Below are positions 1 to 64,000 of a stretch of 64,000 nt of DNA, in pieces (the stretch's first letter is position 1; each line of letters begins with the position of its first letter). The notes below the pieces were generated by a model. It saw only the letters and a list, made by a program, of their open reading frames with translations, did no database searches and was not told the DNA's origin. Origin of the DNA: Fragilariopsis cylindrus CCMP1102 (taxonomy: Eukaryota; Bacillariophyta; Bacillariophyceae; Bacillariales; Bacillariaceae); contig FMBT01000064.1 in the NCBI GenBank assembly GCA_900095095.1, forward strand, positions 1 to 64,000, in the 5' to 3' direction. The translations under genes were made by a program, and so were the position numbers.

Positions 1-1970
1 TTGTCATCCACAAAGAAATTCTCAATATTCGTCAAATTTCCCCAACTAGATGGGAGAGTTCCTTCAAATCGATTTGATTCAAAATATAGAGATATAAGCT
101 CTGATAGGTCCTCGTATTCGTCAGGAAGCTTCCCTTCCAATTGATTTCCATCTAGATCCAATATTTTTAGACTGGTCAGACCTTGCCATTCTAGAGGCAG
201 AGTCCCAGTAATATTGTTCAGTCGTAAACTGATGTAAAACAGGTTGGATAGAGAACCCCATTCGGGAGGCAAAGTAGAAGCTAGACTGTTGCCTTCCAAG
301 TCGAGACTTTCAAGCTTGGTAGCATTTGCAAACTCAAACGGAAGGGTCCCAGTCATGTCGTTGTCCTTCAACCAAAGTGCCTGCAATCTACTTAATCTAC
401 CTAATTCAGCTGGAATAGATCCATACAGTTGATTGGAATCAAAATCAATTTGTGTTAAATATTCGAGAAGTGAAAGTTCCCAGGGTATTTCACCCTGGAG
501 TGAATTGTTGGGTAGTTTGATAATAGTCACACGGGATCCCGTGCTATCACAAAATACACCTCTTTTGACTGTGATATCATCATATCCTTCTTCGTGGGTA
601 ATATCGCTTTTGCTGTCAGTAATATTGTCATCAGTAATAACCACTTTCTCTGTGTTTCTACTATCGTTGTTCCAGTTACACACATCTTTTGAACTGAGAA
701 ATGAGAAATTTTCGTTCCACGCTTGCAACCCTCCCGTCGAATAGTACAAAACAACCAGGACATACCTCTCAACTAACAACTGAATAGACATATTATAAAC
801 ATCAGTTTCTAAATCAAGAGTTGCTATCCAACTCAAGGCAGCATATCGAGGACTTTCGGTATAGGTAGCAAAGAATTCTTCCGGACCAACTACAGAATCA
901 TCCGGAACAATATACGGGCCGATATTTGTTATTAAATATTCCCATCGCCGATCAATTAACGAACTCGTACTGGGACCAGCGGATGGTGCATTTGATTCGA
1001 ATGTAATTATACCCGTGGGGTTTTCTGTTGCGAATTCGAAAGGAGAAGGAGAGAAAGTATTAAAACTGCTTGGTACAGAAGTAGGCGATTCTGTAATGTT
1101 TTTTTCTTCTTGCTCTCTGGCACGATAAAACCACAAAAATGTACCTGCCACTCCACCAATAACAAACAACATTATCACGCAGAGGATCATTCCCCAACAC
1201 GTTCGACGAATCCCACAAATTTTGAAGTTTTTTCCTTCTTCTTCTTCATTCTCATTATTGGGACGTTTATTAGTATTATCTGTATCTGTATCTGTATAGT
1301 TATTATTCTCGTTATTAGTAGTGACAACTTGAGCGATTACATGTTGTCTTTGATGAAAATCTTGAGATAATCGACGATCGACTTCTTGTTGGACTCCATG
1401 CCTTAGTTGTTCTGATATTTGTGCCTCCAATCGTTCAGCCAAGCGTTCTTCGATTTCTTCTTCGCTGTATTGTTGTGATTGACTTGTTACCAGTTCGGCA
1501 ACGATAGGAATTGATAGGTCAGTAGTTACCGTACCATCCGACGATGCGGGATTAGTTCTCGAGGTAGCTGCGCTTCTATCATTCCCGGTCGGTGTCCTTA
1601 TAAGATAATTAGAACCATAACTACTATCATTTTCTTTCGTTTCTTCCATATCGAGCAAGTTGTCGTGCTGATGGCGATCGTAATCGAATGAACCAGTTAT
1701 GCCTATACCGGGCACGGAAATTGCTCCAGGTGTCGATCGTTGTCTCGTTACCACGGAGGGAGGTATTGCTGCGGCTTCTTCTTCTGACTCGTTACTGTAG
1801 TGGCTACTGCTCATGATATTATTTTGACGACGATTGTCTGGATTGTCATTCACACTTGTTCTAATAGTAGTAGGACTAGCTCTTTCTTGACCTACTTCTC
1901 TATTTCTGTTCGAATTGAGACCGTTCAACGTGACTTTACCTTTGTCGTCCTTCGCAACCTTTGAGGTCAT
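1..1970 (-). CDS. Leucine-rich repeat type II membrane protein (3' end outside window)
   Basis: One open frame of 656 complete codons runs from an ATG at 1970 to the window edge with no stop, so the C-terminus is missing. Residues 1-250 are polar and Ser/Glu-rich with a predicted helical Glu/Arg/Gln stretch, and should be cytosolic. Residues about 258-278 form one membrane segment (WGMILCVIMLFVIGGVAG). The rest should face outside: a cap region with VCNWNN and GVFCDSTG, then at least six plant-type LRRs with the LxxLxLxxNxLxGxLPxEW pattern, for example SLDLEGNSLASTLPPEWGS. This is the usual build of the large LRR families of diatoms, whose ligands are mostly unknown; a receptor or adhesion role is inference. 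No cytosolic kinase domain is present. The gene is divergent from the nucleolin-like gene, with 671 bp between them, and shows no frame slip. Confidence 0.9.
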   Translation of the reverse strand, partial: MTSKVAKDDKGKVTLNGLNSNRNREVGQERASPTTIRTSVNDNPDNRRQNNIMSSSHYSNESEEEAAAIPPSVVTRQRSTPGAISVPGIGITGSFDYDRHQHDNLLDMEETKENDSSYGSNYLIRTPTGNDRSAATSRTNPASSDGTVTTDLSIPIVAELVTSQSQQYSEEEIEERLAERLEAQISEQLRHGVQQEVDRRLSQDFHQRQHVIAQVVTTNNENNNYTDTDTDNTNKRPNNENEEEEGKNFKICGIRRTCWGMILCVIMLFVIGGVAGTFLWFYRAREQEEKNITESPTSVPSSFNTFSPSPFEFATENPTGIITFESNAPSAGPSTSSLIDRRWEYLITNIGPYIVPDDSVVGPEEFFATYTESPRYAALSWIATLDLETDVYNMSIQLLVERYVLVVLYYSTGGLQAWNENFSFLSSKDVCNWNNDSRNTEKVVITDDNITDSKSDITHEEGYDDITVKRGVFCDSTGSRVTIIKLPNNSLQGEIPWELSLLEYLTQIDFDSNQLYGSIPAELGRLSRLQALWLKDNDMTGTLPFEFANATKLESLDLEGNSLASTLPPEWGSLSNLFYISLRLNNITGTLPLEWQGLTSLKILDLDGNQLEGKLPDEYEDLSELISLYFESNRFEGTLPSSWGNLTNIENFFVDD

Positions 1971-2641
1971 GATAGACTTCAGGTAAACGTGGTTTTGTTG
2001 TTATACTGTACAGTAGAAGCATAGAAGATACCCACAAGATGTGATTTTCCTGTCTGTGTCGGATAAATTGAAGAGGGAATGAAAATGACGAGATGAAGGC
2101 AATTTTATCGATCGTGTCACTTTTATCATTTAGTTCGTGTCGCTTGCCGCTATCATTCACTATTAGCAGAATGCTGAAAGTCGACTGATTCGATTGATTC
2201 GACTCAGTCGACACGTTCTTGTCTGTCATCCCACCAGGAGTAATCACTTAATTGTGCGTGACACGAGCCATCAATATCTTCTTTCAACAATAAAAAATTA
2301 TTTCATTTGACGATTTCTATTATATTTATTGTTTGACAACCCAAAACGACAGACTCTTGCAAAATTACCTCATTGGCGTAACCACTCATAACATCAAGAA
2401 TAAACAATCTAAAGTAATAATAAAAAAAGAATATAAAATCATGGGTAGTAAATCAGATAGCAAGGACGTGAGTAAAGGACGATCGACACGGCGGCACCTG
2501 AAATCGAAAAAATGTATGAAAACCTGAAACTCTATCTTTCAAATTAATCGCATACATTGTACTCACGGAATTTTTGTTCATCGTTCATCTTGTATGTGTT
2601 CTTGTTCTTCCGTATTTTGTTTGTTTTGTGATTATCAGAAA
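1971..2641. other. Divergent intergenic region, LRR gene / nucleolin-like gene
   Basis: This 671-bp gap must hold the promoters of two divergent genes. Short open frames here (for example 2333-2527) have no protein-like features. A TTATCAG just before the nucleolin ATG could be a 3' splice site of a 5'-UTR intron, but this cannot be settled from the sequence. Confidence 0.5.
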
Positions 2642-4077
2642 ATGGTCAAGGACCTTAAGGCCAAGCTCAAAGCCGCCAAAAAAGCGAAGAAGGCTGCGGA
2701 TGAGGCCAATGCCAACGCAGAAAAATTAGCAGAGGAACTAACCAAATTAGAGTCCGAAGCTAAGCCAGACAAGAAGAAGAAAAAGGTCACCAAGAAGGCG
2801 GATTCTGGCAGCGATTCGGATAGTAGTAGCAGCAGTAGCAGCAGCAGCAGTAGCTCAGATTCCGACAGTGACTCAGATGATGATGACAAGAAAAAGGTTG
2901 TCCCTGCTGCGAAGGTCGTCGCTAAAAAGGATGACAGTAGTGATTCCTCCGATTCTGACAGTTCTGATTCCGACTCAGATGATGATGATGAGAAAAAGGT
3001 TGTCCCTGCTGCGAAGGTCGTCGTTAAGAAGGATGATAGCAGTGATTCTTCCGACTCGGATAGTTCTGATTCCGACTCAGATGATGATGATAAGAAAAAG
3101 GTTGAAAAGAAAGTAGTCAAAAAGGACGACTCATCATCTGATAGCGATTCGGATTCTTCTTCCGACTCCGACTCAGATTCAGATGACACCCCAGCATCGA
3201 AGCCACCAAAAGAGGAAAAGAAGCGAAAGGCAGAAAGTGAGGATGCCGTTGAAGAAACATCCGAGCCACCAGTGAAAAAGCAAGCTGTTGCTGCTGAAGG
3301 TGAAGAATCTCAAACCAAGTTATACATCCGTGGTTTGCCATGGAGAGCTGGAGAGGATGAAGTTCGTGAATTCTTTAAGGGATGCGGAAGCGGACCTACG
3401 TCTGTTGAATTACCTCTACAGGATGATGGACGAAGTTCCGGAACGGCCGTTCTCGAATTTGGTGATGCTGACGCTGCAGCTGCTGCTATGGAACTGAACG
3501 GTGCCGACTTTGATGGTCGTTGGTTGTCTATTAAATATTCGACACCAAAACCAATTGGTTCAGCACGTGCCCCAAGCGATAAACAAGAAGGCTGTGTTAC
3601 CATCTTTGTGGGGAATTTGTCCTGGGATATTGATGAGGATTCTCTTCGTGAGGCCTTCAAGGGATGTGGTACCATTACACAAGTTCGCTTTTCAACCGAT
3701 AGAGAAACTGGAGACTTTAAGGGATACGGACACGTTGAATTCGAAGAAACAGAAGCTACTGATGCTGCTGTACAGATGGCAGGAACTGATATTTGTGGAC
3801 GAGCAGTACGTGTTGATTACGCTAACGACAAAAGAAAAGAAGGTGGTTTTGGCGGCGGCGGCGGTGGAGGCCGTGGTGGTGGTGGATTCGGCGGTGGCGG
3901 CCGAGGAGGTGGATTTGGTGGCGGAGGCCGTGGCGGGGCCGCGGTGGTGGTGGATTCGGCGGTGGAGGCCGAGGAGGTGGCCGTGGTGGTGGTGGTGGAG
4001 GAGGCCGAGGAGGCAGTACCTTACACAAGGCATCAGGTGGTATTGCTGCTTTTGCTGGCAACAAAATTACATTTTAA
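2642..4077 (+). CDS. Nucleolin-like protein: acidic Ser/Asp tracts, two RRMs, RGG tail
   Basis: The protein has the order of nucleolin/Nsr1: a Lys-rich N-terminus (MVKDLKAKLKAAKKAKK), three or more acidic Ser/Asp blocks separated by VVPAAKVVAKKDD-type linkers (about residues 50-200), RRM1 (about 225-300, RNP-like LYIRGLPW), RRM2 (about 318-395, RNP2 IFVGNLSW and RNP1 GYGHVEF) and a Gly/Arg-rich tail. Such proteins act in the nucleolus in rRNA transcription, processing and ribosome assembly. I chose the ATG at 2642 because the basic start matches the family; the ATG at 2594 adds a Cys-rich stretch unlike it. The frame slips at the G-run 3935-3938. As read, the RGG tail turns into a Val/Glu/Ala stretch ending at 4129. 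One more G gives a normal tail ending SGGIAAFAGNKITF and a stop at 4077. Long Ser/Glu frames on the other strand are shadows. Confidence 0.88.
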
Positions 4078-4298
4078 TTGTACAAACCTACTTGCTAAAC
4101 TAAAAAATAAATCCATATTTTATGTCTAAAATTGATTATATTCCTCTTCGGTAGAATATCGCTACGAAACTACTATCATGTTCAGTGAAACCCTGTTTTT
4201 TAATGGTATGTTTGTGGAGCAAATTTCTCTTCTAGACTTTTATTTCAAGACAGTGAATAAATTGTAGACTGGAACATTCCTTATATAGTATTTATTGT

Positions 4299-4335
<37 letters not shown>

Positions 4336-4791
4336 CCTAGATATTTTTTTTTTTTTTTTTTTTGATATATTTCTTATTATTGTGTATGTATGTAATCGTA
4401 GTTTTTGATTTAAGGGGAATTATTTACATTTTCTATTCCCCTTTTTGAACTTACATTTTGAAGACGCTGTTGTGTGCACGACTGACCCAATTAACGAAGG
4501 CACCACTACAGCAACGTTAACCTACTTCTATTCCTTCGTTTTTATGTGGCGATCTTTTCTTTGACTTTAACTCTTCACAATTACATCGTCGTAACAATGA
4601 TCTTCATTCGTCATTACTACTACAGTAGTACAATCATTCAACAACAGTAACAAACATTAGCTCAAACGCCATACGCTAAGTTAGAAGTAGGTGATTAGAA
4701 AATCGAAGCAGCGATCGCGTTCAGGCTGATCTATCCTGATACTTAATAAACAACAACAACGACAACACAACAACGACAACGACAACGAAAC
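4078..4791. other. Intergenic region with long T homopolymers
   Basis: There is no gene here. T runs of 35 (4301-4335) and 20 (4344-4363) lie about 220 bp after the nucleolin stop. The last 60 bp before the NUDIX ATG are rich in CAACAA/CGACAA repeats, a likely 5' leader. Confidence 0.6.
4301..4363. repeat. Poly-T tracts (35 and 20 bases)
   Basis: Two near-pure T runs are separated by CCTAGATA. Their true lengths are doubtful, since this contig seems to lose bases in homopolymers. Confidence 0.85.
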
Positions 4792-5858
4792 ATGGGTAAC
4801 ATCTGTTCTAATAGTGGTCGCGAAGAAAAGAAGAACCCGATGATTGAACCTAGTAATGATACCGAGGATGAATCACCATCGCCTTGTACTAACCTCGATG
4901 ATGGGTCGCCATCACTTGACTATCCGCTGCAGATGTCTCAACAATATTCTATGAAATTTGACTCTAAAATAAATATCGATTTTTCCGACACAGACTATAA
5001 AGCATTTTGTTTATTAATTCACAAAGATGTTGGTGCGGTCCTTTTGCATTGTACAAGGAAGAAGAAAAAGCCTCCACATTACCAATTACCGGGGGGCCAT
5101 GTGGATGGATATGAATTTACACAAGTTACCAAGAATCTTTCCTCGTATGTCACACAAGAACAGCTCTATTTGGCGGCGAGAATAGGATGTGGTAGAGAAG
5201 GTAAATAAATTTGAACACACAACAAAGAAGCAGTTTGTTGGCAATAATTTTTTTCTTATGACATGCTGATGCATTATACTTTTGGCTATGAATACTATAA
5301 TATGCTTAATTAACCCAACGCTCCTTTTATTTGTTCATAATCACCAATACTAAACTACTTGCGTGAAAAAAAGTTTACGAGGAGACTGGCATGGATTTTA
5401 GAGATCAATTAGATAGGTTTCTTCCAATGGTTCTATATAGAGAAGAAATTAATAACAAATCAAAATTGATAAACGAATATAAAAATCGGATATTTTTTGT
5501 CTGTGACGTATTCGATGAGGATTTTCCCCGTGCTGTGCGTAAATCAACCAATCAATCATATAATCTCTCACATTGAACGTTAGTATCATTTGATCGGATC
5601 TGACCATGATCTCTTCTTTCTTTTCTCTCTCTCTCTCTCTCTCTTTCCTTAACAATAGCCGCGGAGTGGGATACCGCGTTTCTCGACGATTCGTTATCCA
5701 TCCGTTCCAAGCAATTTTTCTTCTGATCTTATGTTGCAGTTGTCAGTAGAACATTCAGGATTTCGTTTTGTTAAGGAAAGTCAGAAATTTCAAAAAGTCT
5801 CAGGCTTCATAGTGGAGGGAAAGTAGAGAAAGCTGTAGAAATGGCTTTCAATATATAG
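4792..5858 (+). CDS. NUDIX hydrolase, probably three exons
   Basis: Exon 1 (4792-5200) gives MGNICSNSGREE and a NUDIX core with YQLPGGHVDG. A 173-bp intron (5201-5373) splits the NUDIX box. Across it the helix reads AARIGCGREVYEETGMDF, which supplies the REx2EExG metal-binding glutamates for Mg-dependent cleavage of a nucleoside-diphosphate-linked substrate. Exon 2 continues with NRIFFVCDVFDEDFPRAV. A second intron probably runs from near 5535-5539 (GTGCGT or GTAAAT) to the AG at 5657-5658, leading to LMLQLSVEHSGFRFVKE, the conserved C-terminal block of this protist NUDIX subgroup. The last block, SLRLHSGGKVEKAVEMAF, needs one extra base in the AAA run at 5785-5787; its stop ends at 5858. The Gly-2/Cys-5 start (MGNIC) could be a myristoylation/palmitoylation signal, which is inference. 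Substrate unknown; exon 3 phase uncertain. Confidence 0.75.
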
Positions 5859-6247
5859 TATTATATTCATAGGTATTATATCATCATAAATAAGTAGTAG
5901 TAGTAGTAGTACTATACTGTATTTATGAATGTAGAGCAGCCAAAAGGATGACATATTGGACATCCATAGCCGTTGCCTTTCGTGTCTATGTGTGAACGCC
6001 TATTAATCTGAAAAATGTTTGATGCCCAGATGCAGCAAGTTTTATCTGTTTTTTTTTATATTTTAAAAGTGCACTGCATAACTTATAAAGTGAAAGGATA
6101 AGTTATATACATGGCTTTGAATGTTTGACAATATTTCTTTTGCCATACTTGTGGCATAATTTGGAAAGGTTACAAAAAATCACGCACAAACACGTTCTCT
6201 TGCTCCTCTAAGGATGGCAAGGCGATAGTTTGTAAATAATTAAGCGC
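5859..6247. other. Convergent intergenic region, NUDIX / myosin
   Basis: The 3' ends of the two genes face each other here. It holds a short (TAG)n run near 5891-5909 and AT-rich DNA. I see no gene. Confidence 0.55.
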
Positions 6248-9200
6248 CTAATCAGAATCTGAATCTGAATCAGAATCAGAATCATCGTCTGTTGGTTTTT
6301 GAGCGGTTCTTCTCGAGGCAACAGCTGCACCTGGTGGAGCTTTCTGCCCTGCATTTTCAAGAGCGGCACGTTCAGCTTTGGCTTCAGCCTCGCATTCAAG
6401 AGCCCAGATCACAACATCTTCTACGAGCTGTGCATCTCTGGATTTGTCTTGAACCTGAGCCACGATGCGGGCAAGAGCCTTTTGGTACGCACACGGGCAT
6501 GCGCTTCAGCAAGGTAGAAAGCCTGGCGATTCTTCAAGTCCTCCTTCATCTTCACAAGTTGCTTCTTGTAAGCGTCAACGTTCTTGATCAAACGACCATT
6601 CGTTCCGTTCAAGCCTTTAGCGTGCTCATTAAGTTGAGCGAATGAAGCACTTGCTGAAGAATTGGCTTCCATTAATCTGGCATTATTTTCTTTCAAAGAC
6701 TTGTAATCCTTCTTCATACTCTCGCATTGTTGTCGCAGTTTCATGTTTTCCTTTCGCAAGTATTCAATAATTTTACCGGATTCATCGATAAGAGTCTGCT
6801 GCTGTGCGGATTCGCCATGCTTTTTAGATTCTTCACGAAGCTGTTCCTCAAGCTTCTCCTTATACTCTTCCATTTCCTGTTCGAACTGGAATTTTGCATC
6901 CTCAAGATCTGACTTGCGCTTGTCTTCAGCCTCAACGAGCTTATCCTTCACCATATCGAGCTGATTACCCAAATCGTCCTCTTCTTTCTTTCGGACAAGA
7001 GCCTGCTTATATCTGGGTCGTTGGATAAACCCACGAGCAATAGCTTGGATTCGAGTAGCAGCCTTCTTCCACTTCTTACCCATTCGCTTCTCTAATTTCT
7101 TGTTCTTCTTCAATTCTCTGAATTTTTTTCGTGCAATTATCGAACGAACGAGGCACTGAACTGGAATGGTCGCTTTCAACATTGCAGCGTACTTTTCTTT
7201 CATTTCTTTTTCCTCTCTCTCTTTCTTTTCTTTCGCTTCTTTTTCATCCTTCTCTCTCTGTTCTCTATTGGCAAGCTCTATCGCTGCAAGCCTCGCATCC
7301 TCCTTCTCTTTCGCTTCTTTCATTTCTTTTTCCTCCTTATCTTTCTTTCTTTTCATTTCTTTTTCCTCTTTCTCTCTCTGTTCTCTACCGGCTTCTAATT
7401 CTGCCGCTAACTTTTCTGCCGCGATTGCTTCCTCTTTCTCTCTCTGTTCTCTATTGGCTTCTCTTTCTATCGCTAACGCTTCTGCCGCGGCTGCTTCTTC
7501 TGCTGCTATCCTAGCCGCTTCTTTTTCTGCCTTCTCTCGTGCAAGTCTACGTCTGACAAGAAAACCTCTAGCGGGGGACTGAACCTTGACCGCCCACTTG
7601 TGCCAGATCTTACCTCGCTGTGATTCTAAATATTCCAGACAACCAGATTTGAAATATATTTTAGTTTTTCCGACAGCATAAGCCTTGGATATATTACCAT
7701 TCTTCTTCTTCTTTTCGAACGATACAAGAACTTTATTCATTATTGCTTCAACTTCTACAAAATCATCTGAATAACCACCCGCTGGTTTATCTGCATTCAA
7801 CATGGAGTAACGATGAACAACTTCTGAAACTTCCAATTTGGATGGATAGGCAGAACGCGAAATGGTAACGGCTGCGATTACACCGGCACAACGAAGTTGT
7901 TCCAACGTTGTAACATGCTGCATAACAAGTTTCTTCTTCAAAGTATTAGGCTTTACACAACGGATATAACGAGATTGGGTACTTTCAAGGCCTTTCATTA
8001 AGGTTCCCAATTGAGACTTAAACTGAGTCATACGGTATCTGCGGCTAGATTACTCTTAGCACGACGAGGAGGAGCACGACCGGTATCGGCAGGGCTCTGC
8101 TGATACTTTCTTCTTCTGATTTGATGAATTGCCATTCTCCAAATGTTTTGAAATGATATCATTGCTGCATAACTTAGCACACTCTTTCATATCTGCGGGG
8201 AGTGTATCAGTATTACGACCAACAAAGTCTTGTGCCCTGTAAATGACAGGACCGGCAAAGTGATGAATACCGAATTCAATTTTAGAGAAAGTATTCTTGT
8301 AATAAGACATGCAACGTTCTTATTACTTGCTAAGGCCTTACTGACAAAAGCTTGATCATTACCACTCGGACGAACACATTCTTCATTCAATTGTTTGATC
8401 ATACCGACCTTTCCTTCAATCAATTCCAATATGTCTGAGTTGTCATCGTATTTAATCTCATCCAAGTCTAGACCTTCCGCCTTGTATTCTTCCACTACGG
8501 TTCGGAAGATATCTCGGGTAAATTTCTGTTGGAGTTTCTCGTTACAGTAGTTAATACAAAGCTGTTCAAATCCATTTATTGGGAATGATTCGAATCCAAA
8601 AATATCCAATAGACCAATGATACCATACTCAGTATTTTCATCACCATTAGCGTAGTTATTTTCAGCACATGTAGCATCATTGATAGCACGGACCAACCAC
8701 AAAAAGACCTTAGCATAGATCTCTTTCGCGAATGCATCAGCAGATTCCTTTGATACGTCAGACTTCAACGGGACCTTATATTCTTCTCCACGTGTTTTGA
8801 TAGTCCGTTCGGTGAAGGCCAAACTTAAGGTGGTATGGTCACAACCAAGTAGCTCTGTTAATGCTTCAAGTTCCTTCTTTGATGTGATAACTGTCTCTTC
8901 ATCGTTGCTTGGTTTTGGTGCAAACGTTAATTGGCCCAACTGTAACACGGCCAAATTGCACGGTAGAGAGTTATATACGATTCACCCTTAATACCGACTA
9001 ATTCAAGTGCAGCCTTAGTATCGATGAAATGTTCACCATCCTCCTTCCCGTCAATTAGGACTTAGGAGGCTTACCAATGTACGCAAACGAAGTAGTCTTT
9101 GTTCCCTTTAGTCCACTCCAAATTTCAGTCTTCATTTCATCGGGTGCAGCAATTAATTGATAAAATATATGATACGTCCGTTCGACACCTTCCTCATGCT

Positions 9201-9957
9201 TCACAACACGAGACTTTTCAAGTAAATAAACTTCACAGGCCGATCCAGCTAGAGCAGCACGTGGTTTTCCTCCCGTTTTTACGTGATCAAATTGAAGCAT
9301 AATATATTTTCCAAATCGTGAGGAGTTATCATTACGACGTGTTTTAGCATTCCCGAATGCTTCTAACAGTGGATTGGAATCTAAGATCCTTGTCACGACA
9401 GGTGACTGACCTTCCGTTTTTTCATTCGGATCCTGTTGGACTGTTGCGACATGATTCATACAAATCTTAACAGTTTCTGTTTTCCCCGCACCGGATTCAC
9501 CAGACACAAGAATCGATTGATTCATCTTGTGCAGTGCAAGTCCTTTATAACACAATGAGGAAATTTCGTATATATGTGGTGGTAATCCAATCCGTGGATC
9601 ATTTTCACTCTCATCCCAAACAAGCTTCTGCGCATAGTCCATTCGGACTTCGTCGGTATATAACTCCGTAATCCATTGGTATGGATTAACTGCAATAACA
9701 ATATCCGCAACACGTGCATACGGCAGAGCATTCGTATGTCTTGCTTTTAAGTTAAACAAAATTGCAGCCTGTGTATAGTAAAATTAATGTAGAATAGAAA
9801 TAAAATAGAATGGACATCATTAGAAAAGACCCCGGGTATGATTATAAATAAAAGTTCTTTTTCAAAACACGACCTTGAGATCCAATCAATAATAAATCAA
9901 TTGAATAACAGATTCTTCTGCCTGTTACGTTGCTTGACGACAAACAAACAAAAACAA

Positions 9958-9995
<38 letters not shown>

Positions 9996-10284
9996 TATAA
10001 ACACTTACCTCATGTAAGTATGGAAGATCAACCATATCATCAGCATCAATTAATTCACCATTGCCACCAACATTTTGTAATGGAAGGACGTTACCTTGGT
10101 AATCTTTCAGTTTCACAATAGCAGATTTGAATCCAATAGCAGCTTTACCGCCATCACTTGCAATAGCTTCTTCATTCTCATATTGTGGTATAGCAACCTT
10201 TGCAGTCGTTGCATCCTGTTCGACTAATCGTGCTGGTACCCATGCAAACTCATCGGAACGTATATAAACATCATCTCCACCCAT
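6248..10284 (-). CDS. Myosin heavy chain with single-alpha-helix neck and coiled coil (myosin 1)
   Basis: Actin motor of about 1,265 aa. Exon 1 is 10284-10009, exon 2 is 9768-6248, and the 240-bp intron (GTAAGT...AG) holds an (AT)n run. An N-terminal SH3-like part is followed by the motor: P-loop GESGAGKTET (about 182), switch I NDNSSRFGKY (about 239) and switch II DIFGFESF (about 480), then actin-binding RYIRCVKPN. The neck has an IQ-like VQSPARGFLVRRRLA, then about 100 residues of Glu/Lys/Arg repeats such as NREQREKEE that should form a stable single helix, then two more IQ motifs. A coiled coil and an acidic (DS)n tail end the protein. The frame slips at single-base runs at 6480-6483, 8029, 8953-8955 and 9058-9059, and less cleanly near 8100 and 8305. 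Each of the four clean slips is mended by one base, and conservation is full between them, so I read this as one working gene. The myosin class is not assigned. Confidence 0.88.
9965..9990. repeat. (TA)n microsatellite in myosin 1 intron
   Basis: A pure TA repeat of about 26 bases lies inside the only intron of the myosin gene, near its 5' splice site. Confidence 0.9.
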
Positions 10285-11366
10285 ATTTTTTTCTCAAATT
10301 ACTTCTTTTAATGTCACGGTAGTATATTTAAGGTATGACAAGACAAGACAAGTAGATGTCCGAAAATTATTTGATTTGAAAACTGTGAATAGTGTGCTCG
10401 GAAGTTTTAAGTTCCTGAATGGTGCTCAAGTGTTGTTGAATACGGTTTATCTAGTGTAATCGTACTAGTAGTCGGTATCGAGTATCATGTGTTGCAGATT
10501 TGTTTGTAGAAAATATTCCTGATGGTTCATTTTGTATGAATTCGCCTTTTTGTGCCCGTATGACGATGACTGCATAAATATGAAAATGAAAATGACTAAG
10601 ACTAAGACTCTAATAAACTGTGTACGGTACTATTCAATCGATCTATGTGACCTTAACATTGACACCAGGAAAATGGTACTGCAGTAGTTTTTAGAAACAT
10701 GTAATTTGAGGGACACCAGTTGAAACCTGAACTCGGACGTACTAGTATGAAATATCCAGAAGATTCAAAGAAAATTAATGCTCATGTCTGTACATTCATT
10801 TGGGGATTATTTGGTAGGGGTGATATGTGTATCTATTTGGTTGTGATAAGAATGCCTGGAAGATCAAATTTGATAGCGAAGACAAATTCCAATCCGAGAA
10901 GCTCAATATGAAACATAGCAAACAAAGTATAGTTGTTCCTGCTATTGGTTGTGGTGAATTTCTAGAAAAGGAATAGACTATAACAACTTGAATCAGTTTA
11001 GCTAACCATCGTATAGTAATAGTAGCAGCATAGCAGCAAATAGTACAGAAGAAATCTTCTTATTTGATGTGAAAAACATCCAGCAAGGCCAAGAGGACAT
11101 AAAAATAACAACCAACATGTAAGACCATGCTGCTTTCATCCAAGAAAATGCTAAGTCTTTGAAAATTTACAACTATTGTTCCAGAAAAATGATAATTATG
11201 TTGATATATCACTTAGTATGAGAAGCGGAGCGGAGGACAGACGTCTCGGATGGAGCAGCTGATCGCAACGTGGAATGTGTGTGCGATGCCACTATGAAAA
11301 TAGGGATAACAAAATTTTGAAAATAAATGATGGCATGATCGATGGCAAGAACGAAATAAGCTAAGC
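10285..11366. other. Divergent intergenic region, 1.08 kb
   Basis: Myosin 1 and the membrane-protein gene at 11367 point away from each other. There is no convincing gene: the 62-codon frame at 10720-10911 has no domain or codon-like pattern. A direct repeat of AAGACAAGAC/AAGACTAAGAC type is the only structure seen. Confidence 0.5.
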
Positions 11367-13404
11367 ATGACGATAACGTTGAGATACAGTAGAGCTCTTG
11401 CAAAATATAATACTATAAACAACCGTTTCACAGTTCAATACAATACGGATAATAGAATGTGTCGTTTTGGGCTGCCGCATCGCTGCAATGTAAGTCACAA
11501 GATCAATGTTGAACAATACGAAAATCAATTGCTGCAACGAGGACGACGACGACGACGACGACGACAAAGTCAACGACAACTTAGTTTTCAAAAGACGGTT
11601 TTACTTTTGATAGCCTCAACATGTATACTGCAACGGTCGTGTAACGGAAGCGACCCTTCGTCCTTTCGACGGAATCCTCCTCCACCCCCACCGCCACCAT
11701 TATCAAGAGGCTTCAATAATATTGACGACAATAATAATTACGGCCAGAATTCTAATGGCATCATAGATGACAATAATTACAATACACAACAACAACAACA
11801 ACAGGCACAACACCACCCAGACGAATATGGATATTACGGCAACAGCGGTGGACCTCCTCCTCCTCCTCCACAATCCGCGACCGATTTCCCTTCTTCATCG
11901 CTACCCATTCATTATGAATTTCCTATTACAGCTGCCAATGACGACAAGGGCAAAGATGAAGAAGGAAGACGAATAACGAAAACAGTCAATGATGATGACG
12001 ACGATGATGATACTGGTAATTTCAAGTCTACATCGGCACGTACGGACTTGGTTACAAGATACTGGTCCAAGAAAGTCGGAAAGGTGCAAATACAAACTAT
12101 TATTGGTTTAATCGGGTACGGATCGGGAAGCTTCGTGGCAAAGGTAAATTATATACTATATGATGCTCTCAGCAGTTCCTCCGTATTTTTCCGTTTATCA
12201 TTTATTTAATGATATTAGAATGGCTTAGTACCATTTGACAAATTTTTGGACAGACTTTTTACTCACACCATACCTTTATGATTCATATCCATGATAGTCC
12301 GTGGTCGGAGAATCTGACGTAGTTCAATGGACAGGTTGCTTCTGGGCATTTTGTTTGGTTGTCTCTACATGGTTTCGAACACCGATTGGAGAACTATCTC
12401 GTGCGTTGGGATTGAGTCTAATTCTTGTCTTACAAAGAACACAACAAATTCGTAGAGATTATCCAACCTGGAGATACGTTGGTGCATCAATGGGAATTGG
12501 TGTTGGAGGAGGTGGTCGAGATACTCGTGGACGACCGATACCACGACGTGGACCGCGTCCTTTTCCACCGACCCGTAACCCCTGGAAGTATGTTCCGCGA
12601 TCCTCTCGTGATCCAGATTTTAATATGATATATGCATTAATTATCATGGGTATGGTGGGAAGTACTGTGGGTGGAAATATGCCGTTTATACCTTCTTGGA
12701 TCGGAGCATTAGTGGGAGCATCATCTTTTGCGTTCGCTTGCACTTGGCAGGACAGTCCACGTGGAGATTTGGCACGTTCCTGTGCAATGCGCATTGTGGC
12801 AGCGTGTACAGAATTATGGAAAATCCAAGCAGACTTACAAATTATTCCAAAGGCAACAGTTGTAAGTTCCCAGATCATCGATAAGGCTATGATTTTGGAT
12901 CGCAAACATAGTGTGAAGGATAAATTTTTATCTTTCGCTAATAAGGTTACGAATCAGCCTCAAAAGTGGCGGAACAAATCCAACAACAGCAACGCAATCG
13001 AGGAGGACCCGACAATAAAGACACTAGTAAAGAAAATCGTCGTGATGATGATGACGATCGTAGGAAGAATGTCGATGACAGAGATCGTCGATACCGCAAA
13101 GATAGAGAGCCCTCTGATGACGACGAAGATTATTCAAGAAGTCGACGACGAGAAGAAGGTAATCGACGGAGAGACTCTGAGGAAGAAAATGATAGAAAAT
13201 ACGATGGTAATTCACGAACACAAGAAGAGGAAACGATGATGATGATGATCGATTCGGAAGAAGAAATAATAACGATGAACGAAGATCGGACGGTAGGAAC
13301 TACGATGACAGGGAGAACTATAGGAGAAACTCACGTGACGATACCTCTTTAATGACGAAGAACCTGAAAAAAAATCAAAGGGCTTTTTCGGGAGGAGAAA
13401 GTAA
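11367..13404 (+). CDS. Uncharacterised multi-pass membrane protein with proline-rich lumen and Arg/Asp-rich tail
   Basis: There are two exons, 11367-12143 and 12298-13404 (intron GTAAAT...AG, 154 bp). The N-terminal part holds a signal-like segment (KTVLLLIASTCILQ), Pro runs, Asn/Gln-rich low complexity and an acidic run. Several hydrophobic segments follow, around VQIQTIIGLIGYGSG, WTGCFWAFCLVVSTWF, LGLSLILVL and IYALIIMGMVG plus WIGALVGASSFAFAC. The C-tail is made of DDDDR/RRRD-type charged repeats. I do not recognise a family. The start is unclear, and the ATG at 11458 is an alternative. The frame slips at the A-runs 12962-12965 and 13231-13233 and at CTTTAA 13348-13352. With one base added at each, the tail reads on to NDEEPEKKSKGFFGRRK and stops at 13404. 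As read without them, frames end at 13239 or 13352. An organelle or secretory membrane location is inferred only from the signal-like segment. Confidence 0.7.
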
Positions 13405-14382
13405 AGAGCTGTCATGCGATATCTTGTTGTATTAAACCTTTGTATTTCCATGCGATCGAAACAATTCAGTTGATGTACCTTCCCCGTCTCTTTTACCTTA
13501 ACTTGATATGATCTAATAGCCTGTGCTTTACCTCTAGCTAGAGATTGACCACCCCATCATGGGATTTTGGACAGCTAAGTAGAGTCTTTGTTCACCATTT
13601 TGTCTTCGATCCGTCTTCGTCGTAAAATAAAGTAACACTCGCATGCAACCAACTCTACAGTAAAATATAATCTATTGATAGTAATAGTAGAATAAACATA
13701 ATTAATGTGTTTTTTACTTACTAGAAAAACAATCTTACTTATAAGCATAGCTATTATAAACCGCTAGATGGTTCGAAATGAGCTTGTTTTATGTTGATTT
13801 TTTTGGTGTATGGTTTCAATCCTGTCTATGGTGGTATAACATTTTTGCTTTCTTTTGATCGTACGTACATCGCAATAATTTGAAGGATAAAATTGATCCG
13901 GGTGCGATGCATGCAGTGCGTAGTTGTGAAACGGTTGGCGATGATCATTGCATGTAGTTACTGTAACTAATTATAGAGCGTAAATCGAGGGGATCGATCC
14001 ATTGATTGATTCGTGATGACCATGTGTATGCATGTGTATGCATGTGTATGCATGGTTTTGCTGTGCTGTGCGCGTTGGTTACAGTTGAATATGCTGTGGG
14101 GGTACATATCTGGTGAATTTGATGTGATATGAAAGAGCGTGGCGTAGTTTTACTTGGGTAATGATGAACGGCTTCACTGTCATTGACAATTGTCGTCGTT
14201 GTGTGCGATGATCTTATTGTTATGATGATTTATGACATCTTGCCGAGAACCGCAGACTTTGATTTGGTCTGTCATCAGATGAGCGCAAAAAGAAAAGGAA
14301 GAAAGGAAGACATAATAGATAGAGTGTATTCTATTCCAACACACTCTTTTGTTCTTCCACTTTCATTTCTTCAAATTCTCTA
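13405..14382. other. Convergent intergenic region
   Basis: Nothing gene-like is seen here, apart from a short tandem repeat at 14021-14054. The open frame at 14183-14386 has no protein-like features. Confidence 0.5.
14021..14054. repeat. 10-bp tandem repeat CATGTGTATG
   Basis: Three perfect copies plus a partial fourth stand head to tail. Confidence 0.95.
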
Positions 14383-15951
14383 CTAGTATTGGAGAGAAAA
14401 TCCATGAATAATTTTAGGTTTTTCGATGGAATCATATTGTATCAAGAACATCCGATGGATTATTTTCGCTTTCAATGGACGAAGAAGAGGTGGATATAGG
14501 AGTAATCGGTGCCAAATCGAGAGAGAAACTGCACGAGGAAGAAGACCACTACTACTACCAACGTTGGTGGAATCAATTTTCTTTTCCTCCTCCTCCATTT
14601 TATTCTTCTTCAAGAACGTCATCGATGTCGATGTCGATGTCGATGCCGATGCCGATGTCAACAACTTCGTTGATGGTGACTGTGACTTAACATCCTTCAA
14701 TACAGCATTCATACGCTGATTGCTTGATTCTAATTCTTCAATCGTCTTTTCAATAGTAACAATAAAAGACTTCTTACGGTCTCTAGTCATCTTTGCATGG
14801 ATCCGGTTTCGTTCTCGGCTGTATATTTGTATTATTTACCATAAGATATGAGATACGTGTGAAAGGGGGAAATTAGAAAATGCAGTTAGTTAAAATGCAA
14901 TGAGTATAGTATACTGTACGTGCGAATGGAAAGAGATAGCAAAACCGCGATTTAAAACAAAAAACATCCAACAATACATAACAGTACAAGACATAACACA
15001 ATACAAACAACATAACACAACATGACATAAAATATAACATAACATAAAACGTACCGTAAGGATTCAAGCTGTTGCTTTGTCAATTGAGATCGGATACTAT
15101 TATCGTCTGTATAGATACCAGTCTTCCAATTAATATGAGTTCGTCCATCTCCACCGATAAGTACAATTCGTCCATTGATCTCAAGCTTCAAAGGAAACGA
15201 TACTGCTGCTGCTGTTGTAGTAGTAGTATTATTATTATTCCCAGTAGCAGCAGAAGATGGCGATGAACAGTCGTCAGCGTCAGTTGCAGTAGCAGCAATG
15301 TCTGATTCTGATGCGTCAGAAACAAATCTCTTTCTTTTGCCTCCCGGTCCTATTCCTCCAATAGTCGTCTTGAAAATATCCTTACTTTCAAGGTCAGTTG
15401 CTTCCTTTATAAGAGATTGGATGGTAGCATCATGATCATGATCGTTATCAACATCATCATCAGTAACACCGGAAAAACCAACTAAGATTGATGCAATTGT
15501 ACATGCTTCTAAACTTTGTTTTAATGCTTTATTCTCACCCCGTAAATTTTTACCTTTTCTTGCAATACCTCTAATTGAACCTTTTTTCGACGTCTTGTAC
15601 GACGTGCATGTTCACGATTGCGTTCTCGACTACGTGCAAGACGACGTTCTGTATCGTCTTCGTTGTCATTGTTGTTACTGTTACTGTCATTATTGTTGTT
15701 CTCGTCATCGTCATTTTCGTTGTTATCGACGTCACAGTCCGTTTCAGATAAAACGTTGTTGTCGTCGCCGCTGCTGCTGTTGCTTGCACCAATATTCATA
15801 GCAGCGTTTGCAGATGACGTACTAGATGAAACTGGAACTTGACGGCGCTTGTATTTGAACTTGGAAAACTGTATAAATTGCTAGCAATCTCCGCGGCAAT
15901 TGCGGCTGCTAACGCATCGCTGCTGCTATTGATTTGATGACAATTGGACAT
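14383..15951 (-). CDS. Transcription factor with two bZIP-type basic regions
   Basis: Exon 1 is 15951-15055, exon 2 is 14818-14383, with a 236-bp intron (GTACGT...AG). Basic region one, near residue 115, is ARSRERNREHARRTRRRKK, followed by a leucine-type helix VQLEVLQEKVKNLRGEN and ALKQSLEACTIASILVGFSG. A middle part carries FPLKLEINGRIVLIGGDG. Across the intron a second basic region appears: RRERNRIHAKMTRDRKKSFI, then TIEKTIEELESSNQRMNAVL. Both keep the Asn-x7-Arg spacing of bZIP DNA contact. DNA binding in the nucleus is the family role; targets are unknown. The frame slips at the T-run 15547-15551 and at AAA 15875-15877 (one missing base each; the added base gives FIQFSKFKYKRRQVPVSSS). The Ser/Ala/Thr repeat SASASTSTSTS comes from GATGTC repeats. 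The last 60 residues are unlike the rest and may be out of frame. Confidence 0.85.
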
Positions 15952-16678
15952 CGTTACTTACCGAATTATATAATATTATGATTATACTACTAGTGTATTT
16001 TCTTATTTGTATTATGGCATTCAATCGATTACTGACTATTGAAGCAGGATTCTATTCTGTCACGCGAATAAAAAGGATGATGGGATTTTAACTTTGCCTT
16101 TAACTTTTACACTGCGAAAGAACTAGAGAAAACTAAAGTAGTCATTGCTCAAGCAAGGGGTGAGTGAGTGAGAGTTGAAGAAAAAGAAAAAAACGTACGA
16201 CTGCACAATTAATGCAGCGAATGAGAACCTTCGACCAATCATAAACAATTATCAAAAAAATCATAAAAAAAAAATCACGATTGATTGATTCATTCATTTG
16301 GTCGGAGCCTCGCGATTGTGACGTCAATGATGAGAGTGGCTGACACCAACCGTTTTTGTGTCAAACGAGTCGAACTTTGCTACATCATTATTTCAGGCTG
16401 CGATGGATTGATATATAATATGAATAAAAGAAGATAATGATCACACTAAAAGTTAGGAGACTGCATGGGAAATGATTTAGATTCGAGACTGTGAGTGAAG
16501 AAAATATGAATGGCATATAGAGATGGCAAGATGCCATGCCAACAATGCTTCACACCATTCAGGCAGGATTACGATGATAAAACACAAAAACAACAATAGT
16601 ATTTTTATCTCATTCAATCAACTAGTATGACTTTTTTCACACTCATAATGGATCAAATAGTCTAGCTTGTTGATAGTC

Positions 16679-16720
<42 letters not shown>

Positions 16721-17366
16721 TCACTCACTCACTCACTCACTCACTCTCTTTTATATAATGAATCATTACCATAGACATTCATATGAAAAATGTATTGCGC
16801 ATATATATGGATAACACATATTGATTGAGGATAAAAATGTATGTACCATTATTATCAAGTTTGGTACCTAAAACAATAACAAATATTACCTCTTAATTAA
16901 GAGGTCTACAGTATGGACAGAAAGAGAATGGAACGGAAACACTCTCTAAATTACATTGTCCTTCCACATACACCTCACACTTGACTCTTCAATTCAAGGG
17001 GAAGAAGAAGCAAATCAGGTAGACATGATAGTATACTTGATAAGAGCTTCAAGTGTGTAATGAGAGAGCATTTATTGTTTATATTATGATGTGTTGAATT
17101 GTGCATAGGGCATTATGATGACAAATGCAAATCTAATGCATGACGTGTGGAAGGCCGCTATAGGTGTAGTTCATTTCTATCTAGACTCCAGTCGACTGAT
17201 AATGTGAGAAGCAATCTACCACAGAAACTGCAACGTATGGATGGATCTGAATTTCTCGCATGTCGAACCTGTTTTGAGCAGATCATTGATCATCAACAAT
17301 ACCTTTGATATCTCAAAGTACCAATATACAAGACGGACTATACATGGGGAGACCATGATGCTATGA
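15952..17366. other. Intergenic region upstream of the bZIP gene
   Basis: This 1.4 kb holds a long CT microsatellite and no gene that I can support. It would hold the bZIP promoter. It ends at the TTAA target of the first piggyBac-like element. Confidence 0.5.
16676..16749. repeat. (CT)n / (CTCA)n microsatellite
   Basis: A CT repeat of about 45 bases passes into CTCA repeats. Confidence 0.95.
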
Positions 17367-17370
17367 TTAA

Positions 17371-17384
17371 CAGCTTTCAAGCTA
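17371..17384. repeat. Left terminal inverted repeat, copy A
   Basis: CAGCTTTCAAGCTA; its reverse complement is at the right end. Inside it AGCTT-TC-AAGCT can fold on itself. Confidence 0.95.
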
Positions 17385-17404
17385 AGGCCCCATATATGGG
17401 GCCT
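17385..17404. repeat. 20-bp perfect palindrome at left end of copy A
   Basis: AGGCCCCATATATGGGGCCT equals its own reverse complement and starts at element position 15. Copy B has a different 20-bp perfect palindrome at the same element position. Confidence 0.95.
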
Positions 17405-17955
17405 GAAAAAGAGCCCCTTTTTTCTTTGGGGCGTTTCTCCCTCAAAAAATGGACTTATACCCCCCTATTGAGACACAGTGCATCTCCGTTCAATGGCACG
17501 TGTCTTTTTATATACTTAATACTACTCCCGAGGAGTTTGTAACAGCCCAACGGATACCCTCACGTGCCCGTACTTACTTAATTAGTGACCAGAACCTTTT
17601 GAATCGGAGAGACGCAAAAATGTGTCGCGCAACGGCCATTTTTGGTCAAATATTCTGATGTGACTCGCGTCCAAGACTCAAAATTTGAAAAATTGTTGAA
17701 GTCACACAAAAAAGAGGCGATCAACGCATCAAAAATATGAGTCAAATGGTCAGTCTTGTAAACTTTGGGAAAATAACTAGCAAAATTTACTAACAAATCC
17801 TTTTTTTCAACTAAATATTTCAAATTTTCATACTAAGTAACTACTAGCTTTGAATATTTAGTCACTAGCTATTTTTGTTAACTTTACCACGCATTTTACG
17901 TATTTTCATAATATTACAATCCAGTAAGAAATATAATTAAAAATATTCAACTACA

Positions 17956-20900
17956 ATGGCACCTAGGACAAAGAAAATTGATGTAGAATGGGCCGATTCA
18001 CTAGTAGGACTATCTGTGAAGATACCCGACCACTGGTGGGTTGGTTATACTGGATCATATAAACATGATGGTAAGATAATGTCGTTTGATATAGTGAACC
18101 AAAAATGGTTTATTGAATTGGATGATCAAGATGATGATGATCAGTATCTCATTGCATATGATGCAATCCTTGAATACTGCAACACACAGCACTCTACCAT
18201 TGAATCATTCAATCTCCCTTTTGAAGTCGTACGACAAGGAGATGATGAGATTGTAACTGAGGATGGAACCATGTACTCACTAACGCCGACTGAGGAATGG
18301 ACCAAAGTAGAAGATGGCAATGGACGTCCTATTGAACCGATTGAATGGTCTGGTCGAAACAATGAGTTTAGTGTTAACATAACACCAGAGGAGATCCGAC
18401 TGTTAATGGATGATAGGAGAGAGATTAGGTATGAGAAAGTATTTGAATGGTGTCTTCCTAAGTTTGGTGATGATAATGATCAATCTTTATTTGAATTTCA
18501 ATCTGCAAGAATGAGAAATTATATGAAGAAAAGAATGATTGAAGATGCATGGGTCCCAAGTACTACAGTTGGGAGAATGAGATTGAAGCTGACCATGTAG
18601 CTCGTTTCTATGGAGCCATGCTTGCTAAGATGCTTTGTGGTAATCGATCAATCAATCAAATATTCTGTACAAGGGAAATCTTCAATGCAGTACCATCATT
18701 CAAGAATCAATGCCAAAGAATGCTTTGGAAGATATGACTAGCTGCCTTCACTACAGTGACGATTGGGACCTTATGGGAGCTGATGATTGGTTGGATATAT
18801 ATGAAACTAAAGTCGATGCTGACCCTAATATGGCAGTACATCGATTGAAGTTTGGTATATTAGAAGATGCATATAATAAGGTATGTAGTGTTGTTGTTGT
18901 TGTTATTATCATGTTTCGAATCAATTACTAACCTACCTTCCTTCTTCTTCTTCTACTTACTACTTACAAGCGGTGGCAAGCTGTAGTTCATGCTGGAAGA
19001 TGGATCACAACTGATGAGAGTCGAGTGGCTGGCTGGTATCATAGTGTCATGACTATAGGACCAGAGCCAAAACCAATTCGAACTGGTGCTACTCTACATA
19101 CTGTCTGTATCACTGAAGGTCCCCTACATACATACAAGTTGTTTGCTAGGGTCTATGGTGGTAGATTTGATGAGGATGTGGACGTTCGTTGCAGCCATAC
19201 TGCAACGAAACTCAAGATGGTGTCTCTCTACGACCTTATGCTTGAGCCTTACAAACATAAGGGTTGTTGAAATCTTAACACGCACGACGGACAGACCGCA
19301 AATACCGTTACTATCGCGCACCGATTCAAACAGTAAAACAAGCCAGTCAAACACCAAATCCAATTCAAACAACAAATGCCTATCATCACTACTAACACAA
19401 GCAACACAGCGTCTCAAGGACAGCCTAAGATAGAGCCCATAAATCGTTTAGAACAACCTTAATAACTCAACTAATCTCTTATCTAAACTAGAATCTCAAC
19501 AGTTCTAAACGATATTGTCGCAGGACACGAAACTAGACCTACTAACCCACGAAACAGTCAGCAGTAACCAACGACGTTTCGCAAGCATGACGAAAGTCTT
19601 AATCGAATATGACTACTCAGGCATTGACCGAGTAGTTGGAATACCAACAACAGGACAGTTAATTACATTCCAGAAGCAGATGGCAAAAGTACAAACCAGT
19701 TACAAATGCAACATCGCGGAAGCAAAAGACCATGGATGGTCATGGATAATGTGCACTCAAGCGCAGTGGATACTAAAACGAGGAATCATAGCACAAGTAC
19801 CAGTGCCAACCAATCCAGGTCCATACATAGGAGACACCAACATCCTCAATGCAGCACACAAACAAGCGCTCAAACTCTATCAAGAATACGAGGAACACAA
19901 GCGCAACACCAACAAAGCAATCCAAGCATGCTTTGATGAAGATTTATTTATCGAATTAGAAACAGATGGATTATTACTCGGAGTTTCACCACACGAGGTG
20001 TACCAACACATGTGGATGAATTTTATCCTAACAGTTGACAAAGATCGTGAAATCCTACATGCACGAGAACTACTCAAGGTAGATTACGACCAGATCGAAT
20101 AGTCCAACACTACTACAAGGCAATCAACGAAGCAAGAGAACTACTAACTGGTCTCCGCGAAACTGTAACAGATGCAGAAGTGATGAGGAATGCATATGCC
20201 ACCTTTGAAAAGAACATCGACTTAAAGGATGCATGTCGTGAATGGAACAGAGGGACATTAACAACATGGGAGGAAATGAGGAAACACTTCAGCAAAGAGA
20301 TCCAGATGAATAAAACAGATCCAGCCATTATGAAAAGAACAGAACTCGCAAATGCAGTACTAGCACAAAACAAAGAAGACGAAAATACGCAACGACAAGC
20401 AATTGAATTAGGACTACTACAAACACAAAAGATCCAGGAACTAGAGGCAAGGATCGAACAACAACAACTCGCAAACAGCGCAACCAACCAGGTCCCCGGA
20501 CGGATCCCAGCTTCAATCAGCACAGGCAGCAGCAATGGCAGCGCCGGTGGTAGTAGTGCAACAAGCACTGTAACCAAAGAAGAGATGATGCAGATGTTCG
20601 CACAATTCACTCAAAACAACAACCAAGGTGAAGGCAATGCAGGTACAGCAAAGAAGAAAAAGAACAGGTTTGACGGCGAGTATATCCGGAATGATCTAGG
20701 AAATGGAGAACGATCGAAACGCAGATATCCGGATTCAACCAACTACTGCCCATCGTGTGGATACGACATCAAACCAACACACACACCAGGCACCTGCACC
20801 AACCGAAAAGCCTGCCACAATGAAGCAGCTACCCTCACTAACAAAATGGGAGGAGTCACTACCAATTGCCATTTCGTAACCTGAAGATGTGGGGAGGTGA

Positions 20901-23900
20901 ATAGTAAGATAAGTCAAAATAAAATAAATAATACTGATTTAAACAATTACACATCATCTTCGCGTACCAACAAGCATATATCATATGCAGCAGCAGTAAC
21001 AACAATAGAGATAGCAACCGTTTGTCAACCCTCACAAACAATTCAAAGCACTACTAATACCAACACACCACAGGCCATCCGGATTCAGCAGCAACCAGCA
21101 TGTTCTATCAAACAAACACAAGCACCTAGGAGAAGCACTACACACGAAGAAATCAATGTAGGAGTAGCCAACACCAACACGATGAACTCTGTAACAACCG
21201 ACAGCTACAACTAGCACCAGAACTGCCAATGGAAGCACAGAAAGCACATGGATTCAAGAAATGGAACGATCATAATATCGTACCAGTACTATGTGATGCC
21301 GACTGCACAGTAGTATTCAAAAAGAAAAATGTCAGGTAATCAAAGCAAACAAAATAATAATTGAAGGACCAAGAGACGCTGAAACAAACTATGGTTGATG
21401 CCACTAGAAAGAATAACACAACGGAACCAATCAAGAGACCATTTGTGATCCAACTAAAGCACACGCCAACAGTGCTACCAACAAAAATCAGCATCACAGC
21501 TACAAGCATGGCACCATGCAACGTTAGGAGCTCCAGTTGTCACAACACTAATCAAAGCAATTGACAAAATTGGTTAACATCATTCCCAGGATAACATCCA
21601 ATGGCATCAGAAAACACCTACCAAAATCAATCCAAACAACAATGGGGCATCTACACAAAGTAAGAAAGAACCTACGCCAACAGACAAAGTACAGCAGAGG
21701 AAATAATGGAAGATGAAGAAGATGATCCAGACTATCTACCACCAAGAGAAATCAAGAATCGGAGCACATTGTACAGATAACAGCAGTAAACTTTGAGACC
21801 TGAAAGGAATGACCTCAAGTGATCAAACAGGTGCTTTCCCAACACATCATCAGAGGAAACAGATATATCATGGTGATGGAGATAGTGATTCAGGAGCAAT
21901 ACTAGCAGTGGCAATCAAATCACGAGCAAAAGAACACCTATTAGCAGGATTCATTGAATGCATGATACACTGAAGAAAGCAGGCATCAATCCAGTACTAC
22001 ACCGAATAGACAATGAATTTTCGAAGGAACTCATCGAAGAGATAGAATCAAGAGGATTGAAATACCAAATAGCACCAAGAGGCAACCATCGAACCATACC
22101 TGCAGAAAGGGCAATACAAACAGTCAAAAATCATTTCGTATCAACACTGTATGGGTGTGATCCAACATTCCCAAAAGCCAATGGGATAGATTACTACAAG
22201 TGCAATATAACACTAAACATGCTACGGCCATCACGAATCAACCCAGCAAAGTCAGCCTACAATGAGTTATGGGGAAATTTGACTTCAACAAAACACCACT
22301 AGCACCACCGGATGCCTCATTGTAGCACATGAGAGACCACAGGATAGAAAAACATGGGCAGATCATGGAGTAAAAGGTTACTTCATTGGACCAGCCAAAC
22401 ATCATTATCGGAATTATAGAGTATACATACCAGCAACAAGAGGAGAAAGAACAACAGATACAATTGAATTCTTCCCTGAACATGTACAAATGCCAAAGAC
22501 ATCATCAGAAGATAGACTAGCAAGTGTAACAGAAGATTTAGTAGCAATACTCCAAAAACCACATCCACCTACGCCATTTCTTGATCAAGGAACAACAACA
22601 ACGACGCCATTGACAAGTTACGGAAATATTCACTCCTAGACAACAGAATGAATCTACAAGGGTGCCGGCATGGGCAGCTACAAGGGTGGTGGGTAATCCA
22701 GTGGAAAACCAACAACAATTCTTCTGAACCAAGATCCGAACCGAGTAGGTGATCCAGGGAAAACCAACAACAATTCTTCACGAACCAAGGTACGAACCGA
22801 GTAGCTACAAGGGTGGCATTACCAACAATTACCGAAGATGAGATAGGAACCAAGATATGAAGAACTACAACAACACCATCCAACGAGGAGAAGTCACCCA
22901 CTACAATGAAAATGAAAGATTATATTTCATTGAATATGAAAGTGGAGACAAGAACAAGTTAGCAGTAGAACACTCAACCAGTTCGATGCATTGATACAGA
23001 CAAAGATCTAACAAGACGAATGACCAGATTATCAACAAGACTACAAAGGGCCAACATCGTACGACAAAACAGAACAATCCATCAGCAGCAGGAGGAAAAC
23101 TACCAGGACACTTTGCAATGACAGTATATGATGAAGCAACAGGCAAAATGATAGACTACAAACAACTAGTCAACCACTCAGACAAACAAACACGGGAATC
23201 ATGGCAAAAATCAGCAGCAAATGAATTTGGCAAACTTTTAAAAGGAGTAGGAAAGAATGAAGATGGCACCAACGAGTCAAAGGATCAGACACATTCCACT
23301 TCATAAAAGAAAACAAGTACCAATAGGAAAGAAAGTAACGTATGCACGATTCTGTTGTGATGTACGACTACAGAAAGATGATATCAATCGAACAGACTAA
23401 CAGTAGGAGGAGACAGACTACATATGATGGAAAAACAAGCACAGAAACAGCTGGACTGGAAACAATCAAGATACACCTCAACAGTACCATATCAACCAAG
23501 AATGCGCAGTATGCAGCAGCTGATATAGGAAACTTCTACACAAATTCAAAACTCAATCATCTGAATACATGAGAATTCACCTAAGCTTAATCCAACAGAA
23601 ATCATAGAAGAATACAATGTAATGCAATATGTGGAAGCAGAGGATATGCCTATGTAGAGATCACAGGAGCATGTATGGACTAGCACAGAGTGGTCGAATC
23701 GCAATGAAGACCTCCAAGAACACCTAGCACAGTATGGATATATCCAACCAAACGAACACCAGGATTATGGAAACATAAAACAAGACCAATCAGCTTCACA
23801 CTAGTAGTGACGACTTTGGAGTAAATACACCAACAAAGAGACATTGATCACTTATTCGCAGCAATCAAAGAAAAATATCCACTCAAAATAGATTGGACGG

Positions 23901-26195
23901 ATCCAAATATATAGGAATTGATCTAGAATGGAACTATGAAAAAAGAGAAGTAAAACTATCATGAAAGGGTATGTAAAAGAGCACTACAGCAATTTCAACA
24001 CCCAACTCCATCAAAACATCACTATGGACCAACAAAGTATGTAGCACCTGAATATGGAAAGAAAGTACAATATACCACGGAAGATACAACACCGGAACTA
24101 ACCCTATTACAAAAGAACCACATCCAGAAAGTATGTGGCAAATTCCTATATGATGGAAGATCAGTCGACAGCACACATTACACGCACTCAATGAACTAAG
24201 CATCAAGGCAACAACAGCAACAGAGGACACCAAGCAGCACTAATACAATTCCTAAACTACTGTGCCAGCAACCCAGATGCAACCATCATTTACAGAGCCA
24301 GTGACATGATATTATCATGTGACAGTGATGCAGCGTACTGTGTAGCACCAAAATCAAGAAGCCGAGCAGGGGCTATCACTATCTAGGCAACAAAATGGAA
24401 CCCAATTCAATGGACCAATATATGTACTAGCAAAAATAATCAAAGCAGTAATGGCATCAGCAGCAGAAGCAGAAGTGGAGCATTGTACATGAATGCACAA
24501 GAACTAGCACCAATGCGAACAACACTAGAAGAACTAGGCCATCCACAACCACCAACACCACTCCGAACAGATAACAGTACAGCAGATGGAATAATGAATA
24601 AAACAATCAAACAAAACAAAGTAAAGCAATGGACAAAAGATTCTACTGGGTACAGGACAGGGTGGAACAAGGAGAATACAGAGTATTCTGGGCTCCGGGC
24701 AAAGTTAACCTCGCCGACTACTATACCAAATACCACTCACCAGCCACACACAGAAAACTAAGACCTATCTACACTTATATTGAAGGTAAGAGCCCAACTA
24801 GCTTGCAAGGGTGTGTTGAAATCTTAACACGCACGACGGACAGACCGCAAATACCGTTACTATCGCGCACCGATTCAAACAGTAAAACAAGCCAGTCAAA
24901 CACCAAATCCAATTCAAACAACAAATGCCTATCATCACTACTAACACAAGCAACACAGCGTCTCAAGGACAGCCTAAGATAGAGCCCATAAATCGTTTAG
25001 AACAACCTTAATAACTCAACTAATCTCTTATCTAAACTAGAATCTCAACAAGGGTCATTGTGTTGTCATGGATTCTGCTTACATGGGTGATGCCATGTGT
25101 CAAGTTGGAAGAGAGGAGTGGGGTATTAACATGGTTGGTACTTGTCAATCGTCTCGGACTGGTGGTGGAAAGTTAGGCAAGCTTGCTATCAAGGAGAAGG
25201 AACTCGTAAAGGGCACACACAAGTCTCTCCTCTACCAACACAAGACCAAGCCAATTGTGCATGCTGTTTGGGCTGACAACAACTTTGTCAAGACACTTTC
25301 TAATTTTCACTCTCCTACTATTGTTGAGGGTGGAATGAAGAGACGAGTAAGAGATCCAGTCACCGGCAAACGATCTAGGGACCAAACTGATGTTGATTGC
25401 AATGCTCAACAGATTGACTACTGCAACACCTATCACAAGATTGATAAAGGCAATGGGGCCGAAGCCAAGTATGACCTATCAACTGAATCCCATCTCCATG
25501 GTTGGGCTCCCAAGTTAGCAGCCCGTTACTTCAATATGAATCTTAACAATGCTTACAAGCTGTACTGTGTTATTTATAAGATGGTCCATCCTGACAGGAA
25601 ATGTATGCCTTTGAAAGAATGCATACATAATTTGACACACTCTCTTCTTCAAAGAGGTGATCCTATGTGACAGCGGGATTATGGCGCTCCTCCAAGCGCC
25701 ACAAAGGATATTACTACTTCTACATCTGTGGATGGTAGAAGTATAAGATCTGATTCAGTTATCCAACCATTTTCTTCTCCAGGAGCCAATGGGACTGGAG
25801 GAATGCATGCACGTACTCCCCAATCATCTATATCGTCTATAGATAAAAGTACTATCTATAGACAGAAGAAGAAATTTCGTAAAGTAATGAAGCAACTGCC
25901 GGGGAGACGTCATCAATCATTAGCAATGGTGCTTCCTAATAAGGTGTACTGCAAGTACAAGTTGTGCCCTGGTTGGAATAATCCCCTGGAAAAAAAAAGA
26001 GCACATAGAACAAACTATAAGTGTGAGGAGTGTACTATTGAGAAGGGATACGATATGTGGCTTTGTAATACAGTCAAGGATGGCATTGCAGTTGAGTGTC
26101 ATATTAAGTATCATGCAGGTGCAGAATTTGTACTGAAAACTCCACCAGGTAGTACTACTGAATGTAGTGTTGTTTCTGGTATGACAAATGAATAG
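17956..26195 (+). CDS. piggyBac-like transposase of copy A, interrupted by Copia
   Basis: The gene starts at ATG 17956 (MAPRTKKIDVEWADSLVGL). An acidic N-terminal part is followed by a DDE domain of the DDE_Tnp_1_7 type, with TTDESRVAGWYHSVMTIGP, HCVVMDSAYMGDAM and AVWADNNFVKTLSNFH. A C-terminal Cys/His-rich zinc-binding region follows: YCKYKLCPGW, YKCEECTIEKGYDMWLCN and VECHIKYH. An intron at 18881-18970 (GTATGT...AG, 90 bp) is shared with copy B. The Copia element splits the codon run after EPYKHKG; sequence resumes at 25056. Frame slips sit at CCC 18555-18557 and T 18706, each mended by one base. A TGA at 25668-25670 stands where copy B has Arg, and looks like a true stop. With the insertion and this stop, copy A should make no full transposase. 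Confidence 0.9.
18881..18970 (+). other. Intron in transposase A
   Basis: GTATGT...TTACAAG, 90 bp, with a GTT repeat and a CTT repeat. Its position and much of its sequence match the 83-bp intron of copy B, so the intron predates the split of the two copies. Confidence 0.85.
19265..19501 (+). repeat. 5' LTR of the Copia element
   Basis: 237 bp, starts TGTTGAAATC and ends AATCTCAACA; identical by eye to the 3' LTR. Confidence 0.95.
19510..20890 (+). pseudogene. Copia gag region (fossil)
   Basis: A capsid-like region ending in a Cys/His-rich part with CPSCGYDIKPTHTPGTC, typical of diatom CoDi gag proteins. It is broken as given. Confidence 0.7.
20890..24790 (+). pseudogene. Copia pol region (fossil)
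   Basis: Integrase-like sequence lies near 21.9-22.5 kb, reverse-transcriptase-like sequence near 23.1-24.2 kb, and an RNase H part with LRTDNSTADGIMNK near 24.5 kb. The region is broken many times as given. Confidence 0.7.
24814..25050 (+). repeat. 3' LTR of the Copia element
   Basis: 237 bp, the same as the 5' LTR, followed by the AGGGT target duplication. Confidence 0.95.
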
Positions 26196-26330
26196 ATACT
26201 TAACCAGGTAATATATAACCTCTGTTTAATGGAGATCATGTCCGTATCTTCTTTTTTACTGTAGTTGAGTGGAAGACCACATATTATTAGCATGTGTGTG
26301 GTTACTCGGATTTCCCATTATCAATCTTGA

Positions 26331-26344
26331 TTTTCGATCGAAAA
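26331..26344. repeat. Conserved palindrome in the piggyBac tail, copy A
   Basis: TTTTCGATCGAAAA, also kept in copy B at 27394-27411 as an 18-bp version. Unlike the terminal palindromes its sequence does not differ between copies. Confidence 0.9.
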
Positions 26345-26434
26345 CACTGCTATTTAGCGCGTGTTAATTTAGCGCGCTTCATGGTTTATGTACTCAAATC
26401 CGTTGTCTAACTTCAGCGTAATAAAATCTTCCAC

Positions 26435-26449
26435 AAATCCATTGGATTT
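26435..26449. repeat. Tail hairpin, copy A
   Basis: AAATCC-ATT-GGATTT, a 6-bp stem with a 3-base loop, right after CCAC in the transposon tail. Copy B has a different hairpin at the same place. Confidence 0.75.
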
Positions 26450-26649
26450 GGCTAGAATGATATTATTAATAACTGAGGTGTCTAGTTCAAGTCCATCTAG
26501 CGCCATCTAACAGGCTGAATGATTTTGTATTTATCTAGCAATCAACCAGTGAAAATTCGCTATATTTTCTAAGTTAAATTATTTTTTTTGGAAAAATAAC
26601 ACGTGAATTAACTAGTAAAAAAAATTAGAAATCGGCAAAAAAATCCTTA

Positions 26650-26663
26650 TAGCTTGAAAGCTG
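26650..26663. repeat. Right terminal inverted repeat, copy A
   Basis: TAGCTTGAAAGCTG, followed by the TTAA target site. Confidence 0.95.
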
Positions 26664-26667
26664 TTAA

Positions 26668-27073
26668 TAGTGCTACTATTCTGGATGCAAAGTTACATAA
26701 GCGACAAAACATTCTGTCCATTCACTTTGTTAGAAGTAAGTATGATTGCATGTGGATACATTAATTTGCAGCACCTTAAGTCAGAATGCAATATTGCCAA
26801 TTATAAGAAACGCTCCACCTTTATGTTTCATTGTTGATGAATTGTAATAACCATAGACTAAATAAACAAGTGTGTAAATATAACAACCTTTTGCGTTTGA
26901 ATTGATTGAGATATTGCCTTAGTATATATATATACATATATATATATCTACATATGAATAACCACCATCCGGAAGGTTAGGTCTGTATTCAAAAGGGTGA
27001 GTAGCCTGGTAGAACAACCCCAACATTCTATCTAGGGAAGTGAGTAGCAACCCTTACCATATTAATAACAAGA
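26668..27073. other. Spacer between the two piggyBac-like copies
   Basis: 406 bp of AT-rich DNA with a short (TA)n run near 26925-26950. No gene is seen. It separates two tail-to-tail transposons, so it is the only host DNA in the 13-kb block. Confidence 0.6.
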
Positions 27074-27077
27074 TTAA

Positions 27078-27092
27078 CAGGATTCCTGTTAT
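27078..27092. repeat. Tail-side terminal inverted repeat, copy B
   Basis: CAGGATTCCTGTTAT. Together with the flanking TAA, TAACAGGA-T-TCCTGTTA is a 17-base palindrome. Confidence 0.95.
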
Positions 27093-27289
27093 AAGGATTT
27101 TTTTGCCGATTTCTAATTTTTTTTACTAGTTAATTCACGTGTTAATTTTCAAAAAAAAAAATTAACTTAGAAAATATAGACTATTTTCAGTGGGAGAAAG
27201 CTAGTGAAAGACAAAAACATTCAGCCTGTTAGTTTGCGCTAGATCGACTCGAACCAGTGACCTCAGTTAATAATATTATCTTTTCAACC

Positions 27290-27305
27290 AGTTCAACCAA
27301 GAACT
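27290..27305. repeat. Tail hairpin, copy B
   Basis: AGTTC-AACCAA-GAACT, a 5-bp stem at the place where copy A has AAATCC-ATT-GGATTT. Confidence 0.75.
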
Positions 27306-27545
27306 GTGGAAGATTTTATTACCTTGAAGATTGACAAGCGGATTGAGTATATATAGCATAAAGCGCGCTAAATTAACACGCGCTAAATACAGTGATTTTC
27401 GATCGAAAATCAAGATTGTTAATGGGAAATACGAGTATACACACACATGCTAATAGTATGTGGTGTTCCACTCAACTAAAGTAAAAAAGAAGATTACATA
27501 CAAGATCTCCATTAAATAGAGGTAATGAATCACCTGGTTAAGTAT

Positions 27546-29994
27546 CTACTCAGTTGTTAGCTCAGAAGCAACAGTACTAACACTAACACTACCTGTTGCT
27601 GTTGTCTCATATAATTTCTTTTCCACATGATATGCTGTGTGACAATCAACTACTACCAACTTTCCATCCACATCCTTGGTTGAATTACAAAGGAAAAAAT
27701 TGATTCCCTTCTCCAAACCACACTCTTCACATGCATACTTTGACTTGTAGGCTCGTTTTCTCTTTGCTCCAGTATTCTTACCAGGACAGTTCTTGTACTT
27801 GCAATAAGATGAAGCATTATTTCCCTTAACCACCACTGGAACGATATATGATTTCTTCCAGGCTGGTGTTCCTTTCGAAGCTTACAAGAAGCTTTACGAT
27901 AACGAAGAGCCCGACCAGTAAGATCAGATACTGGTGTTTGAGGAGTTCCAGTGTGTACTGTAGGGGAGGTAAAATGTTGTCTAAATGCATCAGATCGAAG
28001 TTTTCTTCCATCCAAAGAAGATGAGGTAGTAGTAATATCCTTTGTAGCACTTGGAGTATCTCCAAAGCCTCTAGTCCGAATTTCGGATCCTTGTTGCAGT
28101 AGTGAATGAGTCAAATCGTTGATACATGATCTCATTATCATTGGGGTCCTATCAGGATGGTACTTGGTGTAAAGGTACTTGTAGATGTTGTAGGCATTGT
28201 TAAGATTCATATTGAAAAACCTAGATGCTAACTTGGGCGACCAACCATGCAGATGCGATTCAGTAGAGATATCATACTTAGCTTCACTTCCATTCCCTTT
28301 ATCAATCAAATGATATGTTTGACAATACACCCATTGTTGCTCAGGGCAATCAACATCAGTGAAGTCCTTGTTCCTCCTGTGTGTTACTGGATCCCTCAGC
28401 TTTCTCTGAATTCCTCCTCTTAGAAGATTAGGACCATGAAAGTTAGAAAGCGTCTTGACATAGTTGTTATCAGCCCAAATAGCATAGGTAATGGGCTTGT
28501 CCTTGTGTTGATACATAACTGATTGATGTGTACCAACCTTGATCCCTCTTGCAGCCACAGTTGCCTTACCAAGACTACCAGCACCAGTTCGATTGGTTTG
28601 ACAAGTACCAACCATGTTGATTTTCCATTCTTCTCTTCCAACTTGACACATGGCATCACTCATGTAAGCAGAATCCATGACAACACAATGACCCTTATGC
28701 TTGAATGGATCAAGCATAAGGTCATAGAGAGAGATCATCTTGTATTTTCCATAATCATTGATCTCTGGAATATCTTCATCGAATTGACCACCATAGACTC
28801 TAGCAAACAACTTGAATGTACTGAGAGGACCTGTAGTGATACAGACAGTATGAATAGTAGCTCCAGTTCGAATCGGTTTTGGTTCAGGTCCAATTGTCAT
28901 ACAGCTATGATACCAGCCACCAACTCGACTCTCATCTGTAGTAATCCACTTGCCAAAGTTGACAATAGCTTGCCATCGCTTGTAAGAAGAAGAAGAAGAA
29001 GGAAGGTATGTGTTAGTAAGCGATTCGAAACAACAACAACAACAACATATACAGTACATACCTTATTATATCCATCTTCCAATAGACCATGTTTCAATCG
29101 ATGCTTTGCAGTGCCTGGTGGTGCAATACTTTTGGATCATCATATATGTCATCCCAATCACTACCACACTCTGGATCCCAATCGTCACTGTAGTGCAAGC
29201 ATGTAGTAAGATCCTCCAAACAAGCTTTGGTCATTGATTCTCTAATCGATGGAACGCATCCATGATCTCTCTTGTTGAAAATATCTGATCAATCGATCAC
29301 CTCCATGGATCATTCTACATAGACAAGCTCCATAGAAACGAGCCACATGGTCTCCAGTTATCACTTTATCTCCTTTGTAATACCTTGGCTTGAAGCCATT
29401 TTCAAGAACTCGCTTTCCTCATATAGTTTCTCATCCTAGCAGCTTGGAATTCAAATAGAGTTTGATCATTATCATCACCAAATCTGGGAAGGCACCATTG
29501 GAAACCTTCTCAAACCTGATCTCTCCATCAATGTCCCTTAACGAATCTAACTCTTCATCAGTTATCTTAACAGTGAACTCTTCATCTCCTTCCCATGCAA
29601 GTGGTTCAATCGGACGACCACCAGTATCATCCACATCTTCAATAACAACCTCATCCCATTCTCGGCTCTGTTCTAAAATATTTTTTTGTTTCTGTTTCTA
29701 TTTCATCATCACCATCTCGAATAGGTTGTTGTGTTAGTTGGAACTCGTTGTAAGTGGAGGAATCGAAGTCTGCATACTTATAGATAGCCTCATATGCCAT
29801 GAGGTAGAGAGCATCATCTTCTTTAGTATCTAATAATAAATTCCATCGTTGACTGATTTGACAATATGAATCAATACACCATCATGTAGCTATAGCCTTT
29901 GCAACCATCCCACCAGTAATCAGGGACCTTCATAGACAGTCCTACTAATGATTTGGCCCATTCGACACTGATTGGGCGTCTTTTAGGAGGCATT
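27546..29994 (-). CDS. piggyBac-like transposase of copy B
   Basis: It starts at ATG 29994 (MPPKRRPISVEWAKSLVGLS). The first exon is in short frames; the intron is 29061-28979 (83 bp). The second exon holds the DDE domain with TTDESRVGGWYHSCMTIGP, HCVVMDSAYMSDAM and AIWADNNYVKTLSNFH, and ends in the Cys/His region YCKYKNCPGKN, YACEECGLEKGINFFLCN and VVDCHTAYH. It has no counterpart to the TGA stop of copy A. A frame slip near 29502-29504 is mended by one base, giving WCLPRFGDDNDQTLFEFQ as in copy A; another lies near 27840-27860, and more seem to lie in the first exon. If the slips are sequence errors, this copy could encode a whole transposase and serve copy A in trans, which is inference. 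Confidence 0.85.
28979..29061 (-). other. Intron in transposase B
   Basis: GTATGT...TTACAAG, 83 bp, at the same place as in copy A (after ..DGYNK, before RWQA), again with GTT and CTT repeats. Confidence 0.85.
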
Positions 29995-30541
29995 TTATTG
30001 CCATTTATGTTAAAATTTTGTTTTGGGTGTGGTTTGTAATATTATGAAAATCGGAAAATGCGTGGTAAAGTTACGAAAACAGCTAGTGACTAAAATATTT
30101 TTACTAGTAGTTAGTTAGTATGAAAATTTGAAATATTTAGTTGAAAAAAGGATTTGTTAGTAAATTTTGCTAGTTATTTTCCAAAGTTACAAGACTGACC
30201 ATTTGACTCATATTTTTGATGCGTTGACTCCTTCTTTTTTTTAAAACTTGGTTCATTTTTCAAATTTTGAATCTTGGGTGTGAGTCACATAATAATATTG
30301 ACCAAAAAGAGGGTTGCCCGGCACGTTTTTCGACTCTCTATATTTGAACACATGCTCTTCCAAATTTTATTTAGGACTGCAGCTGCCAGAGTAGTAACAG
30401 CCAATACATAGTGACCGGGAGTTATTTCAACTTAATAAGAAAGCACGTGTCTTTGAACGGAGATGCACTGTGTCTCAATAGGGGGCTGTAGGTCCATTTT
30501 TTGAGGGAGATATACCCCCACAAAAAATAGACCCCAAAAAG

Positions 30542-30561
30542 TGGCTCTCAGCTGAGAGCCA
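30542..30561. repeat. 20-bp perfect palindrome at the leader end of copy B
   Basis: TGGCTCTCAGCTGAGAGCCA equals its own reverse complement and begins at element position 15, as in copy A. Six of ten half-site positions differ from copy A, each with the matching change on the other arm. Confidence 0.95.
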
Positions 30562-30575
30562 TAACAGGAATCCTG
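30561..30575. repeat. Leader-side terminal inverted repeat, copy B
   Basis: ATAACAGGAATCCTG, followed by TTAA. Confidence 0.95.
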
Positions 30576-30579
30576 TTAA

Positions 30580-31019
30580 TAGCATCTTTTTCACCCAATG
30601 TTTGTGAAACATATCATGCTGCTAAGGAGTAATGACTTGGTCCTGTCCTTGGCGCTACTATTACTACTACTGCTACTAGATGACCATCATTTGACTGACC
30701 TCAGTAATTTCCTGTTTGTCTTAGTTTATCCTTTTCATTTCCTTTTTATATCTTGGTTTTGTCTGTTGTGCAACTTGGAATAGGCTTTCTTCTATTGCTA
30801 GTATAGTTCAATCAACACAGTACGGTTCTACAAACTTATGGGTCTGCTTCTGAGGTAAGGTTGATGATGGAAAGCTGATTAAAAAATGTACCAAAAGAGC
30901 TGATCATCGAGCTGGAGGGAAAACAAACATATAAAATATAACAAGGCAAATTAAAAAATTTGACCTACTAGTAGCCTAGCGCTTCTATTCAAATTTACAT
31001 ATTTCAGTTCGAGATAAAA
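30580..31019. other. Intergenic region between copy B and the Clp gene
   Basis: 440 bp at the 3' side of the Clp gene. I see no gene; the frame at 30598-30783 is low-complexity Leu-rich and probably chance. Confidence 0.5.
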
Positions 31020-34000
31020 TTACTGGAATGAATCTGGTTCTTGCCTTGGAGGACCATCATCTAAATTTGGCACATCACCGAAGGCGGCGGTAAAGTCAAG
31101 GCTTTCTTTGCTGATACCTGCATCTTCGTCGACGTCAATAAGCATAGTTTCTCCGTCAATTTCTCTACGAATTTCAACAACTTTCTTTCCCGAATTTGGA
31201 TCTTTCAAATTCAATGACGCGGTATCGCCTTCTTGGATAAAATCACTCATGATTGCTTCAGCCATCGTGTCCTCGAGGTATCTTTGAACGGCTCTGCGAA
31301 TGGGCCTAGCACCATATATACTCGCACCTCCAAGGGCTTCTCTGGTTACTAGTTCGGCAATGTTGTCTGACACGGTCAATACAAGTTTCTGGTCATCCGC
31401 CACACGCTTCACTGTACTGGCGATCATATTTGTTGCGATTTCTTTCAGTCTATCATAAGGCAAAGGCGAAAAGACAATAATTTCATCAATTCGGTTCAAA
31501 AGTTCCGGTTTCAAGGCTTCTTCTAGTGCACCCTTTACAACGTCCGATGTCACTTGGTTTTCGTCGACATCTTGATCCATAGATTTAGCTGCTTCTACAA
31601 TTTGTCTGCTACCAATGTTTGAGGTCATAACAAAAATATTGTTCTTGAAGCTTACAGTTCGGCCCTTTCCATCAGTCAGTGTACCCTCATCCATGATTTG
31701 AAGCAACAAGTTTAAAACGTCCTCATGGGCCTTTTCTAACTCATCGAAGAGAATCACCGAATGCGGCTGCCTTCGAACAGCTTCAGTTAATTGACCTCCT
31801 TCATCGTATCCAACGTAACCTGGCGGAGCGCCGATCAACCGACTGGTGGAAAATTTATCCATATATTCGCTCATATCGATACGAATCATATTCTTTTCTT
31901 CTCCGAAATAAGTCTCGGCAAGAGACTTACAGAGTTCAGTCTGAACAACAACAACAACAACAAAAGAAAGACATAGCAAAGAATGACACAGTTAGTACCA
32001 TTGTGTTCAGATCATAAATCGAGTCAAACACGTTTTTTCTTATTTCTTTTTTCGTTCCTTACCTTTCCAACACCTGTTGGACCGCAGAAAAGAAGACTAG
32101 AAATTGGTCGTTTTCCGTCTCTCATGCCACTTCTAGCTCTACGAATGGCTTTAGAGACAGCTCTGACAGCAGGATTCTGACCTTTGATTCTCTTTCCGAT
32201 CTCAACTTCTAGATTTGACAGTCGGGATTTCTCGCCAGTATCAAGTTTTCCAACAGGAATGCCAGTTATTTCCGAAACGACGGTTTGGATAGCATCTTCT
32301 GTTACATAGAACGACTCTTCATCTTCGTTTTGCTTTATCATGGATCCAGCTTCATCAATCATATCAATCGCTTTGTCTGAAAATCAATCAGTATTTCATA
32401 TGAGTGTCGACGACAGTATTAGAAACAACAGCAATTGTACGGTCATGTACTAGTACAACACACGCAATCGTCGCATAACTTTCTTACTATAATCCACTCA
32501 AGCATTTTTGAATTCAAACTTACCAGGCAAAAATCTATCATTGATGTATCGATTTGATAGTTTTGTTGCTGCCACTAAGGCATTGTATGTATATTCGACA
32601 CCATGAAACTCCTCGTATTTCGGTGATATAGCTCCCAAGATCTCGAGCGTTTCGAAAACGGTTGGTTCTTTTATTTCCAAAGGCTGGAAGCGTCTTTCAA
32701 GAGCGCCATCCTTTTCAATATATCTTCTGTATTCAGGTGTGGTTGTGGCACCCATCAAACGAAGCTCACCTCTTGCCAATGCTGGCTTCAAAAGATTAGC
32801 AGCATTCATTGCACCGTCACCACCACCACCAGTCCCTACCAAGTTGTGGATCTCATCTGTACGGGGAGGGGAGGAAGGATGTCAGATACTAATTGGATTA
32901 TAAATAAATAGATAGAATACGCACAAGTACGATGTTAAATCCAAGCACACACACACACACACACACACTTGAAATACGTACCGATAAATAAAATTACATT
33001 ATTCTCCGAAGCTTCCTTGATCAAATTTTTCATTTTGCGTTCAAAGTCACCACGATTGCTAGTACCCGCTACCAACCCTGCCAATTCAATGCTGATGACA
33101 CGGGCACCTAAAAGAGATCTAGGACAAGGAGGTAAATTATAGTCAAAGTTTGTATCTGCTTTCTCGTCGTCGTCTGCTGTGGATGACGATTCTTCCTTTT
33201 CGTTACTTTTACCACCTGCTTTACTTTTATCACCTGATAAAAGATCAGAGAGCTTGTTACTCATGTTTGATAAAGGATTGCTTTCTTTTTTAGCTTGTTC
33301 CATTTCAAGAATTCCATTAGCAAGAACTTGGGCAACGCCTTCTGCAACAGCAGTCTTTTTGAGGTGGAAGGGTTATGTTATGAGACAATGATATATTTTA
33401 TATTATGATTAGTACAATAATATAAAACGAAATCAATATTTATTTTCTAATGTATTTCTACATTTTTTTCACGTACCTTTCCAACACCGGGATCACCAAT
33501 CAAACATGGATTGTTCTTGCGGCGACGACCGAGGGTTCTCAATGCACTACGGATTTCCTGATCTCGTCCAAAGACCATATCAAGTCTCCCATCTAAAGCC
33601 ATCTGTGTCATATCGACTCCAACATCATTCAACGTGTTGGTTGATCCACCTTTACTTTCACTACCACCAACTACTACAGTATCTCTTACAATCAAATCAC
33701 CTTCAGATTCAGAAATAGGTGTCATGGGAAGTGCATTGACTAAATCTGTACAAAATTGTGTCACACTAAAACCACCTATACATATGAGAGTTATACGGTA
33801 GTACAGAACAGAACAGTAAGATTAGATTAAGACTAGAGTAAATTAAATTGAATCAACAAACGACTTGAAGACGACAACGACTGAAGACGACAACGATGAC
33901 AACAACGAATTAAAACGTTAAACAGCCACGTGACTTAACCTTACCTGTTTCTCTATTGACCTGTTTTAATGCAGGGATTGTTCTTAATAAGTCCATTACA

Positions 34001-34749
34001 GGTACAGTATCAATTTTCATCTTATTATTATAACCCATCAATGCCAGTATAACATGTTCCGAACGTACTGTAGGAGATTCCATCCGATCCGCAATTAGAC
34101 AAGCCTTAGTCAATAGGATACGTGATTCATCCGAAAATGGCAATGGCTCTACATTAGTTGATTTATTACTATTTTCATCGATTTTATTCGGATCATAATT
34201 AAACGTGGATAATGTAAATTGGAGTGTACGGATCGCCGATGTTTCGACTTCATCGAAATTATCTATTTTGTATCGTTCTAATGTCCGTGCAGCTCGTTCG
34301 GGATGAGCCACCATACCACAGAATAAAATTTCATTATTTAACGTTTCAAGTCCAATCGAATTTCCAATCTCATGTGCCTTCTGTATACCAGCAACACATT
34401 CATTCGACATACGATCTATAACCATTGTAAGTCCAGTAGTTCTGCTTCTCGTCGATCTTGTTTTCTTTGTCGTCGTCATTTTCGGTAATTTGTTGTTTTG
34501 TGTAACAACCCGCCCGACGAAAGAAGAAGCAGATGACAGTCTGCTTGAAGCAGGAGATGATAATATAATGGCCGGTGATGAAAATGCCATAATAGCACCG
34601 AATTTCGAAATCTTGTGCTTATTATTATTATTGTCGTCGCATGACGAGAAAAAAAGATCGTCGCATAATAAAAGAAGAGCCGTCGTCCCTGCTAATAAAA
34701 TTCTCGATCGCAATAATACCATTGTGACAATAGTTCTTGTACCAAGCAA
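31020..34749 (-). CDS. HSP100/Clp ATPase with two AAA+ modules, no middle domain
   Basis: There are six exons: 34749-33945, 33775-33477, 33354-32982, 32856-32524, 32376-32063 and 31940-31020. The lengths sum to 1,015 codons with phases that agree and no slip. An N-terminal hydrophobic stretch ([13 protein letters not shown]) and IMAFSSP could be a bipartite plastid presequence with an ASAF-like site, which is inference. Clp-N-like repeats follow, then AAA1 with GDPGVGKT and Walker B VILFIDEIH, and AAA2 with GPTGVGKT and [11 protein letters not shown]; sensor/arginine motifs such as LLNRIDE are present. Between AAA1 and AAA2 only about 25 residues part [12 protein letters not shown] from ITGIPVG, so the coiled-coil middle domain of ClpB/ClpC is absent, as in ClpA. 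A Ser/Lys-rich insert of about 55 residues lies after Walker A of AAA1. I see no IGF/IGL ClpP-docking loop. The role is probably ATP-driven protein unfolding. Confidence 0.92.
32946..32968. repeat. (CA)n microsatellite in Clp intron
   Basis: A pure CA repeat of 23 bases lies in the intron between exons 3 and 4. Confidence 0.9.
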
Positions 34750-35366
34750 ATTTCTCAGAGCAAAGTATATCTTGTCTTCAATTATTTAATAGCTATTACG
34801 GTACCGATAGTCTACTTTCTGCCTTGGTAACAATGATGATTAATAAACAAATAAAGATTTTTGTGGATACGATTGACGCACAATAAAACAACGGAAAAAT
34901 GAGTTGTGTTGTTCTTCATAAATGTCCAATGGGTTGAAATGACGGATGTGTAAAATGAAAAACAGTAGGTAGTTTTGATTCACGAGAATGAGTCCCATTT
35001 TCTTTTTCATCCTCCATCATCGCAAATAAATCAAATCATCGGAATCAATCGATGGATCCAGTAAAAAAAATTAGAAAAATAAATCTAGAAAATAAAGTTC
35101 CATAACTCGAACATACGCTGTCGCTGTCGATGTCGATGTCGATGAGAATATTTAAAAAATAAAGATATATATAATAGTAAAAATTTAATAGACACACGAT
35201 GGATGAGAAAGAGTGTAAGAGTTAGGTGCAGCATCATCGAACACACCTCTTTTTATTACGTATACTTGAATGCTGATATAGCATCCAAACTAAGCTATAG
35301 GATTTGATAGGAAACGAGACGCTGAGAGTGGGAATTTCTGCGACGAATAGAGAGAGAACAATAATC
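34750..35366. other. Divergent region between Clp and ABCF genes
   Basis: About 600 bp with promoters for both directions. A TCGATG/TCGCTG repeat is seen near 35118-35142. Both genes may encode organelle-targeted ATPases, so shared control is possible but not shown. Confidence 0.5.
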
Positions 35367-38298
35367 ATGGCGTTGATTGCAGTATCCGTTCCCCGTGAAT
35401 GGTCATGTATCATTACTACTATCTCACTTATTTTGACACAAATTTTATACTTTTCTGAGCCTTCGATTGCCTGGATGACAACGACAACGACAACGACGTT
35501 GACATCATTGAGATCAACGAAAGCTAGAATACAACAATCGTATCATTACGACGACGAAGAAATGAATTCTACGACCAGATTTATTTCATCAAGGCGGTGC
35601 AATAGTAGACAATTTTTGAATACACTCTTTGCTACTACTTCCACGGACGGTTCTTCTTCTTCATCGACATCATCATCATCATCATCATCACGTTCTGGAC
35701 CCGTGCTATCGGTAGAAAATCTAAGTTGCACTCATGACGGAGGAGGGACATATCAACTTCAAAATGTAGATTTTAATCTTCAACGTGGTGCTAAGGCGGC
35801 ATTGATTGGAAGAAATGGCACGGGAAAGTCTACGTTATTAAAAATCCTACACGAATCATATCTGACAACAAATGATATAATGTCCTCTTCCTATTCTTCG
35901 TCATCATCATCAGACTACAAATATACAGGGAAGGTACAAATTCCTAAAACGATACGAATATCGATGGTTGATCAAGAACCACCAGCACCTGGCGATGTAA
36001 CGGTTGGTGATGCTATTTTAGGAATCGACATAGATAACGTGTTCTCTTCTTCTTCTCTTTCATCCAAAAACATAATGGATGTTGTAAGGAGATACGTTGT
36101 ATCGTCAAAATACGCCGCCGCTGGGGAAGGTGATGGTATTAAAGATATTGGTTACGATCCAAGTATTTTTGTTAAAGCAAGTTCTGATATGGATGATCTA
36201 GGTGGATGGGACGTCTTAACAAAGGCTGAAGAGATTACAACGAAGTTGAAAGTTCATCATCTGCAGGATCAACCGCTAGCAAAACTTTCGGGCGGAGAAC
36301 GAAAACGAGTGGCTCTGTGTGCGGCTCTCATTGAAGAACCTGATGTACTACTTTTAGATGAACCTACAAATTTCCTGTCGTTGGCAGGCGTAGAATGGCT
36401 TGCCGATTTATTAACGGAAAGAAGCAGTGGTGGTAATAACAAACAGTTAACAATTCTCATGGTAACGCACGATCGATCCTTTTTAGAGCAAGTCTGTGAT
36501 CGGATTGTTGAATTGGATCGTGGATCACTCTACGAGCATCCAGGAACGTATTCATCGTACCTACAGGCTAAGGAGGAACGATTGGCTACCGAGGATGCAG
36601 CGATACAATCAGCCAAATCCAAATACAGAGTCGAATTGGAATGGATGAGAAGACAACCACAGGCGCGTGCAAGCAAGAGCAAATCTCGCATAGACGCTTA
36701 CTATAAATTAGAAAAGGCCACCAAACCAAGGCCGAGAGATCCGAATCTTAATCTAGTAGAAATCAGTGATGGATCTACGAGAAGGATTGGTGGCAAGATC
36801 GTTTCTCTGGAAGGCGTTACGCTAACATTTCCTGGCGACGAAGGTAGCGAGGATCGTGTTATGTTAGACGATTTTAGTTATGATTTTTGTTTCGGGGATC
36901 GAATCTGGTACGTTTTATTTTTTTGAGTCTTTTCGTTCTACTATGCCTATCATTACATTTCTCGTTTCATTATAGCCGTTTATCTCCGAGTAAGATTTTG
37001 AAAAATCTTTCGAGCTCATATAGTTCATTGTCACAACTTTCTTCTTATTCTTATCAGTCTCGCTGGAGCCAACGGTGTTGGCAAAACAACATTTACAAAA
37101 CTTATAACCGGCGAATTAGAGGCCAATAGTGGAATCGTCGATGTTGGAGATACTGTTGGTAAGTTTATGCATTCGTGATTATCTCAAAGAGCATTCCCTA
37201 GTTGGTTTTTTTACTCATCTACTTAATTAACTGACCTTTGGAAACCTTTGTAGTTCTTGGCGTGTACGACCAGCTTGGCTTGAAGTTCGATGCAGTAGCA
37301 GAAAGTCAAACTGTCATGGAATTCGTTGTTGATCAAATTCAAGCCGGTGTGGCGAACTCTATGACAGATACTCCTAGTGAAGCCAGGAACTTGTTGCAAC
37401 AGTTTGAATTCCCGAAAACTCGATGGGATGAACGGATCTCGATTCTATCAGGAGGAGAAAGAAGACGGTTGCAACTACTATCGGTGCTGAGTGTCGTGAG
37501 TGGCTTAACAAGTGTCATTAAAGAGTATGCAATTCGAAAAATCTTGACTGACATGTGCGCTCATCTTTTTTTGTCTGCCCCCTATTCATCATTCACAGAA
37601 ACCAAACTTTTTAGTGCTCGACGAACGTAAGTCTAAACAAAATAATGCCACCATCTTCCAGTGATTCTAATCTCTAAATCTACTGTAACTTACTTGTGTC
37701 TCGCTTGTTCGTTCCTTTTGCTTCTTCATTTGCTTGCACACTAACAGCCAGTGTTGACATGGATCTAGATACCCTATCGGCTTTGGAAAATTACCTAGAA
37801 CAGTTTCAGGGTGTTCTTCTTGTTGTTAGTCACGACCGTTCGTTTGCTGATAAAGTAACCGATCATTTATTTGTATTTGAGGGAGATGGTGTAATAAAGG
37901 ACTTTCAGGGCAGTCTCTCCGAATATGGGAGCTGTCTAGTCGAGTTAGAAAATCAGAAAATTCAAGACTCTGTAGTAGGGGATTCGAATGAAAGAGGGTC
38001 TACTAGCACTAAACAAATCGACTACAAAGAAGACCAAGCCAAACGTAACGAGTTGCGCAACCTCGTCCGTCAATCAAAGAAGGAAATGCTGAACATAGAA
38101 CGATCACTGGAAAAGCTTAAGCCTAAGGCAGCGGATGCGCAATCAGAGATCGATGGGTCTAGTAACGATGAAGGCTGGACTGTATTAGCAGAACTAACCG
38201 ATAAATTAAATGGAATCAACGAAGAAATAGATGACAAAGAAATGAGGTGGCTTGAACTGGCAGAACAGATAGAAGAGGTTGATTCCGAAGAAATATAG
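35367..38298 (+). CDS. ABCF-type (Uup/EF-3-like) soluble ABC ATPase, possible plastid presequence
   Basis: There are five exons: 35367-36907, 37058-37158, 37254-37495, 37599-37626 (28 bp) and 37748-38298. All phases agree, giving 820 aa. Two nucleotide-binding domains and no membrane domain mark the ABCF family, which acts on ribosomes. NBD1: Walker A GRNGTGKST, signature LSGGERKR, Walker B VLLLDEPTN, switch His MVTHDRSF. A charged linker follows (QPQARASKSKSRIDAYYKL). NBD2: GANGVGKTT split over the intron, LSGGERRR, then FLVLDEP from the 28-bp micro-exon joined to SVDMDLDTL, and VVSHDRSF. The C-terminus is a coiled coil, as in Uup. The N-terminus has a signal-like segment and PSIAW, a possible diatom plastid cleavage motif, so I chose this start over 35304. 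A role in plastid translation is inference. Confidence 0.9.
37599..37626 (+). other. 28-bp micro-exon encoding Walker B of ABCF NBD2
   Basis: Flanked by TTCACAG and GTAAGT, it encodes KPNFLVLDE plus one base and restores the EPSVD motif with the next exon. Automatic gene calling would probably miss it. Confidence 0.85.
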
Positions 38299-39389
38299 AG
38301 AATATATCTCTAGCTAGGAAACAATACAAGTAGTTAATTTTGGCCTTTTTTATCGTAATATATAGAGTTATTGTTTTTGTTTTTATTATTAATTATTATG
38401 ATGGCCGTCCTCCGTCCGGCACCGTAAAAATATTGGGGGCTGATCGAAAACTAATAATCATAAACATTTTTTGCAAAAGCGCGTATCATACAGTACTGTA
38501 GACAGGTTTTTCAATGCTACAGTAGAATGCGTGGATGCAAAGCATAGAAATTATTTAAGTGTGCTTCAACCGCTAAGGGGTGTGTGCATGCTATTTTTCA
38601 AAGCGTTTATGTAAAAGTGTCACAAGATAAAAACATCAAATTCTTTCTAGCAAACCTCCAAAATATTAGTGCCGGAAGCCCCCCCCCCTAGCTAGCAAGC
38701 AATCTATTAGCAATGAGAGGAATAGCGGAGGAATTAGACACGACTTCGACGAGGCATTGACAGGCTTGCGATAATTCTCCAAATTTTACACTCGTGGAGC
38801 AATACTTAAAGGATGTATAAACTAAGTTCAACTCAGCTAACAAAATTTGTCTTGCGGCTAGGGAATCTTCACTCATTGCGACCACGATAAAAAAGTGATG
38901 CACACGCACATTCTTATTATTTATTTGTCGTACTTCAAGGAGCGAAGTCGTACGTAAAAACGTACTTCAAGGAGCTCAATTAGCAATAAAAAAAGAAGCT
39001 TGTATAGCCTCGAAATATCTACTTAGCAACCCGCATAAGGCATAATAATTATTTAATTTTCGTTCCGTTTTTAGGTAAAAATGCACCAATCAAAATTCTT
39101 TAAATTGGCACGTTATTGCGAAATCTATTAATAGAAGATCCGTGCCACACACAGAAGAGAACCGTGCTCGACACGGGTTCTGATTTCTAAACAGAAATCA
39201 AAATCACATCCATTGAAAAATGAATCATCGTTACAGAAAAGAGAAACTAGAAGGGATCGATCATGAAATAAGTTGCAAAGATTTTATCTTTTATTCTCAC
39301 TCCACAGTTTAGTGTGCTCATACTAGTAGTCTCATTTTCTCAAAACCTATTTTCTCAAAACCTACGATTAAAATAGAAAAGAGAAAAAG
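38299..39389. other. Intergenic region, 1.1 kb
   Basis: No gene seen. A 15-bp direct repeat CGTACTTCAAGGAGC occurs twice (near 38929 and 38960), and a C-run near 38681-38689. CTCAAAACCTA is repeated just before the next gene. Confidence 0.5.
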
Positions 39390-42135
39390 ATGGTTTCGTT
39401 TATCAAAGCATTTGCTACCGTTGCAATCTGTGGTAGCCTACTCGTTACTTCTACCAATGCAGAAGGACATACCGCGGACAAATTGTCCATGTATCCTAAT
39501 GGATTACCTTGTACTCCGTGTCCCATCGATATGTCTACTGCAGTTACAAGAGCAGTTGATATGGAAGAGTGTACAGTGTATATGAAAGTTAATTTATTTG
39601 CTAGTGAAACAGGTACGTATAGTAATAAGATTGTTGAGATACGACTTCTTTAGTGTGATGTGTAGATAGTACCGTAATATTTGTGTGCTGACACGAATAT
39701 GTGTATTTCTTTTCTTCTTTTTGTTGCTGTTGTTTGGACAAACAGGATACTTCGAGATTGAGGGATGTCAAGGTGTGAATCCTACGTTGCATCTTACTGT
39801 TGGACGTACATATCTGTTCGATCAAAGTGATGATTCGAATTGGTATCATTTAATTGGTTTCGCGTACGAAGCTGATGGTGCACATGTTGCTGTGGATGAA
39901 TTAGAACCTGGGATTGCACCAGGATCTTCAAATTGTTCCGCTACATTCAGTTGTCCCGCACCGATGTATTACATGGCAGGAGAATATACTGGTTCATACA
40001 GTAACAATCCAAGTCTTATTGATATCCCTGAGGGAGGGTCTGATGATTTCGGTCTTGATGCTGTTGAACCACTTTTCTTTCATCCGTTGGGTGATTGGCA
40101 AGGATATGGTCCATTCGTTACAGCATTAAACTTTAATGATGAAAATTTGATGAAGATATTTTCTATTTCTGTCATGTTCATGCGGGTATGACTGCTCGTA
40201 TTAAGCTCCTAGACGCAGAAGGGAACATGAAAAGTGTCGCTAACGTTCCCGAAATTCCATACGGATATACAGCGATTGATATTTTTGATTTCGGATGTGG
40301 TACATTAATTTAACTGATTATGAATCCCTTGAAAGCACTGATTCATGTCCAGATATATTTGTTTGTGAGGATGGTATTGATCCCGAGACAATTTATCCAA
40401 AATGTGTCCAAGCTATGAATTGTCATATGATGGCATCCATGACGACCAATGCTGTAGGAACATCGGCCTTGTTTTGTCATCAGATGATCCCCCATCATCA
40501 AAATGCTGTCAATATGGCGAAGGCATTATTAAAAACGCACGATATTATTTGTCAAGAAGAGGGTCCAACCGAAGAGGGAGCTGTCATCCTTGGGAATGTG
40601 ATCTTGCACCAATCCTATATGATATCATCAATGTCCAAAATTCACAAATTATTGACATGTACGGTGCCTTAGATCAACTCGGTGCTGACGCATACGCAAA
40701 CTGTGATGTTGAATTTCAAGCATATATAGTGAAGAACTGTCTTTTCGCGTCTACTTTCCGAGAAACAACCTGAACCACAACAATTTCTTCGCGATCTCGA
40801 AGGACACGAGGAAGGCGAATCTACTTACAAAAGCGCTATTGATTGCACACCTTGCGAAGGTACTGATGGTGAATGTACTGTGAAGGTCGGTGTTAATTTG
40901 GTAGCCGGGAATGGGGTTACTTTATCGTTGAAGGTTGTGATGGAGTTAATCCCACTCTACATTTGGAAGTCGGTCGTACTTATTTGTTTGATCAGAGTGA
41001 TGTTTCGAATTGGTACCATTTGATTGGTTTCGCGTACGAAGCTGATGGTGCACATGCTGGTGTTGACGAATTAGAACCTGGTATCGCACCCCCTGGTTCT
41101 GATTCAGATTGTGCTGATACCTCGAGTTGTCCTGCCCCCATGTACTTCATGGATGGTACCTACACTGGTTCATACAGTAACAATCCTGATCTTGTTGATA
41201 TCCCTGAACCACCATCTGATGACTTTGGTTTAGATGCTGTCGAACCATTATTCTTCCATCCCATCGGAGACTGGGAGGGTTACGGTTCGTTCGTTACCGC
41301 ATTGAAATTTGACGATGAAAGCTATGATCAGGATATATTCTACTTTTGCCATGTACGTATTTAAATATATATATATATATATATTGTCTTTTTGTATGCA
41401 CGATGATTGATATATTATTATCTGCTATATCATACTAATAAAGTGCTGCTTTCCTATTTTCGATCCCTAATAATATAGGTCCATTCTGGAATGACTGCTC
41501 GCATCAAATTAATTGGATCTGATGGAGCAATGAAGAGTGTCGAAAATACTCCTGAAATTCCCTACGCATACAGCCGTGTCTCTTCTTTCGATAGGTCGTG
41601 TGGTACATACGACCTTGAGAAGTTCCAACCGAAAGACAACCCAATGTGTCCTGAAAGTTTTGTCTGTTATGATGGAGCTGGTACCCTCGCCGATACAGTG
41701 GAGTGTGTAAACAGCATGGACTGTGCAATGCTTGCTGGTATGACAGTATTTTATGGAGACGACGGGAAGGATAGTCGTATGAACGATGTTATCTTATTTC
41801 TTCGTAGCATGATTCCTCATCATCAAAATGCTGTTAACATGGCGAAAAATTTATATATTTCTGGTGACGTTGATTGTAGTAATGAAGGTCCAACCGAGGA
41901 AGGAGATAGCGTTACTACCGCATGCCTCTTGGCTCCAATTGTGCAGGGAATTATCAATACCCAGAACAGTCAGATCCAAACCATGCGAGGCCTCCTTGAA
42001 GCTTTTGATGTTACAGAGAAGAAGGAATGTGGGTTAAAAGATATGGAGTCATTATCTGATGCTGATACTTGTACCACCACAATGTCTATGTTTGGAGCCT
42101 TAGTTGCTGGCCTTGGCTTGGTTGGATTGAACTAA
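39390..42135 (+). CDS. Secreted protein with two cupredoxin-like + DUF305 units
   Basis: Exons are 39390-39612, 39746-41352 and 41479-42135. A signal peptide (MVSFIKAFATVAICGSLLV..TNA) opens the protein. Two long repeats follow. Each has a CTPC motif, a cupredoxin-like part (GRTYLFDQSD, SNWYHLIGFAYEADGAH) and, further on, a DUF305 core (MIPHHQNAVNMAK) with ...LAPI...INxQNSQI after it. The C-terminus is a short hydrophobic tail (MFGALVAGLGLVGLN), fitting GPI anchoring. A surface or vesicle metal-binding role is inference from His/Met-rich DUF305 and cupredoxin folds. Unit 1 and the joint are read through slips at TTT 40146-40148, TT 40305-40306, GGG 40592-40594, TTTT 40742-40745 (with a further slip just before) and GGGG 40913-40916. 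One extra base at each keeps the frame aligned to unit 2, which has none. If the slips were real, these would be a broken copy followed by a gene without a start. Confidence 0.82.
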
Positions 42136-43109
42136 AGTTGCAGTAGTAGTTGTTGGGTTTCAATTTGTATTGGGTCTCCGGTGTGAGGTTTTTGTGAACG
42201 CGTCATGTCACGAGTGACGCACTTCGCTTCCTCACATCAATAAAGAAAATGAATGAAGTTAAAAAATGAACTATATATGTTATGATGAGATAGTAATGAC
42301 CACACCCCTGCCAATCTCATCATGTACTCATTACTTTTATATAATCTATGTAATAAGGAAGTAATAAAATAATAGTACAACAAGTTAACTAAGTAAGGAT
42401 ACAAGTTATTATAAAATCTATGTAATAAGGAAGTAATAATAGTAATAGTAGGACCTACAACAAGTTAACTAAGTATACAAGTGTATAGATATCATCTATA
42501 CGATATATCTAGTCTCTTTAAGCATGCATAGTCATAGCAATCTTGACAGTGACCTCGAATAGCTTAAGTGTGACTATTGTATTTCAACAGTAGTGGTGAC
42601 TATTTTGAATATCAGTCAAATATCTAACAAAAGGTCACAATTGTCGCAAATACATTGTATGTTTAAAAGTAGATGTTCTTGTTTGTTTCTGTTATTGAGA
42701 AAACATTTAATATAATGCCGCCTGCTCCACGTTAAAAGACATAAAACAGTCGACGCTATTAATATAGTGATAGTTGATTAGAAGATATATTTTCTCTTAA
42801 TTATTATGTAAGTATATTTAGTTTTGTTGTTAAAGAGAATTTGCAGTCTTCCTCATTTGTGTGTGATGGAATGAGAGAACAACGCATTGACATGGCAGCT
42901 TTCTTTGTGGAGTAGTTAGCATCAGTCCCACAAAAGCAACAGGTACCATTTTTAGATTTGATCCATCTTTGGAGGGCAGTGGTTGGGTCAGGTTGGACTT
43001 GTTACTACCGCAGCTCATAAAAAAAAACCACAGCTAAAGTGTGACAGTTTTCACCACATACGTGTATCATCAATTTTATGAGACAATAATTCAAAAACTA
43101 GCCAAAAAA
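42136..43109. other. Intergenic region with a direct repeat
   Basis: About 970 bp without a gene that I can support. The frame at 42830-43018 lacks protein features. It ends at the LINE target-site duplication. Confidence 0.5.
42343..42482. repeat. Imperfect direct repeat of about 70 bp
   Basis: AATCTATGTAATAAGGAAGT ... CAAGTTAACTAAGTA occurs at 42343-42407 and again at 42415-42482. Confidence 0.9.
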
Positions 43110-43123
43110 TAATAGATTCTTTG
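43110..43123. repeat. LINE target-site duplication, 3' side of the element
   Basis: TAATAGATTCTTTG, repeated exactly at 53273-53286. Confidence 0.8.
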
Positions 43124-43225
43124 TATATATAACTTGTTATTTAATAGCTGCAGCTTTGCTCCTTAAGGTCTTAGAAAGACAGAAAGTCAACAATCTACCC
43201 GCCAAATTTATTCTACATTTATTTA

Positions 43226-46200
43226 TTACTTAGGTTCATCTCCAAATCTGTCATCAATGATCTGCTTTCCCACCTCCAATGCTGTTTGCTCTCTGCTAGT
43301 TGATCTCTTCTTTCCCAATTTGTTGTACAATGATGATATCAAATGATTAACCTTATGTTTGATTTTCTTTATTACTGGAAGTACTCTACTTGATGATCTC
43401 TTCTTCTTTAACCTGGTGTACACGTTCGTCAATGGGTTGTTAGAATATTTCTTTGGTTTCAATTGCTTCAATAGTTTCCGTGATACCTTGGTCTTTGCTG
43501 GTTTGTTTGCAGTGAAGTGTTGCCATATCGGTTTGCTGTTTTCTTGTGCTAATTCTTTCACTCTTTTCATGCTATGATCTATTACTGGTCTCCATCTGTT
43601 GATCCACTTTTTCAATTGTTGGTTTGTGTCTGCTAGTTTTGATAGTAGTGTTTCATCATATATCTTAATTTCATCTTCTGGCAGTACCATTTCTCTCAGT
43701 GTATACAGGTGAGTTACGTTCTTGCATAGAGATTCATATTCTGCCACTATTCTGCCCCTAATACTGGTGTATTTCTGTCAATGCACCTATCTGTCCACAT
43801 TTCTAATATTATTGGTACTATTGACTGAAAGAAACCGTGAAATTCTTCTGTTTTATTTTTGCTTTTGGTTGTTTTGTTGTTGTTGTTTGTTCATTTTGTT
43901 GCTCTTGTTTCTTTCTTCTTTCTTTTATCTTATCATACTTATTGGATCTACTAATCTTAGTCTTGTCTTATATGCTTTCTGTTGTATTCTCCATTCCTTT
44001 GAAATTTTCCTCTTAACAGATTGTCCCATCCTATTACTGTTGTTCATCTATTAAATTTTTGTACCTTCCCATGCCTTTCCTCCTCTTATTCTGAACATGG
44101 TGTTGGACATGCATTCCCTTTGAAGTAAGCCATTAATCCTTCTGTAGTATGTCACACAAGTTTTGTCACTGTTTTGCGCAGTACATTTATTTGATTGACA
44201 ACCTTCTTTCTTACCTTCTTCTTTTAGAACATTGGATATGTGTCATCATCTTCATCATCCAAGCATGATGCGCATCTCTTGTCATGAAATGGTCTCTTTG
44301 ATGACTCTTTCTCCTGTTGGAGTTTCTTTATGCAAAATTTGTGCATCCATGTATTCCTTTTGTGTAGATATTTCTTGTAGACTGGTCGAATATGTCCCAA
44401 TCAATTAGATCGAATATATTGTCACTCCACTTGAATCGTTCACAGTAGAATTTTCGTAGTGGTTTCAGTTGTATTATCTCTCTTACTGTGCTTTTGAAGT
44501 CTCTTGTTATCGTTCTCCCTTCTATGTGGAATTGGATGCTTGTGTTTGGATCCATCGGTACTATGGGCTTTTCTTGTAGTCTCTTCAGTCCTATGTTGCT
44601 AATTCATCTGCTTCTGAGTTGAGGTAGCATCCAATGGCATTTCTTCTATGTCATATACCTTATCATCCTGGTGGCTTTTACCCAATTAATTTTGGTTTGG
44701 TCCTGAAGCACTGCAATGCCTTGTGTAGCGCTGATAACACATCCCATTCTGAGTGTAGTACTGTTTTCAAGTGTGCTGTTGGATACTCGTCGTATGCTTT
44801 GAGTTTCTTTATCATGCTTAAACTGTCGTGTAGATCTGCGTTTTGCCTCTTGCTGGTTCATTGCATGACATGATTATGTCATAGTAGTCTTTTATTAATG
44901 TCACTAGTCTTGCTGCAGCTAGTAGTGCACATATTTCTGATCTAAATGATAGTGGGTCATGCCTGCAGGTTGTCCGTAGCATGTTAAAGTATTGTTCCAT
45001 CTTCATTCGCTACAACAAACCCAGTGATCCTTTGAGTGGTATTGCCCCTCCATCTGTTGCTATGTTATTTCTTGGTGATTGATTAATTCATAATTCGTAT
45101 GGGTGTTAGGAATTTATTTCTGTAGTACTGTGACACGTGTTTTCTTGTGACGTAATATTGCATTATGTTTTGCTCTCCTTTCTTCTTCTCCTCTTTTTGT
45201 CTTACTTGGTGTGATTTGCTATTCTCCATCCTTCTTCTGTGTCCATTACATCTGCTGGTGTTGCATCATTCGGTAGTCTTTCCACATTGCCTTCTGGTAC
45301 ATAGTTGTATGTATCATTGTCTGCTATCATGTGGCAATCATAGTAGTATTCTCCATTGGTGTGCCATTCTTTTCTGTAACTCCTGTATAGTACGTCCGTT
45401 TCTTCTGAGTAATAGAATGGCCACAGCCGTTCTGAATCATTGGCTTGTACTAGCCAATCGCCTAGTGGCTTCATCAGTCTCATCCGTTGTCCTATCTCAC
45501 CTGTCATTCTTCCTTCTTCTCTATACTTTTTCTCATATTTTACTACTTCTGTATGATTAAGTTCCTCTTCATCATCATCTTCATAAAGTATTTTGTAGTA
45601 TTTGCCTGTATTGTTGGTTACAATGCCTCTGTAGATACTCCAATCCAGTATTTGAGTATGAAAGTCCCGATGCTAACTTTATCTATTGCTTCTTTTCGCT
45701 GTTGCAGTCCCTCATTTTCTATGAGGATATCCCTATTTCCAGTGAGGTTGCTTGGTTCTTGGTTCAGTGAATAGATTAAGTCGTGAGCTGGAACCGGGTT
45801 CGGATCCTGGTTCAGTTGGTTGTGGGTCAATTCTTGGTTCAAATAGGCTAGTTTCAGTTGATTCCGGGTTTGAACCTTGGTTCAGATTGGATTTGCAAAT
45901 TGTCTTCAGGAATTTTCTCCATACTGTCCACGATTGATCCCAGGTCTTTCTTGTGTTATTTCATTCATTTGGATGTACATTGTCTTATGCTTCTTTCCCT
46001 TTTGCTTTGGTGGTATATAAAGCTCCATCAGCTGTGCATAAGTCGATATTCTTTTACTTGTAGATAACTTTGCAGTAGTAAATTTGGTTATTTCTGCGTC
46101 GTGTATGTTTCAGTTTTTCTATCCAATGTCTGCGCTGCTTCGGTGCACATACTACGTCCATTATGTATGTGTCTCCTATTCTTTCATCGATTGATTCTGG

Positions 46201-47338
46201 TATACATTCTATTTCTAGACTAGCTCTGTGCTTTGCCAGGAATTTCTTATGTGTACATAATAGTGTCCTTCAAGATGAGGTGCTCTTATTCCTGGATACT
46301 GTAGCAGTGGTTTTGATAGTCCTGATGCATGTTGGAACGTCCTCAGGAAGATTGTGGCTAGTTGTTTTCCATACCTGGTGTTCTTAGTTGTCTATGAGAT
46401 TTTGTACTGCATCTAATCCTTGTTCATTCTAGATCATTACATCCTATTCCTCCGTACGATCGTGGCCAAATACTAGTCATGTGCATGTGTCTGCTATTCC
46501 TATCTTGTATTATAGTGTGGTATGTATTTCTTCTGTAGGTCGTGAGTTGATGTTGGCTTAAGTGACACATGCTCAGTGGATATCCTACCTGCTTTGAAAA
46601 CTGCTGAGTAGTGGACCCATGCACATCTTGGTGACATTGCTGAGCAAGCTAGTTTCCTTGTGGGTTCTGAGTCTTGTTAGTTTCCATGTTGTGTTTCTGG
46701 TTTTTGCTTGTTCCTTGTTCCGTGCCTAGGCTGCGATAGTTTGTATGGTGATATTGGTCTATATTACTTCTTTGTTGTTCAATCTGTCTTGTATTGTTAT
46801 GTTATGGTTGGATCTGCGGTGCTATTACTGGTGCTCCATTCAGTCCAAATGGTAAGCTAGTATTTGGCAAAACATTTGTCTAGATTAATGCTCCCCCTGT
46901 TGCTCTAATAAATCATTCCATAGCTGTGCGTCGTGTTGGTTCTAATGATGATATCATTTACTGTTTCCCATTCCTCTCCATTGTTTGTGATGTTATTGTC
47001 ATCCACAAATCCTAGCATTCCTATATGCACTATATAGTTTCCAAGGATCTCATATTTGCATCCATGCCAAACTTGTCATGAATATCAAATAGCAATGATA
47101 CTAGTTTGTCCATCCTTGTGCTGATGCTGCGCTTCCTTGTCCTGATCCAAAGCTGGTGATTCATCTGAATGTTGGTATGTCTCCTTGATATTCCTACTCC
47201 TGTTTTATTGCATATCTTGCCACTCTAGTAGTCTCCAATATTTTGTTAGCTTCTTTGGCATTCCATATGACAGTAGGCATAGACTTAGTAGATGTACTAG
47301 TATTCTATCAAAGCATGCTGTTGCGTCATTGTTGAATT
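43226..47338 (-). CDS. LINE ORF2, C-terminal half: reverse transcriptase and RNase H (frames broken)
   Basis: Continuing from the 1,147-aa frame, the sequence holds RT motif A (FNNDATACFDRIL), motif B (FGSGQGSAASAQGW) and motif C (MLGFVDDNNITNN), then RNase H-like pieces (SFRSEICALLAAARLV, DSLSMIKK) and a Cys motif CASCLDDEDDD. A last frame of 173 aa (43226-43747) is basic and ends in IIDDRFGDEPK. No frame is longer than about 200 codons, so this half is either degenerate or affected by base-calling slips. The run of intact catalytic motifs argues for fairly recent activity. Confidence 0.75.
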
Positions 47339-50300
47339 TTACCAGTGTTTTCCGTGTACCATTGCCATTTCTGTTTGTGTTACATCGACGAATACTGGAT
47401 CAATTGCTCTCCTATTGGGTCTGCTTCCATATACTCCTTTGTTTAGTAAGTTGTTGTCCTCGCAGTGTTGGTCTAATTCTCTGAAATACATCGAGAATAA
47501 TAGATTAAGGTCACATTCATAAAGGTGTATGACTCTCATTCTGTGTATGCGCGGTATGCCTGTGTCTTTCCCCAGCATGCATGTCAAGATGTATTCCCAT
47601 CTTTTGTATACGTGTTCATTGTCATAAGCTGTTTGTAACATGGTTGCATGTAATTCAATTATTTCGTCTCGTATGTTATCCAATTTCTCTCTTTCTTCGT
47701 CATCTTTTGCCTTTAGTGGGCGAAACAGCGCGTGGAAGTGTCCTAGATGTCTCCCTGATGGTGATGTGCTTGTACGTTCTTTCCATCTCATATATTTGTT
47801 CATCATCTTTTCTGAGGTTATTTCGATTTTTATTTCAGCAGAGTGTCGCTTCATTGATTTAAGTAGATATCTAGACCATTCATCATCTGTTATTTCCTTC
47901 GGATCACCTGTTCCCTCTAATAGTTCGTTTGCTATATCTGTGTCTGCTCCAAATCCTATTTTCTTTATTATTTCTGGTGTTGCTAATGGTGTGGATTCTG
48001 CCTGTCTGAAGTGTCTTATATTCTTTTGTAGTATTACTCGTTCGATTGTTGGTCCGTCTGTTATTGCTAGGTACTCAATCTCGATCCCTTCCTTTGGTAG
48101 TGGTACCAGTATGGATGACATCTTTCCTGAGTTCTGTTTTGATGGTAGTTCAGACATCATTTGTTTAGTATCTTTTGCTCGTTGGAATATCTGCGCTGCT
48201 CTTTTTGCATCCATTTCAGGGTTCATTGCTACATATGCTGCCTCCTGTTCCTCTCCTATGCTAGTCGTCTTTGTTCTGTTATCTCTTATTAATTTTCTTC
48301 TTTTCTTCTGCGCTAAACTCAGTGCTTTGGAGGCTTCTGCAATGTCTTCTGGGAGTTGTATTTGGTTCTTCAACAAGAGCTGCTTTTGCTGTATTTGGTT
48401 GCTGCAATCGATATCGTTTTTCAGGCTTGACAAGTGGATTCTCAGTATATTTGCTGTTGTCATCACTTCATTCACTTCCTCCGACCATGGTTCTCTATGA
48501 TGTATTCTGCACTGTTCTTCTGCTTCTAGCATCACTGCTGTTATTTCTCTGTCAAGTGCCTCCAATTTCTTCTTTTCGTACCAGTTCTTTTGTTGTTTTA
48601 CTCTCCTGTATATGTCTCTCATCTTAAACACCTTATGTAAGTGTTCCACATATTTTGTAATATTCTTTGGGTGTGTTCCTCTGATTGCTCTTGATGATGC
48701 AGAAAAGATTGATGGTAACTGTCTATCAAGAAAGCCATCCAGTGCAAAATCAACGAAATAGCCTTTGTGATCTGACGCTATTCTTTCATGGAAAGACTCA
48801 TACCCACTCCGTAGAATATGGTCTACTAACCGTGGTGTTACAAATACATAGTCCAATCTTTTTGATCCTCTTGTGTAGGTTGTTATGTCTATTATTCCAT
48901 GTTGGTGGCTGTGCACATCTGTGAGTCCTCCGGCTAATATTACTTTTGCCATGCCATTTGGATCATCTCCCACTAATTCATTGAAATCACCTGTTAAAAT
49001 AATGTCTTTGTCTTCACTCCTTGCTTTCTTCACTAATATTGTTAGATCTTCTATAAAAAGTTTCTTCGGATCTGGCTCTCTTATGTTCTTTAGCTTATAC
49101 AGCGATATTTGTTGATTGAATAGAGTGTCTTCTCCTACTTTGGCATTTTTGTGTTGTGATACATTATATGCTGTTAGTACCATTATTTCTTTGTTATCTT
49201 TTCCTATTAGGGTGTATCCGCACCATCTTCCATATGGATCAGTTATTGTTTCCCGTACCCTTCCTACTAGTGATCCTGTTATTCCTACTAGATTTCCTCC
49301 TGGTTTTGTAAAGTTTAATACTGGTGCTGTGGATGATGAGTGTACTATTTTACAGTCTTCATTAGTATCTCTCCACATTCTTTGTTTTGACATTCTTGTA
49401 ATGCTTCTTGCTAATGCATTTGATTCATCACCATGTGTTTCATTGAATGTAAATATATCAGCCCCTGCTTGCTTCATTTCATTGAACGCCGAGTCTAGTC
49501 CTATGCCTTCTCTATCATATATTCCACATACATTTTGGCAGTATAGTCTTATATATGGTGTATCGTCCAGTGTTGTATCTTCACATATATGTCCGAATGG
49601 CAGATTTTCTTTTGTTATCTTCATTTTATTCTTTGTTGTTGTTGTTGTTGTTGTTGTTGTTTCTGTCTCATTGTCGTTGTTATGATTATTATTATTCTGT
49701 ACACTATCTTCTTCTTCGCTTTCATCTTCACTTGGCTCAAAGAATAGGTCTTCTTCACTGTTGTTTCCATTTCCATAGTCGCCGTTATCTCCTATAGCTC
49801 TTGTTGTTGTTGTTTCCATTGATACAGTGGTTGCAACCTCATCGTTGATAGTACTGGATTTTTCAATTCGCGATAATTTAGTCCTTAACTCACTATTTCG
49901 TACTGATTTAGTGTTTATTCCTTCACTATTTCGTTCCTTTCGCGATAATTTAGTCCTTATTTCCTCGTCATCCTCACTATCACTGTCCTCTCTGTCTCTA
50001 TCCTGTAGTCCTGGCATGGTGTTGTTATCATCTTCATCTTCATTATCACTCTCATTATCACTATCTTCTCTATTCCTTTCCTGCACTCCTGTCATTCTAT
50101 TTCCTTTCTGTACGCTACTTATTCTTTCTATTGCTTCTTTTAGTTTCTTCGGTCTTGTGTCAATCGGTAGCTGCTCTCGTGGATTATCTTCTTCACTATC
50201 ATCATCCGATGATTCAACAGCACCGTATCTACTAGTTAACTCTGGTATATTTGTTTCATTATTGTTGTGTTCTTTAAATTGTTTTCTTGATGCTATTATT

Positions 50301-50782
50301 TTCTTCTCCTCATTGTTCTCATTATCATTATCACCTCTATTCATTTGATGGATTCGTATCTGTCTTTGCAGATGTATTTGTTGTTGTTGTTGGTTTGTTA
50401 TTATTATTGAATTGACTGAAGTCTCCTGCTGCCAATGCTGTTTGTTTTGCTGCAGGTATTGGTCATTATCTTCCATTGTTACATCGTTTGATTGTTCATT
50501 TGTAGTCGCTTCCATTTGTTCTTCTATCATGTCTTCTTGTTCTCCTTCTTCTTGCTCATCTGTTGTACCATTTTCTACTGTTGATAATGCTGTTGTTTCA
50601 TCATCATCTAATCCATGTTTTGGTCGTTTGTTGGAGCTTGTTGATTGTTCTTGCGATTGACTGTATTGGCTGTTAGTTAAAGTACTTGCTGGTGTAGATC
50701 CTTGTTGTAACTCTATTACTGGTTGTATTTCACTTATTGGTGATCCTTGTCTTCTTTCTTCATTCTTTGTCATTAGCATCAT
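47339..50782 (-). CDS. LINE ORF2, N-terminal half: low-complexity leader and endonuclease
   Basis: An open frame of 1,147 aa. The first 410 or so residues are Asn/Glu/Asp/Thr-rich with repeated motifs (NRE/DRE-DSDNE, ELRTKLSR). Then comes an exonuclease-endonuclease-phosphatase domain: IRLYCQNVCGIYDREG, TFNETHGDE, ILTGDFNELVGDD, RLDYVFVTPR and IASDHKGYFVDF, with Asn, Glu, Asp and His residues at the usual catalytic places. This domain nicks target DNA to prime reverse transcription. The frame ends just inside RT, where the protein carries on in another frame. Confidence 0.9.
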   Translation of the reverse strand: MMLMTKNEERRQGSPISEIQPVIELQQGSTPASTLTNSQYSQSQEQSTSSNKRPKHGLDDDETTALSTVENGTTDEQEEGEQEDMIEEQMEATTNEQSNDVTMEDNDQYLQQNKQHWQQETSVNSIIITNQQQQQIHLQRQIRIHQMNRGDNDNENNEEKKIIASRKQFKEHNNNETNIPELTSRYGAVESSDDDSEEDNPREQLPIDTRPKKLKEAIERISSVQKGNRMTGVQERNREDSDNESDNEDEDDNNTMPGLQDRDREDSDSEDDEEIRTKLSRKERNSEGINTKSVRNSELRTKLSRIEKSSTINDEVATTVSMETTTTRAIGDNGDYGNGNNSEEDLFFEPSEDESEEEDSVQNNNNHNNDNETETTTTTTTTTKNKMKITKENLPFGHICEDTTLDDTPYIRLYCQNVCGIYDREGIGLDSAFNEMKQAGADIFTFNETHGDESNALARSITRMSKQRMWRDTNEDCKIVHSSSTAPVLNFTKPGGNLVGITGSLVGRVRETITDPYGRWCGYTLIGKDNKEIMVLTAYNVSQHKNAKVGEDTLFNQQISLYKLKNIREPDPKKLFIEDLTILVKKARSEDKDIILTGDFNELVGDDPNGMAKVILAGGLTDVHSHQHGIIDITTYTRGSKRLDYVFVTPRLVDHILRSGYESFHERIASDHKGYFVDFALDGFLDRQLPSIFSASSRAIRGTHPKNITKYVEHLHKVFKMRDIYRRVKQQKNWYEKKKLEALDREITAVMLEAEEQCRIHHREPWSEEVNEVMTTANILRIHLSSLKNDIDCSNQIQQKQLLLKNQIQLPEDIAEASKALSLAQKKRRKLIRDNRTKTTSIGEEQEAAYVAMNPEMDAKRAAQIFQRAKDTKQMMSELPSKQNSGKMSSILVPLPKEGIEIEYLAITDGPTIERVILQKNIRHFRQAESTPLATPEIIKKIGFGADTDIANELLEGTGDPKEITDDEWSRYLLKSMKRHSAEIKIEITSEKMMNKYMRWKERTSTSPSGRHLGHFHALFRPLKAKDDEEREKLDNIRDEIIELHATMLQTAYDNEHVYKRWEYILTCMLGKDTGIPRIHRMRVIHLYECDLNLLFSMYFRELDQHCEDNNLLNKGVYGSRPNRRAIDPVFVDVTQTEMAMVHGKHW

Positions 50783-50789
50783 AGATTGT

Positions 50790-53164
50790 TCATTGTTTTG
50801 TTTGATTGTTCATTGTTGTTGTTTGTTGTATCATCATTTGTTTGTTTGTTTCTGCTTGTTGTATCATCATTTGTTTAATTGTTTCATTTGTATTTGCTGT
50901 GCCTGTTGCTAATGAATTGACTACTGTGCTTAGCGATTCAACCATTTTTGACACATTTGTCATCATTGTTTTTGCTGAATCATCTGGTGATAAGTTGGAC
51001 ATAACTGTTCCTATTTCTGCTTGATTTGTTGTTGCTGCTTGTTGTACTGCTGGTGGTGAAGCCCATTGTTGTATTGGTAGTGCTGATTGATGTTATGCCT
51101 TCCGTTCTTAATGATACTCCTAGGTACTGATGGTGCTGCTTGGATGCGTTTGTTCTTCCATTGCAAAGCTTCCATGGTACGAGTACTGTGAACTCTGGTA
51201 TTTCGATTGGTGTTTTGGGTTTTTTCTGTATCTTTCTCTAATCTTTTGGCTAAGTTTTCTGCATGTCCGCTATTGTTACAGTATCATTCACTAATGGGTA
51301 GTTGTTCATATGCTTTGATGCATTCCATTGCTGCTGGTCTGTCACTACTTTCTTGAAACTCCTGAAACATTTTCCCAATTGCTTTCTTGCTGAATCTACT
51401 TTATTTGCTGGTACAATTACTATATATTTCCTTTGTTGCAGTTTCATTTGTCTCTTCAATTGATATAGCTCCACAGTTTCCTAGTATAAATTGTTGTACT
51501 GTCACCTGTGTAGAATTTACTACCTTAACATTGCCATACATATCGTCGAATACGCTGGGTGCAGTTGAGTATAGTAATGGTTAGATTGTTTTGAAGTTGC
51601 TGTATCAGCTACTATTTGTCCATATAATTCAAATCCAAGGTGTTGATTTAGCTTTTGGGATGACTGTAGTGCTCCCAGGAGTTTCTCGGTAGCATTGCCA
51701 TAGTTCCATCACCATTTTGCCTGTGTTTTTGTTGTCTTTAGTACTATTCCTTCGCATACAGCTTGGTTGTTATATGCTCCTCCTCTTACTGTTCCTCTGT
51801 GGCATTCCACTCTAACATCGCTTGACAGGTTCTTTATTTGTGCTACTTGTTGGGGTGTTAGTTTATTTCCATTCACAATGTCTTTAATTCCATTTTGTAT
51901 TTTCTTTCCATTGCTGGCCTGAATACTAATCTGCTATGTCCTTTTTCAACAAATCCTACTTGTTCCAGTGTGTTGTCATTGATGAACGGACTGTTCATGT
52001 ATAGTTGATTATGGTATAAATAGTTATGTATTTTGTTTTGTAGCTCTTTTTCATTGTGTGGCATTGATACTTTCATGAATGTTTGTTGATTTGTATTGTC
52101 TCTGTTTCTATTTTGATCAAAGAAATCATCGTAGCTTGCTGGTGTCTTGGGAAAATCATTGTTTATATTGATTATGTCTCTTGGAACTGGTGATGTTGCT
52201 GAGTTTGTTGGGTGGAATATAATTGTTGGTTCTCTGTGCTGCATTTCTCTCATTACATTCTTAATAATAATTTTTCCATCTTTACCTGCTTTATGTTCTG
52301 GTCTCCATGCAATTGTAAAAGTATATGTTGCCATGTCTGTTGGTTCTACTATGGATACTTTTGCTGTACGTCCTCCTCTCTTTCTGTTATTGTTATTGCT
52401 GTTGTCTCCGTTGTCTGTGTTTCCATTCTTTCCATTATTTCCACTATTATCGCTTGCATTATTTTCTGTTTCTTCTCCTTCTTCTGCTTCCACTTGACTG
52501 TAGTCTGTTGCTAGTCTGTTGTTTTCTGTGTCTCCTGTTTCCTGACTTGCTGTAGCTACGTTGATTCGCTTGTTATTGTTTCGCTTGTTTTCTTCTTTTT
52601 CTGTTGATTTGTTGCTTGTTCCGCTGCTTTTTTCATTCTTTTTGTTGTCTTTATTTCTGTTTTCTTCCATCAGTTCCTTCGCTTCTTCGTTTTCTTCTTC
52701 TTCTTCTTTCTCTTCTGTTTCTACTGGTGCCATTAATCTTTGTTCAACATATTCTTTAAGGGTGAATGATAATTCCTTGGTATGTGCTGGTGTGTCCGGT
52801 ATGTTGCATCTGTTGCTGCGTATCGGCGATTCAATTTTTACTTCCATTGCTCCATTCTTCACCTTCTTAGTTTCAATATTAATAGTTGTTATGATCGAAT
52901 CAATAAATGGTTCTTCTTTGTTCTTTGTTTTGGGTTTTCTGCTTCCATTTGTCTTGATCTTTGTCCATCCTTGTTCCTCAGTCAGTTCATTGTCGCTAAT
53001 GCCTATAATTCCATTTTGCTGTTTTCCTTCAATTTCATCGATTTTTGGTCCAATTTGTCCCCGCTTCTTGCTTCCTTGGTGGACTCTATTGATACATTGT
53101 CATACATGTCTTCTCCATTGGTGTGGCTCCATCCATGTTGGATTAATACTTGCTTTGTTATCAT
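50790..53164 (-). CDS. LINE ORF1 (frames broken)
   Basis: It begins at ATG 53164 (MITKQVLIQHGWSHTNGED). The longest piece, 51873-52862 (329 aa), has an acidic, Asn/Glu/Lys-rich half and a structured half (YTFTIAWRPEHKAGKDGKII, HNYLYHNQLYMNSPFI). A slip at the T-run 51900-51903 is mended by one base and leads to QNGIKDIVNGNKLTPQQVAQ. Later pieces at 51250-51474 and 50790-51002 end in a Met/Gln/Thr coiled-coil-like repeat. It probably packages element RNA, as ORF1 proteins do; no zinc knuckle is clear. Confidence 0.7.
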
Positions 53165-53202
53165 TGTCAACAGACTCGTTTAGAGGTTTGGTTCAGAGAT
53201 TC

Positions 53203-53218
53203 ACGTAGGATCCTACGT
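53203..53218. repeat. 16-bp palindrome near the LINE 5' end
   Basis: ACGTAGGATCCTACGT, 54 bp inside the 5' end of the element. Confidence 0.9.
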
Positions 53219-53272
53219 AGTTTCAGTACTGAGTGTATTTAAGCGATACAACTTGAGGTGCGCGTTTTCAAT

Positions 53273-53286
53273 TAATAGATTCTTTG
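53273..53286. repeat. LINE target-site duplication, 5' side of the element
   Basis: TAATAGATTCTTTG, identical to 43110-43123. Confidence 0.8.
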
Positions 53287-53658
53287 ATGGCTCATGATAC
53301 AGTTGTGAATAATATTGTTTTCATTAAATCTACACATAGATAGACAAAGTTATTGTTTGGATTGCTACCGAAGCTGAGGAATTTACATGATTCATCTAAT
53401 AATATATAATACTATTATTGTTGTAAGTGATTATTATTAAATATAATTTTATGTGCAGGCAGGACTTATTGTTGCCCTGCTGAAACTACGGATGATTGTT
53501 AATTTATTCAGTAGCATAGCATGGATCCCACCAGAATTGGTCAGTACCACATACTTCATGTCCATCTTCTCCTCTCAAATTATTTTATGATATAGACTGT
53601 GTGATGATATTTAATTATTATTTCACCATAATAAACATCCACGATTGATTGATTGTTT

Positions 53659-53691
<33 letters not shown>

Positions 53692-54460
53692 TGGTTGTGG
53701 TTACTTCAGCTCGGCCAATGGAGTGTAGTGAGAGATTGAATGAGTGGTGAATGTAGTTGTTGATGTGTACTTGTAGTTAGATGTACTAGTAGCTACGGTA
53801 TAACTACATACACTCAGACAACAACAACAACAACAGCATAATTATTTTGGGGGGAGAGGATTTTTTCGATTTTTGTTTTGTGCCACAACAAAAGTGACGT
53901 GTTGTGACTTTATTAGTAAGTCCTACAGTAAGACCTCTTATTGGCTGTTTTCTTGCTTGTTCAAGGTTTTGAAGTGAAATTCTAAAGTGAATGAATCTGA
54001 GAATCGAATCGTTGGAAAGGGATTCCATTTTTGTCCGTTTTGCGCGATAAACTACGAAGCACTCTTACTTCACAAGAATTTAACAATTGTTTGCTTGTTA
54101 GCTCGTCTGAGATGAGAGCTTTGATGCTATTAGCGTCTGTGTGACTGAAGACATCTTGTCAATACATAACACATACGGCATTAACAAACACAAGATTGAA
54201 AGCAATGCTCTGACGAGTACTGTAATAACAACACTTTAACAACGAATACGAATGAATCTAGATACGTAGCGGCGTGGTGTCAACACATCTCGAACATTCC
54301 AAAAGTATTAGTGCCGACCAAGCTAAGAAGAGGAAGCAAAAACGCCAATTGATTCGCTATATTTGTTACCCCCCAACATCCCCCAACACAATATTTATCT
54401 CATCACTTTTCTAACTACACTCAAAAACAAGTACCACGATATATTACACGTTTTGTAACT
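53287..54460. other. Intergenic region with (GTT)n
   Basis: 1.2 kb without a supported gene, with a GTT microsatellite at 53660-53690 and its complement-like AAC run at 53819-53837. The minus frame at 53804-54028 has no protein features. Confidence 0.5.
53660..53690. repeat. (GTT)n microsatellite
   Basis: About ten pure GTT units. Confidence 0.95.
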
Positions 54461-55892
54461 ATGCTAAGCAGCAGAATCTCATCACAAGGGCGACGATTAC
54501 TGACAAGCAGCAGTTTCCATAGCAAACGATCATTATTTAACAAATATGATTGCCGCGATGTCATCCATCATACGATGACGTCATCGGCAAGGGCAAGGAC
54601 GACGGCATTGACAAGGAATACGGGACGAGCCCTCCGCCAAAAAAATATCTCTTCGGCTAGCAATCGAGGAGGAAGACGTGCAGCTGATAATAATACCGTA
54701 CTATCTACCATATTATCTCGACAACAACGACATCGACGGAATATTTCATCATCGTCGTTTGCCGAGGGAGGAGCAACAAGAGCAAAAAGCGGAGGAGGAA
54801 GTCACAAGAACAACAGTAACAAAAGTGAAAAGTCATTCTTTACTACATTTTCATTTTCATATATATTTCAATGGTATTCCAAACTGCTTGATACGAATCC
54901 AATTATAACAAAATGTTTATCTGCTGGTTTTATTTCATCAATTGGAAATGTATTAGCACAAGGAATCAATCATCGTCAACAGCAACAAAAGGAGGAAGAA
55001 AAAAAGCAAATAGAATACGAAAATAATTTTAGTGACGTTGACAATACAACGAAACAAAAACAACAACAGGAAGAAAATCAGCAACAACAACCCGCGGCAT
55101 TCCAGGTTGATATAGCACAGGTATCACGATTTGCATTATTGAATATTCTATTTGTTGCACCTATATTGCATCATTGGTATCAATTTATTAATAAAGCAGT
55201 ACCAGGCCGAGCATTTTCAAAGGTATTGCAACGTACATTCTGGGATGAATTTATATTTACTCCTATGTACTTACCAGTATTCTTGGGTATGTTATGGAAA
55301 TCAGAAGGTACAACTAATGATAATATAATTAAAATGATTATATCAGAACTTCCATCAATTATTACTGCTGAATGGGTAAGTTCAAATAAGTTGAAGTTGT
55401 TGTTTTTTCCGTTTGTGCGTGGGCTAATTCTTTAAGAACTTTAATCTGAAATTTGAACAACCGACTTTTTACTAACAAAAAATCGATTTCAATTTATTCA
55501 TATTATTTGTTCCTTCCTCTATTGTTGCCACGCTTTGCTACAAAATACTGTTATATCAGCTCGTTTGGGTTCCAACTATGATTGTTACCTTTAGATATAT
55601 ACCTATGAAATTTCAAGTTCTAACTATAAATTTAATTGGTATTTTTTGGCAAACATTCCTTTCCTATGCTGCTAATAATGCACACGATGAAACAAATAAT
55701 GAGGATGTTGAAAAATTAGAAATTGGTAGTGATAATGGCAACAACAGCACCGGCGACAAATCTAACAATGACGATGACATGGTCATGGCTAGTAGCAGTA
55801 GCAGTAGCAGCACCAGCATTATTGTAGAAGAACACGCACCATTGGTATTGAATACTACCATTCGACAAACACACCAAAACCGACGTAAATAA
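54461..55892 (+). CDS. Mpv17/PMP22 family membrane protein
   Basis: Exons are 54461-55375 and 55560-55892 (intron GTAAGT...CAG, 184 bp), giving 415 aa. An Arg/Ser-rich N-terminus of about 110 residues looks like a mitochondrial presequence. The Mpv17 domain follows: WYSKLLDTNPIITKCLSAGF, GNVLAQGI, RFALLNILFVAPILHHWYQF, then RTFWDEFIFTPMYLPVFLGM, WVPTMIVTFRYIPMKFQV and NLIGIFWQTFLSYAAN, matching the VP...R......W..YLS pattern (Ile instead of Val-Pro). A Gln/Lys-rich insert of about 60 residues splits the first two helices, and a polar Ser/Asn tail follows the domain. The family forms small inner-membrane or peroxisomal channels with four helices; mitochondrial placement is inference. No frame slip. 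Confidence 0.88.
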
Positions 55893-56193
55893 TAAATAAA
55901 CAAATCGAATCCAACAGCTATAAAAGATCAGAAATAATAATACATAAATAATCAGCAGATAACAAGTCTAGATGGATTGCTAAGCATAGTTCAGCTTTTA
56001 TTTATCATGTTCTACTTTTGGACTTAGTAAATACTTTTAGAAAGCGATGAAGCATTAAACTTTTGTGTGGATTCATTGCGTAGAATATTAATATAAATGA
56101 TGTGTGTAACGTTATATAATGATGTATCACAATTTTTTGTATTGCGTGGTTGATTGTGCGGCGACGTTGCAAGAACTATTTTATTTTATCAAC
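55893..56193. other. Convergent intergenic region
   Basis: 300 bp between two 3' ends; nothing else is seen. Confidence 0.5.
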
Positions 56194-57625
<1,432 letters not shown>

Positions 57626-58068
57626 TATGATATATAGTATGTTTTAATATAATAATTTGAAGAATTATGTAAAGGTAGGAGTTGTACTAGTAGTGATTAC
57701 AGGTTGTGAAACAAAGATAAGACTTGAGCAGAATTAAGTTAATTCTTCGACAGAATCCAGAATTTCTCTCCATGTGAATTTTTTGTGCGTTGATTTGTTG
57801 CAAATGTAACTTACTACTACTGTCGTACAATAATGTAATGTGATTGAGAATATCAAGGAAAGCTTTAAAAACAAAGCATCAAAGAAATCTTTTACATCCG
57901 GGAATGAAATCAATCACGCTCTTCATTCGATAGAACACTACGGAGACACGACGACTACATGCACAGTTGAGGGAGTGTATACGATACTGGGACACTTCTA
58001 GGAATGTATCATCAATCTAATCATAGGAATATATGTGCATATTCTTTTTCTATAGAAATACGCATTTT
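57626..58068. other. Intergenic region, protease / myosin 2
   Basis: 443 bp between the 5' end of the protease gene and the 3' end of myosin 2. It would hold the protease promoter. No other feature seen. Confidence 0.5.
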
Positions 58069-61000
58069 TTAATTAAAGAAATAGCTCAGGAGACCACTGC
58101 GAGATTCATTGCCAGTCTCTTCATCAATATCATCATCAATATCATTAGGATGTACAGGAAGTTCATGGGAACCTGGAATGAAATCCATTTCAATTTGATC
58201 AGCGACAGTCAAGACGCGTTCAACTAATCTATGATCTCGACAATTCTCTTGAATAATGTCTGTAATTTCCTGAAGTGCTCTTTGATACTCGAGTCTGGAC
58301 TGGACCTCTGCTATATATGTCGCCGACTTGAGTTTCAACTCTTCTTTCGATTCTACCTGTAAAATATTCAGCTTGTGAGCCTGGCCTTTGTAACTTTGGA
58401 CATCGTTCACCAATTTCATATTCGTCTTACTCAATTGTTTCGCATGCTGATTCAATGCAGAAAAAGAAGCTCCCGCAGATGCATTGGCATCCATTAGGCG
58501 TTGATTGTTATCTTTCAGAAGATCAAAGTCAGTCTTTAGCTGCTGATTCTGGCCCCTGAGTCGAAATACTTCTTTGCGTAGGTGTTCAAGCATTTTACCA
58601 CTCTCGTCCATCAGTTGCTGTTGTTCTTCAGTCAAATCTTGAGCGTGCTGTTCTTCTGCCGTTTTCATATCTTCGCCGTCTTTTCCTGGTTCATCCGATT
58701 TTGTGGACAAAGAAGCTGCAGCGGCAGCAGCCAAATCTTCTACTTCTTTAGCTTTTCTGGCCTCTTTTTCTTTATGTTCTTCCATTGCCGCCGTCAATCT
58801 TCCCTCTGCTTCCTTTTCTGCTTCGAGTCTTTTCGTTTCTGCCTCTTCCAACTTCTTTTGCAAAGATCTGAGTTGATTTTCTAATTTAGCCTCTTCTTTC
58901 TTTTCTTTCAGAGCTTGTTTGTATTTTGGACGCTGCAAACAACCTCGAATCATTGCCTGGACGACAATAGTTGCTTCAATGCTTCTTCGCAGCTCCCGCT
59001 TATCGCAGTGCATTCTCCATTGGGTTTGAATCAACGTAGCCCTTACTGATCGTCTCAGGTGATATACCGCACGGGTAGCAAAGAGAATACGATACCAGCA
59101 TTCGATTCGGGTAGCAGCTTCGCGCAATTTCAAGTAGGCTCGTCTTTGTATCATTCTGCGATAATCAGCTTGCAACGTCATAACAACTTTTCGGTATCTT
59201 GTGTACCTTAATTTGAAAACAAACCGACGAACTTCTGTCTGTATGGTGACAGCATACGAACCCAAATATTTCATACGTTCTGCTTCTAAGAATTCTAGCG
59301 CCCCAGCTCGAAAGTATGCCCGTGTCTTTCCCATTACAAATGCTCGAAATTTCGATCCATTCTTCTCAAATTCCATTTCTCTCAATGCTAGAGTCAAAAG
59401 GATATCAGTCGCCTTTTTACACCTCGCGTCTACATCTAAAGTCTCATTTTGTAAGACAACAATGTGATCACCCTTCGGCCATAACGACTTGAATCGGTCC
59501 AAGACTGATATATGCTCCAATCGATTTGGGAAAGCTGATCGGGAAATCGTCACCGCCGCTACAACTCCGGCGCATCGTAATTGCTCCACCGTACTGATAT
59601 GATTCATAAGTAGAGGTGCCTTAATACTATTTGGCTTGATGCAACGGATGTATCTTGTCTTGGTTTCATTTAGGGTTTCCATTAATCTTGATAGCTGGCT
59701 TTTGAATTTCGTCCATACGGTTTCAGATACGATATTAGATGTGCGCTTCTTTAATCGTTGACTAGTCGTATTATGGACTGATTTTGGACGTTTTTTCTTT
59801 TTGGAACCAGTATTAGTAGACGAAGAACCAGAGTTGTTCAGTGGGTTCATCATGTCCTCGTTGGTCAACTCATTAGCAATGATAGCGTTACTCGATAACT
59901 TCGCGCAATCCAACAAGTCACTAGGCAAATTGTCTGTGTTCTTCACGACAAAGTTGGTTGCATCGTAGACGACCTTACCAGCATAATGAAAATTCCAAAC
60001 TCTGTATCTGCTGCATGCTTATCACGGAAGAAACACCGATTTTCTTTGTTCATGGCCTGTGCTTTGTAAACAAAAGTTTTGTCACTTCCTTTCGGACGGA
60101 CACATTCCTCATTCAAAAAGGCAAGTAAGCCCATTCTTCCTTCGACCAAATCTAGTACGTCTGTGTTATCGTCATAGGTGATCTCTTCCAATTGAATGCC
60201 TTCGTTTTCGTATTCCACTTGAACACTACGAAAAATATCTTGGGTGAATTTTTGTTGTAGTTTCTCGTTGCAATAATTAATGCAAAGTTGTTCAAATCGA
60301 TTTACCTCAAATGTTTCGAATCCAAAAATATCTAAAAGTCCGATAACACCAAATTCGATCTTGATGACGCTATTTTGTTCTGAGAATCCACCCGACGGTA
60401 TTCTTCTCGGAACTGGTAGCATCGTTGATGGTTCGAACCAACCACAAGAAAGCTTTTGCATAAATCTCCTTGGCAAATGCATCGGTAGACTCCTTAGCTT
60501 TTACAGGTGTTAGGGGGACCGCAAATACTTCACCACGAGCTTCTATACTCCGAACTGTTAATGCTTTCCTCAGTGCGATAGAAATTTTGCTATCGTCATC
60601 GATGTCACTCATTCCCATCAATTCACTCAATTCCTCGAGTTCATCAATACTACTAATGTCACTAGCATCATGATTTTCACTGTCATCACCTTTTATTGCA
60701 CGACCAGGTTGATGATGAATACCGAGTGCTAGCATTCCAGACGAAGATTCAAGTTGGGCTGGTACAAATTCAATATTCCCTAACTGAAGGACGACACAAA
60801 TAGCCCGCAACAGCATCTGTAGGATTTCTCCCCGTACACCAATTAACTCTAATGCTTGCAACGTAAGTTGGAAACGTTCAGAATCTGTCTTGCCTTCAAT
60901 GACATTAATTTCAGTTGGACCAACATAACAAAAGGATTCAGTATCGGTATCTTCTAGACCGTCCCAAATTGCAATTTTCAATTCTTCAGGCGCGGCCAAT

Positions 61001-62244
61001 AATTGATAGAAAATATGATACGTTCGTTCAGAATCGTGATGGTGTGTCACACGTGACTTTTCTAGTAGGTAAACTTCACATTTACTACCAGCCAAGATAG
61101 CAGGTGAGGATCCTCCAGTTGACGTTATGTCATATTGGAGTTGAAGATATTTACCAAACCGTGACGAGTTGTCGTTTCGTAATGTTGTTGCATTACCAAA
61201 AGCCTCTAAAAGTGGATTAGAGTCTAACACGCGCTGAACAATACTATATTCTTGTTTTCCTGCTTTGCTATTTTTTTTTGCGGCGTTGGTCTCTTCTTGA
61301 ATACTCGCAAGATTGTGCATAAGAATTTTAACTGTTTCTGTTTTCCCTGCACCAGATTCTCCCGAAACAAGAATAGACTGATCTGCTTGTTCCGTCAATA
61401 GACCCTTATAAGCCAAACAACTCGTTTCGTACACATGTGGTGGGAGTAACGTTCGGGGATCGCTATCTTTAGAGCGCTGACGTTGAGACATCTGTGAATC
61501 TTCTGAGGTTGTTGGATTTATTCCTGCGTTTTGATTATTATTATTATTATTATTATTATTCTCTGCAGTGAATTTACTATTCCATACTAAGGCCTGTGAA
61601 TATCGATTCCGTACTTCAATACTGTACAAATGATGAAACCATTGGTACGGATTACATGCTAAGATAATATCTCCAGTACGTGAATACGGTAAGGATTCTA
61701 CATGCCGGGCCTTGATGTTGTATAGAATTGCAGCCTCATGTAAAAAGGGTAAATCGACCATATCGTCCACAACCTGTAATAGACCCTCATTATTGACATT
61801 TTGCAACGGTAAATACTGGTTCGGATATTTGATCCGATTCTGATCATCAGTTAAATCAATAGTTTCTGTTCGGAATCCTTTTGATGCCGCCCTACCCCCA
61901 TCGCATTGGATTGCCTGTTCATTTTTATATTGTGGTACGGAAAGATGAACAACATTAGATATTCTTTCCTTCACTATAGCTGGAATCCAACTATGTTCTT
62001 TATCAAGTATATAAACATAATTGGAGTGTTGGTAAATATCACTATCGGTGTTATCAGTTTCATTTTCATGATTGTCGTTATCATCGTTGTCATCGGTGTC
62101 ATTCGTATTATTTTGGGTGACGACGTCAACAAGTTCCACCTCCACCTCTTCCTTAGGTGGTTCTGTGACTTCTGCATCGTCGGCGGCCCTCGGGGACCCT
62201 CGCTCCGGCGGTCGCTCTGGTGATGGTGATGCCTGTCGTGGCAT
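58069..62244 (-). CDS. Myosin heavy chain with IQ-array neck and coiled coil (myosin 2)
   Basis: Actin motor of about 1,390 aa without a visible intron. An acidic N-terminal extension (Asp/Asn-rich, residues 1-65) precedes an SH3-like part. The motor has the P-loop GESGAGKTET (about 291), an Asn run in a surface loop, switch I NDNSSRFGKY (about 358) and switch II DIFGFETF (about 640), then SETVWTKFKSQLSRLMETL and RYIRCIKPN. The neck has five or six IQ-like motifs, for example TIQTEVRRFVFKLR, TLQADYRRMIQRR and VVQAMIRGCLQRPKY, followed by a coiled coil and a tail with LVERVLTVADQIEMDFIPG. The frame slips at A-run 59989-59992 (one missing base) and near 60388-60392. It is a paralogue of the myosin at 6.2-10.3 kb, alike through motor and coiled coil but different in the neck. 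The class is not assigned. Confidence 0.9.
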
Positions 62245-62710
62245 TTTTGTAACAAAGATCTACTTTTAACTTAGTCTATTCGTTTGGCGTTAGCGAGTTT
62301 GCTAAAGCACAATGTCAATGTGAATTAGGTGAGTAAAGGATAAATAAATAAATGCTGATGTTGATGTGTTGTAAAAAAACAGATTTTAATGACGCCAACC
62401 AACACGACAAATAAGTTTCAAAATTTTGAAAAATCGAGCACATAGAATTTTGAATACTGTACTGTGAGCGTGAAAAGTATACTAAAAGTATACCACCGCG
62501 CACAACAGTTGTATTCTTATACAGTGCAAAATACAGTGATAATATCAGACATGCACCAAGTGAAAAACCACTATAAAATAACTAAGAGAATTTAACAAGC
62601 AGAAACACTAGTAAAACAAATGTGAATCGAAATTAATTTTTACTAGTAATTACATAACAAAAAGGACTAAAAGGTAAAAGTTACTAGTAATTATTGACCT
62701 TATTTAAACA

Positions 62711-62776
62711 ACCACAACCACAACCACAACCACAACCACATACAGTACACAACAACAACAACAACAACAACAACAA
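62711..62776. repeat. (ACAACC)n and (ACA)n microsatellites
   Basis: About five ACAACC units, a 10-base spacer, then about nine ACA units. Confidence 0.9.
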
Positions 62777-63299
62777 GTATGATAGATATCATATGTAACT
62801 GTGAGTACTACTTGTAGTAGTACCACACAGTACTGTAGTAACACATCTATCTATGCAGGGTATAGTAAGCTTGGTACACCTTAGCAACCCTGCAACCACA
62901 AGTACAGTATCAAATGTAATTATGTGTACTAGTCCTAATACTGTACATTAATATACTGTAGGCAGTATGCTATACACACCATAGTAACACCACATCTATT
63001 GAAACAACCCATCAACAACAGCAACCATACTGGCATGACCATCACATTGTCACCAAAGAATTACAGCAGAATAGAGAACCTTTTTCGAGCAGGACATATA
63101 CACCAGCACTGTCAAATATCAAGTATTTTGCCTCCATATGTTTCTGAACCTAGGTCTACACAAAACACAGTAATATTTATTTTGATAAATTTATATATTG
63201 TACATATCATTTGAGTGGTTCTTTTTTTTCCTTTGGTTAGAATGCATACACAAGCACTGTAAAATATCTAGGGTATTCTCTCCGTATGTTTCCAAAGCT

Positions 63300-63392
63300 G
63301 AAGTGTAGCTAGTGCATTGTAGCTAGTGCATTGTAGCAAGTGAAGTGCAGCTAGTGAAGTGCAGCTAGTGAAGTGTAGCTAGTGAAGTGTAG
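63300..63392. repeat. Tandem repeat of about 15 bp
   Basis: Units of the form GAAGTGTAGCTAGT / GCATTGTAGCTAGT, about six copies with small changes. Confidence 0.85.
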
Positions 63393-63531
63393 TTACAGTA
63401 CTTCAAAGTATAGGAGTTTAGCTTGTGTAGTTTAGCTAGTTGAGTGAGTGTAGCTACAGTAGCTACAGTAGCTACAGTACTTTGAAGTAGTGCAGTTTAG
63501 CTAGTAGTGTTAGCTACAGTAGCTACAGTAG

Positions 63532-63708
63532 CTGGTGTGCAAATCGCTGTGAAAATCTTGAATTTTCTGCAGTGATTACACCACAGTAGCTAGTGTGCAA
63601 ATCGCTGTGAAAATTTTGAATTTTGTGCACTGATTATACGGTAGCTGCAGTAGCTACAGTAGCCAGTGCAAATCGCTGCGAAAATCTTGAATTTTGTGCT
63701 ATGATTGA
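63532..63708. repeat. Three copies of a 40-bp repeat
   Basis: GTGCAAATCGCTGTGAAAAT followed by CTTGAATTTTGTGCAGTGATTA-like sequence occurs three times, 59 and about 70 bp apart, linked by CAGTAGCTACAGTAGC stretches. Confidence 0.9.
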
Positions 63709-64000
63709 CATTTTTTTCTATTTTTGCTGAGTAAAATAAAACTCCCCTTAAGTAATTAATATTGGTCCCTATAAGTAAATAATAGTACTGGAGATTAACC
63801 AGTATGTGTCTGAAAAGTATACAAGGGGCTGTTCAAATATGTATACTTTTCACTGATTACAACCCAGTACTAATAAATTACAGTGCAATTAGTATGGGAA
63901 AGTACACACTGGTACTTTTGAAAAGTATTCGTATTTGGTATACTTTCTCCAAAAAACAAGCGAATCCCGTATACTTTTACGTAAGACTGTACTGTACTGT

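Follow-up and report, generated by a model that had tools for sequence, protein, structure and literature searches.

A left-end palindrome that follows the cysteine-rich domain of the transposase in piggyBac-like elements of Fragilariopsis cylindrus

The piggyBac-like elements of the Fragilariopsis cylindrus genome carry, just inside the left terminal repeat, a 20-bp palindrome whose two arms covary between copies. The palindrome follows the C-terminal cysteine-rich domain (CRD) of the copy's own transposase, the catalytic core is tracked by the inner terminal repeat instead, and the palindrome class mostly matches the CRD residue at reference position 724. The reading that we favour, with a probability of about 85%, is that the palindrome is the left-end address of a CRD dimer, that the core reads the terminal repeat, that these modules are exchanged between copies and that residue 724 is the main switch. 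A dimer of the cysteine-rich (zinc) domain would bind the palindrome with one half-site per CRD, and the 13-bp terminal repeat would be a separate address, recognised by the core. Recombination or gene conversion would exchange CRD and core as modules, and mobility would be retained only if the palindrome accompanied the CRD and both terminal repeats accompanied the core; within the CRD, residue 724 would act as the main specificity switch. The two CRDs of the dimer would be identical and equivalent by two-fold symmetry, so that any shift in their specificity would select the same change in both arms; the symmetry of the protein dimer thus offers a plain account of their joint change. From the comparison of sequences we infer that the CRD binds the palindrome, that it does so as a dimer, that selection acts on the match and that residue 724 has a causal part in it.

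The two window copies and their family

The window, a stretch of 64,000 nucleotides, contains two of these elements. Copy A (17371–26663, forward strand) lies between TTAAs at 17367–17370 and 26664–26667 and is interrupted by an LTR-type element (19265–25050, forward strand), which has two identical 237-bp direct repeats (19265–19501 and 24814–25050) and a 5-bp duplication, AGGGT. Its left terminal repeat CAGCTTTCAAGCT (17371–17383) is followed by the palindrome AGGCCCCATATATGGGGCCT (17385–17404), a catalytic-domain match (24978–25556), the CRD coding stretch (25947–26117; AHRTNYKC, with R at reference position 724) and the right terminal repeat AGCTTGAAAGCTG (26651–26663), in inverted orientation. 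Copy B (27078–30575, reverse strand) is flanked by TTAAs at 27074–27077 and 30576–30579. The corresponding features, all on the reverse strand, are the left terminal repeat CAGGATTCCTGTT (30563–30575), the palindrome TGGCTCTCAGCTGAGAGCCA (30542–30561), the catalytic-domain match (28190–28882), the CRD coding stretch (27609–27809; AYKSKYACEECG, with K at reference position 724) and the right terminal repeat (27078–27090). The transposase frame of copy B has several breaks, and the frame of the CRD stretch differs from that of the upstream part. ARAGORN found no tRNA at 17000–31000.

Both window copies and the reference protein match PF13843 (DDE_Tnp_1_7) above the cut-off, and TTAA is present at both ends of both copies. 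All 40 right ends found in a pattern search finish in TTAA (0 control matches), TTAA itself being part of the pattern, with one mismatch allowed. The left and right terminal repeats are identical in 26 of 30 paired copies, with one mismatch in three and two mismatches in one; ten of the 30 had been preselected for at most one mismatch. The aspartates at reference positions 327 and 414 are candidates for two of the three catalytic acids, as judged by eye against known motifs. The CRD is a predicted zinc domain: its Cys/His pattern is found in 37 listed rows, which were retrieved by that very pattern and in which one copy sometimes fills several rows, and its cysteines are invariant among 10 aligned sequences. 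On inspection, the pattern appears closer to the piggyBat kind, a cross-brace fold with an upstream histidine ligand. Structure prediction gave a mean pLDDT of 40 for the CRD and 30 for the whole transposase, and sequence searches returned no solved relative of the CRD or of piggyBac, the matches being weak and to other proteins (best E-values 0.48, 0.077 and 2.2).

The first-pass annotation had described terminal repeats that fold on themselves. This is perfectly so for CAGCTTTCAAGCT and CAGGATTCCTGTT; the repeats CAGGATTCAGGTT and CAGGATTCAAGCT of other copies cannot fold, and self-folding as a conserved feature was rejected after the repeat types had been compared by eye. The tail hairpins it had reported, AAATCC-ATT-GGATTT in copy A (26435–26449) and, in forward-strand reading, AGTTC-AACCAA-GAACT in copy B (27290–27305, element on the reverse strand), are present and align with each other. 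Seven hairpin types occur among 15 aligned full-length copies and two more in C52 and C53; all six pairs are formed in six of these nine types and five pairs in three. The tail hairpin stands directly 3' of AATAAA, as in copy A, and on inspection tracks neither the CRD nor the palindrome. It is real, but separate from the palindrome.

The palindrome across the family

The perfect 20-bp palindromes at element position 15 of both window copies were confirmed, as was the observation that the half-sites differ at 6 of 10 positions, with every change mirrored on the other arm. The 64 kb contain three perfect 20-bp palindromes in which all four letters occur: these two and one at 27393, inside the right part of copy B. 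The comparison of family members that the first-pass annotation had proposed was made in this genome by a search blind to the palindrome, in which element positions 15–34 were all N. It gave 75 matches, where about 8 would be expected by chance from base counts and a reversed-pattern control gave 1. Most members have a palindrome at positions 15–34: of the 75, 60 have eight or more of the ten pairs complementary, six have 5–7 and nine have at most 3; seven of these nine are apparently unrelated and two are family ends that have lost most of the palindrome. When start positions 1–100 were scanned in 15 full-length copies, start 15 gave 8.6 of 10 pairs, against 5.6 for the runner-up and a median of 2.2.

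Covariation was scored in 31 distinct 20-mers (27 from the palindrome-blind search and four from another search), seven distinct rows with at most 3 pairs having been left out beforehand. Compensatory change between the arms exceeds the shuffled model on the main measures: both sides had changed in 63 cells, compared with 26.2 ± 3.9 after shuffling (0/500), and the covariation score was 0.416 against 0.118 (0/500). Paired cells made up 84.8%, compared with a maximum of 47.2% in slid alignments. The number of pairs in which both sides had changed (7, with 5.6 in shuffles; 37/500) and that of further pair types (16, with 15.6 in shuffles; 265/500) were unexceptional.

A palindrome repeated at the right end was ruled out by scanning the final 500 bp in each of 15 copies for the copy's own 8-base half-site (at most one mismatch), which gave only one match, in C420. 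Seven paired short derivatives of 532–592 bp were found, six of which match the palindrome-blind search with 8–10 of 10 pairs; the first half alone was seen of the seventh, C614. The palindrome is retained in those six, so that the site persists where the gene is absent.

Palindrome, terminal repeat and transposase

Across 21 copies the palindrome correlates with the CRD (r = 0.76) more than with the core (0.33), and the terminal repeat with the core (0.73) more than with the CRD (0.27). The partial correlations separate the two further: 0.73 for palindrome and CRD given core and −0.03 for palindrome and core given CRD, 0.71 for terminal repeat and core given CRD and −0.10 for terminal repeat and CRD given core. 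In a deduplicated set of 12 copies, from which the A-types and C504 were excluded, the palindrome correlates with the CRD at 0.61 (p = 0.001, p values here being optimistic on account of the relatedness of the copies and the converted tracts they have in common) and with the core at −0.09, while the values for the terminal repeat are 0.74 with the core and 0.01 with the CRD. On the core tree, palindrome class changes 10 times and the inner terminal repeat twice; on the CRD tree the figures are 6 and 8, weak branches being numerous in both trees. The inner terminal repeat thus goes with the catalytic core rather than with the CRD; the outer bases (4–5) do not discriminate, changing twice on the core tree and three times on the CRD tree, and correlate with CRD windows too (0.59–0.73).

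Reshuffling among copies has brought CRD and core into new combinations. C648, C599a and C205 have the same CRD haplotype and the same palindrome, the DNA of C648 and C599a being 58–79% identical over 701–2650. Copy A and C59 have the same core and terminal repeat and differ in palindrome and CRD stretch, with 46, 57 and 78% identity in three windows of 2651–3100. For C504 and C205 the CRD that was paired with the left end lies some 9 kb from it, an intervening insertion being assumed.

The agreement of palindrome and CRD could reflect joint inheritance or conversion, with no functional coupling. The copies are indeed related, with conversion tracts in common, and noncoding DNA also tracks the palindrome, at 101–200 (0.55) and 301–600 (0.62–0.68) in seven deduplicated copies and at 35–300 (0.64–0.68) in all 15. 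However, palindrome and CRD lie at opposite ends of the element, and the adjoining terminal repeat hardly tracks the palindrome (r = 0.19 across the 21 copies and −0.09 across the 12). In the deduplicated set neither 35–100 (0.13) and 201–300 (−0.03) nor the right end at 3151–3450 (−0.28, −0.29) tracks it, and we consider linkage alone improbable.

Reference position 724 is the X in [AP]Y-X-SKY, five residues N-terminal of the second cysteine pair. This residue assigns 23 of 23 non-A copies to four palindrome classes, distinguished at positions 19–22: R with GCCC, M with TCG, K with TCTC and P with GCCA. It alone of 26 variable CRD columns partitions the classes perfectly (14 distinct haplotypes; 0/20,000 shuffles). 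Some CRDs are close to one another, those of C420 and C723 being distinguished by 4 of 67 residues. The M class is refined by residue 738, with I accompanying G22 in 2 of 2 cases and A or V accompanying C22 in 3 of 3. C303, which has K724 and the palindrome GGCGCCCC with its last four bases deleted, was set aside before the 23-copy count for this deletion. The exception is the A-type C59 group of five copies, in which K724 is found with C21, K being found elsewhere with T21; the palindrome of this group is imperfect (6–7 of 10 pairs). The extra test copies C596, the second C603, C715 and C809/C567 had no left end at the expected place, and C694 and C242 begin too near contig starts for a left-end check. 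The match suggests a natural lock-and-key code, swapped between copies as a module. More tentatively, and at slightly less than even odds, a one-residue CRD code (R, M, K or P at 724, refined by 738) may set the accepted palindrome, with the inner terminal repeat determined by the core on its own account; recombination would shuffle both key–lock pairs and so give co-resident lineages without cross-mobilisation.

The first-pass annotation had also suggested that the ends are held by structure while the bases drift. As a cruciform, DNA hairpin or hairpin intermediate, the palindrome could take any letters as long as its arms pair, in keeping with the strong covariation; hairpin ends are, moreover, intermediates of piggyBac transposition in the available text of PMC7351741. 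The hairpin known there, however, forms at the TTAA tip and not at bp 15–34, G17, C18, C20 and C32 are invariant across the 31 distinct rows, and the terminal-repeat hairpin is not conserved on inspection. The sequence of the palindrome can be predicted from the CRD of the copy that carries it, and its letters go with the CRD class instead of being free wherever the arms pair; this reading is therefore unsupported, and its probability appears quite small. The dimer site that the same annotation had listed as an option is favoured by the palindrome–CRD match, the position, the size and the left-end-only location, and would correspond to the CRD-dimer address proposed here.

Template switching or inversion might instead rewrite both arms in one step, which would make the symmetry mutational and selection unnecessary. 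Such events would fit the asymmetric centre, which occurs in both orientations in two palindrome types: TGGCTCGC-GGTG in five copies against CACC in three, and TGGCTCGG-GGTG in four against CACC in one. They leave the matches to the CRD and to residue 724 unexplained, however, and one-arm changes persist, six of the 31 distinct rows lacking the pair at position 19/30, so that as a full explanation rewriting is very unlikely. It is possible that hairpin-templated rewriting of both arms supplies variants, which is compatible with the CRD-dimer explanation. An RNA hairpin or insulator/terminator near the transcript 5' end, to which the GC-rich hairpin and following T run in ends from the palindrome-blind search might point, is scarcely credible, since it does not predict the CRD matching, just one G-U cell lies outside the centre, and the six short derivatives that retain the palindrome are too small for a gene.

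Comparison with known systems

The CRD-dimer reading bears on how a transposase and its ends switch specificity together, when either change alone should be fatal. The elements form a natural series in one genome that spans four or more CRD classes and three or more inner terminal-repeat types, together with recombinants; they suggest a directly testable one-residue switch, and could yield orthogonal end–transposase pairs. The first-pass annotation knew of no such description for the superfamily. This holds in part: in both piggyBac and piggyBat a CRD dimer is already known to bind a subterminal palindrome (PMC7351741 and PMC11707139), while neither covariation nor a residue code was found in the literature searched, as far as its available text extends.

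According to PMC7351741, the left end of Trichoplusia ni piggyBac has a terminal repeat and a palindromic internal repeat of 19 bp to which the CRDs bind as a dimer; the core holds the first 16 bp, and the dimer sits on the palindrome at bp 17–33, centred near bp 25. The elements described here are similar in their TTAA target, their short terminal repeat, the palindrome just inside it (15–34, centred at 24.5) and the apparently separate stretches for core and CRD. In piggyBac the same palindrome is found at both ends (PMC11707139, available text), whereas here it is restricted to the left end and takes many sequences in one genome. In the left-end location the elements resemble piggyBat of Myotis lucifugus, in which the CRD-dimer palindromes are at the left end only, and on inspection the CRD Cys/His pattern also seems closer to that of piggyBat. 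Unlike the three imperfect left-end palindromes of piggyBat, with their repeated core motifs, a single, nearly perfect one is present here; the available portions of PMC11707139 and PMC13405395 describe no series of matched specificities for piggyBat. The CRD diversity seen here also recalls that found across the superfamily, in PiggyMac and related proteins (PMC8086355, available text). The PiggyMac CRD, however, does not bind DNA, and the same text states that no straightforward correlation of CRD fold with the ends of the transposon emerges from the data available, a statement to which the present elements are relevant, since CRD and end sequences correlate inside one family.

The palindrome in the window copies and across the family

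The window holds two piggyBac-like elements, each flanked by TTAA, with 13-bp terminal repeats and a DDE_Tnp_1_7 domain: copy A at 17371-26663 and copy B at 27078-30575 on the minus strand. In both, the perfect 20-bp palindrome lies at element positions 15-34, where the first-pass annotation had placed it. Copy A is disrupted by a 5.8-kb LTR-type element (19265-25050) with a 5-bp duplication, AGGGT, and two identical 237-bp repeats, which point to a recent insertion; a Pfam scan of two ORFs in it (19509-20102 and 20051-20884) gave no match. Copy B is disrupted by several frame breaks. The right part of copy B contains a third perfect 20-bp palindrome, TGATTTTCGATCGAAAATCA (27393-27412); copy A carries GATTTTCGATCGAAAAC near 26330. 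Elsewhere in the window, a 1156-codon frame (47339-50809, minus strand) in a strongly AT-skewed stretch has an endonuclease/exonuclease/phosphatase-like segment (24.4 bits against a Pfam cut-off of 24.5) and is perhaps a non-LTR element.

The 67.9-Mb assembly (818 contigs) was searched with a left-end pattern leaving 20/20 palindrome positions unspecified. It gave 75 matches, compared with about 8 expected by chance (base-count estimate) and one for the reversed pattern. At least 8 of the 10 pairs are complementary in 60 of the 75, which establishes the palindrome at positions 15-34 as a feature of the family; six matches have 5-7 pairs and nine have at most 3, seven of these being apparently unrelated and two being ends of the family from which most of the palindrome is gone. 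Copies C354 and C303 (named, like others here, by contig) also have deletions in this region. A separate pattern for the divergent A-type copies added nine ends, three with perfect and six with imperfect palindromes (6-7 pairs). Among starts 1-100 in 15 full-length copies, start 15 is by far the most palindromic. The palindrome is kept in six of seven short derivatives (532-592 bp), the seventh being seen only by half; the site is therefore retained where the gene is absent.

The suggestion that changes in one arm are compensated in the other was borne out in 31 distinct sequences (seven distinct rows with at most 3 pairs excluded), where changes on both sides number 63, compared with 26.2 after shuffling (0/500), and the covariation score is 0.416 against 0.118 (0/500). 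Two further measures were unexceptional (pairs, 7 against 5.6, 37/500; pair types, 16 against 15.6, 265/500), and one-arm changes also occur. An inversion or template switch inside the palindrome, altering both arms together, is a plausible source of such changes: two palindromes carry an asymmetric centre in both orientations, TGGCTCGC-(GGTG/CACC)-GCGAGCCA and TGGCTCGG-(GGTG/CACC)-CCGAGCCA, resembling small internal inversions.

The tail hairpins (26435-26449 and 27290-27305) had been thought to behave in the same way. Their arms are indeed mostly matched, with seven sequence types in 15 copies, but on inspection of the 15 aligned tails they track neither the palindrome nor the C-terminal cysteine-rich domain (CRD) of the transposase. 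Measured from the right end, the hairpin is some 210-230 bp in, immediately past AATAAA. Similar multi-copy clusters of the family occur on three contigs (genome G000, C809:60514-76000, C567 and C449; loci L018, L019 and L027); in L027 two neighbouring copies have a single TTAA in common, at the right end of the first and the left end of the second. The copies at L012 (C648), L011 (C420) and L014 (C299) have transposase frames that run from stop to stop for 826-840 codons, and the family may therefore have been active recently.

Association of the ends with transposase domains

Distances were compared in 21 copies for which catalytic core, CRD and left end are all available. Those between palindromes track those between CRDs (r 0.76) and are unrelated to the core given the CRD (partial -0.03), while those between terminal repeats track the core (r 0.73) and are unrelated to the CRD given the core (partial -0.10). 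The split is sharper in 12 copies, with A-types, C504 and duplicates removed: palindrome with CRD 0.61 (p 0.001) and with core -0.09; terminal repeat with core 0.74 and with CRD 0.01. The changeover along the transposase lies at reference residues 620-680. Mapped onto trees, palindrome class needs 10 changes with the core and 6 with the CRD, compared with 2 and 8, respectively, for the inner terminal repeat; the outer bases, 4-5, do not discriminate (2 and 3 changes). Many branches of both trees are weak (open, 10/18 for the core and 12/16 for the CRD). Repeat variation in the 21 copies is limited to bases 4-5 and 9-12, with base 6 differing in a single copy. The strongest correlations of the inner repeat (0.66-0.75) are with reference residues 201-260 and 541-640; mapped by eye from sequence order, these segments would each correspond to one half of the helical domain. 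The repeats at both ends are identical in 26 of 30 paired copies, ten of which were preselected at no more than one mismatch; in the fairer remaining 20, drawing on 20 of the 40 right ends found (the others unpaired), they are identical in 17 and equal in the inner part in 19.

Individual copies combine these modules differently. C648, C599a and C205 have one CRD haplotype and one palindrome in common, and C648 and C599a differ in terminal repeat and are only 58-79% identical in DNA over 701-2650. Copy A and C59 agree in terminal repeat and in core, with 98-100% identity over 586-2050 except for 49% at the LTR junction, whereas their palindromes mismatch at 7/20 positions and identity is 46, 57 and 78% in the three windows of 2651-3100, which cover the linker and the CRD. 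The relation between copy B and C599a is similar (repeat 1.00, palindrome 0.65, windows of 2651-3100 0.67-0.85).

Plain linkage fits this agreement of palindrome and CRD poorly, because the palindrome is barely tracked by the adjoining terminal repeat (0.19 in 21 copies, -0.09 in 12) and, in seven deduplicated copies, is not tracked by 35-100 (0.13), by 201-300 (-0.03) or by 3151-3450 at the right end (-0.28, -0.29). In the same seven, however, 101-200 (0.55) and 301-600 (0.62-0.68) do track it, and so does 35-300 when all 15 copies are taken (0.64-0.68), a set in which the divergent A-types weigh in.

Residue 724 and palindrome class

The 23 copies compared here, all non-A and all with an intact palindrome, represent 14 distinct CRD haplotypes. 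Reference residue 724 is R in 7/7 copies of the GGCGCCCC class, M in 5/5 GGCTCG copies, K in 3/3 GGCTCTC copies and P in 8/8 GGCGCCA copies. The remaining 25 variable CRD columns all fail to sort the classes perfectly in the 14 haplotypes. Perfect sorting was reached in 0/20,000 shuffles, an optimistic p value since the classes were named after the sequences had been seen and shuffles ignore relatedness. On a CRD tree built without column 724, residue and class change five times each. The count includes C504 and C205, in which about 9 kb separate left end and CRD (21/21 without both), and follows removal of C303 (K724, GGCGCCCC, palindrome end deleted). In A-types, R724 occurs with C at position 21 in 3/3, as in the R class; K724 also occurs with C there in 5/5, contrary to the K class. 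Within the M class, I738 accompanies G at position 22 (2/2) and A or V accompanies C (3/3); I738 is found with C22 outside this class, so the rule is local.

A candidate CRD-dimer site compared with known systems

The palindrome is most likely a site for a CRD dimer, as judged from these associations and from analogy with piggyBac. Of the mechanisms first offered, a dimer site is supported and structure independent of sequence is not. A literature search of limited depth turned up no account of a palindrome covarying with the CRD, or of CRD and core being exchanged with matched ends. According to PMC8086355, CRD fold and transposon ends are without straightforward correlation in the data available. 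By inspection, the cysteine/histidine pattern of the CRD appears nearer the piggyBat/PiggyMac kind. In piggyBat (PMC11707139, PMC13405395), CRD sites are confined to the left end; when 15 copies of the present family were scanned over their final 500 bp for their own half-sites, only one match, with one mismatch, was seen in the whole set. In piggyBac (PMC7351741), bp 1-16 of the left end are held by the core, the helical domain lying in the major groove over bp 9-14, and the palindrome occupied by a CRD dimer spans bp 17-33 with its centre near bp 25; the palindrome of the Fragilariopsis family is at positions 15-34.
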